DNA of 64,000 nucleotides. Source: Branchiostoma floridae. Taxonomy: Eukaryota; Chordata; Leptocardii; Amphioxiformes; Branchiostomatidae. A program made the position numbers and the translations under genes. Positions 1 to 64,000 of the stretch are shown here, one piece after another; positions within the stretch are counted from its first letter, which is position 1, and each line of letters begins with the position of its first letter. Below the pieces are notes generated by a model. The model worked only from the letters and a program-made list of their open reading frames with translations. It was not told the DNA's origin and ran no database searches. The stretch covers positions 15,855,711 through 15,919,710 of the forward strand of contig NC_049994.1 of NCBI RefSeq assembly GCF_000003815.2, in the 5' to 3' direction.

Positions 1-606
1 ATTTTTCCATCCGTCCGGCCGTCCGTCCATCCATCCATCCATCCATCCATCATCCCTCCATCCATTCATCCATCCATCCATTAATCCCTCCATCCGTCCA
101 TCCATCTATCCATCCATCAATCAAATCATCCCTCCCATCCTCCCCCCCACCTACCTCTGGATCCAATCCATTTTTTCCCCTCCCGCCCGGCGTCCCATCC
201 ATCCATCCATCCATTNNNNNNNNNNNNNNNNNNNNNNNNNNNNNNNNNNNNNNNNNNNNNNNNNNNNNNNNNNNNNNNNNNNNNNNNNNNNNNNNNNNNN
301 NNNNNNNNNNNNNNNNNNNNNNNNNNNNNNNNNNNNNNNNNNNNNNNNNNNNNNNNNNNNNNNNNNNNNNNNNNNNNNNNNNNNNNNNNNNNNNNNNNNN
401 NNNNNNNNNNNNNNNNNNNNNNNNNNNNNNNNNNNNNACATACGAAACCAGTCCCAACGCCGCCAAGTCTAAACGAATCCATCCATCCATCCATCCATCC
501 ATCCATCCATCCAAAGTTTGCAATGAATATTTTGCCAAGCATTAATTGTCAGACAGGAAGCTAAAAACACACCAAGAACCGCCATAGCAGAATATTCAGA
601 GGAAGT
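1..606. repeat. CCAT tetranucleotide microsatellite with assembly gap
   Basis: Imperfect (CCAT)n / (ATCC)n tracts cover about 1-215 and 478-513 and flank a run of N at 216-437. Reading frames through them are Trp-Met-Asp-Gly style low-complexity translations, not genes. The gap probably reflects collapse of the tetranucleotide array. Upstream exons or the promoter of gene A could be hidden here. Confidence 0.9.
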
Positions 607-3600
607 ATGGCTCAGGCAAATCCCGATGCGCTGCATCCGGACCGGAAGTGCGTTCCGAAATCCCGGAATCCGAATCCTATGTACGCGCCAAACTCCGTTC
701 ACACTGACTTAAATCCGACGCGAGGGCCGGATTCTCACCCTGAAGGCCGTGGCAATAATGAGGACTGTGCCTTCACCCAACCGTGTACTGGTGGTGAAAC
801 GCACCAGAACAGCTATAAAAACTCCTATAGACCAGCCAGCAATGATAACAATGGCTATGTCAAGCCACATGAGGATGGTGATAATGCTAACCCCGGCAAC
901 CCCGGCATTCATCACCATCACGGTACATGTGAAGAAGCTAAACCAGCCGAGGCCAGGCCAGATAACAATTCTGGTGATTCCTGCCTCCGGTCATGTGCTG
1001 TTACACTTGAAAAGGAAACTGCCTTTGGATCAGCTGACAGCAAAACCAATCCCTGTGCTGTCGTCAAGCCAGAAGCTGGTAGATTCCAAGACAATATCGT
1101 CGAATCAGCTGACAATGATGGTAACCCCTGCATCAAATCGTATTCAGTTAAGAACCAGGAAGACGATGGCACAGATGTCGGGCCAGCCGACTGTGAAGTT
1201 ATCCAGCCATACGCTGTGAAGTACCAAGAGCATGACGACAGTAGTAATGATCGCCCACACCCAGGAACCGATGCTGTAACTGAAAACGGACAAACAGCAA
1301 ACATTGCCCCTGAAGAAGACGACATTCAGCCATATGCTGTCGCATACATGGACCAGGATGACATGGCGTGTGCCACAACGTCAGGGGACAATCACGCCCA
1401 AGCTAGACTGTCCTTGCATACACCAACGACGGCTCCAAACAGCATCAATGATGTCTTGGCCAACCCATTGAGCAACGATGCAAATCCTGCTAGTCTTGTC
1501 AGTGAGGAAAGGCAACAGGTCCAGAATGCGCTTCATCTGAATCCGGTGCCCGTGCCAAACGTTCGCCATCCTGCAGCCTGCAGTAAGTTATATTCATATT
1601 TCAAAACATTTGGATATTCGCACGGTTAATACATCCTCCTAACGCAGGAACATCCAACAGCGAAACCGCCTGTCTGGATGTACCCTGCTCTTTCAGCCGT
1701 CACCCTTAGTTCCTGACCGAACTGCTTATGAATATTAATGTGCTTACCCTTATAAATGCGGGATCCCTTTTGAAAACTGAAAGGTCTATTCTCTGATTGG
1801 CTGACAGCTGGTTTGGGGGGACGCCCACAGGAACTAAGAATGACGGCTTAGAAAGCAGGGTACATCCAAACAGACAGTTTCGCTGTTGGATGTCCCCGTA
1901 TAGGAGGATGGGTCATTTGGATGAAGACAGACCTTGGATGACATTTAGAAGTTTATACAAGATCAAAACAAATTTGTTTTGTTTTCTTTGAGAAGCTACA
2001 CCATTTGTATTTGCATCCTTATTGTAGCCACTCACTCACTCATTCTCCTGTATGTGGTGCATAGAGCCGACTGAATGTACCACGGTTCTTCACCGCCCTC
2101 TGCTCGATGCTGCTGATGGAGTGTGATGTTGATACTACGCAGATTGTAGCCAAGGGCTAGAAATTAAACTTCTGTAAAGAAACATTTTCCTTAAAATAAC
2201 TCTTTAGATTGGGATAACGCTTACTTTTGATAACATTGCTGTTAATGTGATTTTTTTTAGTTTGTCACCTGGTGTGCTCAGCTGTAACCACGGCTACAGT
2301 TTTTGTGTTGTGCATCGTCAGCGGAATCTTTCTCTGGCCACTCCATAACTATAGCACCAACCCACCAACGGTACGCTTCTGTTCGTTTCTTTGTGTTTGT
2401 TTGTTTGTTTGAATCTCTGTTTATTCATGAAATCTCAAATCGGCCTACAGGTCGCTTTTCACTGAGGTTATAAGGGAAGAGGGAAGAGTCAGACAACTTA
2501 TATAACAAGCATTCTGTGTTATAGCCATATAATTTGTTGCTTTGTAGACCATTAGTGAAGGCAGCTATTTTCCCTATGAGTTCCTATATGCTTCATACTT
2601 ATCTAAACACTCCATGGATTTTTATGTTTGTTAAATCCATCAGTGTGCTTGTAACAAACCTAATTTCATTTTTGCTATGTAGACTAATGGATGTAACAAA
2701 TATAAGAAGCCATGCAGGATATGAATATTATCATTATTAAGGTGAACCAATGACTAGATAACCCTCTATCTACAGCCGACAGGAACGCTGGCTACTACCT
2801 TTACCTCTGGTCCGACTGGATTCTATAGTTCTATCCCCACACCGCCGGCAGTCTCCAACAGCTCACAACGTACAGGTGAGACAAGCCCGAACCTTCTGGC
2901 TCAGGGCTCGAAGTACGTTTTTCTGCGTACCTGCCCTGTTGCAGGTAACATTGAAAATCACCTGCACCAGGTAAATTTTACCTGTACCACTCTAAAACTG
3001 TTCAGGAACCATTGCTATATTTTCTTTTATACTTTAAATATACGTGGTAACAGTCCGAGGAGAAAATTACAATCCATATACACCTGCATCATAGGACATT
3101 TATGTATAAAATCCAGTACATGGACCAGTGCAGGTTAGGCGCAGGTAGACACCAGAATTTGACCTGCACTAACCTGCATATGCAGGTGATATTTCGAGCC
3201 CTGCGGATGTGTTGGCATAAATGGTTAATCTTGGGCAGTGTGGTGGTATGGGAAGTACCTTTGGGTCATAGTGTCCAGACATTGGATACTTCACAAGATC
3301 ATTTCCTGTGGGGAGTTGCGAAGGCTGTATTTATCAACAATAATGCTGTTATATTGTTAATTGCTTCTCAACAATATTCATCAACCTTCCACTTAAGACC
3401 CCAGTGATACTATATAATTACCAGACCTTTCTAAGCCCTAAAACAGTTTACCAAGTGCAAGTTACTTTTTAGTCATGTTTCAAACCTAGAGACAACAGAT
3501 GAGAAATAATGATTTCACAAAGAAGTTAGCTTGAAGAACAACAAGCCCAGGATATAAAAGCAATGACAACAATGACTCGATATCTAGTGTCAGATCGCGA

Positions 3601-4760
3601 TCGCCTAGAAGGCACGTTCAACAGAACCCCAGTTTATAATGGTTTCTTTGACCACGGGTAGAAACTTGAGCCCTGAAAATTACAATTTGTATTTCAAGAC
3701 ATAAAAATAGCAAAGCCAATTCAGCTGTGAGGAAGACATTTTCAAGTTGTAGTTACACATAGACAATTTGATAGGACTGATTTGAAAGTGGAAATTTGAA
3801 CAAGGTTGATTTAAAAAAATCTAAATTTGCAGATGGCATAGACTACATAAAATATTTGAAATGCGAGTGAGTATTGCACTCACAATTTGTGTCATTGTTA
3901 TTATTACGTTTGTTACAGAAATTCACAACAGAAAGATGCAGATGATCACCTTTGGTGGGAGAGGAACAGAACCTGGAAAATTCAAAACCAACTATGGAGT
4001 GGCTGTGTCTGATGACGATGAGATGTTTGTGACTGATCTTTTTAACAATCGAGTTCAAGTCTTCAGCATAAACGGGACTTATGTCCGCCTCTTCCCAACG
4101 ATAGTGCCGGATGAAAATTGGGGAATGTTCCCCTTCAGCGTTGCTATGGACGGGGAACCAGGCTACCTGTGGGTAGTGGGGAGTAGGACTGCATATCATC
4201 CTGAGTCACATGTCGTTCAGTACAGTAAGAACGGCCTGCCCATAAAGAAGTTCGGTGTACGCTTCGTGGGTCGGGTATTCCATCCCTGCATTGCCTTAGA
4301 CGTGCGCAACAACAAAGTAATCGTGGGAGAGGGGGATGCAGTAATGCTGTTTCACCCGAATGGCTCTCTTGTTCGGAGTTTTCAACTGTTAGACAAAAAA
4401 GGAATAAAGCGGTTAATCCGCGGAGTCGTATCGGACAAGGAGGGAAATATTTTGCTTACGGACTCATACAAAAGCATTGTGAAGTACAGTCATTCTGGAG
4501 ACAAGATGTTGGAATTTGGAACCAAAGAAGGACTGCTTGCACCAAAAGGTATTGTTTTGGACTCCTCGGGTCACATCATCGTGGCATACAGTGGCAACAA
4601 CAGGGTAGACATGTTCACAAGCCGCGGGGAGTTTGTCCGTACTGTCGCGAACATTACACACCCGTGGGGTCTCGCCATGGGACCGCATGGACAGTTGGTG
4701 GTGACTAACTCACTTGACGGCACTGTAACCATCTTTCCACGCCACATGGTGTTTCCCTGA
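607..4760 (+). CDS. NHL gene A: type II membrane NHL-propeller protein
   Basis: Four-exon model: 607-1582, 2261-2370, 2776-2875, 3919-4760 (675 aa). All junctions are GT-AG with compatible phases 1, 0 and 1. Exon 1 is a polar, probably disordered region with one NPMY motif near residue 24 and degenerate copies of a motif whose best forms are QPYAVKYQEHDD and QPYAVAYMDQDD; the pre-membrane NPxY of its paralogues is NPVP here. Exon 2 encodes one hydrophobic segment (about residues 335-352). Exon 3 is a short Thr/Pro/Ser stalk with an NSS sequon. Exon 4 is an NHL domain with six repeats, including GVAVSDDDEMFVTD and GHIIVAYSGNNRVDMF. There is no RING or B-box, so it is not a complete TRIM2/3 protein. 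No signal peptide is visible, suggesting N-in, propeller-out topology. The ligand is unknown. The start Met is uncertain because the 5' flank runs into a gap and differs from genes B and C. Confidence 0.75.
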
Positions 4761-4989
4761 TACTCTACAGAATGGGAGACAGCGCTCTGACACAGCCCAG
4801 ACACAATAGTTGCTCCTGACACTCCTTTCCATTACTGACATAAGACATTTACGTACTAGTTCTACCTTGAGGTGAAAACTAGGTACACTTGTCTAACAAT
4901 TCACTCTTTTCTCTTTGTCAGTGATAAATGCTGTCTAAGCCATCCCACTAGCTTTGTTTTCACGTATTGCGTAAAGTTTTTACGTATGA

Positions 4990-5600
4990 AGTGGCACAGG
5001 CTTGTATATCAATGGCAGGTGGTCACTTCCACAGGTTTGATCGTATAATAATAGCCAGGTGGTCCTTATGAAGAGGTGGTCACTCGTACAAGTTTGACTG
5101 TATATCAATGGCCAGGTGGTCCTTATCTAAAAGTAGTTACTTGTACAGGTATGACTTTATGTCAATGGCCAGGTGGTCCTTATGTAGAGGTGGGCCGCAT
5201 GCACAGGTTTGATTGCATCACAATGGCCAGGTAGTCAGTCGTACAAGTTTGACTGTATATCAATGGCCAGGTGGTCGTTATGTAGAAGTGGTCACTTATG
5301 AGGGTTTACTGTATTAAATATCGATGGCCAGGTGGCCCGTATGTAGAGATGGTCACATGCACAGGCCTAGGTTTGCGAAAAGTTTTGACTTATGAATAAG
5401 CAGTCAACAGGGTTGCATATCAGTGTCAGGTGGTCACTTACACAGGTTTGATTGTATAATAATGGCCAGGTAGTAACTCGTACAAGTTTGACTGTGTGGT
5501 CAGGTGGTCATTATGTAGAAGTGGTCAGTATACGTATGGCTCTTCATCAATGGCCAGATACGTAATCTGTATGTTGAAATGGTCACATGTACACAAGTTG
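4990..5600. repeat. Minisatellite downstream of gene A
   Basis: Irregular tandem units built from two subunits, one carrying TGGCCAGGTGGTCCTTATG and the other GTACAAGTTTGACTGTAT, vary in order and spacing. The same minisatellite recurs at about 6238-6470 and, longer and more regular, at 14110-14830 after gene B. It therefore belongs to the duplicated gene-plus-spacer unit. No coding potential is seen. Confidence 0.85.
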
Positions 5601-7500
5601 TACTTAATATGAATATTCTACCAGCGCAAAAACATCAGTTTGAGTCTAGAGACGAATACGTTGGGCGAGTTCACTTCGATAATTCCCAGGGGAGGGAAAC
5701 TTAATGGGAATTCTAAATTCATAGAGACACATTTTGTAATTGTCTTCACAAAACCGCCCCAGTGAATGTAATCTAACCACTTATAAGAGTTATCGTTAAA
5801 TCTCGTGAACATTAGAATGTGGCCCTTTTTTACAGTGTTAAAGTCTCAATTTGTTTATTCAATATTTTTGGACGCCTACACACATTGTGTCTCGGCCCTG
5901 GCTGAGTCTCATGATCAGTTGTACTGCTGAGTGCGAGCCGATTCCAGAAGCTTTACCGTAAGTAAGAATTGTCTCAATCCTGTTTTAACTTAAAGGATCT
6001 CTTGCCAATTTATACGATCCCAATTTATAGGATATTTGTTCTTACTGATCTGAAGTAGAACCACATTCGTATGTTTGTTTGTTTGTTTGTTTGTTTGTTT
6101 GTTTGTTTATTCTTTATTAAACCAGGGTAAAAGTATGTCGCCTGAATTTGCATATCAATGTTAAGTGCGTATGGACTATTCCTTGGGCATTTACATGCCA
6201 TTTTCCTTCATGAATGAATGAGCGGTGCGAATTGTTTACATCAAGTGGTCACTTGCACATGTTTGTATATCAATGACAGGTGGTCCTTATGTAGACGTAG
6301 TCTCTTGTACAGGTTTGATTGTGTAACAATGGCCAGGTGTAGTCTCTCGTACACGTTTGACTGCATATAAATGGCCAGGTGGTCCTGTACAGGATTGACT
6401 GTTTATCAATTGCCAGGTACGTGATCCTTATGTTAAAATGGTCACATGTACACAAGTTGTACTTTATATGAATATTCTACCAACGCCAAAACACCAGTCC
6501 GCATCCAAGGACGAATAAGTTGGGCGAATCCACTTCGATCATTCCCAGAGGAGGGAAACTTAACGCCATGGGAAATCCAAATTTATTGAGACGTAATAAG
6601 TTTGTAATGTCTTCACAGAACTGATCCAGTGAATGTTTTTCAACTACATATTAGAGTTATCGTCAAGTCTCGTGACTAGGGCTGGGTACCGGTACAGAAA
6701 ATTCAGGTCCAGGTCCGGTTCAGGTCCAAAGGATTAGGTCCAGGTCCGGACCTGAACCTGGAACTGATGTAGTATGACTCATGCCAATGGTCCATTTTAC
6801 TACAAAGAAATCTGTTTGGTGGAGTACTAGACTTACACTGGCGTTTTAAAATCCTACAACGCTAACTGCACCTGTACGATTGGCTGTAAAACTTGGTAGA
6901 AATTACTATAAATTCTACTCTACTTCACTCTTCTTATTTTCTTCCATCTGCAAGCGCTAAAACGTGTGAATGCCTGATAAAATAATCTGTTAATTTTCGA
7001 ATCGGTCCAACATCCGGTCCACCTAATTTTTTCAGGTCCGGTTTTTCTGGACCGGTCCAATAAGAAAAACCGGTTTTGTACCGGTACGCAGTACCGATAC
7101 CCAGCCCTACTCGTGACCATTAGAATGTGCCCCTTTTGACAGCACAGTGTTCAAGTCTCAATTTGTTTATTCAATATTTTTGAACGCCTACACATATTAT
7201 GTCTAGGCCATGACGGAATCTCATGATCAGTTGTGCTGCTGGGTTCAATCCGATTCAAGAATTTTACCGTAAGTACAAAATGTTACAATCCTTTTTTGTT
7301 TTTATCTTGTTGGAGCTAGGTCCTGTCACGTTATAACAAAGGATAACTTTAAGAATCTCATGCCAATTTATAGGATGCCAATTTTATAGGATATTCTTAC
7401 CGATCTGAAGTAGAAACACATTCGTATGTTCCATTCTTAGGGCATTTACATGCTATTTCCATGTTCTAAGTTCATGAACGAATCAATGGTGCAAATTGTT
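5600..7500. repeat. Spacer block duplicated within the A-B interval
   Basis: The block from about 5600 to 6240 (marked by AATATGAATATTCTACCA, a TTGGGCGAG segment, TATTCAATATTTTTG and CTGATCTGAAGTAGAA) recurs at about 6460-7500 and again after gene B at about 14820-15400. Copy 1 carries a (GTTT)n tract near 6075-6110. Copy 2 is interrupted by a MITE at 6677-7109. The remainder to 7985 is AT-rich spacer that also aligns with the spacer before gene C. No exon is supported. Confidence 0.8.
6677..7109. mobile_element. hAT-like MITE with 8-bp target duplication
   Basis: A 433-bp element starts TAGGGCTGGGTACCGGTAC and ends with the inverted counterpart GATACCCAGCCCTA. Direct repeats CTCGTGAC at 6669-6676 and 7110-7117 flank it. 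An 8-bp duplication and TAGGG termini fit non-autonomous hAT elements. The interior is rich in GGTCCGG / CCGGTCC words and encodes nothing convincing. The homologous spacer block at about 5795-5820 lacks the insertion. Confidence 0.85.
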
Positions 7501-7984
7501 TACATCAAGTAGATGTTACAGTATCTCTGTTCTGATAAATCAACAAACCTGTAACGCAGTTTCAACAGCACTGTTATCATCATCATACAAAGGGGATCTT
7601 CCGTTGACTAAATTTCCCCGCGAACGTAAATTTGTACACAAAGAAGGAATTCAAAACTAATGACCGTTTAACCACAAGTAAGCAAAAAATGTACCATATC
7701 AACATAGCAAGTTGTTTCAATACAGTAGGTGTATCTGATTTTATGAAGTACCGCAGATTTTATGAAGTACCGCAGGCCTAAGCTATACTATGACGACGTT
7801 TCACATGAGCAATCAACAATGTCCCTTTGGAGAACTGTTCAGATGAACGTTAAGTTTATGTATACACACCACGAAAAAATGGAAATCTGTGGCCAGAGGC
7901 TAGCGTACTCAGTAAAGATGCAATATACCAACTTGTGATGAATTCCAAAAACAACGTCAGGCAAAAACAACATGTCAGCTGCAA

Positions 7985-8334
7985 CTCCAACAAGTTTTTC
8001 AAATCTTAGCATTGATATGAATTGTCTGGCATCAGAAGATGACTCGTGGGCAGCTTCATCTACATAGTGATTAATTTGTTTGTCTGACCTTCGACGTTGC
8101 ATCGTTTTGTTTTCAGTGGGCGGTGAAACTACTACAGTGCACACAGTCAAATAGGATTTGGGATTTTAAAAAATCGTTCACGTGTACTGCACACACAATA
8201 GTCAACGAAGTAAAAGAAAGAGACGTCGAGTAGCGCGATAAGGTTTGAAACTTTGGAAAAAAGCCACGGAATCGGAGCAAAGAGCTGTCTGTTATCACCG
8301 GCAGGTACCATATACTTTACATCAAAATCGCACC
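7985..8334 (+). promoter_or_regulatory. Conserved 5' flank block of NHL genes
   Basis: This block contains TGATATGAATTGTCTGG, AGAAGATGACTCGTGGGC, TTTTCAGTGGGCGGTGAAAC, ACAGTGCACACAG and AGAGACGTCGAGTA. It is repeated before gene C, where it is itself tandemly duplicated, and in partial form near 20640 and 21175 before the pseudogene. Conservation at the same place in each unit suggests promoter or 5' UTR sequence, but shared descent from the tandem duplication could explain it without function. Confidence 0.5.
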
Positions 8335-11300
8335 ATGTCATCAAGAGGTCTCGAAGCCATGGCTGAAGATTTATCCTCCGACGCCATCTTCTTGAATAAA
8401 CTTATGCCAAAACCAACTGCAGAAGCTGCACAGCCTCTCTCCATGCAAGCTGCCGGAGGAGGCAATCTCCACATCCCAGGTAAATGTGAGGGAAATGAAC
8501 AAGACGACGATGACCAAGGCGCTATTAAAAGCGATGCTGCAGTTGAGACCAGTACTGGTGACACATACCCTATAGCATACATATGCGAGGATGGCAGTAC
8601 ATGCAGAATGAAGAAAACGTCGGAGGAGACGAAAACTGAACCCTTTCGGGCAAAGAAGACAACCAGCAAGAATAATAACGACATGAACGTGGCATATAAC
8701 GATAGTTTCAAGGAAACTGACAGTAACATGCACACGAAGGCCAGGGATCAAAATCCGATGTACACACAAGGCACCATGAATCCTCCAAACGACATTACTT
8801 TTAACTCGATGTACACTCAATGCACCATGGACGTTATTCCAAACCCGATGTACACACAAAGCTCCATGAACCCTCCTCCAAACCAAGTTTCTCGTAATCC
8901 GATGCACAGTCGAAGCATCATGACCCCTCTGCCAAACGAAGACAATTCTAACCAGATGTACACTCAAAGCAAAATCAACCCTTCTCCAAACGACGTTACT
9001 CTGAACCCGGTGTACACACAAAGCACCACCAACCCTTCTCCAAACGACGATACTCCTAACCCAATGTACACACAAAGCACTATGAACCCTCCTCCATACG
9101 ACGATACTCCTAACTCGATGTACACACAAAGCACTATGAACCCTCTTCCAAACGACGATACTCCTAATCCGGTGTACCTACAAAGCATCATGGCCATGGA
9201 GCCAGATGTCAGCCCTGGACAAGCCTCCAAGTCAAACAACAGTGATGGCAACTTCTGCACTCAGCCATCAGCTGATACACGTCAGCAAGGTGATGAAGTC
9301 ACCTTTATACCTGCTACCAACGATGGCAAACAACTGAAAAATGGTGATGAGGAAAGTGTCGTTGAGGCAGCAAACAATGAGGACATCAAGCCGTATGCAG
9401 CTAAATACCAGGAAGACGACGAACCCGCTACTGAGTCAATTGGATGTGATGCTATCCAGCCTTACGCTGTTAAATACAAGGAACGTGATACTACAGCTGA
9501 AAACGGACAAACAGATAGTATCACCTCTGATGATATAGACATTAACCCATATGCTTCCGCATACATGAACCAGGATGTCATAGCGGGTGGTACAACGTCA
9601 GGGGACAATCAACCAACAGCGGCTCCAAACAGCAACAATGATGTCTTGGGCAACCCATCGAGCAATGATGCAACAAATCCTACTGATGTTGTCAGTGAGG
9701 AAAGGCAACATGTCCCGCATGCGCTTCATCCAAACCCGTTTTACGTGCCAAACGCCCAGCATTCTGCAGATTGGGGTAAGTTGTTCCTTGATGATGATAA
9801 TGATGATGATGATGGTGATGATGATGATATGATGATGATGATATTTCAAAGCATTTGGTCAATCTCTCGGTTTTGTATGCCAAATGGTTTCAAGACAGAG
9901 CTTGACTTGCAGTTAAATTTATGAAAGATGACAACAAGTCATTTATCAGGCTGGACGTTCTGTTTGTGAAGCTATACCAAGCTTAAATGCCGAATCTCCG
10001 GAGAGAAATTCTTTGTCATCAATACTTAAGCTTTTATTGATTGTCTGTTTATTATTGAGATGCCTTTTTTTCTTTTTATACAATTCATTTAAAACTGAAG
10101 TGGCTCATATGTAATGCTATGATAATCTTTTTTTGTAACGTCCAATGTTTCAGAATGTACACGTCAGCAGGTATGCTCAGTTCCAACAGCGGTTACAGTC
10201 GTTGGTCTATTCATCGTCAGCGTAGTCTTTTTCTGGCTATTCTTTGATACCAACACACCAGCGGTAAGCTTCCGTCTTGCAGCCTTGGGTCTTTGTTGCT
10301 TCGCTGACCTTTTTTTTAAAGAAAGGTTTTGTCCCAATTTCGGCCGTCGTTTGGATAATTCATTAAAATGAAACTATGACAATATTGTTAAATAGCGCGG
10401 AGTCTTCCTCTGGCTATTCTTTGATACCAACACAAAAACGGTAAGCTTCCGTCTTGGAGCCTTGTCTCTTTGTTGCTTTGCTGACAATTTGTTGAGATGT
10501 TTCATTACAATGATTCAAATATTATATCGTTTAGATACTTTATTACAATGAAACTATGAAAATGTTGCGCAACAGTTGACAGATGCTTACATCTGTCAAA
10601 ATTCAACCATGGGCTAGATACTCTTACCGGATGCGGATGTATCAATGACAATGACAATGAAGTTTATTGCATTTTCATGCCCCATTATATTGGGGCTAAA
10701 TGCAGTCAGTTTGGTACATATGGATTAATTGAAAAGCTATACGTATACTACAGTTTATATGCTTCTTCTCTAATCTTAAAACATGCGTGGACGAACTCAC
10801 AGAGTTTTTCCAGTATATCGGAGTTAGATGATGACATAAGGTATTTGAACACATCTTTCCTCAACCTACAGCCAACAGTGACTGTGGATACTACCTTTAT
10901 CTCTGGTCCCACTGGTGTCCCCACTCCACCGGCAGTCTTCAACAGCTCACAACATGAAGGTGAGATTGACACCCAAAGTGCATCTAAGTGTGTTCATATG
11001 AAGAGTACAAGTTGGATAGAGTACCTCAGAGTCTGTTTCACTGTGTGTCAAGATATCGGGCACTAAACGAGATTATATTTGGAATATTCCGGACACAATT
11101 TATTATTTATTGCAGAAAACCACCAGGGACCGACTGGATGCTGCAGGTTTAACTCCTCAACGACGGCAGTCTCCAATGGCGCCCAACCTGCAGGTAAGCC
11201 TTGCAGGAAACAGCACGTACCGTTGCTCAGGTCAGAATTTCTTGAGTGAGAGTTAAGGAATTTTTATGTATACAGTAGAAGCCGCTTAATTGCACACCCA

Positions 11301-11433
11301 ATTTGCCAGCGCATTTCGTGCAAGTATCCGGGAGGTGCAATAATGTTAACTTAGTGGACCGTACATGTTTGGGATTTGGGGATTCCGTGCAATAAACAGA
11401 AGTGTGCGGTTATCCGTTAACTGGCCTCTACTG

Positions 11434-11478
<45 letters not shown>

Positions 11479-13706
11479 GAACATATATATTGTTCATGTT
11501 GGCATCCATCAGTCGCTCGCCGTCTGCCTGGTCTGCACGTGACTTTTGAAGGTGAAGGATCCGGAGGTGTGTGCACTTCCTTCTCCACCCTTTCGTGTAC
11601 TGGCGCACCATTTAAGTCCCACAGGGACAAGACTTGCATTCCACGTGTAAGACGGCCCCAGCAGATGCAGGTTTGGTGTTCGGAGTTTCCGTCTCCTAGG
11701 AGGACTTCCGACGAAGGATGCAAGGGGTTCCTCCTACCCCTGACTCGTGTATAGCTGGTGCGTCATGCCCGAACATGCCCCTATGGCCTGCCACTGCCAC
11801 AAAGGCCTGTCATTGCCACTAGCCACAGCTAGCTACTCATTTACACTTGAGTTGAGTGAGGAAAGTCGTGTAAAGTGCCTTTTTTATAGGTGTAGTCAGT
11901 CACCAATAGAAGAATGAATAACTGAAAAACTGTAACTGAAAGTCATTTATGCCACGCGTCGAAAGATACGCCCCCCCCCCCTCTCGTGTTCACTATAACA
12001 CGTCCGGTAACTTTCTAGCGAAGACCAATTAGATCGCTGCTGGCAGGTCAACGGCATTCCTAAAGCCCCCTTTACAAATCAAGAATTTAGCTCGGGCGGG
12101 TTGTCAGCGAGCTCTAAATTACGAGGAGGTATGACCCTGATGCCGACGAAGAAACTCTGCCATTTGTGCGTAGGCATCAGGGTCATGACTCCTCGCCATT
12201 GAGAGTTCACTGCCCACGCATGCTATGTGAATATATGTCTACAAATGCCGCTATTTGTGCAGCAATCTGTAGGAGCCTGGTAGAAGCTAAGACCTTCCTA
12301 CGGACGTAGATATATACGTTCACGTGAACCCGNNNNNNNNNNNNNNNNNNNNNNNNNNNNNNNNNNNNNNNNNNNNNNNNNNNNNNNNNNNNNNNNNNNN
12401 NNNNNNNNNNNNNNNNNNNNNNNNNNNNNNNNNNNNNNNNNNNNNNNNNNNNNNNNNNNNNNNNNNNNNNNNNNNNNNNNNNNNNNNNNNNNNNNNNNNN
12501 NNNNNNNNNNNNNNNNNNNNNNNNNNNNNNNNNNNNCGGCCGAGCTAAATTCTTGATTTGTAAAGGGGGCTTAATGAATAAGGCAGTAACTGTCGAGTTG
12601 CGAGCGTACCATTCCTTATCATGTAGATGTAATGAACCTAGCAGTTATGTATATATAAAGTGGAAGCCAGTTAATTGCACAACGGATAATCGCACACTTC
12701 AGTTAATTGCACGAAATCATTAAGTCCATTGGTGGTGCGGTCCAGCTTAATAACTTCGCTTTGCTGCACCATTCGGATAATTGCACGAAATGCACTGGCA
12801 AATGGGGTGTGCAATTAAACGGCTTTTACTGTACCATTCTTTTCACTTCTTGCAGCAAATCATGACAGAAAGATGCAGGAGGTCATCTTTGGTGGGAAAG
12901 GAGAAGAACCTGGAAAATTCATAACTAATTACGGAGTGGCCGTGTCAGCTGACAATGAGATATTTGTGACTGACTTATTTAACAATAGAGTTCAAGTCTT
13001 CAGCATAAATGGGACTTATCTCCGTCTCTTCACAACGGTAGTGCCGGGTAGAGATAAGAAAATCCATCCCTTAAGTATTGCTATTGACGTGGATCCTGGC
13101 TACCTGTGGGTAGTGGGGAGTAGAGATATATTTCCCACCGATACTGATGCACTTGTCGTTAAGTACAGTAGGGGCGGACTACCCGTAAAGAAGTTCGACG
13201 TACGGTTCGTGTGCCGTTATCGCCATCCCAGCCTTGCGATTGACGCGCGCAACAACAAAGTTATCTTGGGAGAGGGACATACAATAATGATGTTCCAGCC
13301 AAATGGCTCGCTCGTTCGGAGTTTTGAAGTGTTCAGCAAAGAGATTACCCATAAACTAGTCGGCGGAGTCGTGTCGGACATGAAGGGAAATATTCTGCTT
13401 ACGGACTCCTATAGAAGCATTATGAAGTACAGTCATTCTGGAGAGAAGATATTGGAATTTCAAACCAGTGGAGGCCAACTGCTTGACCCTGAAGGTATTT
13501 GCGTGGACTCCTTGGGTCGCATCATCGTAGCAAACAAAGCCCAAAACAGGGTGGATATGTTCACAAGCCGCGGGGAGTTTGTCCGTACTGTCGCGAACAC
13601 TACACACCCGTGGGGTCTCTCCATGGGACCGGATGGACAGTTGGTGGTGACTGACCCATTTGGCGCCACTGTGACTGTTTTTCCACGCCACATGGTGTTT
13701 CCGTGA
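8335..13706 (+). CDS. NHL gene B: type II membrane NHL-propeller protein
   Basis: Five-exon model: 8335-9775, 10154-10263, 10872-10959, 11116-11193, 12856-13706 (855 aa). All junctions are GT-AG and in phase. The start at 8335 is chosen because MSSRGLEAMAEDLS aligns with gene C; an in-frame ATG at 8245 lies in the conserved non-coding 5' block. Residues about 140-281 hold some nine units of about 20 aa with core NPMYTQSTMNPPPNDD. NPxY is a known PTB/endocytic signal class. Three KPYAAKYQEDD / QPYAVKYKERD / NPYASAYMNQD motifs follow at about 353-408, then NPFY before the membrane exon. TM residues are about 490-511 (VTVVGLFIVSVVFFWLFF). Two short stalk exons carry NSS/NST sequons. Exon 5 is a six-repeat NHL propeller with NGT, NGS and NTT sequons. 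Intron 4 contains a gap and three transposon-like elements, so a further small exon cannot be excluded. Confidence 0.8.
8750..9190 (+). repeat. In-frame coding minisatellite (NPMY units, about 60 bp)
   Basis: Within gene B exon 1, about eight to nine direct repeats of roughly 48-63 bp carry the words ATGTACACACAAAGCA and CCTCCAAACGACGATACTCC. They encode NP(M/V)Y-T-Q-S-(T/I)-M-N-P units; some copies read NSMY, NQMY or NPMH. The last units are the most alike, suggesting recent expansion. Gene C has only three or four such units and gene A one, so tandem expansion or contraction has tuned copy number among paralogues. Confidence 0.9.
10372..10500 (+). pseudogene. Partial duplicate of gene B membrane exon
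   Basis: The segment from about 10394 to 10485 repeats the last 40 or so bases of the TM exon (CTGGCTATTCTTTGATACCA), its splice donor (GGTAAGCTTCCGTCTTG) and the start of the intron. It lacks the front half of the exon and any acceptor in the right place. It is a non-functional exon relic in intron 2. Confidence 0.8.
11271..11435. mobile_element. MITE with TACAGTAG termini (Tc1/mariner-pogo type)
   Basis: A 165-bp element starts TACAGTAGAAGCCGCTTAAT and ends with the inverted CTGGCCTCTACTGTA. Flanking TA is consistent with a TA target duplication. A diverged copy lies at about 12659-12833 in the same intron. An (AT)n microsatellite follows at 11436-11480. Confidence 0.7.
12064..12571. mobile_element. 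Foldback element spanning an assembly gap
   Basis: AGCCCCCTTTACAAATC at 12064 is matched by inverted GATTTGTAAAGGGGGCT ending at 12571, and the arms extend through GAATTTAGCTCGG. TAA on both sides suggests a 3-bp target duplication as in PIF/Harbinger-like MITEs. Inside are a nested hairpin (TGACCCTGATGCC with GCATCAGGGTCA) and a CCTGGTAGAAGCTAAG word shared with the 18.5-kb and 47.8-kb elements. The middle (12333-12536) is N, plausibly because the palindrome could not be assembled. Confidence 0.7.
12659..12833. mobile_element. Second copy of the TACAGTAG MITE
   Basis: CCAGTTAATTGCACAA at the left and GCAATTAAACGGCTTTTACT at the right resemble the ends of the 11271-11435 element, with repeated AATTGCACGAAAT words between. 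The right end lies about 20 bp before the NHL exon acceptor of gene B, so it probably contributes to the polypyrimidine/branch-point region. Confidence 0.65.
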
Positions 13707-13789
13707 TACTTTGCAGACTGAGGTAATAGTAGTAGTTCCTTACACTCCTTTCTATTACCCAAAACATACATGTATACAATAGCTTTACC

Positions 13790-13970
13790 AGTGAGACGTT
13801 GGGTCTCGCCATGGGACCGGATGGACAGTTGGTGGTGACTGACCCATTTGGCGCCACTGTGACTATATTTCCACGCCACATGGTGTTTCCTAGATACTCT
13901 CCAGTATGTGAGACACCGCTCTGCCACACCTCAGATACTAGTAGCTCCTGACACTCCTTTCTATTACCCA
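13790..13970 (+). pseudogene. Duplicate of the terminal NHL repeat of gene B
   Basis: About 13798-13894 repeats the last blade of the propeller (GGTCTCGCCATGGGACCGGA to CCACGCCACATGGTGTTTCC). The following 3' flank (GACACCGCTCTGCCACACC, AGCTCCTGACACTCC) is closer to the tail of gene A than to that of gene B. It lies 3' of the real stop and is not translated. It marks an unequal exchange or conversion end between units. Confidence 0.8.
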
Positions 13971-14109
13971 CATAACATAATAAGATACTTAGTACTAGTT
14001 CTACCAGCGAGTCGAGAACTGGTTCCGCTGGTCTTCAGAGTTCTATTTTCTCTTTGTCAGTGATGAATGCTGTCTGAAGCATCCGATTCTGTTTTGACTT
14101 ATTGCGGAA

Positions 14110-14830
14110 AGTTTTGACTCATGAAGAAGTGGTCACTAGCACATGTTTGCATATCAATGGCAGGTGGTCCTATTGTAGAAGTGGTCACTTGCACAGGTTT
14201 GATTGTATAACAATGGCCAGATGGTCCTTATGAAGAAGTTGCCACTTGCACAGGTTTGATTGTATAACAATGGCCAGGTAGTTACTCGTACAATTTTGAC
14301 TGTATATCAATGGCCAGGTGGTCCTTATGTAAAAGTGGTCTCTTGCACAGGTTTGATTGTATAACAATGGCCAGGTAGTCACTCGTACAAGTTTGACTGT
14401 ATATCAATGGCCAGATGGTCCGTATGTAGAAGGGATCACATGCACAGGTTTGATTGTATAACAATGGCCAGATGGTCCTTATGTAGAAATGATCACATGC
14501 ACAGGTTTGATTGTATAACAATGGCCAGGTAGTCACTCGTACAAGTTTGACTGTATATCAATGGCCAGATGGTCCTTATGTAGAAGTGATCACATGCACA
14601 GGTTTGATTGTATAACAATGGCCAGATGGTCCTTATGTAGAAGTGATCACATGCACAGGTTTGATTGTATAACAATGGCCAGGTAGTCACTTGTACAATT
14701 TTGACTGTATATTAATAGCCAGGTGGTCCTTATGTAGAAGTGGTCACTTGTACAGGTTTGACTGTTTATTAGGTACCTGATCCTTATGAGTTATGTTGAA
14801 ATGGTCACATGTACACAAGGTGCACTTTAT
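14110..14830. repeat. Minisatellite downstream of gene B
   Basis: This is the same repeat as after gene A. GTTTGATTGTATAACAATGG occurs at about 14196, 14254, 14350, 14448, 14505, 14600 and 14658. Spacings alternate near 57 and 96 bp, giving a higher-order unit of about 153 bp. The rest of the spacer to 15845 is the duplicated block also found between genes A and B. Confidence 0.85.
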
Positions 14831-15844
14831 ATGAATATTCAACAATGCCAAAACATCTGTCCACGTCTAGTGACGAATAAGTTGGGCGAGTCCACTTCAA
14901 TCACTCCCAGAGGAGGGAAACTTAACGCAATGGGAATTCTAACTTTATTAAGACATAACTTGTATGATTGTGTCTTCACAAAACCGACCCAGTGAATGTT
15001 ATTTAACTACTTATTAGAGTTATCGTCAAATGTCATGACCATTAGAATGTGCCCCTTTGTGACAGCACAGTGTTCAAGTCTCAATTTGTTTATTCAATAT
15101 TTTTGACCACCTACACATATCATGTCTCGGCCCTGAGTCAGTCTCATAATCAGTTGTCCTGCTGAGTGCTAGCCGATTCTAGAAGCTTTACCGTAAATAC
15201 TGAATCCTTGTTCTTTATCGGATGTACAACTTTCTCATGCCAATTCATAGGATGCCAATTTATAAGATATTTGTTCTTACGGATTCGATGTAGAAACACA
15301 TTCGTATGTACTATTCCCAGGACATTTACATGCTATTTTATTTGGTGCAAATTGTTTACATCATGTAGTTATATCCGATCTTCTGAAGGACCACAAATAA
15401 ATTAACAAACCTATACATGCCTTTCAACAACACTGTTATCGTTATCATACAAAGGGGATCTTCCGTTAAGTAAATTTCCCCGCGAACGTATATTTTTCCA
15501 CAAAGAAAGAAAAACGAAAAATGAATGACCGTTTAACCATAAGTTAGCAAAAAAGTACCATATCAACATAACGAGTTGTTTCAATAGAGTAGATGTATCT
15601 GATTATATGAAGTACCCCAGGACTAAGCTATACTATGATTTCAACGCGACGTTTCACATGGGCAATCAACAACTTTGGGGAATTGTTCAGATTAACTTTC
15701 TAGAAGTTTCCACACCACGAAAAATGGAAAAATGTGGCTAGAGGAAACTGTATTCAGTGAAAGATGCGGTATACCAATTTGTGACGAACCCTAAAACAAC
15801 ATCAGGTAAAAACAACATGTCAGCTGCAACTCCAACAAGTTTTT

Positions 15845-16490
15845 CAAATCTTAGCATTGATATGAATTGTCTGGTATCAGAAGATGACTCGTGGGCTGCT
15901 TCATCTACATAGACATTAATTTGTTCGTCTGTCCACTGACGTTTTCAGTGGGAGGTGAAACTAATACAGTGCACACAGCCATACAGCATTCGCGATAAAA
16001 ACTGTTCACGTGTACGGCACGTAAGATAATCAATGAAGTGAGAAGAAAGAGACGTCGAGTAACGGGAAGGTTTGAAACCTTGGAAAAAGACCACAGAATT
16101 GTTGCAAAGAGCTGTCTGTTATCACCGGCAGATACCGCATTCTTTACATCATAATCGTAACGTTCTTCCAATCTTTGCACTGATATGAACTGTCTGGTAT
16201 CAGAAGATGACTCGTGGGCTGCTTCATCTACATAGAGATTAATTTGCTTGTCTGTCCATTGACGTTTTCAGTGGGCGGTGAAACTAATACAGTGCACACA
16301 GCCATACAGCATTCGCGATAAAAACTGTTCACGTGTACGGCACGTAAGATAATCAATGAAGTGAGAAGAAAAAGACGTCGATTAACGGGAAGGTTTGAAA
16401 CTTTGGAAAAAAATCATAGAACTGGGACTGCCTGATTCGACAGGCAGATACCACATTCTTCATTCCTCACATCAAAATCGTAACGTGCCG
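15845..16490 (+). repeat. Tandemly duplicated 5' flank of gene C
   Basis: Two direct copies, about 15845-16168 and 16169-16490 with an offset of about 320 bp, each contain CTGGTATCAGAAGATGACTC, AGTGCACACAGCCATACAGC and CACGTGTACGGCACGTAAGA. Gene B has only one copy. If the block is a promoter, gene C has two. Confidence 0.85.
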
Positions 16491-16508
16491 TCCAGAGGTC
16501 TCGAAGCC

Positions 16509-19500
16509 ATGGCTGAAGATTTATCCCCTGATGCCACATTTTTGAGTGAAAGTATAGCAACACCAGGTGCAGAGGCTGCGCAGTCTCTCTCCAGGTAAGC
16601 TGGCGGAGGTGGCAATCTCTACATTTCCGGTAAATCTGAGGAAGATGAACAAGAAGATGAACAAGAACTCTCTATAAAATGCGATGCTTCAGCTGAGAAC
16701 AGACAAACGATCAACATCAGTGCTGGTGATTTTGATACTTACGCCATTGCATACATATGTAAGGTTGATAGTGCATGCAGCATGAAGAAAACATCGGACG
16801 AGACGAAAACGGAACCCTTGGTGTCCAACAATGATAACAACATGAACTTGGCAGGGAACAATGGTACTGACACTTTCAAGGGTAACACGCGCAGTAACAA
16901 GTCCAGGGATCCAAATCCAATGTACACACATAAAAACACGGACCCTTATCTGGTGTCCACCCCAAAAAACGTTAACCCTAATCCGATGTACCTGCCAAGC
17001 ACCATGAACCCCCCTCCAAACGAAATTAACCCTAATCCGATGTACCTGCCAAGCACCACGGAGCCAAACGTCAGTCCTGGACCCGCCTCCAAGTCAAACA
17101 ACAACGATCGCTGCATCCAGCCATCAGCTGATAACAGTCAGCAAGATGAAGAAGCCAAGTTAACGCCAGCTAACAACGAAAATGCTTGCCTTCAGCCGTA
17201 TGCTGTTACAAAACTGCAAGATGAGGAAGTGGACACTGTTGTTGAGAACAATCACTGTATCCAACCATATGCTTTTAGATGCATAAAACGTAATAAAACC
17301 GTCTTAAAATCATCTAACTGTGATGCCGCCAAGCCCTATGCTTTTGGATACCAAGAAGATGACTTCGACTCAGCTAAGAGCTGTGGTTATTCCTGCACCC
17401 AACCATATGCTGTTAAATACCAGGCAGACGATGGCACTGATGTCGGGCCAGTTGACTGTAGTGTCATCCAGCCATATGCAGTTGGATACCAGGAACATGA
17501 TAATGATTATCCACTTCCAGGGACTGATGTAACAGCCAAAAATGGACATACAGCCTCACTCGGTATAAATTCTGATGATGTGGACATTAAACCATATGCT
17601 GTTAGATATCAAGAACATGACGATAGTGGTAATGATAACCCATCCTCAATAACTGATGCCGCCTCTGGTGATGACGAAGTCGACATTACACCGTATGCTA
17701 CCGCATACATGGACCAGGATGACATGGCGTGTGGCACAACTTCAGGGGATACTCAAACAAAGGACCCATTCCAGAAGCGGACAGATGCTACATACAGCAA
17801 CAACGATGTCAACGATGCTTTACATCGGAATCCGATGTATGTGCCAAACGCTCAACGACAGGAAGCTTTCGGTACGAAATTTTTACATTTTAAAGCCCCT
17901 GTCCTGCTGATAATCATTTTGTATTTTGCCCTTCTTAGCTGGTTAATTAATCAGATCAGTAAAACTTGACATATTTTGTTCTCAATCATAGTCGATATGC
18001 AATAGGATAGTTTTATCTAAACTTACTGTGTGTAAAAAATTATTTTAAGATTGAATTTGAAAATTGTTTAAGGCCCTAAAATACATTGGGTTCCTTTGAT
18101 ATTTTCTGTTCAACGCTTTGAAGGCGTAATATATTTTCCAGGGTGTGCATATGGCCGGCTGGACCGGGTACTGAAGCCAGCTGCAGTCCTAACGCTTTTC
18201 ATCTCCGCTGGAATCTTTTTCTGGTTATTCTTTACCTATACCACATCAGTGGTAAGTTGTGTATTCCGGACTTGTCTTGTTGTCCCTTTCCTGCCGATTA
18301 TGTCCGTTGATTTGTTTAGTACTACCAGTTCCTGAATATTTCAGACAATACATGTTGATCTTGTACAAATAGGGTCCAAATGAATGCAGCATGTTGACAT
18401 TTGAATAGAAATGCATAGGGTAGAAGCGTTACATACCTTAAGCCGGGTTCACGTGCACGTATATATCTATGTCCGTATGAAGTTCTTAGCTTCTACCAGG
18501 CTCCACAGCTTGCTGCAAAAATAGGGGAAATTGTAGAAATATAAACACATAACATGCCAGCGGAGTTAACTGGCCGAGGATTCAGCTGATTCCACTGGCA
18601 TGTTATCTGGCCGAATTATCTAGCGACCTGTGGAGCCTGGTAGAGGCTAGGACTGACATCATATGGACTCGAATATATACGCACTCAAACATTGATCTTT
18701 TCACATGCCACAATCTGGCCAGTGTTCAGATGACATGATATTAAAATATATCTCCAGCCGTCAGCGACAATGGGCACTGCACTCACAACTGGTCACTCTA
18801 CTCCGGACACTGCCCCAACCCCTGGCCATTTTGCTCCGGACACTTCCTTCACCAGTGGTCACACTCCTCTGGACAGCGCCCCCACCACTGGTCAGCCAGC
18901 CTGTTGCAGTTCCAACAGGACGACCATCAGGACGGCATCTTCTGAGGGAGCAGCACCCAGACAGAAGTCGTCGGTCTCCTACGAGTCACAACATGAAGGT
19001 GAATCTATTTACTGTGTGTGGGGGGGGGGGGGGGGGTATTTTTCCCGAGCAAAAACCCTGTTTCGCCACCGTTTCCCCTGTTGGGTCCTTTGGGCCTTAC
19101 TCTTCGCAAGAAATTCAGCTTGTCTCAATCATGATGTTTTTGACCAGAAGAGATGCTGTTAGGTACAATTTAACCCGTAACCTTGTAGTGACCTTCGGGT
19201 CACACCTTGAAATGACCTTCAGCCCTTGTTACGTGGTGACCATTAAGTAAAAAAAAAACATATCAAAGAAGCGCCAAATCGTTGTAAATGTCTCTTGGTT
19301 GTGTAAAAATGCACTTAATCGACGAATCGGATGGTTCTATCTACAGAAGTGACTCTACTTATTTCTGAAATTAGTGGAATATTAATCTTCCAACCCTTGT
19401 ACTGTTACAACTGTCCAAGTCTAATGCCTGGTCATACGTTATAGACTGTTTCATTTGCTAAATAAAGATTATAAATCATTACAGTAAACCATGGCAGATA

Positions 19501-20329
19501 CAAGACGACGAAGACAACCTTTGGTGGGAGGGGCAGAGACCCGGGAAAATTTGGCGAGATCTCTGGAGTGGCCGTATCTCCCGATAATGAGATATTTGTG
19601 AGTGACTCTCAAACCAACCGTGTCCAAGTCTTTGACATGAACGGGGCCTTTCTCCGCAGCTTCACGATACTGCCGTCAGATATATACTGTATAGTAAACC
19701 CTGCTGATATTGCAGTTGACGGAAAAGGCAACATATGGGCAGTTGATCCGAGTATCTTTGCCAGTTCCTGTCCGCATGTTGTAGTGCAGTATAGTCGAGA
19801 CGGCCGGCCAATGTCCAAGTTTAAGGTGGGCTTTAGTCGAAGTACTGTTCCATCTGCACACATTGCTGTTGACGTACGCAATGACAAAATCATCGTCGGA
19901 GAGAAAGATGAGATAATGATATTTGAACCCAACGGCTCGCTTGTTCGTAGGTTTGTAGAAGCGAACCTGAAAATGGGTGGCGTCACGTCGTCCATGGCGG
20001 GAAATGTCCTGGTTACGGACTACGTTAGCAAAGTCATGGTGTACGATTCCTCAGGCGTCTTATTATCTAAATTTGGAATCTGGGGAACCATACAAGGAAA
20101 ACTATGGACACCCCTAGGGATTTGTGTGGATCCCTTGGGTCGCATCATTGTGGCAAACAATGTGAACAACCGGGTAGACATGTTCACAAGCGGCGGGGAG
20201 TTTGTCCGTACTGTCGCGAACATTACAAACCCGTGGCGTATGGCTATGGGTTCGCATGGACAGTTGGTGGTGATTAACGTGAAAAACAGCAATGTAAGCA
20301 TCTTCCTGCGTCACAGGGTACTTCCTTGA
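16509..20329 (+). CDS. NHL gene C: type II membrane NHL-propeller protein
   Basis: Exons: 16509-16594 (tentative first piece), 16781-17871, 18142-18251, 18758-18998, 19485-20329. If translation instead starts at ATG 16782 the product is 761 aa. The ATG aligned with gene B's start is GTG here, and the next in-frame ATG is 16509. TAA at 16596 interrupts that frame, but the same change makes an AG|GTAAGC donor that can join in frame to the AG before 16781. The N-terminal region has three NPMY units, seven PYAVxY-type motifs (for example QPYAVGYQEHD, KPYAVRYQEHD) and NPMY before the membrane exon. TM is VLTLFISAGIFFWLFF, preceded by R, R, K and followed by no basic residue, so the N terminus should be cytoplasmic. 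The stalk has three TxGHxxPDTAP-like repeats (mucin-like). The NHL domain has six repeats. Confidence 0.75.
17164..17720 (+). repeat. PYAVxYQEHDD tyrosine-motif array in gene C
   Basis: Seven irregular units, each ending in a (Q/K/T)PYA(V/F/T)x(Y) motif followed by acidic residues, lie 22-36 aa apart. Gene B has three units and gene A two good ones plus decayed ones. The last unit (TPYATAYMDQDDM) is a conserved distinct form in all three genes. Conserved tyrosines in an acidic, disordered, probably cytoplasmic setting suggest phosphotyrosine or adaptor docking. The canonical ITIM spacing is not met. Confidence 0.8.
18440..18690. mobile_element. Foldback element with CCTGGTAGA arms
   Basis: AGCTTCTACCAGGCTCCACAG at about 18488-18508 is inverted at 18628-18648, and GAATATATACGCA / CACGTATATATC words extend the symmetry outward. 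It lies in intron 2 of gene C and is related to the elements at 12270-12330 and 47814-47968. Exact ends and a target duplication could not be fixed. Confidence 0.6.
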
Positions 20330-21279
20330 TGTGAGAAGACCAGTGAAGAAAGAATCGATCTGACATTTGTAAATATAGTGTGCATCACTCATCACTTGTG
20401 TCAAATTGCTATTGGTCATGGGTGAGCAGACATTTGTTATCAGTAGAAATCTAAACCCACTTGGGAGATTAACATTTTTTATTTCTTTTACTTTTTTAAA
20501 GTTTTGTGTTACACTAACCGTTTTCGCATACTGATTGGTGCTGTTTTCGCATAGTGATTCGTGCGCATCACATAAGATTCGTACGAATTTTATAAGGTTC
20601 GTGCAAAAGCTTAGGTACCCCTGATGACAACCGAGAAGGTTCTTCCCTGATATGAATTGTCTGGTATCAGAAGGTGACTCGTGGGCTGACAGATTGGTTT
20701 TTGTTTTCTTGGGGCTTGATGTAGATGACATGAAGATTGCTTTTTGTCTGTATTAGACACTTTGGCAGGATGATTGACGTATAGATTTTTTTCGTGGGGG
20801 CTCAGTCTGTATGAAGATTGGTTTTGTCTGTATCAGACTCGTGGGCTGGATGATTTACATATGGATGATTTTTTTTCGTGGAGGCTCAATCGGTATTGAA
20901 GCTGTCAAAATTTGTAACTTTATCTCACGTGGCACCAAAAATGAATAAACAAACAAACCTATGTTAGAATTACCATTAACTATACTGTCTAAGAAAGTCT
21001 TGCGAAGCTAAATATTCCCCGAAAGGAAAGAATGGACAATCTAAAGACTAAAGAATCTAAAATTTATCAAGAGAAATATCATAGCATATCAGAATCGCAA
21101 ACAATACAACATGTCAACAACTACCCAGCCAGGGTATCAATTACTCTGAGCACTTGTATAACATGTATCTTAGCGCTGATATGGATTTTCTGGTATCCGA
21201 AGAGGATCCGTGACCAGCTCATTTACATACAAATCAATTGCTTTTAAATTAGTCTGGCGACGTTACCATTTTTTCAGTG
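20330..21279 (+). other. Spacer with relics of the NHL-gene 5' block
   Basis: Fragments of the conserved 5' block occur at about 20647-20685 (TATGAATTGTCTGGTATCAG) and 21175-21278 (GATTTTCTGGTATCCGAAGA to TTTTTTCAGTGG). Between them are repeated GTGGGGGCTCAGTCTGTATG-like words (20790-20900). A short frame at 21032-21247 has a hydrophobic stretch but coincides with the 5' block, so I do not call it a gene. Confidence 0.6.
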
Positions 21280-21863
21280 GACAATCATGGTTATGTACAT
21301 GTTGCAAAATACCATAAGTACGGCCTGCCTATAAAGAAATTTGATGTGAGCTTCATGACTCGCGATCCCCATCCCAGCATTGCGATAGACCTGCGCAATA
21401 ACAAATTTATCGTGGGAGAGGAGATACAATCATGTTGTTCCAGCCTGATGGCTCTCTCGTCAGGAGTTTTAGAGGTTTAATCAAAACGCACAGCGTGTTC
21501 ATCCGTGGAGTCGTATCGAACAGATATGGTAATATCCTGTTCATGGACTCCTATAGAAGCGTTAAGGTGTACCATCACTACGGAGACAAGATATCCGAAT
21601 TTGGAACTGTTGGACGCGGCGAAGGCCAACTGAGGACCCCCACGGGTATCTGTATGGACAAATCGGGTCGAATCATCGTCGCTAATCATGGCCACAACCG
21701 TGTAGACATGTTCACAATCGGCGGGAAGTTTGTCCGTACTGTGGTGAACATTACAAACCCGTGGGGCGTCGCCATGGGTCCGGATGGACAGTTGGTGGTG
21801 ACTAACACATTTACATACACTGTAACTATCTTTCCTGATATATATACTCTTCTAGTGCCCTAA
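21280..21863 (+). pseudogene. NHL gene D: truncated, frameshifted fourth copy
   Basis: The sequence encodes the C-terminal two-thirds of an NHL propeller (KYGLPIKKFDVSFMTRD, then LFQPDGSLVRSF, then GHNRVDMFTIGGKFVRTV, ending at TAA 21861). The frame changes at about 21421-21430 because one base is missing relative to genes A-C between the GGA GAG codons and the ATG of the next strand. No cytoplasmic, TM or stalk exon precedes it: the 5' block joins directly into the middle of the propeller at about 21279, indicating a deletion. A non-functional remnant is the simplest reading. Its stop region also differs from the NFPRHMVFP-type ends of A and B. Confidence 0.85.
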
Positions 21864-21892
21864 CTCCCTCCCTCCTTTAGTGAAAGAATGTA

Positions 21893-22012
21893 AGAAGGAA
21901 GGAAGGAAGGAAGGAAGGAAGGAAGGAAGGAAGGAAGGAAGGAAGGAAGGAAGGAAGGAAGGAAGGAAGGAAGGAAGGAAGGAAGGAAGGAAGGAAGGAA
22001 GGAAGGAAGGAA
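21893..22012. repeat. (GGAA)n microsatellite
   Basis: About 30 nearly perfect GGAA/GAAG units follow pseudogene D directly. Confidence 0.98.
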
Positions 22013-22199
22013 GTAGTTGAATGTGTAGTTTGTATTTTTCTTATATGATCTGCACTGTTTTCAGTATTGATGCTTTTTCTTTCTTAAAGAAACAAAAGTG
22101 TATGACAAACATGTGGCTCCATATGCCGCTTCAGCGCAATATAATAATTTAATTCATTCCTTCGTTCGTTCAGTCTTCTTTCTTTATTTCTCAGGGTCA

Positions 22200-22325
22200 G
22201 GATAGGGTTCGGGTTAGGCTTAAACTTAGGCTTGGGGTTGGGGTTGGGGTTGGGGTTAGGGTTAGGGTTAGGGTTAGGGTTTGGGTTAGGGTTAGGTTTG
22301 GGTTAGGGTTTGGGATTGGGTTAGC
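22200..22325. repeat. Interstitial telomere-like TTAGGG array
   Basis: GGGTTA/GGGTTG/GGGTTT hexamers run in one direction with several perfect TTAGGG units near 22254-22290 and degenerate variants (GGGGTT, GGGTTC) at the edges. The metazoan telomere repeat at an internal site suggests an old break repair, fusion or telomerase-primed insertion. Confidence 0.9.
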
Positions 22326-22444
22326 AGTGCGACCCTTCCTTTCAAACCCACCCATACTTCTGCTAGAAAATTATAAAGCCCCACGAGTGTGACCAAGAAG
22401 GTCATAATATTACATTTAATTTCTTTCTTAGTGTGACGCAACTC

Positions 22445-22573
22445 TAATCTCCAAGCAGATTCCTCCGTGGCATAAGACAGTAACATAAGCTGGGGAAGGA
22501 CTTTAGCCGGCAGAGGAGTAAAATTGGCCAAATTTACTCCTCTGCCGGCTAAACTCCTTTTAACGAGAGATTA
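22445..22573. mobile_element. 129-bp MITE with 9-bp target duplication
   Basis: Starts TAATCTCCAAGCAG and ends GAGATTA, with ACGCAACTC duplicated at 22436-22444 and 22574-22582. It contains an internal hairpin (TTTAGCCGGCAGAGGAGTAA inverted at 22535-22556). A 9-bp duplication fits MULE-type elements. Relatives lie at about 60815-60885 and 63828-64000. Confidence 0.85.
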
Positions 22574-22854
22574 ACGCAACTCTCCCTTCTCGGCTGTACC
22601 TGAAACCCCAAGCAGTGTCGGCGCAAGTACCTCGTGTAACGAGGGGACAAATATTCCCTAACAGGGATGAACCAAGAGGGAAGGAGGGGTGGGGTATAAT
22701 CGTTTTATTCAAGTCAACAGCTCAATCAGCCCTCCACTATATTTTGTTTTGCGCACTTCCGTCGATTTTTGGGGGGGTGCAAGTTAGTCGATCGTTATAA
22801 ATGTTACCATTCTTTTGGTGCAACTATTTCATTTTCATTATCGTACTATTTGAT

Positions 22855-23066
22855 TACTGTAAATGCAGAAATTTTCGCGGTGGATTATTGTTCGCGGTTT
22901 TCGCGACGACTACTTTACCGCGAAGTTAAATCCAACGCGAACATTTTTCTATTAAGGTATTAGACTGCAGTAGATGGTGTTATCGCGAAATTAAATCCAC
23001 CGCGAAAAGTCATTTTTCCCGCTACCGCGAAATTAAATCCCCGCGAACTTAAATGCATTTGCAGTA
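22855..23066. mobile_element. Palindromic GCGGTGG MITE, copy 1
   Basis: TACTGTAAATGCAG at the left and inverted TGCATTTGCAGTA at the right enclose several GCGGTGGAT / ATCCACCGC hairpin words. Two further copies lie at 62555-62772 and 63011-63222. It lies about 300 bp upstream of the P1 start codon. Confidence 0.85.
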
Positions 23067-23363
23067 TTCTCCCTTCCGCGGTGCTAGCTGGATCGCCCTG
23101 CGGTCTTTGCTATTCAGTGACACGGTAATCTGCTTAGCTCTATGTCAGTGACACGGAACTGATGTGGTACGAAAGGGGATCAGCAAACCTGGTCAGTCCT
23201 TTGATTCTGTCTGGTAAGCCCTTTCGCATTCACCACGTGGCGGCCTGGTAACCCCCAAACACACCCGCATACTCTCCTCTTTAGATCATGAATAAGGCGC
23301 ATAAATTATAAGACCCCGTGGCGCGGACAGCCCACTTCATTCACAAGCTTTTATACACCAGCC

Positions 23364-26300
23364 ATGGACGCGACAACAGGAGAGCCGAAATCCCAGATGA
23401 CATCGTCCACTGTTGGTCTCGTGATGAAAGAAGGAAGACCGCCACCTGAAGAAGAAACATCTCAGGTAGGTGCTGATATTGTTTCTTGCTTGTCGACACC
23501 ATCATCATCATCGCGGGCTGCTTGCCCGGACCAAGTCTACTCTTTCTCTCCAGACTGTTCTGTCCTCGACCCGCAACCCTAGATCACAAGCAAGCTGGTC
23601 TATGTATATAGGTTAGTCGAGGTCGCCCAGCATGTGTATACCCGTGTGCTGGCTTCCACAGTTTGAGTTCACTAGCAAGCTCACAACACCAGTCGCCACT
23701 CGATATTATTTTCTCCACGCAATCGGATTGGGGACTGTGATAAGGTACTTAGTGATCACGCATTTATAAGCTATTACCTGTGCAGATATATGCTGAATAT
23801 GTATCATAACTTTCACGAGCCAATTTCCAATCTAGAATATTCAGTTTTCAAGAGGTCGGTGTAAGGCGCGATCCAACATTTTGCTAAGGTTGTTGTTGAA
23901 CACCTCACTGGTATGACATAACTATCACTTTAAACACCGATCTTATCACAATGTAGGACAAGCAATTTACAAGTATATCAATCGTTTCAACAGCCTTAAG
24001 GTGTTGAAATGCAAAACCAATTTTCCTTATTTTAACACGTTAGTCTTGGGGAGCATTTTTGTTCGGAGGATATGTGTTTAGCCACAGTCGACGCTGCAGA
24101 GCTGATATCAATTAGGATTTTACCATGGTCAATATCAACCGAAGGAGGCAACATACATATATATATACGTGTTTGAAAATAGGTCAGAGACTGGGCTTAA
24201 AATGGATGTATTTTGCATCGCAAGGCCAGGTGGTTCACCACAATACTAGCGGCACGTTACTGCTTGCACTCTGATCTTACATGACTCTCGACAAGCGATT
24301 TACATGTATCCATCGTATCAACTGGTGTTCAAAGTCCATAGCTTATTTCCTTGTTTTAAGAACGAGACAACAATCGAGAGTTGCTGTTTTTTCTACGTGC
24401 ATGTTTGAAAACGGGTCAGGGCTGGTATTTACGTGTTCTGCATCGCTAATGTTTGGTTGAGCACAATACTGGCAGCACATATCCACTTACAAACCAACTT
24501 TACCATAAATCCGGTGAAGTCATTTGTCAGTAACGCTAGTTTACTTTTATCCACAAGGGAATCTATATTCATTGTTAAAAACGGGACATTTATTCACCAT
24601 CAAGTCGACGGATGGTGGGTTCAAACTACAATATCTTAAAACTATCGTAATTGGAAATCACTGTCCGTCGACGTGATATTCCCTTGCCATGTTTTGAATA
24701 TAATTGATATAGTTTACCCATGGATAAAGGTGAACTAACGTTACGATTCACATCAACAGCTTTTATGTTTTCAGTATGTTAAGAACAAGGTAGAATTTTC
24801 TATTCGGGCGCTGCGTGTTAGTAAGCAGGTCAGGCTGGGGTATGTCACGCAGCGAGCCACGCACGTACGGATCAGGTGTGCTACGTGTGAAAGGCTCACC
24901 TGATGAACAACAAAGGGACTGTTATCGTAGTGAGGGCAGACAGATTCTCTGAAAGGACGCGTTTATAGCTCGCTTAACTGGTCCTTTTCAACTTTCATGA
25001 ATGGATTTAATGATTGTTGTTGTTAATCGCTTCTTGTGTATGAGGTAGTAGCAGTGTGTATGGTTATAAAAACACAAAAGTAGCAAAACTGTTACCCCGA
25101 CGGTTGATAAGGAAGGCTACACTTTTTTCAATGTAATTTTCTAAACTCCATTGCTCATAGCTCGCTTAATTGGTCCTTTTCAGCTTTCATGAATGAATTT
25201 AAAGATTGTTGTTGTTATTCGTTTCTTGTGTATGAGGTAGTAGCAGTGGGTATGAGCAAAAGAACACAGAAATACCAAAGCAAATGTGAAAGAATCGCCT
25301 GATTAACAACAAAAGAGCTGAAATCTTAGTGAGGATAGACCGATCCCCACAAAAGAAGCATTTAGCCGGCCTAATCGAGCCTTTTCAACTTTCGTGAATG
25401 AATTTAATGGTTCTTGTTGTTAGTCACTATTTGTGTATGTGCTAGTAGCAGTGAGTATAAGGCAAGAAATCAGAAATGGTGAAATCGTTTCCCCGACGGT
25501 TGAGAAGGAAGGCGGACATACCGGTTCTCTCAAAGGACTCGCTTAGGTCACTTCATTGATCCTTTTCAACTTTCATGAATGGATTTAAAGATTGTTGTTG
25601 TTGGTCGCTTCTTGTGATAGAGCTAGTAGCAGTGAGTATATTGTTATAAAGCAAGAAATCAGAAATGATAAAATTGTTACCCACGACGGTTGGCAAGGAA
25701 GGTTACAATCTTTTTAACGTAATTTTCTACACTTCATAACATCAATTTGTCCCTGGTTTGTCATTTTCAACTATCGTGAATAAATTAAGGAATTGTTGCT
25801 TCTGTGTCTTGCAATGAGACAGTGTTTAAAATCATATTTACTCTGTACAAGATTTCCATCATCTTAAACCTTTTGCAGCGCCCAATGACACCTACCCATG
25901 CGGGAGACAAAATAACCAAATAAACGTCCTTGAAAATAGACCACTTTCGAACACGACGGTTCACTGAAAGAAAAAAGAAGGGAGGGGAATAAACATCCAC
26001 CGGGTGTTCAAACAAATTTGGGCAGAAGTCCTCCAGAGACATTTGTTTTGTCTAGTAGAGCGTGGCCGGTAATACGCCCTATGACGTAACGCACCTGTTA
26101 TGCAATTGCCAAGCAGATATAGGGTAGCAAAGCGTAACCTAATATATGGATGCCATGTTTATCGGGCGCGCAATGTTGGGGTGGATGTGCTTTTAAAGTC
26201 GAAAATTAACCTCTATTACATCCCCCAGGCCCCTCGTTCCGATGTGCGGTGGTACCAAATACAGGACCTGTGGGTATAACTTTACGGGACGGTCGCCATA

Positions 26301-29300
26301 TTGGATCAGGCTATACGTTCCATCAACATGGCGTCGATAGAACATGATAGCTATAACCGCTGTTCCCCCCAGCCCCCCGTTCCGATGTCCGATGGTACCA
26401 GAGACATAATGGGGACCTGTGTTCTGGCTTGAAAGGTCGTCACATTGGATCTATACGTTCCACCAACATGGCGACAATAGAACATGATAGCTATAACCTC
26501 TGTTCCCCCCCAGGTCCCTCGTTCCGATGTGGGTCTTATTGTCCGGGACGGTCACCATCTTAGATCTTTACTTTCTAAGACGATAGAACCTGATAGCTAC
26601 AACCTCTGTTCCCCCCAGGTCCCTCGTCCCGATGTCCGATGGTACGAGAGACAGGACCTGTGGGCGTGGCTGTTCGGGATGGTTTTCATTGGCGGGCTGA
26701 TCGGAGCCATCTTCGGACTGGGCAGCTACAGGTGAATCTTAATGTCGACTAAGGCCTAGGTCGCAATTCCCAACCCGGTAACCGACCGGGTAGCTTTTGG
26801 AAACGAAAAATATGATAAGAAAGGCAACAAAACACACTTTTCTAAAAGTCAGGAGCATAAGTTGTGACTGTATATTCCCTGGTAAACAGTTTCATTTTTC
26901 GTTTCATACAACTGATTTTAAGAAACTCGATACCTGGAGTAGATGATTTGGCTGTATTGCTAACTATCTATTCTAAGAAAGATAAATATTTACATAAAAG
27001 ATTGATTATAAAAAGTAATAAGAGTAATTATGAAAGATACTCACGTTTAGCCACACCCAGTTGTATTTTAAAATTCTACCGACTACACGATCTAGGATTA
27101 TAATAGCTCTTAAAAGAACTATTATCCTAGATCGTGTAGTCGGTAGAATTTTATCATCTCTTCTATATGCCTACTTTGTACTTTATACACTAAGGTTATA
27201 ACGCTTTTTATCATCTGCCTTTAGGGGTTGGTACGCACCCGTAGGTTTCGCCTATAACGTTACCAACACGACCAGAGAGCGATTTCTACCCGAGCCGTAC
27301 ATACTGGAACCGGGGGTGAAGGGGAGACAACACCCTGACTCAGGTAAGTCATTTATTTGCCGTTTTTGATGTGTTTTCTGATGGCTATTGTAGTCTACAT
27401 TGCATTTTGTTAGATGGAAAATGTGCAGTCAAATTAACAACCTCTATATAAGGACCCCCTGACTAAAGTGACCACTTTTTGGTCTGTTATACAATTCATC
27501 CCTTTGGCACAAGCATCCTGTATATAGTTACCACTTGACTGTCTGCTGGGTGGTCTTCTTTGGCAGGTTTGACTCAACTTGAATGCGGAAGCCACCATAA
27601 TACTACACAACACTCAGAAAAAAATGATGTATTAATAGAAAGCCGACATCTGTCTTAAGTTTTATGTATACACGGTTGCACTTAAGTAAGCATTTAAGTG
27701 AAAAGAAATGAAAAAGAAAGTTTGAGATTTCTTAATGCTCTCCTAGCCACATGCATACAATTACAGAACCCCCGGTTTGATGTCATTTGAGTGCATAGTA
27801 TGACATGATTTCTGTTGCTCCCTCTAGCCGGCCGCTGGTACTTTTGGAAGCTCCGCCCAGAACTGGTGACTCCATGGACTCAAACGTTTGTATGGGCCTG
27901 TTACACCGTCCATCAGCTGCTAGCCTGGTGGCTCTTGTACCTGGCACAGGTGAACAAACAGGTAAGATAGTCTTAACGCCAAAATGTACGTACGCCAGCT
28001 CTCGAATAATTAGTACAGACACTATCTTTACGTACCTGCAGGAACATAAATTATATATATATTTGTATACTGTACGTTTAAACAATCTATTTCTAACTGT
28101 TTCATTTCCCAACAGTCACAGAAGGGTAAGAAGTACTCCACACGGCTGAGTAAGTACAACTGGGCAGCTATGGCCGTGCACACCTTCTTCCACCTGATGC
28201 ACCTGGCGCAGACTCACCTGACGTACGACGCTACAGCACAGGTGAGAGAGATTCTAAACGGATCCTTCTAAATTAGCTATAGAATATAATCTAAACTTTT
28301 TAGCAATGGCGTGACCATGGTAGAGAGGACGTATTGTTGTGGAATTGTCCATAACGTTTTAACTATTATGGAAATGTGACAAGAATCTTAGCGTGACTAA
28401 AATCGCGCTCCTAGGCCCTACAATTGCCGCCACCTCTCAATAAGATTGTGTAAACACAGGCTGACAAGAATCTCATGAAGATGCTTATGTGGTCGAGTAT
28501 CAACCTTTTGATGTCAGGAGGGTTCATACGCACGTTTTGTCACATTTGAACCATTCATTCATCCATTCATTCATTAATTCATTACTCCAGTCATTCATCA
28601 ATACATCCATTCATTCATTCATCCTTCAATTCATTCATTCATGTAGTCGTTCGTTCATTTATGTATTTTCCAACTACTTTCAGGACGTGACAATCGGTAG
28701 TTCCCAAGGCTCGGTTATCGTGGCCCTGCTGTTCGTTATGATCATAGAGTTCCGGGACAGGGGTGTGTTCTTCGGCTGGCCTAATGTCAAAAGCACAGGT
28801 AAATCTTTTCATCATTCTTTCCAAAAAAAATGTTGTTATACCCACTTACCAATAATCATGTACGCCTTCCTTGTTTGCCACAAGTCTACAATTCCAATTG
28901 TAAGTTATTGAAACTGTGATTGGTATTAAAGTAAGACTTGCTTACACACTTAAGCCATCGTCAGGGAAACTGATCCACTCAGCTGTCACGTGATCTGACG
29001 AGAGCCTGATGTTGGTAGCAATCAAAGCTGCGGAGACGTTTGTGTCTTCCTTCTGACCAGTTAGCTGAGCAACGCATGTGATTCGTTCCTTTCGCTTTAT
29101 TCACCCCTGGCGGCCAGCCTATCACGTCGCCGTTTACGGCCAAGAGGCAAGGTGATTGGCTGGTGAGCTAACGATTAGATTAGCAAATTTGTGACGGGGT
29201 CCTGGGTTGATTTTAACTCCGGCCTTGCCCACAAAAATACCTCAGTAGCCGCAGGGAGTCCAACGGGGCCACGTAGGAGGTCAAATAACTGCTGCCGGCT

Positions 29301-31517
29301 CACACTAAAAGGGCAGTTGCGTAATGGGGCGCATTTACACACGAAATAGAAAACGTTCACAATCCAAAACATACAGGCTCAGAGTCGACACCTTCCGTGA
29401 CCACGCAGCACAGGTTATATCGTACTGCCTCTGAAAGAAGGCTTTTTACCTCTCCTTCAACAAGTTTTTTTTCGTACTACATGTACTTTATGTACCCGCG
29501 CATGAATACTGTGTTCTGCTCATCATCATCGCGTGACTTGTTCGCACACCGCCCCTTACGGGGTGACATACCCTTTCGCTGGCTAATTACAAGACGGGCT
29601 AAAGGTTTGTGTTCTGCTACCAAGGAATAACACAAATCTCTACATTTTCCTTCTGTTGCTTCTAGATAAAGTAGGAAAAGCTATGCGGTCCCGGTCACGT
29701 GATTCGGTGAGCTTCATCCGGAAGTACCACGGGTACCTCATCATGTGGGCGGCGGTCTACACCTTCTGGTATCATCCAATGGAAAACACGCTGGGTCACG
29801 TGATGGGGTTCTTCCACACCTGGATTCTGATGCTGCAAGGAAGCCTCTTCTACACTGATCTTCATCTCAACAGGTACGTTCTGACACTTTAGGGCATGTT
29901 GATTCGATTAAATGGAAAGCATCCTTCTGGAAGCCCAAACCTGATGCTAGCGTACGAATAGTTGTCTTTATCACGAATCTGAGTGGTCAATAAGGCTGAA
30001 CAAGACTAAATATCAGGTTGGCGAATGGCTGAAGGATAATCTATGTAAAACTTTATATTTGGGACCGCAATGTTCCTAGCTGCAATTCAAAGGGAACCAG
30101 TCAGTATTGCCCTGAAGACGATGACAAACGGTCACCGGCTTTTGAGATATATGTGGTTGTGAATATAGGATTTTGTTGTTCATGCTTGTAAATAATTTTC
30201 AGATACTGGCGCTTCACCCTGGAGGTTTGGGTGACCCTACACGTCTTGTTTGCAATTAGCCGATGTCATGTTTGCAATTAGCTGATACTTTCTTTGCAAT
30301 GGGCCTTGGATATGGATCAGCAATAAAGTTATTTTCATGCTATTATTCTGCCATCAGATACTGGCGCTTCACCCTGGAGGTCTGGGTGACCCTACACGGC
30401 GGGCTGGTGGCCTGGCAGACCGGCGGGCCGGACCAGATGGGGACCAAGCTGTGGCCCATGTTCCTGTTCGGCTTCCTCACGCTCATAGTGCTGACTCAGG
30501 TACGATAATTAAAGATGTAGTGTTTTCTAAACAAATGTTTCTTATCCGACAGCAGGGAAATCTACAAAATGTAAACATTTGACCGACTTTTCGTTGAGTT
30601 CTAGTATAATGAGTGATACTTTTCTTCACTAAGGAAATGATTCTGCATCAGACTCGATACTAAACACAGATAACTTTTTATTCTAAACGCCCGTCTCAGT
30701 TGATATTCTATATCTATCTCTTTTGAGTTCGTGTTTCTTTCGTCATGCAGTTACCCAAAAAGTTCCTTTAACGTGCTGTAAACAAGATTGAGATTTTTAA
30801 CATCTCTGGCAATTAAAGCGCACGAAATGTCGGAATAGAAACAATACCTCCACACGCATTCTTATTGCCGAGCTAAAACGTGTCGTCCTTGTGATCTGTC
30901 TATATTGTTCTTATTTTAACTTTATCCCATACCCTATACAGCTGTACGGCCTACCCTTCTGGAAGCACCTCCCGGCCTGGTCACGAGGTATCCCGGCCCT
31001 GCTCTACGCCGGAGTACTGCTCTACTGCTACAGCTGGATCCCTGACGCAAACGGGCGGCCATGGACCCGCCTGCACGAACCCTTCCTCATCCCTCTCAAC
31101 CAGTACCTCTTCCCATTGGTCATATGTGGTCTTGTGACCTTTGGCCTGTACATCGAACGTAAACTGACCAATAGGAAAGCAGGATACAGTTTGAGTAATC
31201 TAGCGAGGGCGGGGTATCTCTTCGCTTCTGTGTGCATGTATGTGGTCATTGTTGTGCTTTCGTGGGCGCTGGAGTATTTTGACGTACCTATTCCAGGGCC
31301 AGCGATGATGTTTGCGCATGTGCCGGTGTTTATATTGTTCTCTGTGATCTCTGCCTTCTTCGTGAAAAGACTGGTAGAAGTCCCGAATGAGAGTGGGAGG
31401 GTCAGTCCGGATTTGGGGGGTGAGATTCCGGGAAAGGGAATTCCCGGAACGTTCCAGGTGAGCGTGATAGAACTGGAACATGGGCAGATGCAGTTTAAGG
31501 AATCCACCTTGAAGTGA
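23364..31517 (+). CDS. P1: His-rich multi-pass membrane protein, unknown family
   Basis: Nine coding exons: 23364-23465, 26619-26731, 27225-27343, 27828-27961, 28116-28241, 28684-28798, 29666-29873, 30358-30499, 30942-31517 (544 aa). All are GT-AG and in phase, and internal exon lengths equal those of paralogue P2. About 12 hydrophobic segments are seen: one in exon 2 (WLFGMVFIGGLIGAIFGLG), one each in exons 4-6, two in exon 7, two in exon 8 and four in exon 9. The loop after TM1 carries NVTNTT sequons and is probably extracellular or lumenal. Conserved histidines cluster in or near membrane segments (exon 5 HTFFHLMHLAQTH; exon 7 WYHPMENTLGHVMGFFHTW; exon 8 LHGG). I do not recognise the family; a distant link to DUF716/TMEM45 proteins could be tested but is not claimed. 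The C terminus carries GEIPGKGIPG, echoed in P2. An AATAAA lies at 32481. Confidence 0.85.
23466..26618. other. P1 intron 1: decayed foldback and about 180-bp repeats
   Basis: About 24500-24745 holds a decayed relative of the 37442-37615 foldback, ending in GGATAAAGGTGAACTAACGT. About 24990-25740 holds four diverged copies (near 25000, 25185, 25395, 25570) of a unit with TTCAACTTTCATGAATG, GATTGTTGTTGTT and GAGGTAGTAGCAGTG. No open frame with splice signals or family similarity is seen. Confidence 0.7.
26220..26618 (+). pseudogene. Three relic copies of P1 exon 2 with acceptor
   Basis: Acceptor-plus-exon starts recur at about 26225 (CCTCGTTCCGATGTGCGGTG), 26371 (CCGTTCCGATGTCCGATGG) and 26510 (CAGGTCCCTCGTTCCGATGT) before the real exon at 26619. 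Between them is a repeated CCATCAACATGGCG/ATAGAACATGATAGCTATAA unit. Each relic breaks down within about 60 bp of the acceptor. A matching unit on the minus strand at 44919-44995 shows the array predates the P1/P2 duplication. Confidence 0.8.
27070..27152. repeat. Near-perfect 34-bp inverted repeat in P1 intron 2
   Basis: AAAATTCTACCGACTACACG (27070 onward) continues through ATCTAGGAT to 27106 and returns inverted from 27119 to 27152, with only a 3-base length difference and a 12-base loop. The arms would form a long hairpin. It could be a very short foldback transposon. No target duplication is obvious. Confidence 0.85.
28549..28665. repeat. CATT tetranucleotide microsatellite
   Basis: Imperfect (CATT)n with CATC variants lies in P1 intron 5, just upstream of the exon 6 acceptor at 28683. 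Frames through it are low-complexity and not coding. Confidence 0.85.
30192..30243 (+). pseudogene. Relic of P1 exon 8 acceptor and exon start
   Basis: TTTTCAGATACTGGCGCTTC and the next 30 bases repeat the acceptor and first 42 bases of the real exon 8 at 30358 with one clear change, then stop abruptly. Splicing to this copy would run out of frame, so it is a duplicated exon fragment and a possible decoy acceptor. Confidence 0.85.
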
Positions 31518-31545
31518 TCTGACCTTGCCAAGAAAAACACGGGAT

Positions 31546-31815
31546 AGTGTGGTGTAAACTGTAGGGTGTTTGGACCAGACTGACCCAGAGATCCTGGGTT
31601 CGAATTCTGTCATGCTACCGATCTTGTGCCTTTGGGAAAGGCACTTAACACGACTTTCCTCACTCCACCCAGTTGTAAAATTGGGCACCTGACTTTGTTT
31701 GGTGAGTTAAAAGGCGATTGAAGGAGAGGGTTGGGCTCTGCCTTACAAGTCACAGTGGATGATAGACCCGACCCCCACCCCCTCCTTATAGCCTTACAAA
31801 GGCTATGGGACACTA
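31546..31815 (+). mobile_element. tRNA-derived SINE-like sequence
   Basis: A pol III B-box-like GGGTTCGAATTCT at about 31598 is followed by GCACTTAACACGACTTTCCT and CACTCCACCCAGTTGTAAA, a body also seen inverted near 45042-45085. It lies about 30 bp after the P1 stop and so is part of its 3' UTR. The A box is not clear, and the 3' end merges into a CTATGGGACACTATA tract. Confidence 0.6.
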
Positions 31816-33113
31816 TACCTCCATTTTTTAGATGCCCGAAACATGGGATTTAACAATCCCCTACAAAGTTTCTAAGCTGTTATCTAAACATTCCATTGAC
31901 CTTAAGTATGTAATCTGTACTTGTATTGAATTTGTTCTGCTAGCACAGTGTAGTGACGCTGAAGAAGAATGGTGGATGTTACTCTAAAGTTCTAAACGTC
32001 CGGAAGTGAATATCCGTTTTTTATCCAGTTGTAGAGATTGAATTGTATTTGAATATGTAATCTGTTATTCATGAAAGATGGATAGGATTGCAACATGTAA
32101 AGGCATTGTGCCATGTACATATCTGTGATTCTGTGTATATATTTTACGCATTCTGCAATGTATAGTTTTGCCTTATGTTTTGTTTTGTGTAGTCATATAT
32201 CTATATATAACGTTATCAATCTATTTATGTACATATATTTGTATCTACGTTGTATTTATCATCGGGTATTTGTCCTCCAATTATACTGTTCGATAGATGA
32301 TGTTTGACTTTATATTTGGGTTGTACGGTTTACCATAACTATGTACATACAATTATATAGATCACAAAGAATGAAATATATAACATGTCATTTCCTCATG
32401 TAAATTAACTTGGATGATATTCTGTAATAGTAAACATCACACATTACCGAGTATTACCAAGAATGCACTACAATTTAATGAATAAAAGAAAACAACACAT
32501 TTTACAAGTCACTTGATGAAGTATTGTACAGATATGTCCTCTATCACTGTTTATGGATTGTAATGTACGCAACATATTTAACAGATAACCTTATGCATTT
32601 TTACAAAATTGTATGAAAAAAAGTCCCCTGTCACTGAATTGGTGAGGTGCAGTATGAAAACAATGTTACGTCGCTACTATTTCGACGGACAAAAATTCGA
32701 TAAGTCGTGAGTTCAATCCCCGGCCGATTCATACCAAGTCATTTTAAAATAGTACATGCTGCTTTCTCTGCACATTTTTGCTAACTTTTGTCCAACCGAG
32801 CTAAGTAAAGGTCACAACAGAGACAGAACATACATATAGTCCATGATAGACTTAGTTCGGTTTCTTCTCGCTTCTTGGTAATGGTAAAAATGTAGGTTTG
32901 CATGAGTTTAGCAAAAGTCGGTTTGTCAAAGCGCATAAGGAACATAAATTGTCAGTGTTACTCGTATGTGTAAATGAGGGAATCTGCTTTCTATTAGCTA
33001 AATATGGTATTTCTATCATTAACATGTATGGTACAATCAACAATGAAGTGCACTTCATCTTCTACCCTGTTTGAGGTACAAAATTAACATATTACTACTT
33101 ATTAGTTCTTAGA
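31816..33113. other. 3' region between convergent P1 and P2
   Basis: AT-rich sequence with a dispersed repeat at about 31935-32060 (GTGACGCTGAAGAAGA, ATATCCGTTTTTTATCCAGT) shared with 50725-50760 and 60480-60690. AATAAA at 32481 is a candidate P1 polyadenylation signal. A second B-box-like word (GAGTTCAATCCCCGGCC, about 32709) may be an old SINE. No coding exon is seen. Confidence 0.6.
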
Positions 33114-33857
33114 TCAGGACAAAACAGACTCTTTGACCTTCCCGTCGTCCAATGACATTGGAATCGAACCGTAACTTCCCGGAAGCCCCTTCCCGGGAAT
33201 TTCGTGTTTTTCCTTTGCCTCAACGTCGACCTTCTCCGTTTTAGCCTCAACTAACCTCCTCACAAAGAAACCGGCTACGACAACAAGCACAATCCATATA
33301 GCCTCGTGAACTACCATCATGGACGGACCGGAAATCTGGAAATCATAGTATTGGATCGCCCATGCAATGAAAACAACAATCAAATACATGAACACAAAAC
33401 CAAAGACATAGGCAACGCGACCAAACGTACTCAAAGTAGTGTCTGGACTGCCATTGGTCAATTTTCGTTCTACGTAAAGGCCAAAGGTCACGAGGACGCA
33501 TATGACCATGGCAAAGCCCCAGTTGTTGAAAGGGATGACGATTGGTTCCCAAAGACGGGTCCAGGGGTTGCCGTTTCTGTCAGGGATCCAGCTGTAACAG
33601 TAGAGGATGGCGGGAAGGAAGGCCACGGTAGGGATGACACGTGACCAGGTAGGGAGGTGCTTCCAGAACGGCAGGCCGAACAGCTGGAAACAGAAACAAG
33701 TTCAAGGTCAAATTATCTAAGTGGTAAGATGTACGTTAACGTTACTCTAATATAAGGGCTACGGATTTACTATAAACATTACTTTTCTGTCTGTCTGTAT
33801 GTATAGATGTCTCTGCTGGTGTTCATCTGTGGATCCGTGTGTGTGCGTGTGTGTTTG

Positions 33858-33890
<33 letters not shown>

Positions 33891-36800
33891 TTGTGTGTGC
33901 GTACGTGTGCATGTGTCTCAGTGTATATCTGTATATAAGTACCAAATCTTTTTGTCTTGATTTTTTGGCACAATGCAGATCTAAACAATTAACAACTCAC
34001 CTGTGTGACCACAACAAGTGCGAGGAAACCAAAAGCGAACATAGGCCACAGCTTGGTGCCCATCTGGTCCGGTCCGCCGGTCTGCCAGGCCACCAGCCCG
34101 CCGTGTAGGGTCACCCACACCTCCAGGGTGAAGCGCCAGTATCTGGTGGGGGTAAACCACGAAAATAACTTTATTACAAAGCTAATTGCAAACAATGCAT
34201 CGATTAGCGCAGACAACGCAGAAAACATAATATCGGTAACGTTACTATGATAGCATTTTTTTCTGTTTCTGATTTAGTGCTCTATGTTTCGCCATAGAAC
34301 ATGAGTTAGGTACTGAACCTACGAGCATGTTCGTACAAGATGAAAAGGAAGCCATCTACACTAGTGCTTATCGACCCTCTCAGTCGAGACGGGGGCCGAT
34401 ACCAACTACCATGCACATCTGATCCGTTGCTGATATCGCACTTCCGATCAGATCATGTGACATGGGCATCGGGTCATTTCGCCAAGCTTTTGGTCATTCT
34501 AAATTGAGATGGGTCATACCACTGATCGAAATCTTGTTGGTAAGCGCTTTGCCTTGTGTATGAAAATTGCGAATAGAGCCTTTATAACGAACCCACCTGT
34601 TGAGATGCAGGTCTGTATAAACGAGGCTTCCTTGCAGCATCAGGATCCAGGTGTGGAAGAACCCCATCACGTGACCCAGCGTGTTTTCCATTGGATGATA
34701 CCAGAAGGTGTAGACCGCCGCCCACATGATGACGTAACCGTGGTACTTACGGACCAGGCGCACCGACTCACGTGACCAGGACCGCATGGCTTTTCCGGCT
34801 TTGTCTTAGGTAAACACAGTACACAGAAATTGCGGCATTTAAAACAACTTAGCTTCTGCTAAATGGTTAACTAAGTTCTTTGTGAACAACCAAGTATCTA
34901 TATTTATTTGTCAACGTTTTAGAAACCGTCTGTCACATTCCTACGGACAAAATTACTGACTGGTTCTACTTGGCACTGCAGCTAGGTGTCGCTGCTACAA
35001 TGTGGAGAGTGCGGTTCCAGACGTGACTGAATTCATTGCGTTAATATTTTTGAGAGCAATACTTGATAACTGATTGTTGATCTGTTTAATATGTATATAC
35101 GTATTTTGTAGAATCTATTTTCTGCCTTTTTCGACCATTTTTATATTGCAATCCATACATAGTATGGGATTGCAATATACTGTTTTTCCTTTGTTTCTTC
35201 TCCTGTCAAATCTTCAATTGGATTCATCTTTTTCATTTTGGGGCCAAATGAGCTGAAATTTGGCATGGGCATAGAACTTGCAAATACCCCAGACGTTTTT
35301 TTCACTTTCTTGATAGAGGCCTTAGAATTTATGATATTTAGGGTTTTTGGTCATTTTTAGACAAAATATGTATATTTTGGGTCCCTGTGCCCTGGTATTA
35401 CAAGCTAATGACCTGAAATTCGCTACAGAGGTGCATTGGACATATGAGCACAGAAAACCATTTACACTTTCTTCATAGATCACTTTAAAATTGAGTTATT
35501 TTAGGGGTTTTGGCCATTTTTGACTAAAAATGTATATTTTTGGCTCCTATGCCTTGCCATGAGGGATAAATGACCTGAAATTTGGTATATAGGTGCATTG
35601 GATATATAAGCACAGGGCTCCATCAACACTTTCTTCATAGATCACTTCAAAAATGAGTTATTTTGGGTTTTTCGGCCATTTTTGACAAAAAATGTATATT
35701 TTTGGCTCCTATACCCTTATATGAAAACCTAATGACCTGAAATTTGGTACATAGGTGCATTGGACATATGACCACAGGACCCCATCAACGCTTTTGTCAT
35801 AGATTACTTCAAAAATGAGTTATTTTGGGGTTTTTGGCCATTTTTGACTAAAAATGTATATTTTTGGCTCCTATACCGTTGTATAAAAACCTAATGACCT
35901 GAAATTCGGCATGAAGGTGTGTCTGGCTTGTGCCCACATTACTTCATTTTCACTTTGGTCATACATTACTTTAAATTGTTGAATTTTGGGATTTTTTGCC
36001 ATTTACGGACTAAAAATGTTAAGTTTTGGCTCTTGTACCTATGTATGAAAACCAAATGGTCTGAAATTTGGTATGAAGGTGCGTACGTTATGTAGCCACA
36101 GGGCTCTATTCACACCTATGGTGTATATCAATCAAAAATTGTTAAATTTGGGATTGGCATGCATATGAAGATGGATTGCAATATGCTGTATTTGCTCCCA
36201 AGCAAATGTCGGCCTTTTTCCTTTGTCTCTCCTCCTGTCAAATCTTCAAATGGGATTAATTTTTTCATTTTTGGGCCAAATGAGCTGAAATTTGGCATGG
36301 AGGTAGGGATAGCAAATACCCCCAGACGTTTTTTTCACTTCCTAGATAGAGGCCTTAGAATTTATGATATTTAGGGTTTTTGGTCATTTTAAGACAAAAT
36401 ATGTATATTTTGGGCCCCTGTGCCCTGGTATTACAAGCTAATGACCTGAAAGTTGGTACAGAAGTGCATTGGACATATGAGCACAGGAACCCATCAACTC
36501 TTTCTTCATAGATCACTTAAAAAATTTGTTATTTTGGGTTTTTTGGCCAATTTTGACTAAAAATGTTTATTTTTGGCTCCTATGCCCTTGTATAGAATTC
36601 AAATGACTTGAAATTTGGTACATAGGTGCATTGGACGTATGGGCACAGGATCCCATCAACGCTTTCTTCACTGACCACTTCAAAATTGAGCTATTTTGGA
36701 GTTTTCAGCCATTTTTGACTAAAAATGTTAATTTATGGCTCCTATGCCCTTGTATAGAAACCTAATGACCTGAAATTCGGCATGAAGGTGTGTCTGGCAT

Positions 36801-39800
36801 GCGCCCACAGTACTTCATTTTCACTTTGGGGATACGTTACTTCAAATTGTTGAATTTTGGGATTTTTTGCCATTTTTAGACTAAAAATGTTAAGTTTTGG
36901 CTCCTGTGCCTATGTATGGCAACCAAATAGTCTGAAATTTGGTATAAAGGTGCGTACGGTATGTGGCCACATGGCTCTATTCACACCTATGGTGTACATC
37001 AATTAAAAATAGTGAAATTTGGGATTTTTTGCCGTTATTGACCAAAAATGTACATTTTTGCTTCATGTGCCATGAGAAAGCCAACTCATCTGGACTTTGG
37101 TATTAGGGTAGTTTTATCACTTTAAATGGGAAATGGGCCATATAGACTGGTCCATTTTGCATAGATAGGGGTGTTCTGGAAGAGTCCATTATTGTATGAA
37201 GATGGATTGCAATATGCTGTATTTGCTCCTAAGCAAATGTCGGCCTTTCTAGTTTATTTGACTTTTCTTACCTGCGCTTGTCACAGAAGGCCAGCCGAAA
37301 AACACACCCCTTTCCCGGAACTCTATGATCATAACGAACAGCAGGGCCACGATAACTGAGCCTTGCGAACTGCCGATCGACACATCCTGGAGAAAAAAAA
37401 TACACAAGTACATGTGGTGCTAGTCATCTGCAGTAACGTTAGTTCACCTTTATCCCCGAGGTAACCTATATCCGTTGCTTTTGTAGGATATCATGTCGAC
37501 AAACTTGGTTTCAAACTGCAGAATTTTGAGAATATTGCAGTTTGAAACCACCGACTTGATACCCTATTATTTAAATAAACAACGGATATAGGTTACCCCG
37601 CGGATAAAGGTGAACGAGTGTTAGATAATACCGAATACCGAATTTAAGATAACAAAACAAAAACCGACCCGTCGCCATTTTGGATCTGTGTTCCCAACCA
37701 ACATGGCAGCAGCAGATCTTATATCTTTACTTTGTGACGTCACGTCTAGCAGCTCTCTTGGATACTTTAAAATACCCGCTCTCACCTGTGCGGTAGCGTC
37801 GTACGTCAGGTGAGTCTGCGCCAGGTGCAGCAGGTGAAAGAAGGTGTGCACGGCCACAGCTGCCCAGGTGTACCTGTTCAGGTTGGTTGAGTATTTATTG
37901 CCCTTCTCTGCCTATGGGAGAAATGGGATGATGCAATTGGGATAGATACAATATGTTGTCTTTATCTTTCATTTTGTGTAATAGTTGTAACCGTGCAATA
38001 AAGTTCTATCATATAGTCTGACATGTACGCAGATCTCTTCCCAAATCCAGAACACATGCGACAAAAAAGGTAAAGTTACTTTCTACAAGAGACTGTGAGG
38101 ACTTGATTGAGGACTTGACTTTTATTTGCAGGCAAGCTCTGGTTAGTAAGGGGGGTATGGGGACCACGGTTATCTAACTAGGATGATACACAGACTAGGC
38201 AAGCTCACCTGTAAGTGTTAGCTCACCTGTTTGTTCACCTGTGCCAGGTACAGGAGCCACCAGGCCAGCAGCTGATGGACGGTGTAACAGGCCCACACAA
38301 AAGTTCGAGTCCATGGAGTCACCAGTTCTGGGCGGAGCTTCCAAAAGTACCAGCGAGCCGCTAGGTAGCACAAAGGACAGCCACATCAAAACGCAAATAA
38401 TGGATTATTCAATCAATTATCGACCGCTGACTAACAAATGTTGCTGTCTTCAGCTTTTGTTTCAGCTTGCAATAGACGAGAGTGTGAACTTGTTTATCAA
38501 TTGCTATGACGGGGGGCGCCCTAGACTCTCTGTAACTTATGATCAACTGCTCACCGAGTCACGTGTGCCATCTACAAAACGTGACGTCATAGAAGAAGTG
38601 GATTGCCCATTCCTTGACAAAGACAGTAGTCCATCAGTCTAAAATCTGAATACGTCCAATTTCTTATGTGTTTAACTTTATTTAGAATGTATGGTAACCC
38701 TTTCACTTACATGGATCTACCCCGTATCTCCCCTTGACTCCCTCTTCAGGTTCGTACGGCTCCGGTAAGAACCGCTCCCGTGTCGTGTTGGTGTCGTTAT
38801 AGGCCAGTCCGCTAGGGGCGTACCAACCCCTGTAATCAGGCAAGAGTTTACACACAGGCTATCGGAGATGGCAAATTTCACCACCATAACTTTCACACAG
38901 CTTTACAATTCTCACACTCCCACCCACAAATATGACAACAAATATTGGTGCACGAAAACTGTAAATAAATGTAACAAGCAATGATTGGCAGGGCAAAGAC
39001 GCCAACCTGTAGCTGCCCAGTCCGAAGATGGCTCCGATCAGTCCACCAATGAAAACCATCCCGAACAGCCACACCAACAGGTCCTGTCTCTGGAACCATC
39101 GGACATCAGAACGAGGAACCTGAGGGGAACAGAGGTTATAGACTGCTCAAGAGCATAAAACAAGAAAATGTCTGGACGTGACAAGGAAGGGCGCATGCGT
39201 GGCGTCGTGTAGACGCTTCTGCCGCGTGCTGCAGGTCTAGAGCTCTTTTTCAGCCATTTTTGTATGGTTGGAGTGAGAGTCTAGGCCGGAGGTTTAGTCA
39301 GTCGGTTAGCTGGTTTTACCAGGATCATTTCGATGGTTTTCGATCTTCTGTAAGTTGATTTTTGGAGGAGTTACGGTGTTTTTTCGTGCCACCGACACCC
39401 TCCACGTCGAGCGTACGGGTCCCCCCTACGTCCTCGTGCCGCTAGACGAGGGTAGGTGGACACGTGCAATCTTTGCCGGTAGATATTTCCCTTGCCCGTG
39501 AAGGGACACTCTTCCTACTTTGTAGGAAAGGAAAGCAGGTTTGTGCCAACATTCCTACATAGTCTTGTTTCGCTTCGAATCGAATTTGTGGTGTTTTGAG
39601 CTGTTTCTGTACCCTCGCCCCCCGGCCATAGTGGGTGAAGGGGTTGGTACAGTCCAAGCACACCGCCTGGTGCCACTGTTTTTCTGGGTCAATCGCTATT
39701 TTTAGAATAGGTGGCATTCCGGGGCTCTAAAAGGGGTTTCTGGAGACCCTAGAAGGAACCTTCCATATACTCCACAGAGAAATAGACTGATTTCGGACTA

Positions 39801-42800
39801 GGCAAAATGTGGAGAGACAACTCAATTTGCGTTACGTATACCGCTCAGAAAGACAAGTTATCTGAGCAGGAGACCTGGGCACTCCTGGACTCTGTGGGGA
39901 TACCTACATCCAGTCTCCAGACAGTGCAAGCGCTGAACGCTACGTCTTTTGATTTGACCTTCCGTACGCTTCACGATAGAAAGTTGTATGGGGGTAAACT
40001 CTCGGCACTACAGTACTTAGATGTCCGTGTGTACGGAAGTGCTGAGACAGTCGTCACAGCAACCCGTATACCGGACGAGTTAGATGACAATCACGTACGG
40101 TACTGGCTATCCCGTTATGGACAGGTCCTGGCTTCCCGTATGACCACCTACTGGGACAGACCTACTGTCCGTAATGGGAACAGGCAGTACAAGGTTATAC
40201 TCAAACCAGGGGCAAACATCCCGTCCTCTTGGAGGTTAGCAGACGGTCGGTTAGCCTTTTTCCGGTATGTCGGACAACAAAGAACATGTCTGAAATGTTA
40301 CCAGGAATTAAGGGCACGAGGCAGCACAATGTACTGTCATCTTCTGTAACAAATGCCAACTGATTGGGCATACCTCTGCGGAATGCAGCAATCACGTAGT
40401 CTGTAATCAGTGCGGCAAGGAGGGACACACCGCACGTCGGTGCCCTACTTCATATGCCAACAAACTGCTGCCTGACAATAAGTGGACCAGCGGTCCGGCT
40501 GCTGAGGCAACCGTGGCCAGTGCTAAGACCCCTGGTCAGAGTGAGCAGTCTCAAGTAAACGAGACTGTCTCCAGTGGTAAGAGTCAGAGTGAGCAAACAA
40601 ACGAGACTGACTCCAGCGACTCCGGGTCGGAGGAGAGCGGGGAAGATGATTCCGCCGAGGAATTTGCTTCCTCTGACGAACTGACGGAGAAAGAAAGGGG
40701 GCTAGAAAGGGAGCTGCTTCTTGAAGCAACCCAACCATCTCCGAGCTCTGCGGAGCGCATTGAACCAAACGGGGAGCAAGAAACAACCCATCCTCGCAAC
40801 AAGAAACGCAAGAAGCGCAAGGGCAAGGCCAAAAATGGCCGCAAACAGAACAACGAGGTCGAAGAGCCTCAGACACCAGTCAAAAATGTGGTGGCCAAGA
40901 AGAAGGCCCCACATACTGGAGACCCGTCATCTGACGCGATGGAAGTCGACCAGCAGACCTCTAAAAGGCCTGCGCCTTCCGACGAAGAAGTCAGCCCAAA
41001 AAGAAAGAGTGAGCCGTCGACAGTAACGAAGGGCCCTCATAGTCCCGGTTACGACCTTCCCTTATCAGGAGAGCTAGCCATCGACGAGTTCACGTCATCT
41101 GGAGAATCTCTATAATGATGCCCCAAAATATGCATAGGCTCAATGCCTTCTTTATGTTAACGATGGTGGTTATAGCAACCTTAAACGTTTGTGGGATGCG
41201 CAATCCCAACAAACGCAAACAGGTATACGACTTTTGCAGACAACACAAATTTGATATTGTTTGCCTGCAAGAGAGTCACATTACACATGTGGATGAAACT
41301 ACTAAGTGGGAAAAGGAATGGGGAGGGCAGGCCCTATGGAGCCTTGGTACGCCCAATTCTAGAGGTGTAGGCATCCTGCTTTCCCCATCCCTTGACTTGA
41401 AAATAACTAAGAAATTCTGCGATAATGAGGGTCGCGTAGTTTCCGCAGTCCTGGCTGACGGCACGCGCTCTCTTCGAGTGTGCAACGTATACGCACCGAA
41501 TGATGCAGCTGAACGATCCACATTTTTCCGTGGTCTAGGCAATTTCTTATCCAACTCTGAGTCCACGGTCCTTTGTGGGGATTTCAACTGCATTGAGTCT
41601 CCCAGCCTAGATAAAAGAGGGGGGAATCCAAGTCGTAGTTCTGGAGGTTCGAAAATTCTAAAGAACCTCTGTGCTAGTCACAACCTACACGACTCGTGGA
41701 GGCAGCTGAATCCGGATGGGCGCGTATGTACGTGGCGTCAACCTGATAACGCTGTAGCATGCCGACTGGATAGACTTTACTCATCCAACAATCTGCCCGT
41801 CTCTGGCCATTTTTTCCGGCCTGCATACTTCACAGACCACGATTGTGTGGGAATCGATGTGCTTCCAACAGCTAAAAAGAAGTCTTCCATGTGGAAGTGC
41901 AATGTTTCCATCCTAAAGAACAAAGAAGTCCAGTCGGACTTCACTGCGTCCTACAAGGACTGGCAGACTTTGAAGTTGGGTTACCCTTCCCTGAGATCTT
42001 GGTGGGATGACGTCAAAGACCGAACCCGCTCCTTGTTTATTAAGCACTCATGTAAGATAGCCAAAGACAAAAGAGAAGCTCGTTACCAACTGAACAACAC
42101 TTTAGGGGATCTGACCAACCAACTTAATGCTGGTGCGGTCTCACCTGATGTCCTGAGACAATATAAGGCCACGAAAGACGCACTGTCAGAGTTGGCAACC
42201 TCTGAAGCTCAGGGCGCCATCGTCAGATCCCGAATCAAACAGTTTGAGGAGGGGGAAAAGTGCACGTCCTTCTTTCTAAAGCAGGCCGCTTCCAACGGCA
42301 AGAAGAAAAGGATCTGTGCCATACGAGACTCAATGGGAAAAGTTGTCCATGAGGATGACGAAATCGCAAATGTTTTCTACGAATTCTACGCAGAGCTGTT
42401 TGCTGAGGAACCAGTGGACCCGGTTGCCTCTGACCAGCTTTGTGACAACCTTGAAAACACATTGACCCCAGAGGAGGCCCAAGCATTGGAGGCCCCTCTC
42501 TTAACCGACGAAATGTTAAACTCAGTCCGCAGCATGCAAAATAACAAATGCCCGGGCAGTGATGGTCTACCCAAAGAGTTCTACACGACCTTCTGGCATC
42601 TGATTGCCGACGACCTCCTGAAGGTGTTTCAAGAAGCTCTTGATGCTGGAGAACTTTCCTCCAGCCAGAAGTTTGGGGTTTTGACACTGTTGCCAAAGAA
42701 GGGAGACGAATTGGACCCCAAGAACAGGAGACCAATCTCCCTCCTAAACACCGACTACAAAATTTTGACTAAAGTTCTTAATAACCGCCTTCAGTCTGTA

Positions 42801-45800
42801 ATAGCGTCGGTGTTGCACCCGGACCAAACCTGTGGTGTACCAGGAAGGTCGATCCAGTGCAACCTCCGACTCACACGAGACATAGTTGTTTACGTAAATA
42901 ACAATAACGTCGAATGTGCTATTGTCTCCCTTGATCAAGCAAAAGCCTTTGACCGTGTCAACATCTCCTTTCTACAACAGACTCTCGCACGAATGGGATT
43001 TGGACCTTCCTTTCGGAAGTGGGTTTCAATACTTTACAACGACATCTCCAGTTCCGTTTTGGTGAATGGCTCCCTGTCGTCTCCCTTCGCCCTAACAAGG
43101 GGAGTGCGGCAGGGATGCCCACTTTCGCCACTGTTGTATGCAATCTCTCTTGAGCCGTTTGCGGCGACAGTCCGCAAAGACTCTGAGGTGCATGGAGTAA
43201 AACTCCCAGGCGGCTACGAAGCCAAAATGTCTCTGTATGCAGATGATAACTCTGCCTTCCTGACATCAGACGACTCTATCGTCAGGCTGTTTGACCTTGT
43301 CGGGCTGTACAACAGAGGCTCAGGCTCAATGTTGAACCTAGACAAGTGTGAGGGGTTATGGCTGGGGAAATGGAGAAATAGACCAGACACCCCTGTACAA
43401 ATAAAATGGACATCTGGGTCCATCCGTCTGCTTGGTGGGGTCTTTGGCAACATTGACATGCCCCTAACCAACTGGAAGGAAGGTAAACGCAAATTTGTTG
43501 AAACCTTACAAGGATGGGGAGCCAGATCCCTCTCCTTTACAGGCAAAGTGACAGTGGCAAACTCTCTAGCCACCGCCAAACTGTGGTACCTGGCGTCGGT
43601 GTTCACCCCTCCTGATTCGGTCATGAAGGAAATCAATACCGCACTGTTCGCCTTTTTCTGGGACAAAAAGCGTGAGATGATCAGCCGAAATACCATCTAC
43701 CTTCCTCCTGAGAAGGGCGGCTGGGGCCTAATCGACATAGCAAAGAAGGCAAAATGTCTGTACAGTCGGCCTTTCTCGGACATCATGTCCCAGGAAGACT
43801 TACCTTGGGTGCAGCTCGCCATGTACTGGCTCGGTATTTTCATTAGACGTTTCGACCCGTCAACATGGTCCAATAACATGCCCCACTCCCCGAACGCCCC
43901 TCCCCACTACAAAGCTCTACAGTCCCTGGTATCTGAACTCGTAGAGGCATCCCCCTCTAAAAAGTGGGACCCCGGGTGCACTACGCGGTCTCTATACGAC
44001 AGCCTTCTAAAGAAGGATGCTCACATTCCAAGCGTCTGTCTTAACAAGCGTTCTGTTCCCTGGCCATTAACCTTCCAATCTGTTCAACACCCACTCCTGG
44101 AGAACAGACTGAAGGGCACTGCATGGCTGGTTGCACACCACGCCCTCAAAACGAATGCCCTGCTCTGCTCGAACTGGGGTTACATTCGCTCGGGAACTTG
44201 TCCAAGGCAGAATTGTAAAGGCCACGAAACTGTAGAGCACGCCATGTGGTACTGCAGCGAAGTGCTGCTAACATGGACTTGGGTGGAGGGTTTTCTCAGG
44301 AGGTGGGTCATGTCAGACTTCCGAATAAATAAACAGATGGTTATCTATGGCATCCTGCCACCCTCATGGAAAAAATGCAAGATAGATGCTATCACCTACA
44401 CCCTGGCCGTCGCGAGGAAACGCATATGGTCCTCACGTTGTGAAGCACTCTTTGACAAGACCTTTTCGACTCATGTCGAGATGGTCCCATACACCAAGGA
44501 GTGCCTCCGCTCAAGAATAAAGCTTGACTTTGTACGTCTGAACGAAACAACGTTTATGTCTCTGTGGTGCTCAGTGCAGTGGGCGAGGGTCGACGGGGGA
44601 AAACTGCGACTACGCTTTTAATCCCCTGCTTCCCCCCTGTAGTCGTATCAGTCTGGTATGAACTGTCTGTCTTGTACGTTTCGTATGTCTTTTTTATTTG
44701 GATGTGTCAAGTTGGCAGGAGTGGGTTGGTGGGAGCTCGGCGGACAAGTAACCTGTTGTGGGTAGCTTGACACATCCCTTTTTCTTTCCTTCTTCTCTTG
44801 TATGTTCTTTGAAATGATGTAAAAAAAAAATGAAAACAGTGAAAAAACGTCTTGTCTCTCTTGTCTAGTTTTCTTTCTTTTTTGATTTTGTTATACCCCC
44901 ATTAAAAACGGGTTATAGCTATCAGGTTCTATCGTCGCCATGTTGGTGGAACGTATAGATCCAATATGGCGACCATCCCGAACAGCCAAGACCCAGATTT
45001 TAGCTACCATGTGTTTGCGATGCGTTTGCGCACATGCCCATGTATACCTGGGTGGAGTGAAGAAATTCGTGTTAAATGCTTTTCCCCGAGTACAACAACG
45101 TCTAGTTCAAGACCCCAAAGTCTAGCCTCCATAGCAGGCTCTCTGGGTGTTCTTTTTTTCGTCTTTTGGTTCATAATACACTTTTGCTGTCCGTTTCTTC
45201 TTTGTAATGGGTTGCTTGTACGGACCGGCCACCCAGTACAAAAAGAGAAGACCAGTATAAACAGTGTATCAGACACTGCAGACAGACACACCGGGTGTGC
45301 TGGTTGCACGGATGGGCACGATTCTCGGCCCTCCATCCTTCCCTATCCTCCATAGCCTTGGGCAGATCTTCAGCCGATCAGCCTGTATGTTCACAAAGTT
45401 GGTGTACATATGTTTTGCGTGGTCTACCTATGCTCGCTTGACCATGACAACAGTATATTTTGACCCAAAAAAGACGAACAAAGGGCCCAGGGAGCCTGCT
45501 ATGGAGGCTACAGAAATCGCACTCGTGACTCGTGACCCGAATACTAACCACCAGCCCTCCGGTTATGTGTTTGTGTTTACCTGACCCAACTGGGTGGGTC
45601 ACGACATGACGTTTGCAAGGACAGGTCAGGACAGTTTGACCTCTCTGGTTAATAATTACAGCTGTCGATTGCAGGACAAACAAGAACAAAGGAACACCCT
45701 GTCAGTAGCCTTCATAAATTGCATTATCGTATTTTCATCTGAAAAGGCCCAATCTGCACCGATAGCGACCTCCGAGAGGCCAACACTGCTACCCTAAGAT

Positions 45801-47773
45801 GGATCCATTGGTGGAGTGACAAGATATGATGACCTGAAAAGGCCTACTGATCTCACTTTCTTTAACACAATCTGGTCAAAATGACTTTTTAAAAGTTTTT
45901 AAACTTTTTTTAAAAATCCTTGTCGGTGGTTGGTTCTTTCACAGCTAGCCTGCTTGAAAATTCTACGACATCAGAATCGTAGGACGACCAACGACGAATG
46001 TGGACGCACCCTTGAAACATTTATAGAGTCTCGGTAACTTACAAATCGCGAGGACACTGACAGTATTCCGGCTGAATATTCCCTTTAAAGCTCGCAGACT
46101 CTTTGGGCTAGCTCTTTTCCAGTTGTGTGACCTGAAATCAAGTCTACCGTGGATATTTGCCAGGCTCGCTTCGGGTCAAATGAAGCTATCTACCGCCGGG
46201 GTAATCTTTTGCACCCGGCATACGTAGGAGCTTTACGCGGTAGGAGTTAAAAAATTAAAACTCCTACCGCCTAAAACTCTTACCGGGTGAGAAAGACTAC
46301 CTCGGCGGTAGCAAGCTTCGTCCGTCCCGAAGAGAGCGTAGCCATTACACGGGTAGACTGGATTCGAGGTTAACATGAAGGTTAAGTTGCGGGGATGTAT
46401 TCGAAAGAGCTACGCGTGGTTGTAGTACCTGCTAATGGATGCGCTTATTTTAGGTTACACAAACCACCTGTTTCTTCATACTAAATACATGAAACATTAA
46501 AATATTACCTTCGGGACTGTAGCACCTGTAGCGCGATGTTTAACGATACTCTTGTATTCCATTGTTATCACGCGGTTTTCAGCAGGACCTATGGGTGCTT
46601 GGGTCCTCCAGCCTTGCCGTCTGGTGACCTTGGTATCCTTCCTGGTGTCATCCATGTCTTAGAACTATCGCTGCCTTATTGTCCTTATTCCTTATACATG
46701 TCTTGTCCGTCAGGACAGTTTGACCTCTCTGGTTAATAATTATACCTGTCGATTGCAGGACTGCTGGGTTAAAATTCACTGAAACTGCTGTATCTTGCGG
46801 ATGATTGGTTCTCTCACGTATACCTAGCTGAAAATCTCACGACGTTTGTTGTGACTGCGCCGCTTAAGCAAGGCTGCCATATTGCCTCCGTCATAACGTT
46901 GCGTAACATGTCTATCTATATATGGCGATTGTAAGTATTATCATGAAATGTCAGATGGCAACCTGAATATACTCGGGACAAACCGCGGAGAAACGTTCTG
47001 GGGGAGCATGGAAATGTGTTGTTTTCAAATCCTGGGTAATTAGGAATCTGCGCCAATTCCACTAAAAAAGTCACACACTCAAGTGGGGATTGTATTTTTT
47101 ATGCCAAATTGTTTGGTTATTTGAGCCCCTTCTCCGACATGTTTTGATATAACGTGTGAATGATGTGCATCTGAATTGATGTCAAACATAGCGCTTAACA
47201 AACACTCTTAACGACAGCAATACAGCAACGCCGTCAAATTGTCTGTTTTCTATCTTTTCTAGCGTCACAGTTCAAGCAACTGGCCAAACTTGAAGATCGG
47301 TTAAAGCTCTCCGAATCTCAAAATCGAATGGTGTCGACCGTATTTTTTTGCTCAAAATCTGCCCTTCACAAATTGGACGAGGCTCGGGTGATGCCTATCC
47401 AACACTAAGATTATGAATCCCCCATGACATGGTAGAATACATAAAAATCGACTAAGAATTAAGCCCCAGTAGGCTAACGTCACATTTCCAAACTGGGCCC
47501 GGCCCGGTCGTTTGCAAATAAAGCTCACAACTATTCTCTTTACGTCTTGTGTAGTTTAACTGTCCTTTAAACCAATTATTTTCTGTCCTGAACGCTGCCC
47601 GGCCGGGCCTCGGTTTAGAAATGTGACGTAAGCCCATTAAGATAAACCACAGCCACACAGTAACAAACCCGTCCACTCAGTGCTCTACTTACTGTTTGTT
47701 TGGCTCCCTCCAGCACCAGTCCTGAGCTCGAGGCGGACAGCTGTGTGTCGGGGTCCTTAACCGGCTCCTCCAT
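33114..47773 (-). CDS. P2: His-rich multi-pass membrane protein, paralogue of P1
   Basis: Nine coding exons, read down the minus strand: 47773-47693, 39119-39007, 38829-38711, 38360-38227, 37911-37786, 37386-37272, 34804-34597, 34142-34001, 33683-33114 (535 aa). Exons 2-8 match P1 in length base for base (113, 119, 134, 126, 115, 208, 142) and in phase. Exon 1 is identified because MEEPVKDPDTQLSASSSGLV aligns with P1's SSTVGLVMKEG and is followed by GTAAGT. Topology and conserved histidines are as in P1. Exons 4, 6, 7 and 8 are very close to P1 even at silent sites, whereas exon 9 is clearly diverged. Intron 1 (8.6 kb) hosts a full LINE and intron 6 a satellite. Molecular function is unknown. 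Confidence 0.85.
33838..33905. repeat. (GT)n microsatellite in P2 intron 8
   Basis: GTGTGT tracts interrupted by GTTT and GTGC. Confidence 0.9.
35155..37260. repeat. Satellite array in P2 intron 6
   Basis: A unit of about 160 bp, marked by AATGACCTGAAATTTGGTAC, TGCATTGGACATATGAGCAC and TTTTTGGCTCCTATGCCCTT, repeats about 11 times. The units form two higher-order copies of about 1.0 kb (35155-36170 and 36171-37195), each opening with GATTGCAATATGCTGTAT and closing with a group of diverged subunits. A third copy starts at about 37195 and stops within 60 bp, just before exon 6. P1's corresponding intron lacks it. Confidence 0.9.
37442..37615. mobile_element. Foldback MITE with GTTCACCTTTATCC termini
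   Basis: GTTCACCTTTATCC with GGTAACCTATATCCGTTG at the left is inverted at the right (CAACGGATATAGGTTACC, GGATAAAGGTGAAC). The centre is a second hairpin (TTTCAAACTGCAG with GCAGTTTGAAA). A decayed relative is at about 24500-24745. It lies in P2 intron 5. Confidence 0.8.
39807..41115 (+). pseudogene. LINE ORF1 (gag-like), one frameshift
   Basis: The N-terminal part (39807 to about 40311) includes an IPDELDDNHVRYWLSRYGQV segment resembling the nucleic-acid-binding ORF1 domains of Tx1-like LINEs. The second part is in the +1 frame from about 40312 and carries zinc knuckles CNKCQLIGHTSAEC and CNQCGKEGHTARRC (both C-x2-C-x4-H-x4-C), then an acidic Ser/Glu tract and a basic KKRKKRKGK tract. The frame break falls inside the first zinc knuckle (CLKCYQ then GHEAAQC), where extra bases are present. 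The product should bind element RNA. The shift could be a disabling mutation or an assembly error. The stop TAA at 41113-41115 overlaps the ORF2 start. Confidence 0.8.
41115..44621 (+). CDS. LINE ORF2: AP-endonuclease plus reverse transcriptase
   Basis: 1168 aa, uninterrupted. Residues about 15-245 form an APE-type endonuclease with the expected motifs TLNVCG, CLQESH, CGDFNC and TDHDCVGID. The reverse transcriptase (about 450-760) shows RRPISLLNTDYKILTK, DQTCGVPGRS, SLDQAKAFDRV, GVRQGCPLSPLLYA and YADD, so its catalytic Asp residues are intact. The C-terminal region has a CPRQNCKGHETVEHAMWYC Cys/His motif typical of LINE ORF2 ends. It nicks target DNA and primes reverse transcription from the nick. 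The ATG overlaps the ORF1 stop as TAATG, pointing to coupled translation. Confidence 0.92.
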   Translation: MMPQNMHRLNAFFMLTMVVIATLNVCGMRNPNKRKQVYDFCRQHKFDIVCLQESHITHVDETTKWEKEWGGQALWSLGTPNSRGVGILLSPSLDLKITKKFCDNEGRVVSAVLADGTRSLRVCNVYAPNDAAERSTFFRGLGNFLSNSESTVLCGDFNCIESPSLDKRGGNPSRSSGGSKILKNLCASHNLHDSWRQLNPDGRVCTWRQPDNAVACRLDRLYSSNNLPVSGHFFRPAYFTDHDCVGIDVLPTAKKKSSMWKCNVSILKNKEVQSDFTASYKDWQTLKLGYPSLRSWWDDVKDRTRSLFIKHSCKIAKDKREARYQLNNTLGDLTNQLNAGAVSPDVLRQYKATKDALSELATSEAQGAIVRSRIKQFEEGEKCTSFFLKQAASNGKKKRICAIRDSMGKVVHEDDEIANVFYEFYAELFAEEPVDPVASDQLCDNLENTLTPEEAQALEAPLLTDEMLNSVRSMQNNKCPGSDGLPKEFYTTFWHLIADDLLKVFQEALDAGELSSSQKFGVLTLLPKKGDELDPKNRRPISLLNTDYKILTKVLNNRLQSVIASVLHPDQTCGVPGRSIQCNLRLTRDIVVYVNNNNVECAIVSLDQAKAFDRVNISFLQQTLARMGFGPSFRKWVSILYNDISSSVLVNGSLSSPFALTRGVRQGCPLSPLLYAISLEPFAATVRKDSEVHGVKLPGGYEAKMSLYADDNSAFLTSDDSIVRLFDLVGLYNRGSGSMLNLDKCEGLWLGKWRNRPDTPVQIKWTSGSIRLLGGVFGNIDMPLTNWKEGKRKFVETLQGWGARSLSFTGKVTVANSLATAKLWYLASVFTPPDSVMKEINTALFAFFWDKKREMISRNTIYLPPEKGGWGLIDIAKKAKCLYSRPFSDIMSQEDLPWVQLAMYWLGIFIRRFDPSTWSNNMPHSPNAPPHYKALQSLVSELVEASPSKKWDPGCTTRSLYDSLLKKDAHIPSVCLNKRSVPWPLTFQSVQHPLLENRLKGTAWLVAHHALKTNALLCSNWGYIRSGTCPRQNCKGHETVEHAMWYCSEVLLTWTWVEGFLRRWVMSDFRINKQMVIYGILPPSWKKCKIDAITYTLAVARKRIWSSRCEALFDKTFSTHVEMVPYTKECLRSRIKLDFVRLNETTFMSLWCSVQWARVDGGKLRLRF
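44919..45000 (-). pseudogene. Relic of the P2 exon 2 repeat unit
   Basis: Read on the minus strand, GGCTGTTCGGGATGGT (the exon 2 TM coding start) is followed by CCAACATGGCGACGATAGAA and the TAGCTATAACC word of the unit tripled upstream of P1 exon 2. The LINE inserted exactly at its far edge. Confidence 0.75.
45001..47692. other. Rest of P2 intron 1: repeats only
   Basis: A SINE-like body appears inverted at about 45042-45085. A segment of about 55 bp (CAGTTTGACCTCTCTGGTTA to TGTCGATTGCAGGAC) occurs at about 45627-45677 and again at 46708-46761. A 120-bp hairpin element lies at 46191-46310. Many short frames exist, but none has splice signals, domain motifs or similarity to either paralogue. 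Confidence 0.6.
46191..46310. mobile_element. 120-bp hairpin MITE (TACCGCCG termini)
   Basis: TACCGCCGGGGTAATCTTT is inverted as AAGACTACCTCGGCGGTA, with an inner hairpin GCGGTAGGAGTT(AAAAAATTAAA)ACTCCTACCGC. No convincing target duplication is seen. Confidence 0.7.
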
Positions 47774-47813
47774 GACAGTACCGGACCTGGAGACGTAGGG
47801 ACAAAGTTTTAAC

Positions 47814-47968
47814 TAGCCTCTACCAGACTACGTGGATCGGTGGTCTAATTGTAAAAATCGTGGTGAGGATAATGTTTTTTTTCTGGCCGGCCGTCTCCCC
47901 TAGCGTACTATTGACTCTGTCCAATTTCTACAATTAGACCACCGATCCACGTAGCCTGGTAGAGGCTA
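47814..47968. mobile_element. 155-bp MITE with 9-bp target duplication upstream of P2
   Basis: Termini TAGCCTCTACCAG and CTGGTAGAGGCTA have long arms (TACGTGGATCGGTGGTCTAA inverted at 47929-47954). AGTTTTAAC is duplicated at 47805-47813 and 47969-47977. The element ends about 40 bp from the P2 start codon, in its 5' UTR or core promoter. The 9-bp duplication fits MULE-type elements. Arms are shared with the 12.3- and 18.5-kb elements. Confidence 0.9.
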
Positions 47969-49129
47969 AGTTTTAACCCCTACAATAGACCGATGATTGC
48001 TTATTTCTAGGCTATGAACACCAAACCTCAATAGCAGATGTCCTTAAGGGCACTGACGTATATGTTAAAACTGTATGTCTCTGCCTCCATCTTTATTTTT
48101 CTATCTGCCTGTCTCTCTTCCTGCCTGTCTGTCCGTGCAGGACAGAAATAGAGAAGACTCAGCGTGTTGGGAGACAGACACAATAGAAGCCTGTCAATTT
48201 CTTCTTCTGACGTCATACTTACTTCAGCCTGTTGGACTGAGTGCTTTGTGTGCGATAGCCCTTATCTTTCCATTGCAGGCCATAAATGTACCGGAATTGT
48301 ATAGTTTACAAGGGTTGCCGCAAACTTTTAACGCTGAAGGATGCGGGCTTGAAACAAAAGAAAGGGGCAAAATCTCTACGGCATTTCAGAGTGCACTAAC
48401 CATTTGTGCTGACGAATTATGCTGCTGAACTATCGACTATATGTTTCAAGTATATGGTGGTTACCGAATTTGTTAGTTGCGAGGCAACGTCTCGAACGGA
48501 ATCGAAGAACTCCGTGAACTTTTGACCTACGCATACGCGGGCTAAGCAAGTGTGTTTGCCTTCATGCGATAATGTCGTCCCTAAAAGAAGGCCACGAGAG
48601 GCAAGAAGGGCAACAATTTTACGACTTTTAGTGGCAAATGGTGGCACATACATGATGACACGGATGTTAGTGGCAAGTATTGGTACAAAGATGACGGCAC
48701 ACTGGCGCCCAAAATCCGTGTTTTGGCACACTTCTGACAGGTTAACCAGTAGGCTCGAGGGGTATCACGTGTGAAGTGCCTTTGGTTGTGCATGCCGAAC
48801 AGCCAAAGCAATGACCACCAATGAATGACCATGAATAAATGTGAGCCATGTATTAACATTATTCGAGTCAGGTAAATTTTGATGCCAAATAAGTAGTGTT
48901 TTTAGTTCGTTAATCAGACTGCACAACGATGTGTCAAAGCTAGTAAATAATATCTTCTTTCCCGCAAACTTTATCTAAACCTGTCAAATGCCCATACGCA
49001 GCCCACATGGACTTGAACATACGTACTAGTGTGACTGCTCCCTTAAATCTCATTATCGTCACCGTGGTGACGTCACAGTAACACCATCCCCGAAACACGC
49101 ACCTGAACTTGGCCGACACTTCACAAGTG

Positions 49130-49500
49130 TTCTGTAGAGTAATAAGTCTCGGAGTCGGGAGTCACGGTGAAGGTTTTCTTCTCGGTCGAACGTAAAGCCT
49201 CTGTGGAGTACGTGCGTGACCTAGAGTTACCTTTCTTTCACTTCGTTACGTAAGTTGCGCAAGGGCTATACCATTTCAAGAGTAGGGGTGGTTGTCAAGA
49301 CAGAAGACTCTCCAAGGAGAGGTTCACTGTGAAGATTTGCCTCTTGGTCGGACGTGTACTGTTTGTGGTGTAACGTTGCGTGCGCGACCTGAAGTTACTC
49401 TTCTTTCACTCAGTTGCGTAAGTTGCTATACCATTCCACAAATAGGGGTGGTGGCGAACACAAAAGACTCTCCAAGCAGAGGTTGGGGGATCGTAAATTT
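49130..49500. repeat. Two tandem diverged copies of a unit of about 185 bp
   Basis: Shared words are GTCACGGTGAAGGTTTTCTT / TTCACTGTGAAGATTTGCCT, TCTTTCACT, GTAAGTTGC, GCTATACCATT and TAGGGGTGGT, at about 49160-49290 and 49320-49460. No coding potential is supported. The rest of 47978-50090 shows no gene. Confidence 0.7.
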
Positions 49501-50089
49501 TCTCTGACAGCCGACCCATTTACTCATAGCGCTTAAAAGCACCATTGAAAGCAAGACCATAGCACACCCGGGTCAAAAGATAAAAAGAAACGGAATTTCT
49601 GCTACAGTACCAAGGTCACATGCAAGGAGATCAACCTTGACCTTTATCTTCCCAACATCTAACCACATACAAATATCATCGCAATCTATCAAGAGGTTTT
49701 TAAGTTTTAAGTGCTGACTACAATAATCCGGAAACACAATCAGACAGGCAGACAGACACACCCAAAACTATATCTCCATTTTTCATGGCGATAATAATAC
49801 AGACACCTGTTTGGAGATAAGAACCCTTACATGCACACATGGCATTTAGCTAACTGTTGCTGCCCTCACACGTTTTGCCACGTGTTACATAACTCAAGTG
49901 TCATGTACGGTTATGTAAGGCCTAGGGCCGTTAAACTTTACCTAGTTATGTAAACCTGAACTTTGGCGGAGGGAAGCAAGTGCCCTTTGAGATCCTTTGA
50001 CTGGCCTTTGTCACATAAATTGTTTGACCCCAATGGAATGCCCACGACCACCTGTTGATCTCTTGCTTCGTTGGAGCAGCTTACAATAA

Positions 50090-50365
50090 GAACACTCAGT
50101 TTTCAAGACTGCAAGCATAGCTGACCCACAGGAGATATCTCTTGTGCCAGTTAATGCATGTCATAGACACTCTACTAGACAGTCATTGCATGATTATAGA
50201 TTACCGAATACAAGGAACAACAGCGGGAGGAGAACGTTTAATTACAGATCAGTTAAACTGTGGAATCTGCTACCCAGAGATTTTAACATTGTCTCAGATA
50301 CACGGTTGTTTAAGAAGATGATTTTTTACGGATCATACGTTTTAGTGTATATAAACCTCTGACAT
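50090..50365 (+). mobile_element. 5'-truncated LINE remnant (ORF2 C-terminal end)
   Basis: The frame 50144-50362 reads YRLPNTRNNSGRRTFNYRSV then KLWNLLP and ends in FKK. This is the characteristic tail of CR1/L2-like and related non-LTR retrotransposon polyproteins. Nothing of the RT domain remains upstream, consistent with 5' truncation on integration. Confidence 0.7.
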
Positions 50366-50836
50366 CAAGACAACTGTGAGACTGCTACCAGTTGAGCTAC
50401 AGGGACATAGCTCCACTCGAAAACTACCTGAACGTTATTGTGAGGGGCTACAGAGATGAAAGAAAGAAATTCAAACAACTTCACACACATTTTTAATCAA
50501 AATACCACCATATCTAAGATACTTTTAGTACATCGACATCCTACAGATTGTGCCCATTCTATATTACACATCTCATAGGACAGATTTTACAAACATCAAC
50601 AACATTCAAATAAACTTTCATACTGTCAACTTGGACTTTCATCTGCGTTTGCATTTAACGTAGTGGAGTGTTCAAACTTTGTTCCAGCACAACGAGATAT
50701 TAGCTTGAATTATTTTTTTTCTGCTAGTTCATTCTAGTGACGCTGAAGAAGAGTGATGGGTGTGAATTGTCTTTGATAAAATGAGGTATGGGATCTTTCT
50801 TTCATAAAATGAGGTATGAGATCTTTCATCTTGAAG

Positions 50837-51215
50837 CTAGACGGGGCAGTAGGCCCGGAACATGAGGAGACCCCTGGAGCTGATCTTCAGCTTCACGTCC
50901 TGATTGGCTGAGATGAAGATGGCGGCCCCGCGCTTGAAGCTGATTGGTTCCCCGGCGGTGACGTTGGTGCCGGTGGCGTCGCCCTTGACAACCAGTACGA
51001 TGCTGGCACTGCTCATGCGCGAGATGACGTAGGACTTGGTCTTGGACGGGATCTTGGAAAGAAAGACAAGATTTGCCCTGAGTTCTTACTGTACATTTTC
51101 ATTTTAGCAACAATAAGAAAGATAACGGTATAGAAAGATATAGAACCGTACCTTCCAAAGAGAGAGAGAGAGAGAGAGAAAGAGAGGGAGAGAAAAAAAG
51201 AAAGAAAGAAGAGAG

Positions 51216-51290
<75 letters not shown>

Positions 51291-54200
51291 CCTGATTAAA
51301 TCTCGCTAGTAGTAGCCCGCCCTACAATCTATAGAGGGACCAATTACAGCCCTGGACAGCAGAGTTTGTGTTACACAGACTAACACACACACACAAATGC
51401 AGCTGCAGAGAGCTTGAGGAAGGAGAGACAGAGAAAGGCAAAGGCACACAGAGACGTTTTGCAATAGTGTTTTGAAATTTGATGTACTATGTGTTTGCAT
51501 ATATGTTTTGAAATTTATGATCAGACGCCAACTAACCATAGCGGATATAAAAGAGACTACAACAACAACCTTTACCTCGATCTTGGCGACGGCGAAGTCG
51601 TCGATGCCGGGATCGTAGAACACGACGTTTGGGTCGGCCGGGTCCGGCTTGGTCTGCATGATCTTGTCGGAGCACGGGGCGGGGTCGTACCTGAAGATAG
51701 ATGTATGAAATATAGTCATGTAATGACATGTTATATGCGTTTTGCGTATTTTGTCTTTGTATCTGAATCTGTATAGCTGGTAAAACATCCATTCGTCGTA
51801 AGCCGTATTACACACCAGCTTCGCAGGCATGCCACAGCAGCTGGTTTTTCTTGCACTGAACAGCCTGTCACATAAGCACCAAGGACTGATCTTTTCGCAT
51901 CTACTTCAAGCGTTGCTTAAAGCAATCTGATTAGAATGCTCCTGCTCTACTTGGTCACAGCGAGCTCGACTCTCAGATATGATCATGATTCTTGAAAATA
52001 ATTTGAATAAAGCAAAAATAAATAAAACCGAACTTCTGCTCGTAGAGTAGAACTCCCTAGCGGAGAAGCATTATGACTGTCATGCCCAGATGACATCACC
52101 ACTGACCTGAGCATGTCGCTCAGCGTCTCGAAGTCGTTGAGGCGGCTGAACTGTTTGTCTGTCAGACCGCCGCACACCACGTTGTCTCCGTTTGCCAGAA
52201 CCTCCACACAGTCTGGAAACATGTACTACACTTTAATATTGTTTGTATTCTCGTCTAGACGTAAGGATTTGAAATGAGTTTAGATCAATCAAGGATGTCC
52301 TTGGATTAATAAATTAGATACTGTCGATTTCACCGATATATACTGATGCATTGTGCATTTTACTATAACGTTACCATTACGTGTATTTTATTTGCTTCAA
52401 TGCATAGCAAGACATAGGCATAAACTTCTCGACAAAACTTACGCATGGTATCATCCTAAAATGACCTTGCATCTTTAACCCACCAATATGGTGGACACTT
52501 AACTACGTCACAGTCACGTGACTACAAATGTTAAAATCACGTGACTTCAAAACTCACCTCCGGAAATGTAGGCATGCGCCTCGTTGACAGGCACGTCGAT
52601 GGCCTGGTTGGGGTCAATGTCCACCACGTTCAGCAGATAGATGGCGAAGCACCCCCTATCGGCCGGGTACTGCCTGTGCAGCTGAAGGAACAGCTCACCG
52701 TTACTGGCCGTCACATCCCGACCTGCGGCAACTAAAGTTATAGAGAAGAAAAAGAAAGATTCTCTAAATTGTGCTACAATTTTAAACATTATAACCGTAC
52801 ACCAAATTGAAGTGTTTACCAACAAGATTTCGATCAGTCCTCTGATCCTTATCAAGTTGTAATGACCCAAAGCCTATATCACATCCAGATCGGAAGTGTG
52901 AAATGAGCAAAGGGTCAGAGGTGCTTGGTAGTTGGTATCGGCCCCCCGTCTCGGTTGAGGGAAGGTTGATGGGCTCTCGCTAAATATGTTTGATTTCCAA
53001 ACCTTCTCAAACCAGGGAGATAAACTTTCTTAAATTACCACCAAGAGCTATGGAGGTAGCTTGGAAAGAATAGATTTGAGGCGATTTTAATAAAGCCGTT
53101 TCGACCTCGTAATAGATTTAAACCCATTTTGATTTTTTGAACATGAACGGGGCCTTTTAAGCCAGTATTCTCGACGATCGAACTTTCTTGGTAACTACCA
53201 TAGATGACAATAGCGATCTCTTACTCTCTTTGTTGATTCTCTTGTCCATAACAGCCAGTAGCTTGGCGACCACCTCGTCGTTACAGAGCATCAGGGCCCG
53301 GAAACATTTCTTCAGGGACCGGAGCGCCGCTTTCTGGTGGGCGGCGTCAGACGCGCCTGCAGCCGAGAGGAACTCCTCCGACACCTCGGCTCCTATCGCC
53401 TCGTACAACTCCGGAATCTCTGCAGTAATTAAACGTTGCATTTTTGGTCTTTCTACATCTTGAAGTTATGCAAGCAAATGTCATGGTCACAATTGGAAAA
53501 GAGGGACCTGCCGGCAGGGTAGCTTACGGGCTATTTTTTCACTTTCGGACGTCACCCTCAGGTGGCTACCGGGCTATTTTAGGTCAGAGCAGGGCCCCGG
53601 ACTTCTTTTAAATTCGCAGTTGCAATCAAAGTAATGACCGTCAGATTATGCTGACTATAAGGTGGGTCCTTTTGTACATGATAGCAATCAGAAATCAGTA
53701 CGTACGTAACACTGCGTAAAGCGGTGACTTTAAGGATGAGACATGATATGAAGTGTTGAAGACCAACATCGTACCCTAAAGGCAGCCGGCTCTCTTGACC
53801 TACGATCTGGATGATCGTAACCGCGATCCGCGATGGGGATTGGGTCAGTATAGGACCAGGAAGAATAAGAAGATGCGTTATTGCTTAAAATGGGTTTAAT
53901 CGTTTGGGTTGCGTTAGGGCTGGTGATTCAGGGGTTAAGAAGAAGAATATACGTACCCTTGAGGTAGCCTGCTATCTCACTGAGCGGTCTGAAGCCGCAC
54001 ATGCCCCGCATAGGTGTCAGAGCGATGGCGATCTCAGGCTTGTGGTTGTCATCCGGGTACTTCTCGGGGTGGCGCGCGAACAGCTCCTCCGCGTGTTTCT
54101 ATGGCAACGAAATTCAAAACTTGTGAAGCCATCTTATTAAAAACAGAGACAATGTTTTATCTAATTGTATCATGCTAAATGAAATGGGAGGGGTTGTTAT

Positions 54201-56753
54201 CCGTTTCTTTGTGTATGTCAACTAAGACTTCAATAGTTGTCTTGGTTTATTTATCTGTTGCATCTATTAGTGTTTCCTTCTGTATGAAGTATGATAAAAA
54301 TGTAGCATTCACTAGCTTATACAATATTCAATACCTTATAAGGATTTCGGTACCTTCCATGGGATTCAATACCTTATAAGGAATTCTATACCTTATTAGG
54401 AGGGATATCATACCTTATTAGGAGGGATATCATACCTTATTAGGATGTGCCTGTAGGGGCAGGGCCGTGTCGAAGGACAGCACCTTCATCAGGAACGGCA
54501 GCTGACCTTTGAACTTTTCCCGCACTTTCTTTCCCAGGCAGTCCGGATGTTCGTCAATCCAGGCCTCCAGAGTCTTGTCCGTGTCAGCCACGTAACATGG
54601 CGACTTTCGGTGGGTCCCCATCCATAGCTAACAATCACATGAATCAAAATGTTATCCACATGTGTCCTCACAAACGTCCAAACACATTTGACTAGTTACT
54701 AAAATGACGTTTTGAAGAAGTGAATTTGGTAAATGCGGTTGGTGGAGTACTTTAAGTTTCTCACCTCAGCGTAGGTTGTGTCAGAGTTAAGAGAAAAGAA
54801 GTAGAGAAAAGCCGGGCTGGTACGGACTACCTGCCCCACTGAAGGCTTCACACCAGAGGCGTCGCCAAAAATTGGCATTTCTGAAGATTTTGAAATCGCG
54901 CCTCAGCGTACATTGTTTTTGGGTTGAGATAAAAGCCGAGCTGGTACGGGCCGTGTCTGTCTATGGGTTTAGAGAAAAGCCGGACTGGTAGGGGCTGAAC
55001 TAGTACAGGCAAGCAGGAGCCGCGCCACTTCTAACTCTAGTGACTCAACGTCTTCCTTAACACTACACCATTAGAATCAACCCATTGGCGCTGCCTAAAA
55101 GTAAACCTTTCCGAAAGTTTCCAAAGACGTTAACGTTTCTTACCTCAGCGTAGGTTGTTTCTGAGTTGAGGGAAAACCCGGACTGGTACGGGCTGGACTC
55201 CAAAAGCCGCGCCACTTCGCTCTGTCGCCCTTTCTTCCCCCACAGGTACAGCTGGGTCCCGCATTTCAGGGGAAACACTGGGACAAAATAAAGGGACTTT
55301 CAAAGACTGGACACATACCGGGAGAACGCCCAGTGAAGGAAGTACAGATACCGGACACCAACAGATAATAGAGATAATTCATGTGAGGAGCGACCCAAAC
55401 TGGAATTCTACAGTTCCAACCTGTTCAAAGAGTTAACCTTACTCCACTCGAACAAATACAATTTTTTAATCATCATAAGTTTCAGTCAGAATGTACAGTG
55501 TACTATATCATGTATACCTTGCAGCTTTGCGCAAAAATGAGCCTAGAATACATTTCCCTGAATTCTTTTTCATGATGTAGATGATAATTTCAGCACTTTT
55601 CGATTTCTTGCGACACGCTCACTGTGTATTAATATCCGTGACAAGTGTTTTACTCATGAATCATTGAATGTACCAAAACAGCCAATGGGAAAGGGCAATA
55701 AATAAGCATTCCATGTGGTGCGCCGCAATTACTAGACCAAAATATGACAAACTGAAATCAAGTTTCCAAAATTTTGTGTTTGATTTATGTGAACAAAATG
55801 ATATATTAGTGCATATAACATACATGTAACCATTGCATGCTCTGCTATTTTTACTTCAGCAATGTGCGCCCCCTAGCGGATGGCACAGGTATTGACATAA
55901 GAAACTTTGACCCATTTTAACCCTATATAAACGTCACGTGTAACCTTACACCAGGAAGGGGGCGTGGTTGTAATCTGACTCCAGATTAACCATTCTGTTT
56001 ACATGTTGTTCGTCACGTAAAGATGAATGCGCTCGTGTTTCAACCCTAACCACCTGTGTGTTCTATACGCGCTAAATTTTTGCCCTGCGATGTTCAGAGA
56101 TCAAAAGGCGACCGCCGATATTGAAGGATCTTCCGTGCCCTTTTCCGGATCCGGCACAAGATAGCTAAATTTTGTACCAACCGTCTACTTCTGTGCTAAG
56201 GTGACCCTCAATATCCTATCAAAAGCGACTCAAACCAAAAGGCCTGTGAGATACGAATTATTTATACGCAAACTCCAGCGAAAATTAATCAAAACGCGCC
56301 TTCCCTACGTGCTAGTTCGCGTGAATTTGGACTTTGGAGCCCCAAGCGACTACCTGACCTTTTGGCAGTCATATGCAGGAAAGTAACAAAGCTGCATGTT
56401 ATAAAGATGAATCATTTCTATTCAACTGACACCGCAAATCACCGTGTGATATTGCATGCGCGAAAGAGAATGTACAGTATTTGATAGTAGGGGCGCTCTT
56501 TTCGCTAAATGAAGCATTGCAAGGCTAAGGTCAGGACGTAGAGAAGCGTCGAATACCATCGATTCTAAAGGTGAATGAATATCCGCAAATAACAAAGCCG
56601 ACAGAATTCTGCTATTGTTGTTTTCACTGATGTGGTGTGGGTAAAATCATCGCACGTTCTATCGGTGCGGAAATAGTCTTATGGAACTTCATACAGGGAA
56701 AATGGTGTGAGAAGCTCTGGGCATTGTACGCACACACCTTTCGCTTCCGCCAT
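50837..56753 (-). CDS. MPI: Mannose-6-phosphate isomerase
   Basis: Nine coding exons on the minus strand: 56753-56738, 55277-55144, 54627-54436, 54098-53957, 53419-53225, 52722-52558, 52212-52107, 51690-51576, 51052-50837. They join in frame to 426 aa, close to the human 423 aa. The enzyme interconverts fructose-6-phosphate and mannose-6-phosphate in the cytosol for glycan and GDP-mannose synthesis. The type I PMI fold is seen in [43 protein letters not shown] and the closing cupin. Zinc ligands are Q109 and H111 (QAHPNK), E136 (NHKPE) and H276 (AHAYISGDCVE). The start exon encodes only MAEAK plus one base, matching the short N terminus of vertebrate MPI. In the conserved RAGLTPK active-site segment the Arg is Cys295 (TGC) and the Lys is kept. 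Confidence 0.95.
51160..51290. repeat. (AG)n and (AC)n microsatellites in MPI intron 8
   Basis: An imperfect (AG)n/(AAAG)n tract at 51160-51218 is followed by about 33 uninterrupted AC units to 51286, within 110 bp of the last exon acceptor at 51053. Confidence 0.95.
51799..51905. mobile_element. Dispersed SINE-like repeat, also at 59905-60030
   Basis: TACACACCAGCTTCGCAGGC, the CAGCTGGTT core, TTGCACTGAACAGCCTGTCA and AAGCACC recur at 59915-60015 (CACACCAGTTTCGCAGGCAT, TTGCACTGAACGACCTGTCA). The two copies are in the same orientation with similar length. The class is uncertain. Confidence 0.6.
54330..54440 (-). repeat. Tandem repeats of the MPI exon 3 splice donor
   Basis: On the minus strand the exon end and donor CCTAATAAG|GTATGATATC is repeated at 22-bp steps (plus-strand TACCTTATTAG at 54389, 54411 and 54433). 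Further degenerate TACCTTATAAGG copies lie at about 54335 and 54370. The copy at 54433 is the real junction, because the coding frame continues from it. Confidence 0.9.
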
Positions 56754-57361
56754 GATAGATCCAGAGAGAGCGTGACTTTCAAATCAAAGGTCATTTGTAT
56801 ATTATAATATTACGTCACTGCCATAGTGAAAGTTCTGTTTCAATAATGTGTGTGTGTGTGTTTATGCATGTTAACATTACAATGTATGTGTGTGTCTGTG
56901 TGATCGGGTGACGGTGTCTGTGTGCTTGTTAGTGAGTGTGCGATCATGTTGCTGTCTGTGTGCGTCTAGACGTCTGTAAGCATGCGGCACCTCTGTTTGC
57001 GTTTGAAAACAAACAAGCTAATTTCATTATCATTATTGTATTACCATTAAACGTTAACGTTACGTTTATATAAATGAAAACTTTCTACGTAAAGTTAACG
57101 TTAGTTACGTTTCTTACAACAGATATAATTGCTTCGATTTCAAACGAATGCGTCTTTGAATCGTTCTTTTAGCCGACCTGTATGACCATACCTCACTATT
57201 GTAGTATTTTTCACCTGCGTGTTTTACAACACCCCATCCCCTTCCCTCCCTAGCATGACATCGGTAGGCGCACCTACCCATCTTCCCATCAGCCCAAGCG
57301 ATTTGTCGGATTTTACGACAGTTTCCAGCCCGCCCGGTTTGCGGCATCCATCAGATCCATC
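56754..57361. promoter_or_regulatory. Divergent promoter region, MPI and PPP1R2-like
   Basis: The start codons of the two head-to-head genes are 608 bp apart. Both lie in ATGGCGG contexts (minus ATGGCGGAAG at 56753, plus ATGGCGGCGC at 57362) resembling YY1-type sites over start codons of housekeeping genes. The right half is GC- and CpG-rich. No TATA box is obvious. A (GT)n tract at about 56849-56890 and a CGTTAACGTTACGT stretch near 57052 lie between. Confidence 0.5.
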
Positions 57362-57483
57362 ATGGCGGCGCTTCACGATCCGGACAAGCAACCGCGCCGA
57401 GGAATTCTCAAGAAAACTTCGAGTAAAGGAAGTTTCGACGCCCCGCCCGAGTTCAGGACGCCCGTGCCGGAAGCCCAGCCCAG
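57362..57483 (+). CDS. PPP1R2: First coding exon of PP1 inhibitor-2-like gene (partial)
   Basis: The exon encodes MAALHDPDKQPRRGILKKTS, then SKGSFDAPPEFRTPVPEAQP, and ends AG|GTAAGA in phase 2. The RGILKKTSS segment at residues 13-21 matches, in sequence and position, the KGILKN-KTSS protein phosphatase 1 docking segment of inhibitor-2, a disordered regulator of PP1. The following exons (expected to encode a KWDEMNI-like segment) are not found in the remaining 6.5 kb, so the gene continues past the window. Only 41 residues support the call. A different protein with a chance GILK motif is possible. Confidence 0.65.
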
Positions 57484-60400
57484 GTAAGACCGTTGGTACC
57501 AGTCTTGCCACCGTACTTTCTTCGCAATCCGCCCGTACGCACACTGACATGCCTTGCGTCGGAGCTCCGGAGAGCCAGCCCCCCTAAAAATCCGCTAAGT
57601 TTTGGTTCAGTGAATCTCCGACTCGGGTGACAGTGGACCATTCTAGCTTCATTCAGTGCCGCTCTTGCGTTCGACTGCTCTTCTGAATGTGTAGAAAAAC
57701 ATCGCTTTGTAGCGAGATAACTTTTACAAACAAAAACCGTTCCCCTCGAAATATTTTCGAACTTCCCCGTTTCCTCATAAGAGATTATGACATTTCTATG
57801 TTGTTCTTTCCCAAAGATGATTTAAGACTTCATTTGCTTACGCTTCTATATATCCAACCGTTGCTGTATTTAGACTTTCTCGTTCTTTCTATAGAACTGG
57901 CAAAGAGCAGATGTCAGTAGCTCTTGCCCTTGGTTTCATGCCAATAAAAATAACGGTATACATGTAGCAGGATATGTAGTACATGTACAAGTGCACGTAC
58001 AAAGTCAGAGCTGTCAGTTTTCTCAGTGTACAGGAATCAGAGCTTCTCTCCCAAATTGTTGTTCTCTATAAGCATCTCACCTTAGTTAAAAGCCGAATCC
58101 AGAATAAATGTGAGGTTAAATAAACACGAATTGACAAAAATATACATTTGGTGATGAACCTATCATATACCAGCTTTCACACAATGTGTTTTGTATAATT
58201 GTAATCAAGGAGGTACCTCCTTGTTGTAATGGAAAATGTTTATAGATTTATTAGGGATTTAAGGATATAAATACTATAATCTGTGTCTTTAAGTTACAAA
58301 CATAAAGGTATTATTGTTTACTAATATAAGGCGTACCCTTGACATGACTTCAGAAATAAATAAAACCCTTGATTTATCATTTAATAGGTTCTGTACACAG
58401 AATTTTCTATGCAAAGGTTGAGTGCACCAATGCACCTGTTTCCCCCAAATTAACCCCATTGTATTGCTTCTGTTGCAATTCCAATGGTATAGAAAAAAGG
58501 AAAATTTGGAGCACAGGTGGTAGGGTGAGCATTGTTTGCTACATGTCAGTTTGCCCAGTATGCAATTGTGTACATGTATTACACAAGACCATGTGTGAGT
58601 GACCTTTGTTCTTGACCAAGGATCACCAGATTTGGCAACATGAACATGCGTCCAGACAGTGGCAATGTGAAATATTCTGTGTCAATTTCTCCTCGTAAAT
58701 ATCAGGCTATTTTGTCTCTATTTTCATTTGGATTGCAGGTATCCCTCAATAGAATATGTTTGGATCAAGGTAACATCATTCATGTTATTGATAACATTCA
58801 TTTAAAATTCCAAGGATATTGCTTTATCCTGAACACACATTTCATAATCTTATGAAACATGCAACTTCCATTTCCAACTGTCTTTTGTCCATCGTCAATC
58901 TCTCAATTTGTGACTATTTTGATACGATATTTAAAAGCTCTCACTGAGAGTTTCAGTGCAATTTTTTTTCATAACATTTGTGAAAGTAGCATTTATGCGC
59001 TTCTTCTTTCCTATGGGATTACTCAGTATATAATATAGTGAAATGAATAAGACGTTGTTTCTAAAAGCTCTGCGATAAAGGCATGTATCTATCAATCATC
59101 CAATACAGTTGCTTTTGACTTGAGTGAAGCGCAATAGCTACGCAGGCATTCGTTTTTGGCTGGTTATATTACATTGACTTGCCTGTCACAGCTAAGCCAT
59201 GAATGTTTATCTACAAATTGCAGCTACGAGTAAGTAATAAAGGAGCCCTTTTGGAACTCCATGGCCTTCCAAATTTCATTTGCAATGGCACTTGTGTTCA
59301 AATAAAGAAGCAATGTTGCACTGCAGATCAAGATAAATCCGTCTGAGACTCTGAGCGAAAGTCTGTACCTTGTAAGCTTTAAACTTAAAAGTGAGTTTAG
59401 TCAGAGTCAAGTTTTCATCACACCCCTCTGTTTTAATTTTGAGGCCTTACAGTCATTGCTTGAAGAAGAGTGTCTGATGAACCTCTTCAACGAGGCCTTG
59501 CTAAATGATAAATCTTTACTGATAAGTTCAGTTCAGTTCATCCATCTGGTGACATTATGAAGTCCCTGAAAAAACTTAACTCTAGATACTTATAAATTAA
59601 AATTTCCTATAAATAATATATACCTTTAATTGCTCTGTATGAAGAGATCCTACTGCATTTGGTATGTCGGGCTCTTCAGCCTTTTTACTAAGCTCGTTCC
59701 ATGGCTAATAATCAGTCTAACTGAGACTAACAGTACCGTGGTTCACTGGGCTCAACACTGTATACGTAACTGCTAGCCAGCCCTAACCCCTGCTGAGTTG
59801 ACCAGGGTGTTTGGCTGGGTTGGTAAAAGGTGGAAGTGTCCTAATGCCCTGCATTGAATGATCTGTATTCATCTACTCTCATGTAGCTGACATATAAATA
59901 ATTGCCATTCGGCGTAACACACCAGTTTCGCAGGCATACTGCGACAGAAGCTGGTTATATGAATAAATGAATGAATGAATATTGCACTGAACGACCTGTC
60001 ATACCTAACCTTTGCACATATACTAGTAAGTTAATTGTAAATGTTTCAAAGCTCCTTCTGTACTTTGTGGCAACGATTCGATTCAACTCAACAAGTTATC
60101 TTAGCTGGTTACTTCCTTGAACTTGAAGACTTCAACACTTCCTGACATTGACAAATGGGATCAACAGTAGCCCTTTGTGGTCTGGTTGTGTTTGTGACTT
60201 TGCTTTGAAAAATAGAAGCAACCACCTTTAGGTACCAACACGTCTGTTTTTGTTCGTTGTTGTGTGTTTGTCTGCCAATGTTAGATTGTTTGAACAAGTT
60301 TTTTCTAAGAAAAAGGGGGCAAGGCCAACAATATTGTTGAGATAGGAGAGAAGCCAGGCAAAGGGTAGTGGTGCAAAAGGTGAATTGTATATTCATAGCA

Positions 60401-62554
60401 TCTATATGTATTGTAGGTTTGGACCAAGAATATGGTTATATGATGCGTTTATGAAGGTTAGACATCTAGGTAAGCAATATTCAAATACAATTCAATCTCT
60501 ACAACTGGATAAAAAAACGGATATTTACTTCCGGACGTTTCTGTAGCTGTCCTTGCATGGAATTGTCCTGCTAGCTCATTCTAGTGACGCTGAAGAAGAG
60601 TGATGGATGTCACTCGAAACGTCTGGAATTAAATATCCGTTTTTATCCAGTTGTACTTGTAGAGATTGAATTGTATTTGAATTGTTGTATGATGAATTGA
60701 TGATATATTTTGGAATGACTACTACATGTAGTACTTGGTTCCTTGAATGGGAGAAGTGTGCTACTGGTTTGCAGGATATTGACAGTAGCATACACACTCC
60801 TACATATAGGCCGGCTTCACTCCTCTGCCAGCTTTTGATATTATCTTATGCTACCATAGAATCTGCTTGGAGATTGATTGACAACATGAATTTTAGTAAT
60901 CTTAACATCTGCAATTTATTTGATACAAGGAATCAAATCATGAAGAAAATAGAGTATCAGATTCACTCCAATGGCTCTGATTAAAAGAAAATGACTTACA
61001 ATATTCAAATTTGTTAAAGTGGAGCATTTTGCATGATTTGCCTCCAAAGTTTGTAACTTTAATAATCAAGTGATAAGTAATGCTTCCGCCTGTGTCTGTA
61101 AACCCAATTTGCAGAAAGTATTAGCCAATTTCTTGGAAGTTGTGTGCGTATGTTCCAAGATCCTTCCAATGAATATATGATATAATCTGCACATGTTCAT
61201 GAATGCCAATGGAAAGTTTAGAATGAAGGAACATATTCAGAATACAAATTCTGTAATACTATGTAATAGGAAAAATTCATGGAAGTTTATGTAACATTTT
61301 TTCCTAAACTAGATTCGAACAATGTGATATTGGCAGGATTCATTGTGAGTGAGTGAGTGAGTGATGAGTGAGTGATGAGTGAGTGAGTGAGTGAGAGTGA
61401 GTGAGTGAGTGATGAGTGAGTGAGTGAGTGATGAGTGAGTGAGAGTGATGAGTGAGTGAGTGAGTGAGTGAGAGTGAGTGAGTGATGAGTGAGTGAGTGA
61501 GTGTGTGAGTGAGTGAGTGAGTGAGTGAGCGAGCGTGCGAGCGAGTGTGTGTGTGAGTGAGTGAGTGAGTGAGTGAGTGAGTGTGAGTGAGTGAGTGAGT
61601 GAGTGTGTGTATGAGTGAGTGAGTGAGTGTGAGTGAGTGTGTGAGTGAGTGAGTGAGTGTGTGTGTGAGTGAGTGTGTGAGTGAGTGAGTGTGTGTGAGT
61701 GAGTGAGTGAGTGTGTGAGTGAGTGAGTGAGTGAGTGAGTGAGTGAGTGAGTGTGTGAGCAAGCGAGTGAATTATCAGAAAACGTTCTGGAAATTTGAAG
61801 TTTCTACCTTTATTTGGAATGATTTGTTACAATAGTTACTTGTAACAAGAATTGTTATGATCATATTCTTTATAGTTAGATGATCAACCTGTATTTTTAC
61901 AATATTTGTAATGATGAGTACATTACTATGCTACGTGTATGCTACAGGAAGAGCAACATGTCCGCTATGCGGCCAGCATAAAGCCTCCTGATCATCTTCT
62001 CTCTGATAACTAGCTGAGATGCAGACACATCTGCTACAATACCCATTAGAGGCTACCCCTTAATACCGATCGATCCCTTGAGGTGTTAACCCTTAAACTG
62101 CCAGAGTTTCAGCCCTATAAAATGCTATCAGTGCCAGGGTTGGCTGCTGACATCCAAAAAGAAACCCCCGAACAAGGCTGAAGTCCCTAACTTCCCTGGT
62201 TCGTGTGCTACATGCACGCAAAGCTGCTACTTCGGGGGAATATGCTATCCCGGATATATTCGGGCACGGCACACAGGGCATGTATATGTGTGCCGGATAT
62301 ATCGGGGTTTGGCAGTTTAAGGCCCTAATTTCTAAAAACTTGAAACCCAAGAGTGAAATTTTCCAAGAAAGCTCTAGCACCTCCTTTCTTTCTGTTTCTG
62401 TGTAAATCCAAGGATGAAGGTGTGTTGCGCCAAAGGGCAGTTGTACTGCCTATATAGATCAAGGAGCTTTCATCATGTTGAAAGCTGCATGTAGAGATAT
62501 CTGATAGATAAAGTGAAAGAGCAAAGAGAGCCAAGGCTGAAATTCAACACTCAA
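57484..62554. other. Probable PPP1R2-like intron; no exon recognised
   Basis: AT-rich sequence. A perfect 18-bp palindrome CAAGGAGGTACCTCCTTG lies at about 58207. A SINE-like repeat is at 59905-60030. A foldback-like repeat at 60480-60690 has CTACAACTGGATAAAAA at one end and inverted TTTTTATCCAGTTGTA at the other, with TTACTTCCGGACGTTTC / GAAACGTCTGGAATTAA inside. About 60815-60885 matches the 22445 MITE family. I found no reading frame with splice signals that I could link to a known protein. Confidence 0.5.
61344..61765. repeat. (GTGA)n microsatellite with TGATGA and GTGT interruptions
   Basis: About 420 bp of GTGA/GAGT units. In its first 150 bp regular GATGAGTGAGT interruptions occur; later ones are GTGTGT. 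Long frames through it are repeats of Thr-His-Ser-Leu and are not genes. Confidence 0.97.
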
Positions 62555-62772
62555 TACTGTAAATGCAGAAATGTTCGCGGTGGATTAATATTCGCGGTTT
62601 TCGCGGCGACCACTTCACCGCGAACTTAAAACCACCGCGAACATTTTCCTATTATTGTATTTGATTTTGACTGCAGTCTATGGTGTTACCGCGAAATTAA
62701 AGCCACCGCGAAAAGTCATTTTTCCCGCTACCGCGAAATTTAGTCCCCGCGAACTTTAAGGCATTTACAGTA
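62555..62772. mobile_element. Palindromic GCGGTGG MITE, copy 2
   Basis: TACTGTAAATGCAGAAATGT at the left and inverted GGCATTTACAGTA at the right, very similar in length and inner hairpin words to 22855-23066. TA at the ends suggests a TA target. Confidence 0.85.
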
Positions 62773-63010
62773 CTTTCACAGGGCTTTAGACTGAAGACTA
62801 CTGCATGGCATGATTTATTGAAGGCAAAACTAAGGCTTTTCCTTGGTTGTGGGGGAACTTAAAGTTAAAGTGGGGTTGATGCACATGCATGGCTAGCTGT
62901 GTTGACATTTAGAAATTCACAATGTTATGTTTATTCTCTTAATACATCCTCAAGCTACAACCTTATTCTCTTTCTTTAGAAACATCATTACAGTAAGTGC
63001 ACTTTAGTAA

Positions 63011-63222
63011 TACTGTAAATGCATTTAAATTTGCAGGGATTTAATTCAGCGAGTTAGCGGGAAAGTGGAGTGTTCGCGGTGGTTTTAAGTTTGCAGTAGT
63101 GCCATAGACTGTAGTCACATACCATAATAGAAAATATTTGCGGTGGTTTTAAGTTTGCGGTAAGACTGCCTCGCGAAAGTTGCCAACATGAAACCACCAC
63201 GAACATTCAGGCATTTACAGTA
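63011..63222. mobile_element. Palindromic GCGGTGG MITE, copy 3 (diverged)
   Basis: TACTGTAAATGCATTTAAAT at the left and GGCATTTACAGTA at the right. The interior order of TTCGCGGTGGTTTTAAGTTT words indicates an inverted orientation relative to copy 2, about 240 bp away. Confidence 0.75.
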
Positions 63223-63827
63223 CACTACAGTAACAGTAACTATTTTCTTAGCTTTCCTGAATCTGTGGCTTGTCTGTCTTCACCTCAAATTTGTGTTGTT
63301 TAGACAAGCAAGTGCTTACAAATGACATCACTCCCTTGGCATGTCAGCAACCCTAATAGATCCAGTCAAGACGTCTTGGTACTTTCTTAAGGGCCCTCTT
63401 GTCAGGCCTAGCCTTAAAGTTCTAAAGACCTTTCTGGTGGGATTTAGGTGCCTAAACCGGAAATATTCTATTAAAATTTTGCTTATTGATGATAAGGAAA
63501 TAATGTTTCCATTCATATTTTTGTTATTCTATCACATTTCAAGTATTTACATTTGCCTTAATAGATAGCCATTATCAATGAAGACTACCAGTCCTGTATA
63601 TTATATCTTGTACTGGTGTAGTTGTTTTCAATGGAACACAAGAGGGTTTTCTATTATGAAGGCACATCTACACCAAAACGTCAACTCAACCCAGGCTAGT
63701 TTTTCTTTACTTTTTATCCCAAGGGGTTGAAGTTTTGTTTTTGCATGTCTATTTACTAGTATGTGTGTGTTTGTGTGTGTGTGTGCATGTCTGTATGTGC
63801 ACAACTACAAGGCACATCTACTGGTAC

Positions 63828-64000
63828 TCTCCAAGCAGATCCTACGGTAGCATTTGCTAGTATCAAAAGCTGGCAGAGGAGTGAAGCCGGCTTAGGAGTG
63901 TGTTTCGCTACCGGCAAATGGACGCCTCTTGGCTGACTACACTGGCTTCAGCCAGTTTGGTACTATCTTATGCCATTGTAGGATCTGCTTGGAGATTAAT
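63828..64000. mobile_element. Palindromic MITE cut by window end
   Basis: TCTCCAAGCAGATCCTACGG at the left and the inverted GTAGGATCTGCTTGGAGATT at the right (63978-63997) enclose AAGCTGGCAGAGGAGTGAAG-type hairpins. It belongs to the family of the 22445-22573 element but is longer. Whether the right-hand target duplication exists lies outside the window. Confidence 0.8.

What the first reader, a model, noticed from the sequence alone, without database searches (positions are those of the whole stretch)
607..20329. Tandem family of predicted type II receptors: tyrosine-motif tail, one TM, extracellular NHL propeller
Three neighbouring genes share one exon plan: a long disordered exon with NPxY and PYAVxYQEHDD arrays, a 110-bp TM exon, variable stalk exons, and one exon with a six-repeat NHL propeller. 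NHL domains are usually cytoplasmic or part of TRIM proteins; placing one outside the membrane behind a tail of repeated tyrosine motifs is unusual. Basic residues before the TM in gene C, absence of a signal peptide and conserved NGT/NGS/NIT sequons support the topology. It looks like a receptor family that could signal or be endocytosed through PTB/SH2 adaptors.
Basis: partly seen in the sequence, partly recalled or inferred. Interest (0 to 1): 0.85.

Follow-up and report, generated by a model that had tools for sequence, protein, structure and literature searches.

The report
Lancelet type II NHL-propeller receptors
This stretch of what looks like a lancelet (amphioxus) genome holds three members of a large gene family that appear to encode cell-surface receptors with a propeller-shaped domain outside the cell and a tyrosine-rich tail inside, a combination not seen in the paper listings looked at.

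Summary
Confirmed. Genes A, B and C (607-4760, 8335-13706, 16782-20329) share one exon plan: disordered tail exon with NPxY and PYAVxY motifs, 110-bp membrane exon, Ser/Thr/Pro-rich stalk exon, single NHL exon; all joins keep frame. The plan recurs genome-wide: of 62 membrane-exon hits, 46 have a tail upstream, 52 an NHL exon downstream, 42 both; opposite-strand controls 0 and 2. The genome looks like Branchiostoma (inferred). Type II topology is supported by basic residues on the tail side (K/R 44 against 4 in 25 exons) and a mucin-like stalk (19 of 23); sequons do not discriminate. The NHL domain models as a six-bladed propeller (pLDDT 91.4), nearest TRIM2/3/71. Its D-A/B-C loops vary most, but also in a coiled-coil NHL control. 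A related tail lies upstream of a different membrane module and, at one locus, YWTD-like repeats. No RNA, protein or ligand data; signalling through PTB adaptors is inferred. NHL in type II proteins has a precedent in teneurins.

The parts
607..1582 (+). Gene A exon 1: disordered tail, NPMY and PYAVxY motifs
2261..2370 (+). Gene A exon 2: 110-bp membrane exon
2776..2875 (+). Gene A exon 3: Ser/Thr/Pro-rich stalk
3919..4760 (+). Gene A exon 4: NHL propeller and stop
8335..9775 (+). Gene B exon 1: tail with NPxY array and PYAxxY motifs
10154..10263 (+). Gene B exon 2: 110-bp membrane exon
10872..10959 (+). Gene B exon 3: stalk
12856..13706 (+). Gene B exon 4: NHL propeller and stop; structure modelled on 12858-13703
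16509..16598 (+). Gene C former N-terminal coding stretch beginning MAED and ended by in-frame TAA 16596-16598
   Evidence: sequence; compared by eye with gene B and L018
16782..17871 (+). Gene C exon 1 from the first Met after that stop: tail
18142..18251 (+). Gene C exon 2: 110-bp membrane exon, basic residues on the N side
18758..18998 (+). Gene C exon 3: long Ser/Thr/Pro-rich stalk
19485..20329 (+). Gene C exon 4: NHL propeller and stop
21256..21860 (+). Partial NHL remnant D; no tail or membrane exon found beside it by tblastn
13787..13891 (+). Duplicated fragment of the end of an NHL exon
16069..16158 (+). Tail-exon relic inside a 323-bp tandem duplication (15839-16460)

Best explanation
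The three genes belong to an expanded family of type II single-pass surface receptors: a long disordered cytoplasmic N-terminal tail carrying NPxY and I-Q/E/K-P-Y-A-V-x-Y-x-acidic motifs, a membrane helix with basic residues on the tail side, a mucin-like stalk, and one TRIM-type six-bladed NHL propeller outside. Most likely mechanism: the variable D-A/B-C loop face binds an external ligand, clustering raises tyrosine phosphorylation of the repeated tail motifs, and PTB-type adaptors binding NPxY drive endocytosis or signalling. Shown by computation: exon plan, family size (lower bound), coding selection, predicted fold, loop-face variation. Predicted: topology. Inferred: surface location, ligand binding, phosphorylation, adaptors.
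For: Joined models open over all joins. Genome linkage: 42 of 62 membrane-exon hits have tail and NHL in order; 60 of 76 tail rows (59 of 75 with one split exon merged) have NHL within 16 kb downstream, opposite-strand control 2. NHL exon omega 0.54 over 9 disjoint close pairs. N-side flank more basic in 20 of 25 membrane exons, C-side in 1, tie in 4. Mucin-like stalk in 19 of 23, 0 of 23 on the reverse strand at the same score. Model pLDDT 91.4; TM-score (by query) 0.78-0.81 to the ten best matches, TRIM2, TRIM3, TRIM71 and Thin NHL. NPxY and PYAxxY enriched (with the selection noted above). D-A/B-C loops: entropy 2.09 against 1.18 in A-B/C-D loops, 2 of 281 rotations as large; omega 0.77 (0.66-0.89) against 0.49 (0.41-0.55).
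Against: Sequon density is not above that of the C17 coiled-coil NHL control (0.81 against 0.65 per 100 aa, p 0.53). The same loop-face order is seen in that control, so it is not proof of ligand recognition. No pooled omega in the family is above 1; single pairs reach 1.93 and 1.1 on the loop face. Tail tyrosines are not preferentially conserved. The membrane exons were found by likeness to A, B and C and are paralogs, so 20 against 1 is not an independent count; the membrane stretches of L030 and L031 were not counted. Gene A itself is a tie. Some loci are broken (L030, L032, gene C start). No RNA, protein or ligand data.
Confidence: 0.6

Rival explanations
1. Same type II surface proteins, but adhesion or mucin-like coat proteins rather than signalling receptors; the tail motifs serve trafficking or scaffolding.
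For: Mucin-like stalk; no kinase or other Pfam domain in the three tails; tyrosines not specially conserved.
Against: Enrichment of two tyrosine motifs; one face of the propeller varies fastest.
Confidence: 0.25
2. The NHL exon is a separate cytoplasmic TRIM-like gene and the upstream exons belong to another transcript.
For: NHL fold closest to TRIM-NHL proteins; no RNA evidence for the joins; in gene A an ATG and hydrophobic run precede the NHL exon in frame.
Against: Order and strand kept across tens of loci; exon phases kept in A, B and C; no such upstream start in B or C.
Confidence: 0.05
3. Reversed topology: tail outside, NHL propeller in the cytoplasm.
For: NHL propellers of TRIM proteins are cytoplasmic (recalled); sequons do not discriminate.
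Against: Basic residues on the tail side; Ser/Thr/Pro-rich stalk on the NHL side; no signal peptide seen by eye at the N terminus (no predictor run); tyrosine arrays suit the cytosol.
Confidence: 0.06
4. The three window copies are mostly dying duplicates in a fast birth-and-death family.
For: TAA in C's first exon, remnants at 13787, 16069 and 21256, broken relatives L030 and L032.
Against: A and B are open from start to stop over four exons; pooled omega below 1.
Confidence: 0.1

Closest known systems
Teneurins
   Same: Type II single-pass, N-terminal intracellular domain, NHL propeller in the C-terminal outside part (PMC6428715, passages)
   Different: Teneurins carry EGF repeats and a roughly 2000-residue fold with YD and ABD parts, with a single gene in most invertebrates by the same passages; here one NHL domain on a short stalk, proteins of 675-829 aa, tens of loci
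TRIM-NHL proteins (TRIM2, TRIM3, TRIM71, Thin, Brat)
   Same: NHL propeller among the closest by sequence (gene C) and by fold (gene B)
   Different: No RING, B-box or coiled-coil family found in the tail exons; membrane exon and tyrosine tail instead
LDL receptor family
   Same: NPxY tail and six-bladed propeller ectodomain (recalled)
   Different: LDLR family is type I with YWTD propellers (recalled); the window exons match NHL, not PF00058
Mycobacterial receptor kinase PknD
   Same: Sensor domain is an NHL propeller (1RWL; passage in PMC6107167); cytoplasmic N-terminal part, membrane helix, outside propeller (topology recalled)
   Different: Cytoplasmic part is a Ser/Thr kinase

Membership tests
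TRIM-NHL | C-terminal NHL six-bladed propeller | tested here: met
   (model, not a solved structure)
TRIM-NHL | N-terminal RING, B-box, coiled coil | tested here: not met
   0 Pfam families in the three tail exons at E 0.1
Teneurin | Type II membrane topology | tested here: inconclusive
   Predicted by flank charge and stalk; not shown experimentally
Teneurin | EGF repeats and YD super-fold | tested here: not met
   Only propeller-type families in the tail and NHL exons scanned; joined proteins 675-829 aa
LDL receptor family | YWTD (PF00058) propeller | tested here: not met
   No PF00058 in the NHL exons at E 0.1
LDL receptor family | NPxY in the cytoplasmic tail | tested here: met
   (cytoplasmic side predicted)
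LDL receptor family | Signal peptide and type I orientation | tested here: inconclusive
   Hydrophilic N termini by eye only; flank charge points to the opposite orientation
Receptor kinase of the PknD kind | Cytoplasmic kinase domain | tested here: not met
   No Pfam domain in the three tails
Family described here | Tail exon, 110-bp-type membrane exon and NHL exon in order on one strand | tested here: met

The most novel reading that the evidence does not exclude
The PYAV/NPMY tail is a shared cytoplasmic module that this lineage has attached, in type II orientation, to at least two kinds of six-bladed propeller: TRIM-type NHL (this family) and LDLR-type YWTD on heptad-like stalks. Together they would form a large lineage-specific surface-recognition system with one diversified binding face and a common tyrosine signalling output.
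Probability: 0.35. Interest if true: 0.82.

Novelty: new variant of a known kind. Interest (0 to 1): 0.64.

Why it matters
If the proteins reach the surface, a propeller best known from TRIM proteins has been multiplied as a receptor ectodomain behind a repeated tyrosine tail. Lancelet receptor families such as TLR, NLR, SRCR and C-type lectins are already reported to turn over fast (passages in PMC4284660); this would add another class. It also gives a directly testable system for how one tail module is combined with interchangeable propellers.

Tried and rejected
Sequons as topology evidence: rejected after the control. Family-specific sequon columns exist (B-exon residues 51, 149, 247: 14, 17 and 14 of 26, 0 of 15 in control; 192: 5 of 26), but the control has its own (79: 14 of 15; 269: 8 of 15). 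The control is assumed, not shown, to be cytoplasmic.

Positive selection: no pooled omega above 1 in the family. wrongly included one saturated pair (L010/L031); one search repeats it without that pair. One tail pair has omega 1.22 at dS 0.06.

Other ectodomains behind the same tail: six tails without a listed NHL exon were fetched. Four did have an NHL exon (L030, L031, L032, L034). L029/L051 showed none in about 10 kb. L033/L050 led to the YWTD-like locus.

Stalk search: a first narrow search found 7 of 23; the wider one 19 of 23, with the score line of 7 set after seeing the result (best reverse-strand score 5.5); not found in L015, L018, L028, and L013b was wrongly bounded.

Literature, seen as listings (titles and starts of abstracts): 4 of 4 listed; 11 of 11; 15 of 108; 12 of 75; 12 of 985; 10 of 25; 10 of 217; 8 of 108. 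None listed describes this architecture; unlisted papers were not seen. Searches were on the genome and on PknD. Passages only were read in PMC2575513, PMC3503706, PMC4284660, PMC6428715, PMC12373286 and PMC6107167.

Not done: ectodomains of the other hits, and the search for the L052 tail, because the genome search did not complete.
Full report
What is there. Genes A, B and C lie head to tail on the + strand. Each has a tail exon, a 110-bp membrane exon, a stalk exon and one NHL exon, with the same phases (1, 0, 1) at the three joins. Joined, they give open proteins of 675, 829 and 761 aa. C is counted from the first Met after an in-frame TAA at 16596-16598; in B the matching stretch is open. 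Pfam sees NHL repeats in all three last exons and nothing in the tails.

Genome context. The window is C16:15855711-15919710 of a genome of 513,431,437 bases in 431 contigs. B. floridae has 19 chromosomes (passage in PMC12373286); that this genome is Branchiostoma is inferred from size, contig pattern and recall. Two NHL searches scored 137 of 731 and 138 of 733 candidates, so counts are lower bounds. Of the 137 matches, 48 lie in a C17 cluster at 18.3-18.9 Mb; the other 89 plus 11 new ones (two pieces merged) make 100 NHL exons, of which 67 have a tail or membrane hit within 16 kb upstream. Tail pieces merge to 74 exons; the list adds one and holds one exon on C19 as two rows. On that list 60 of 76 rows (59 of 75 exons) have an NHL exon within 16 kb downstream; opposite strand 2. 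With the shorter NHL list the count was 55 of 74, opposite strand 1. Of the 100 matches (E up to 10), 62 cover the membrane part; 46 of these have a tail upstream, 52 an NHL downstream, 42 both, 6 neither; opposite strand 0 and 2. In 20 stretches fetched from the NHL list, a tail ORF lay upstream in 17 (not L012, L022, L027) and a membrane exon in 18 (not L022, L027). L022's tail and membrane exon lie just outside the fetched stretch; L027 is from the C17 cluster.

Topology. In 25 membrane exons, found by likeness to A, B and C or read by eye (L032, L034), the N side holds 44 K/R and the C side 4; N side more basic in 20, C side in 1, tie in 4, gene A among the ties. L030 and L031 were not counted. 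Between membrane exon and NHL exon, 19 of 23 genes have a Ser/Thr/Pro-rich exon in the right phase, 0 of 23 on the reverse strand at that score. Sequons do not help: 0.81 per 100 aa in 26 family domains, 0.65 in 15 C17 domains, p 0.53, although the positions differ.

Fold and variation. The gene B NHL exon models at pLDDT 91.4 as six blades with an N-terminal closing strand. The ten best PDB matches are NHL domains of TRIM3, TRIM71, TRIM2 and Thin, TM-score by query 0.78-0.81. The sequence search with gene C gives Thin first, a WD-40 repeat protein second, then TRIM71 and TRIM2/3. I set blade boundaries by eye before the model; its strands broadly agree. D-A and B-C loops have mean entropy 2.09, A-B and C-D loops 1.18, strands 1.0; 2 of 281 rotations of the labels do as well. 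Pooled omega over 9 disjoint pairs is 0.77, 0.49 and 0.37. The C17 control shows the same: entropy 1.18, 0.19, 0.35 and omega 0.91 (0.74-1.13), 0.40, 0.50 over 7 pairs. So this is a property of these propellers, not of the receptor setting.

Tail. In 27 tails (9134 aa, some with intron read-through, picked for at least two motifs), 230 of 387 tyrosines lie in NPxY, PYA or PYAxxY; YxxPhi, YxN and YxxM are below shuffled counts. Ten hand-picked tail pairs give omega 0.42-1.22, and tyrosines are as conserved as other residues (84 of 137, 1636 of 2658). This is against strict selection on single tyrosines, though copy number varies.

A second ectodomain. At C11:17.29-17.30 Mb (L033, L050, minus strand) a PYAVRYQEED tail lies about 7 kb upstream of a different membrane module, with an ORF between them that I read as part of a retroelement; then come a heptad-like stalk and two fragments scoring 21.0 and 18.0 bits for PF00058 (cut-off 21). 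That they form one gene rests on position. C15 (L052) has the tail, the module and the stalk; YWTD was not seen in 4.8 kb. The module has at least 150 hits (150 of 325 candidates scored). By eye, four tail exons lie upstream of one (C11 twice, C15, C148). In a typed part, 34 of the 150 hits against 37 of 145 PF00058 hits, chosen by contig after looking, 8 of 34 have a PF00058 hit within 8 kb downstream, opposite strand 0. What the others carry, and whether they have PYAV tails, is open.

Verdict. A real, large family of predicted type II NHL receptors. An NHL propeller in a type II protein is known in teneurins, so the kind is known and the variant new as far as the listed searches show. Function is inferred.

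Noticed in passing
G000 C17:18311196-18906184 (L027, L035-L049): Cluster of 48 of the 137 NHL matches; the ORFs read show coiled-coil-like and EYRGEKPPGGW repeats before the NHL domain. Pfam found no RING or B-box in the one ORF scanned (L037, cut at its 5' end).
   Followed up: partly
C11:17293719-, C15:1435180+ and 148 other places: A second, strongly conserved membrane module, with heptad-like stalks in the two loci read and YWTD-type repeats near some.
   Followed up: partly
window 39786-44621 +: LINE-type element: zinc-knuckle ORF and an ORF with endonuclease and reverse transcriptase domains.
   Followed up: partly
window 30801-31517 + and 33114-33701 -: Two diverged copies, by eye, of a multi-helix membrane protein ORF on opposite strands, no Pfam family at E 0.01.
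   Followed up: no
window 5017-5236, 6297-6418, 14121-14765: Related minisatellite units (GGTTTGACTGTATATCAATGGCCAG) between the receptor genes.
   Followed up: no
window 16596-16598: In-frame TAA inside a CAGGTAAGC context in gene C's first exon; could be a lost start region or a splice donor.
   Followed up: partly
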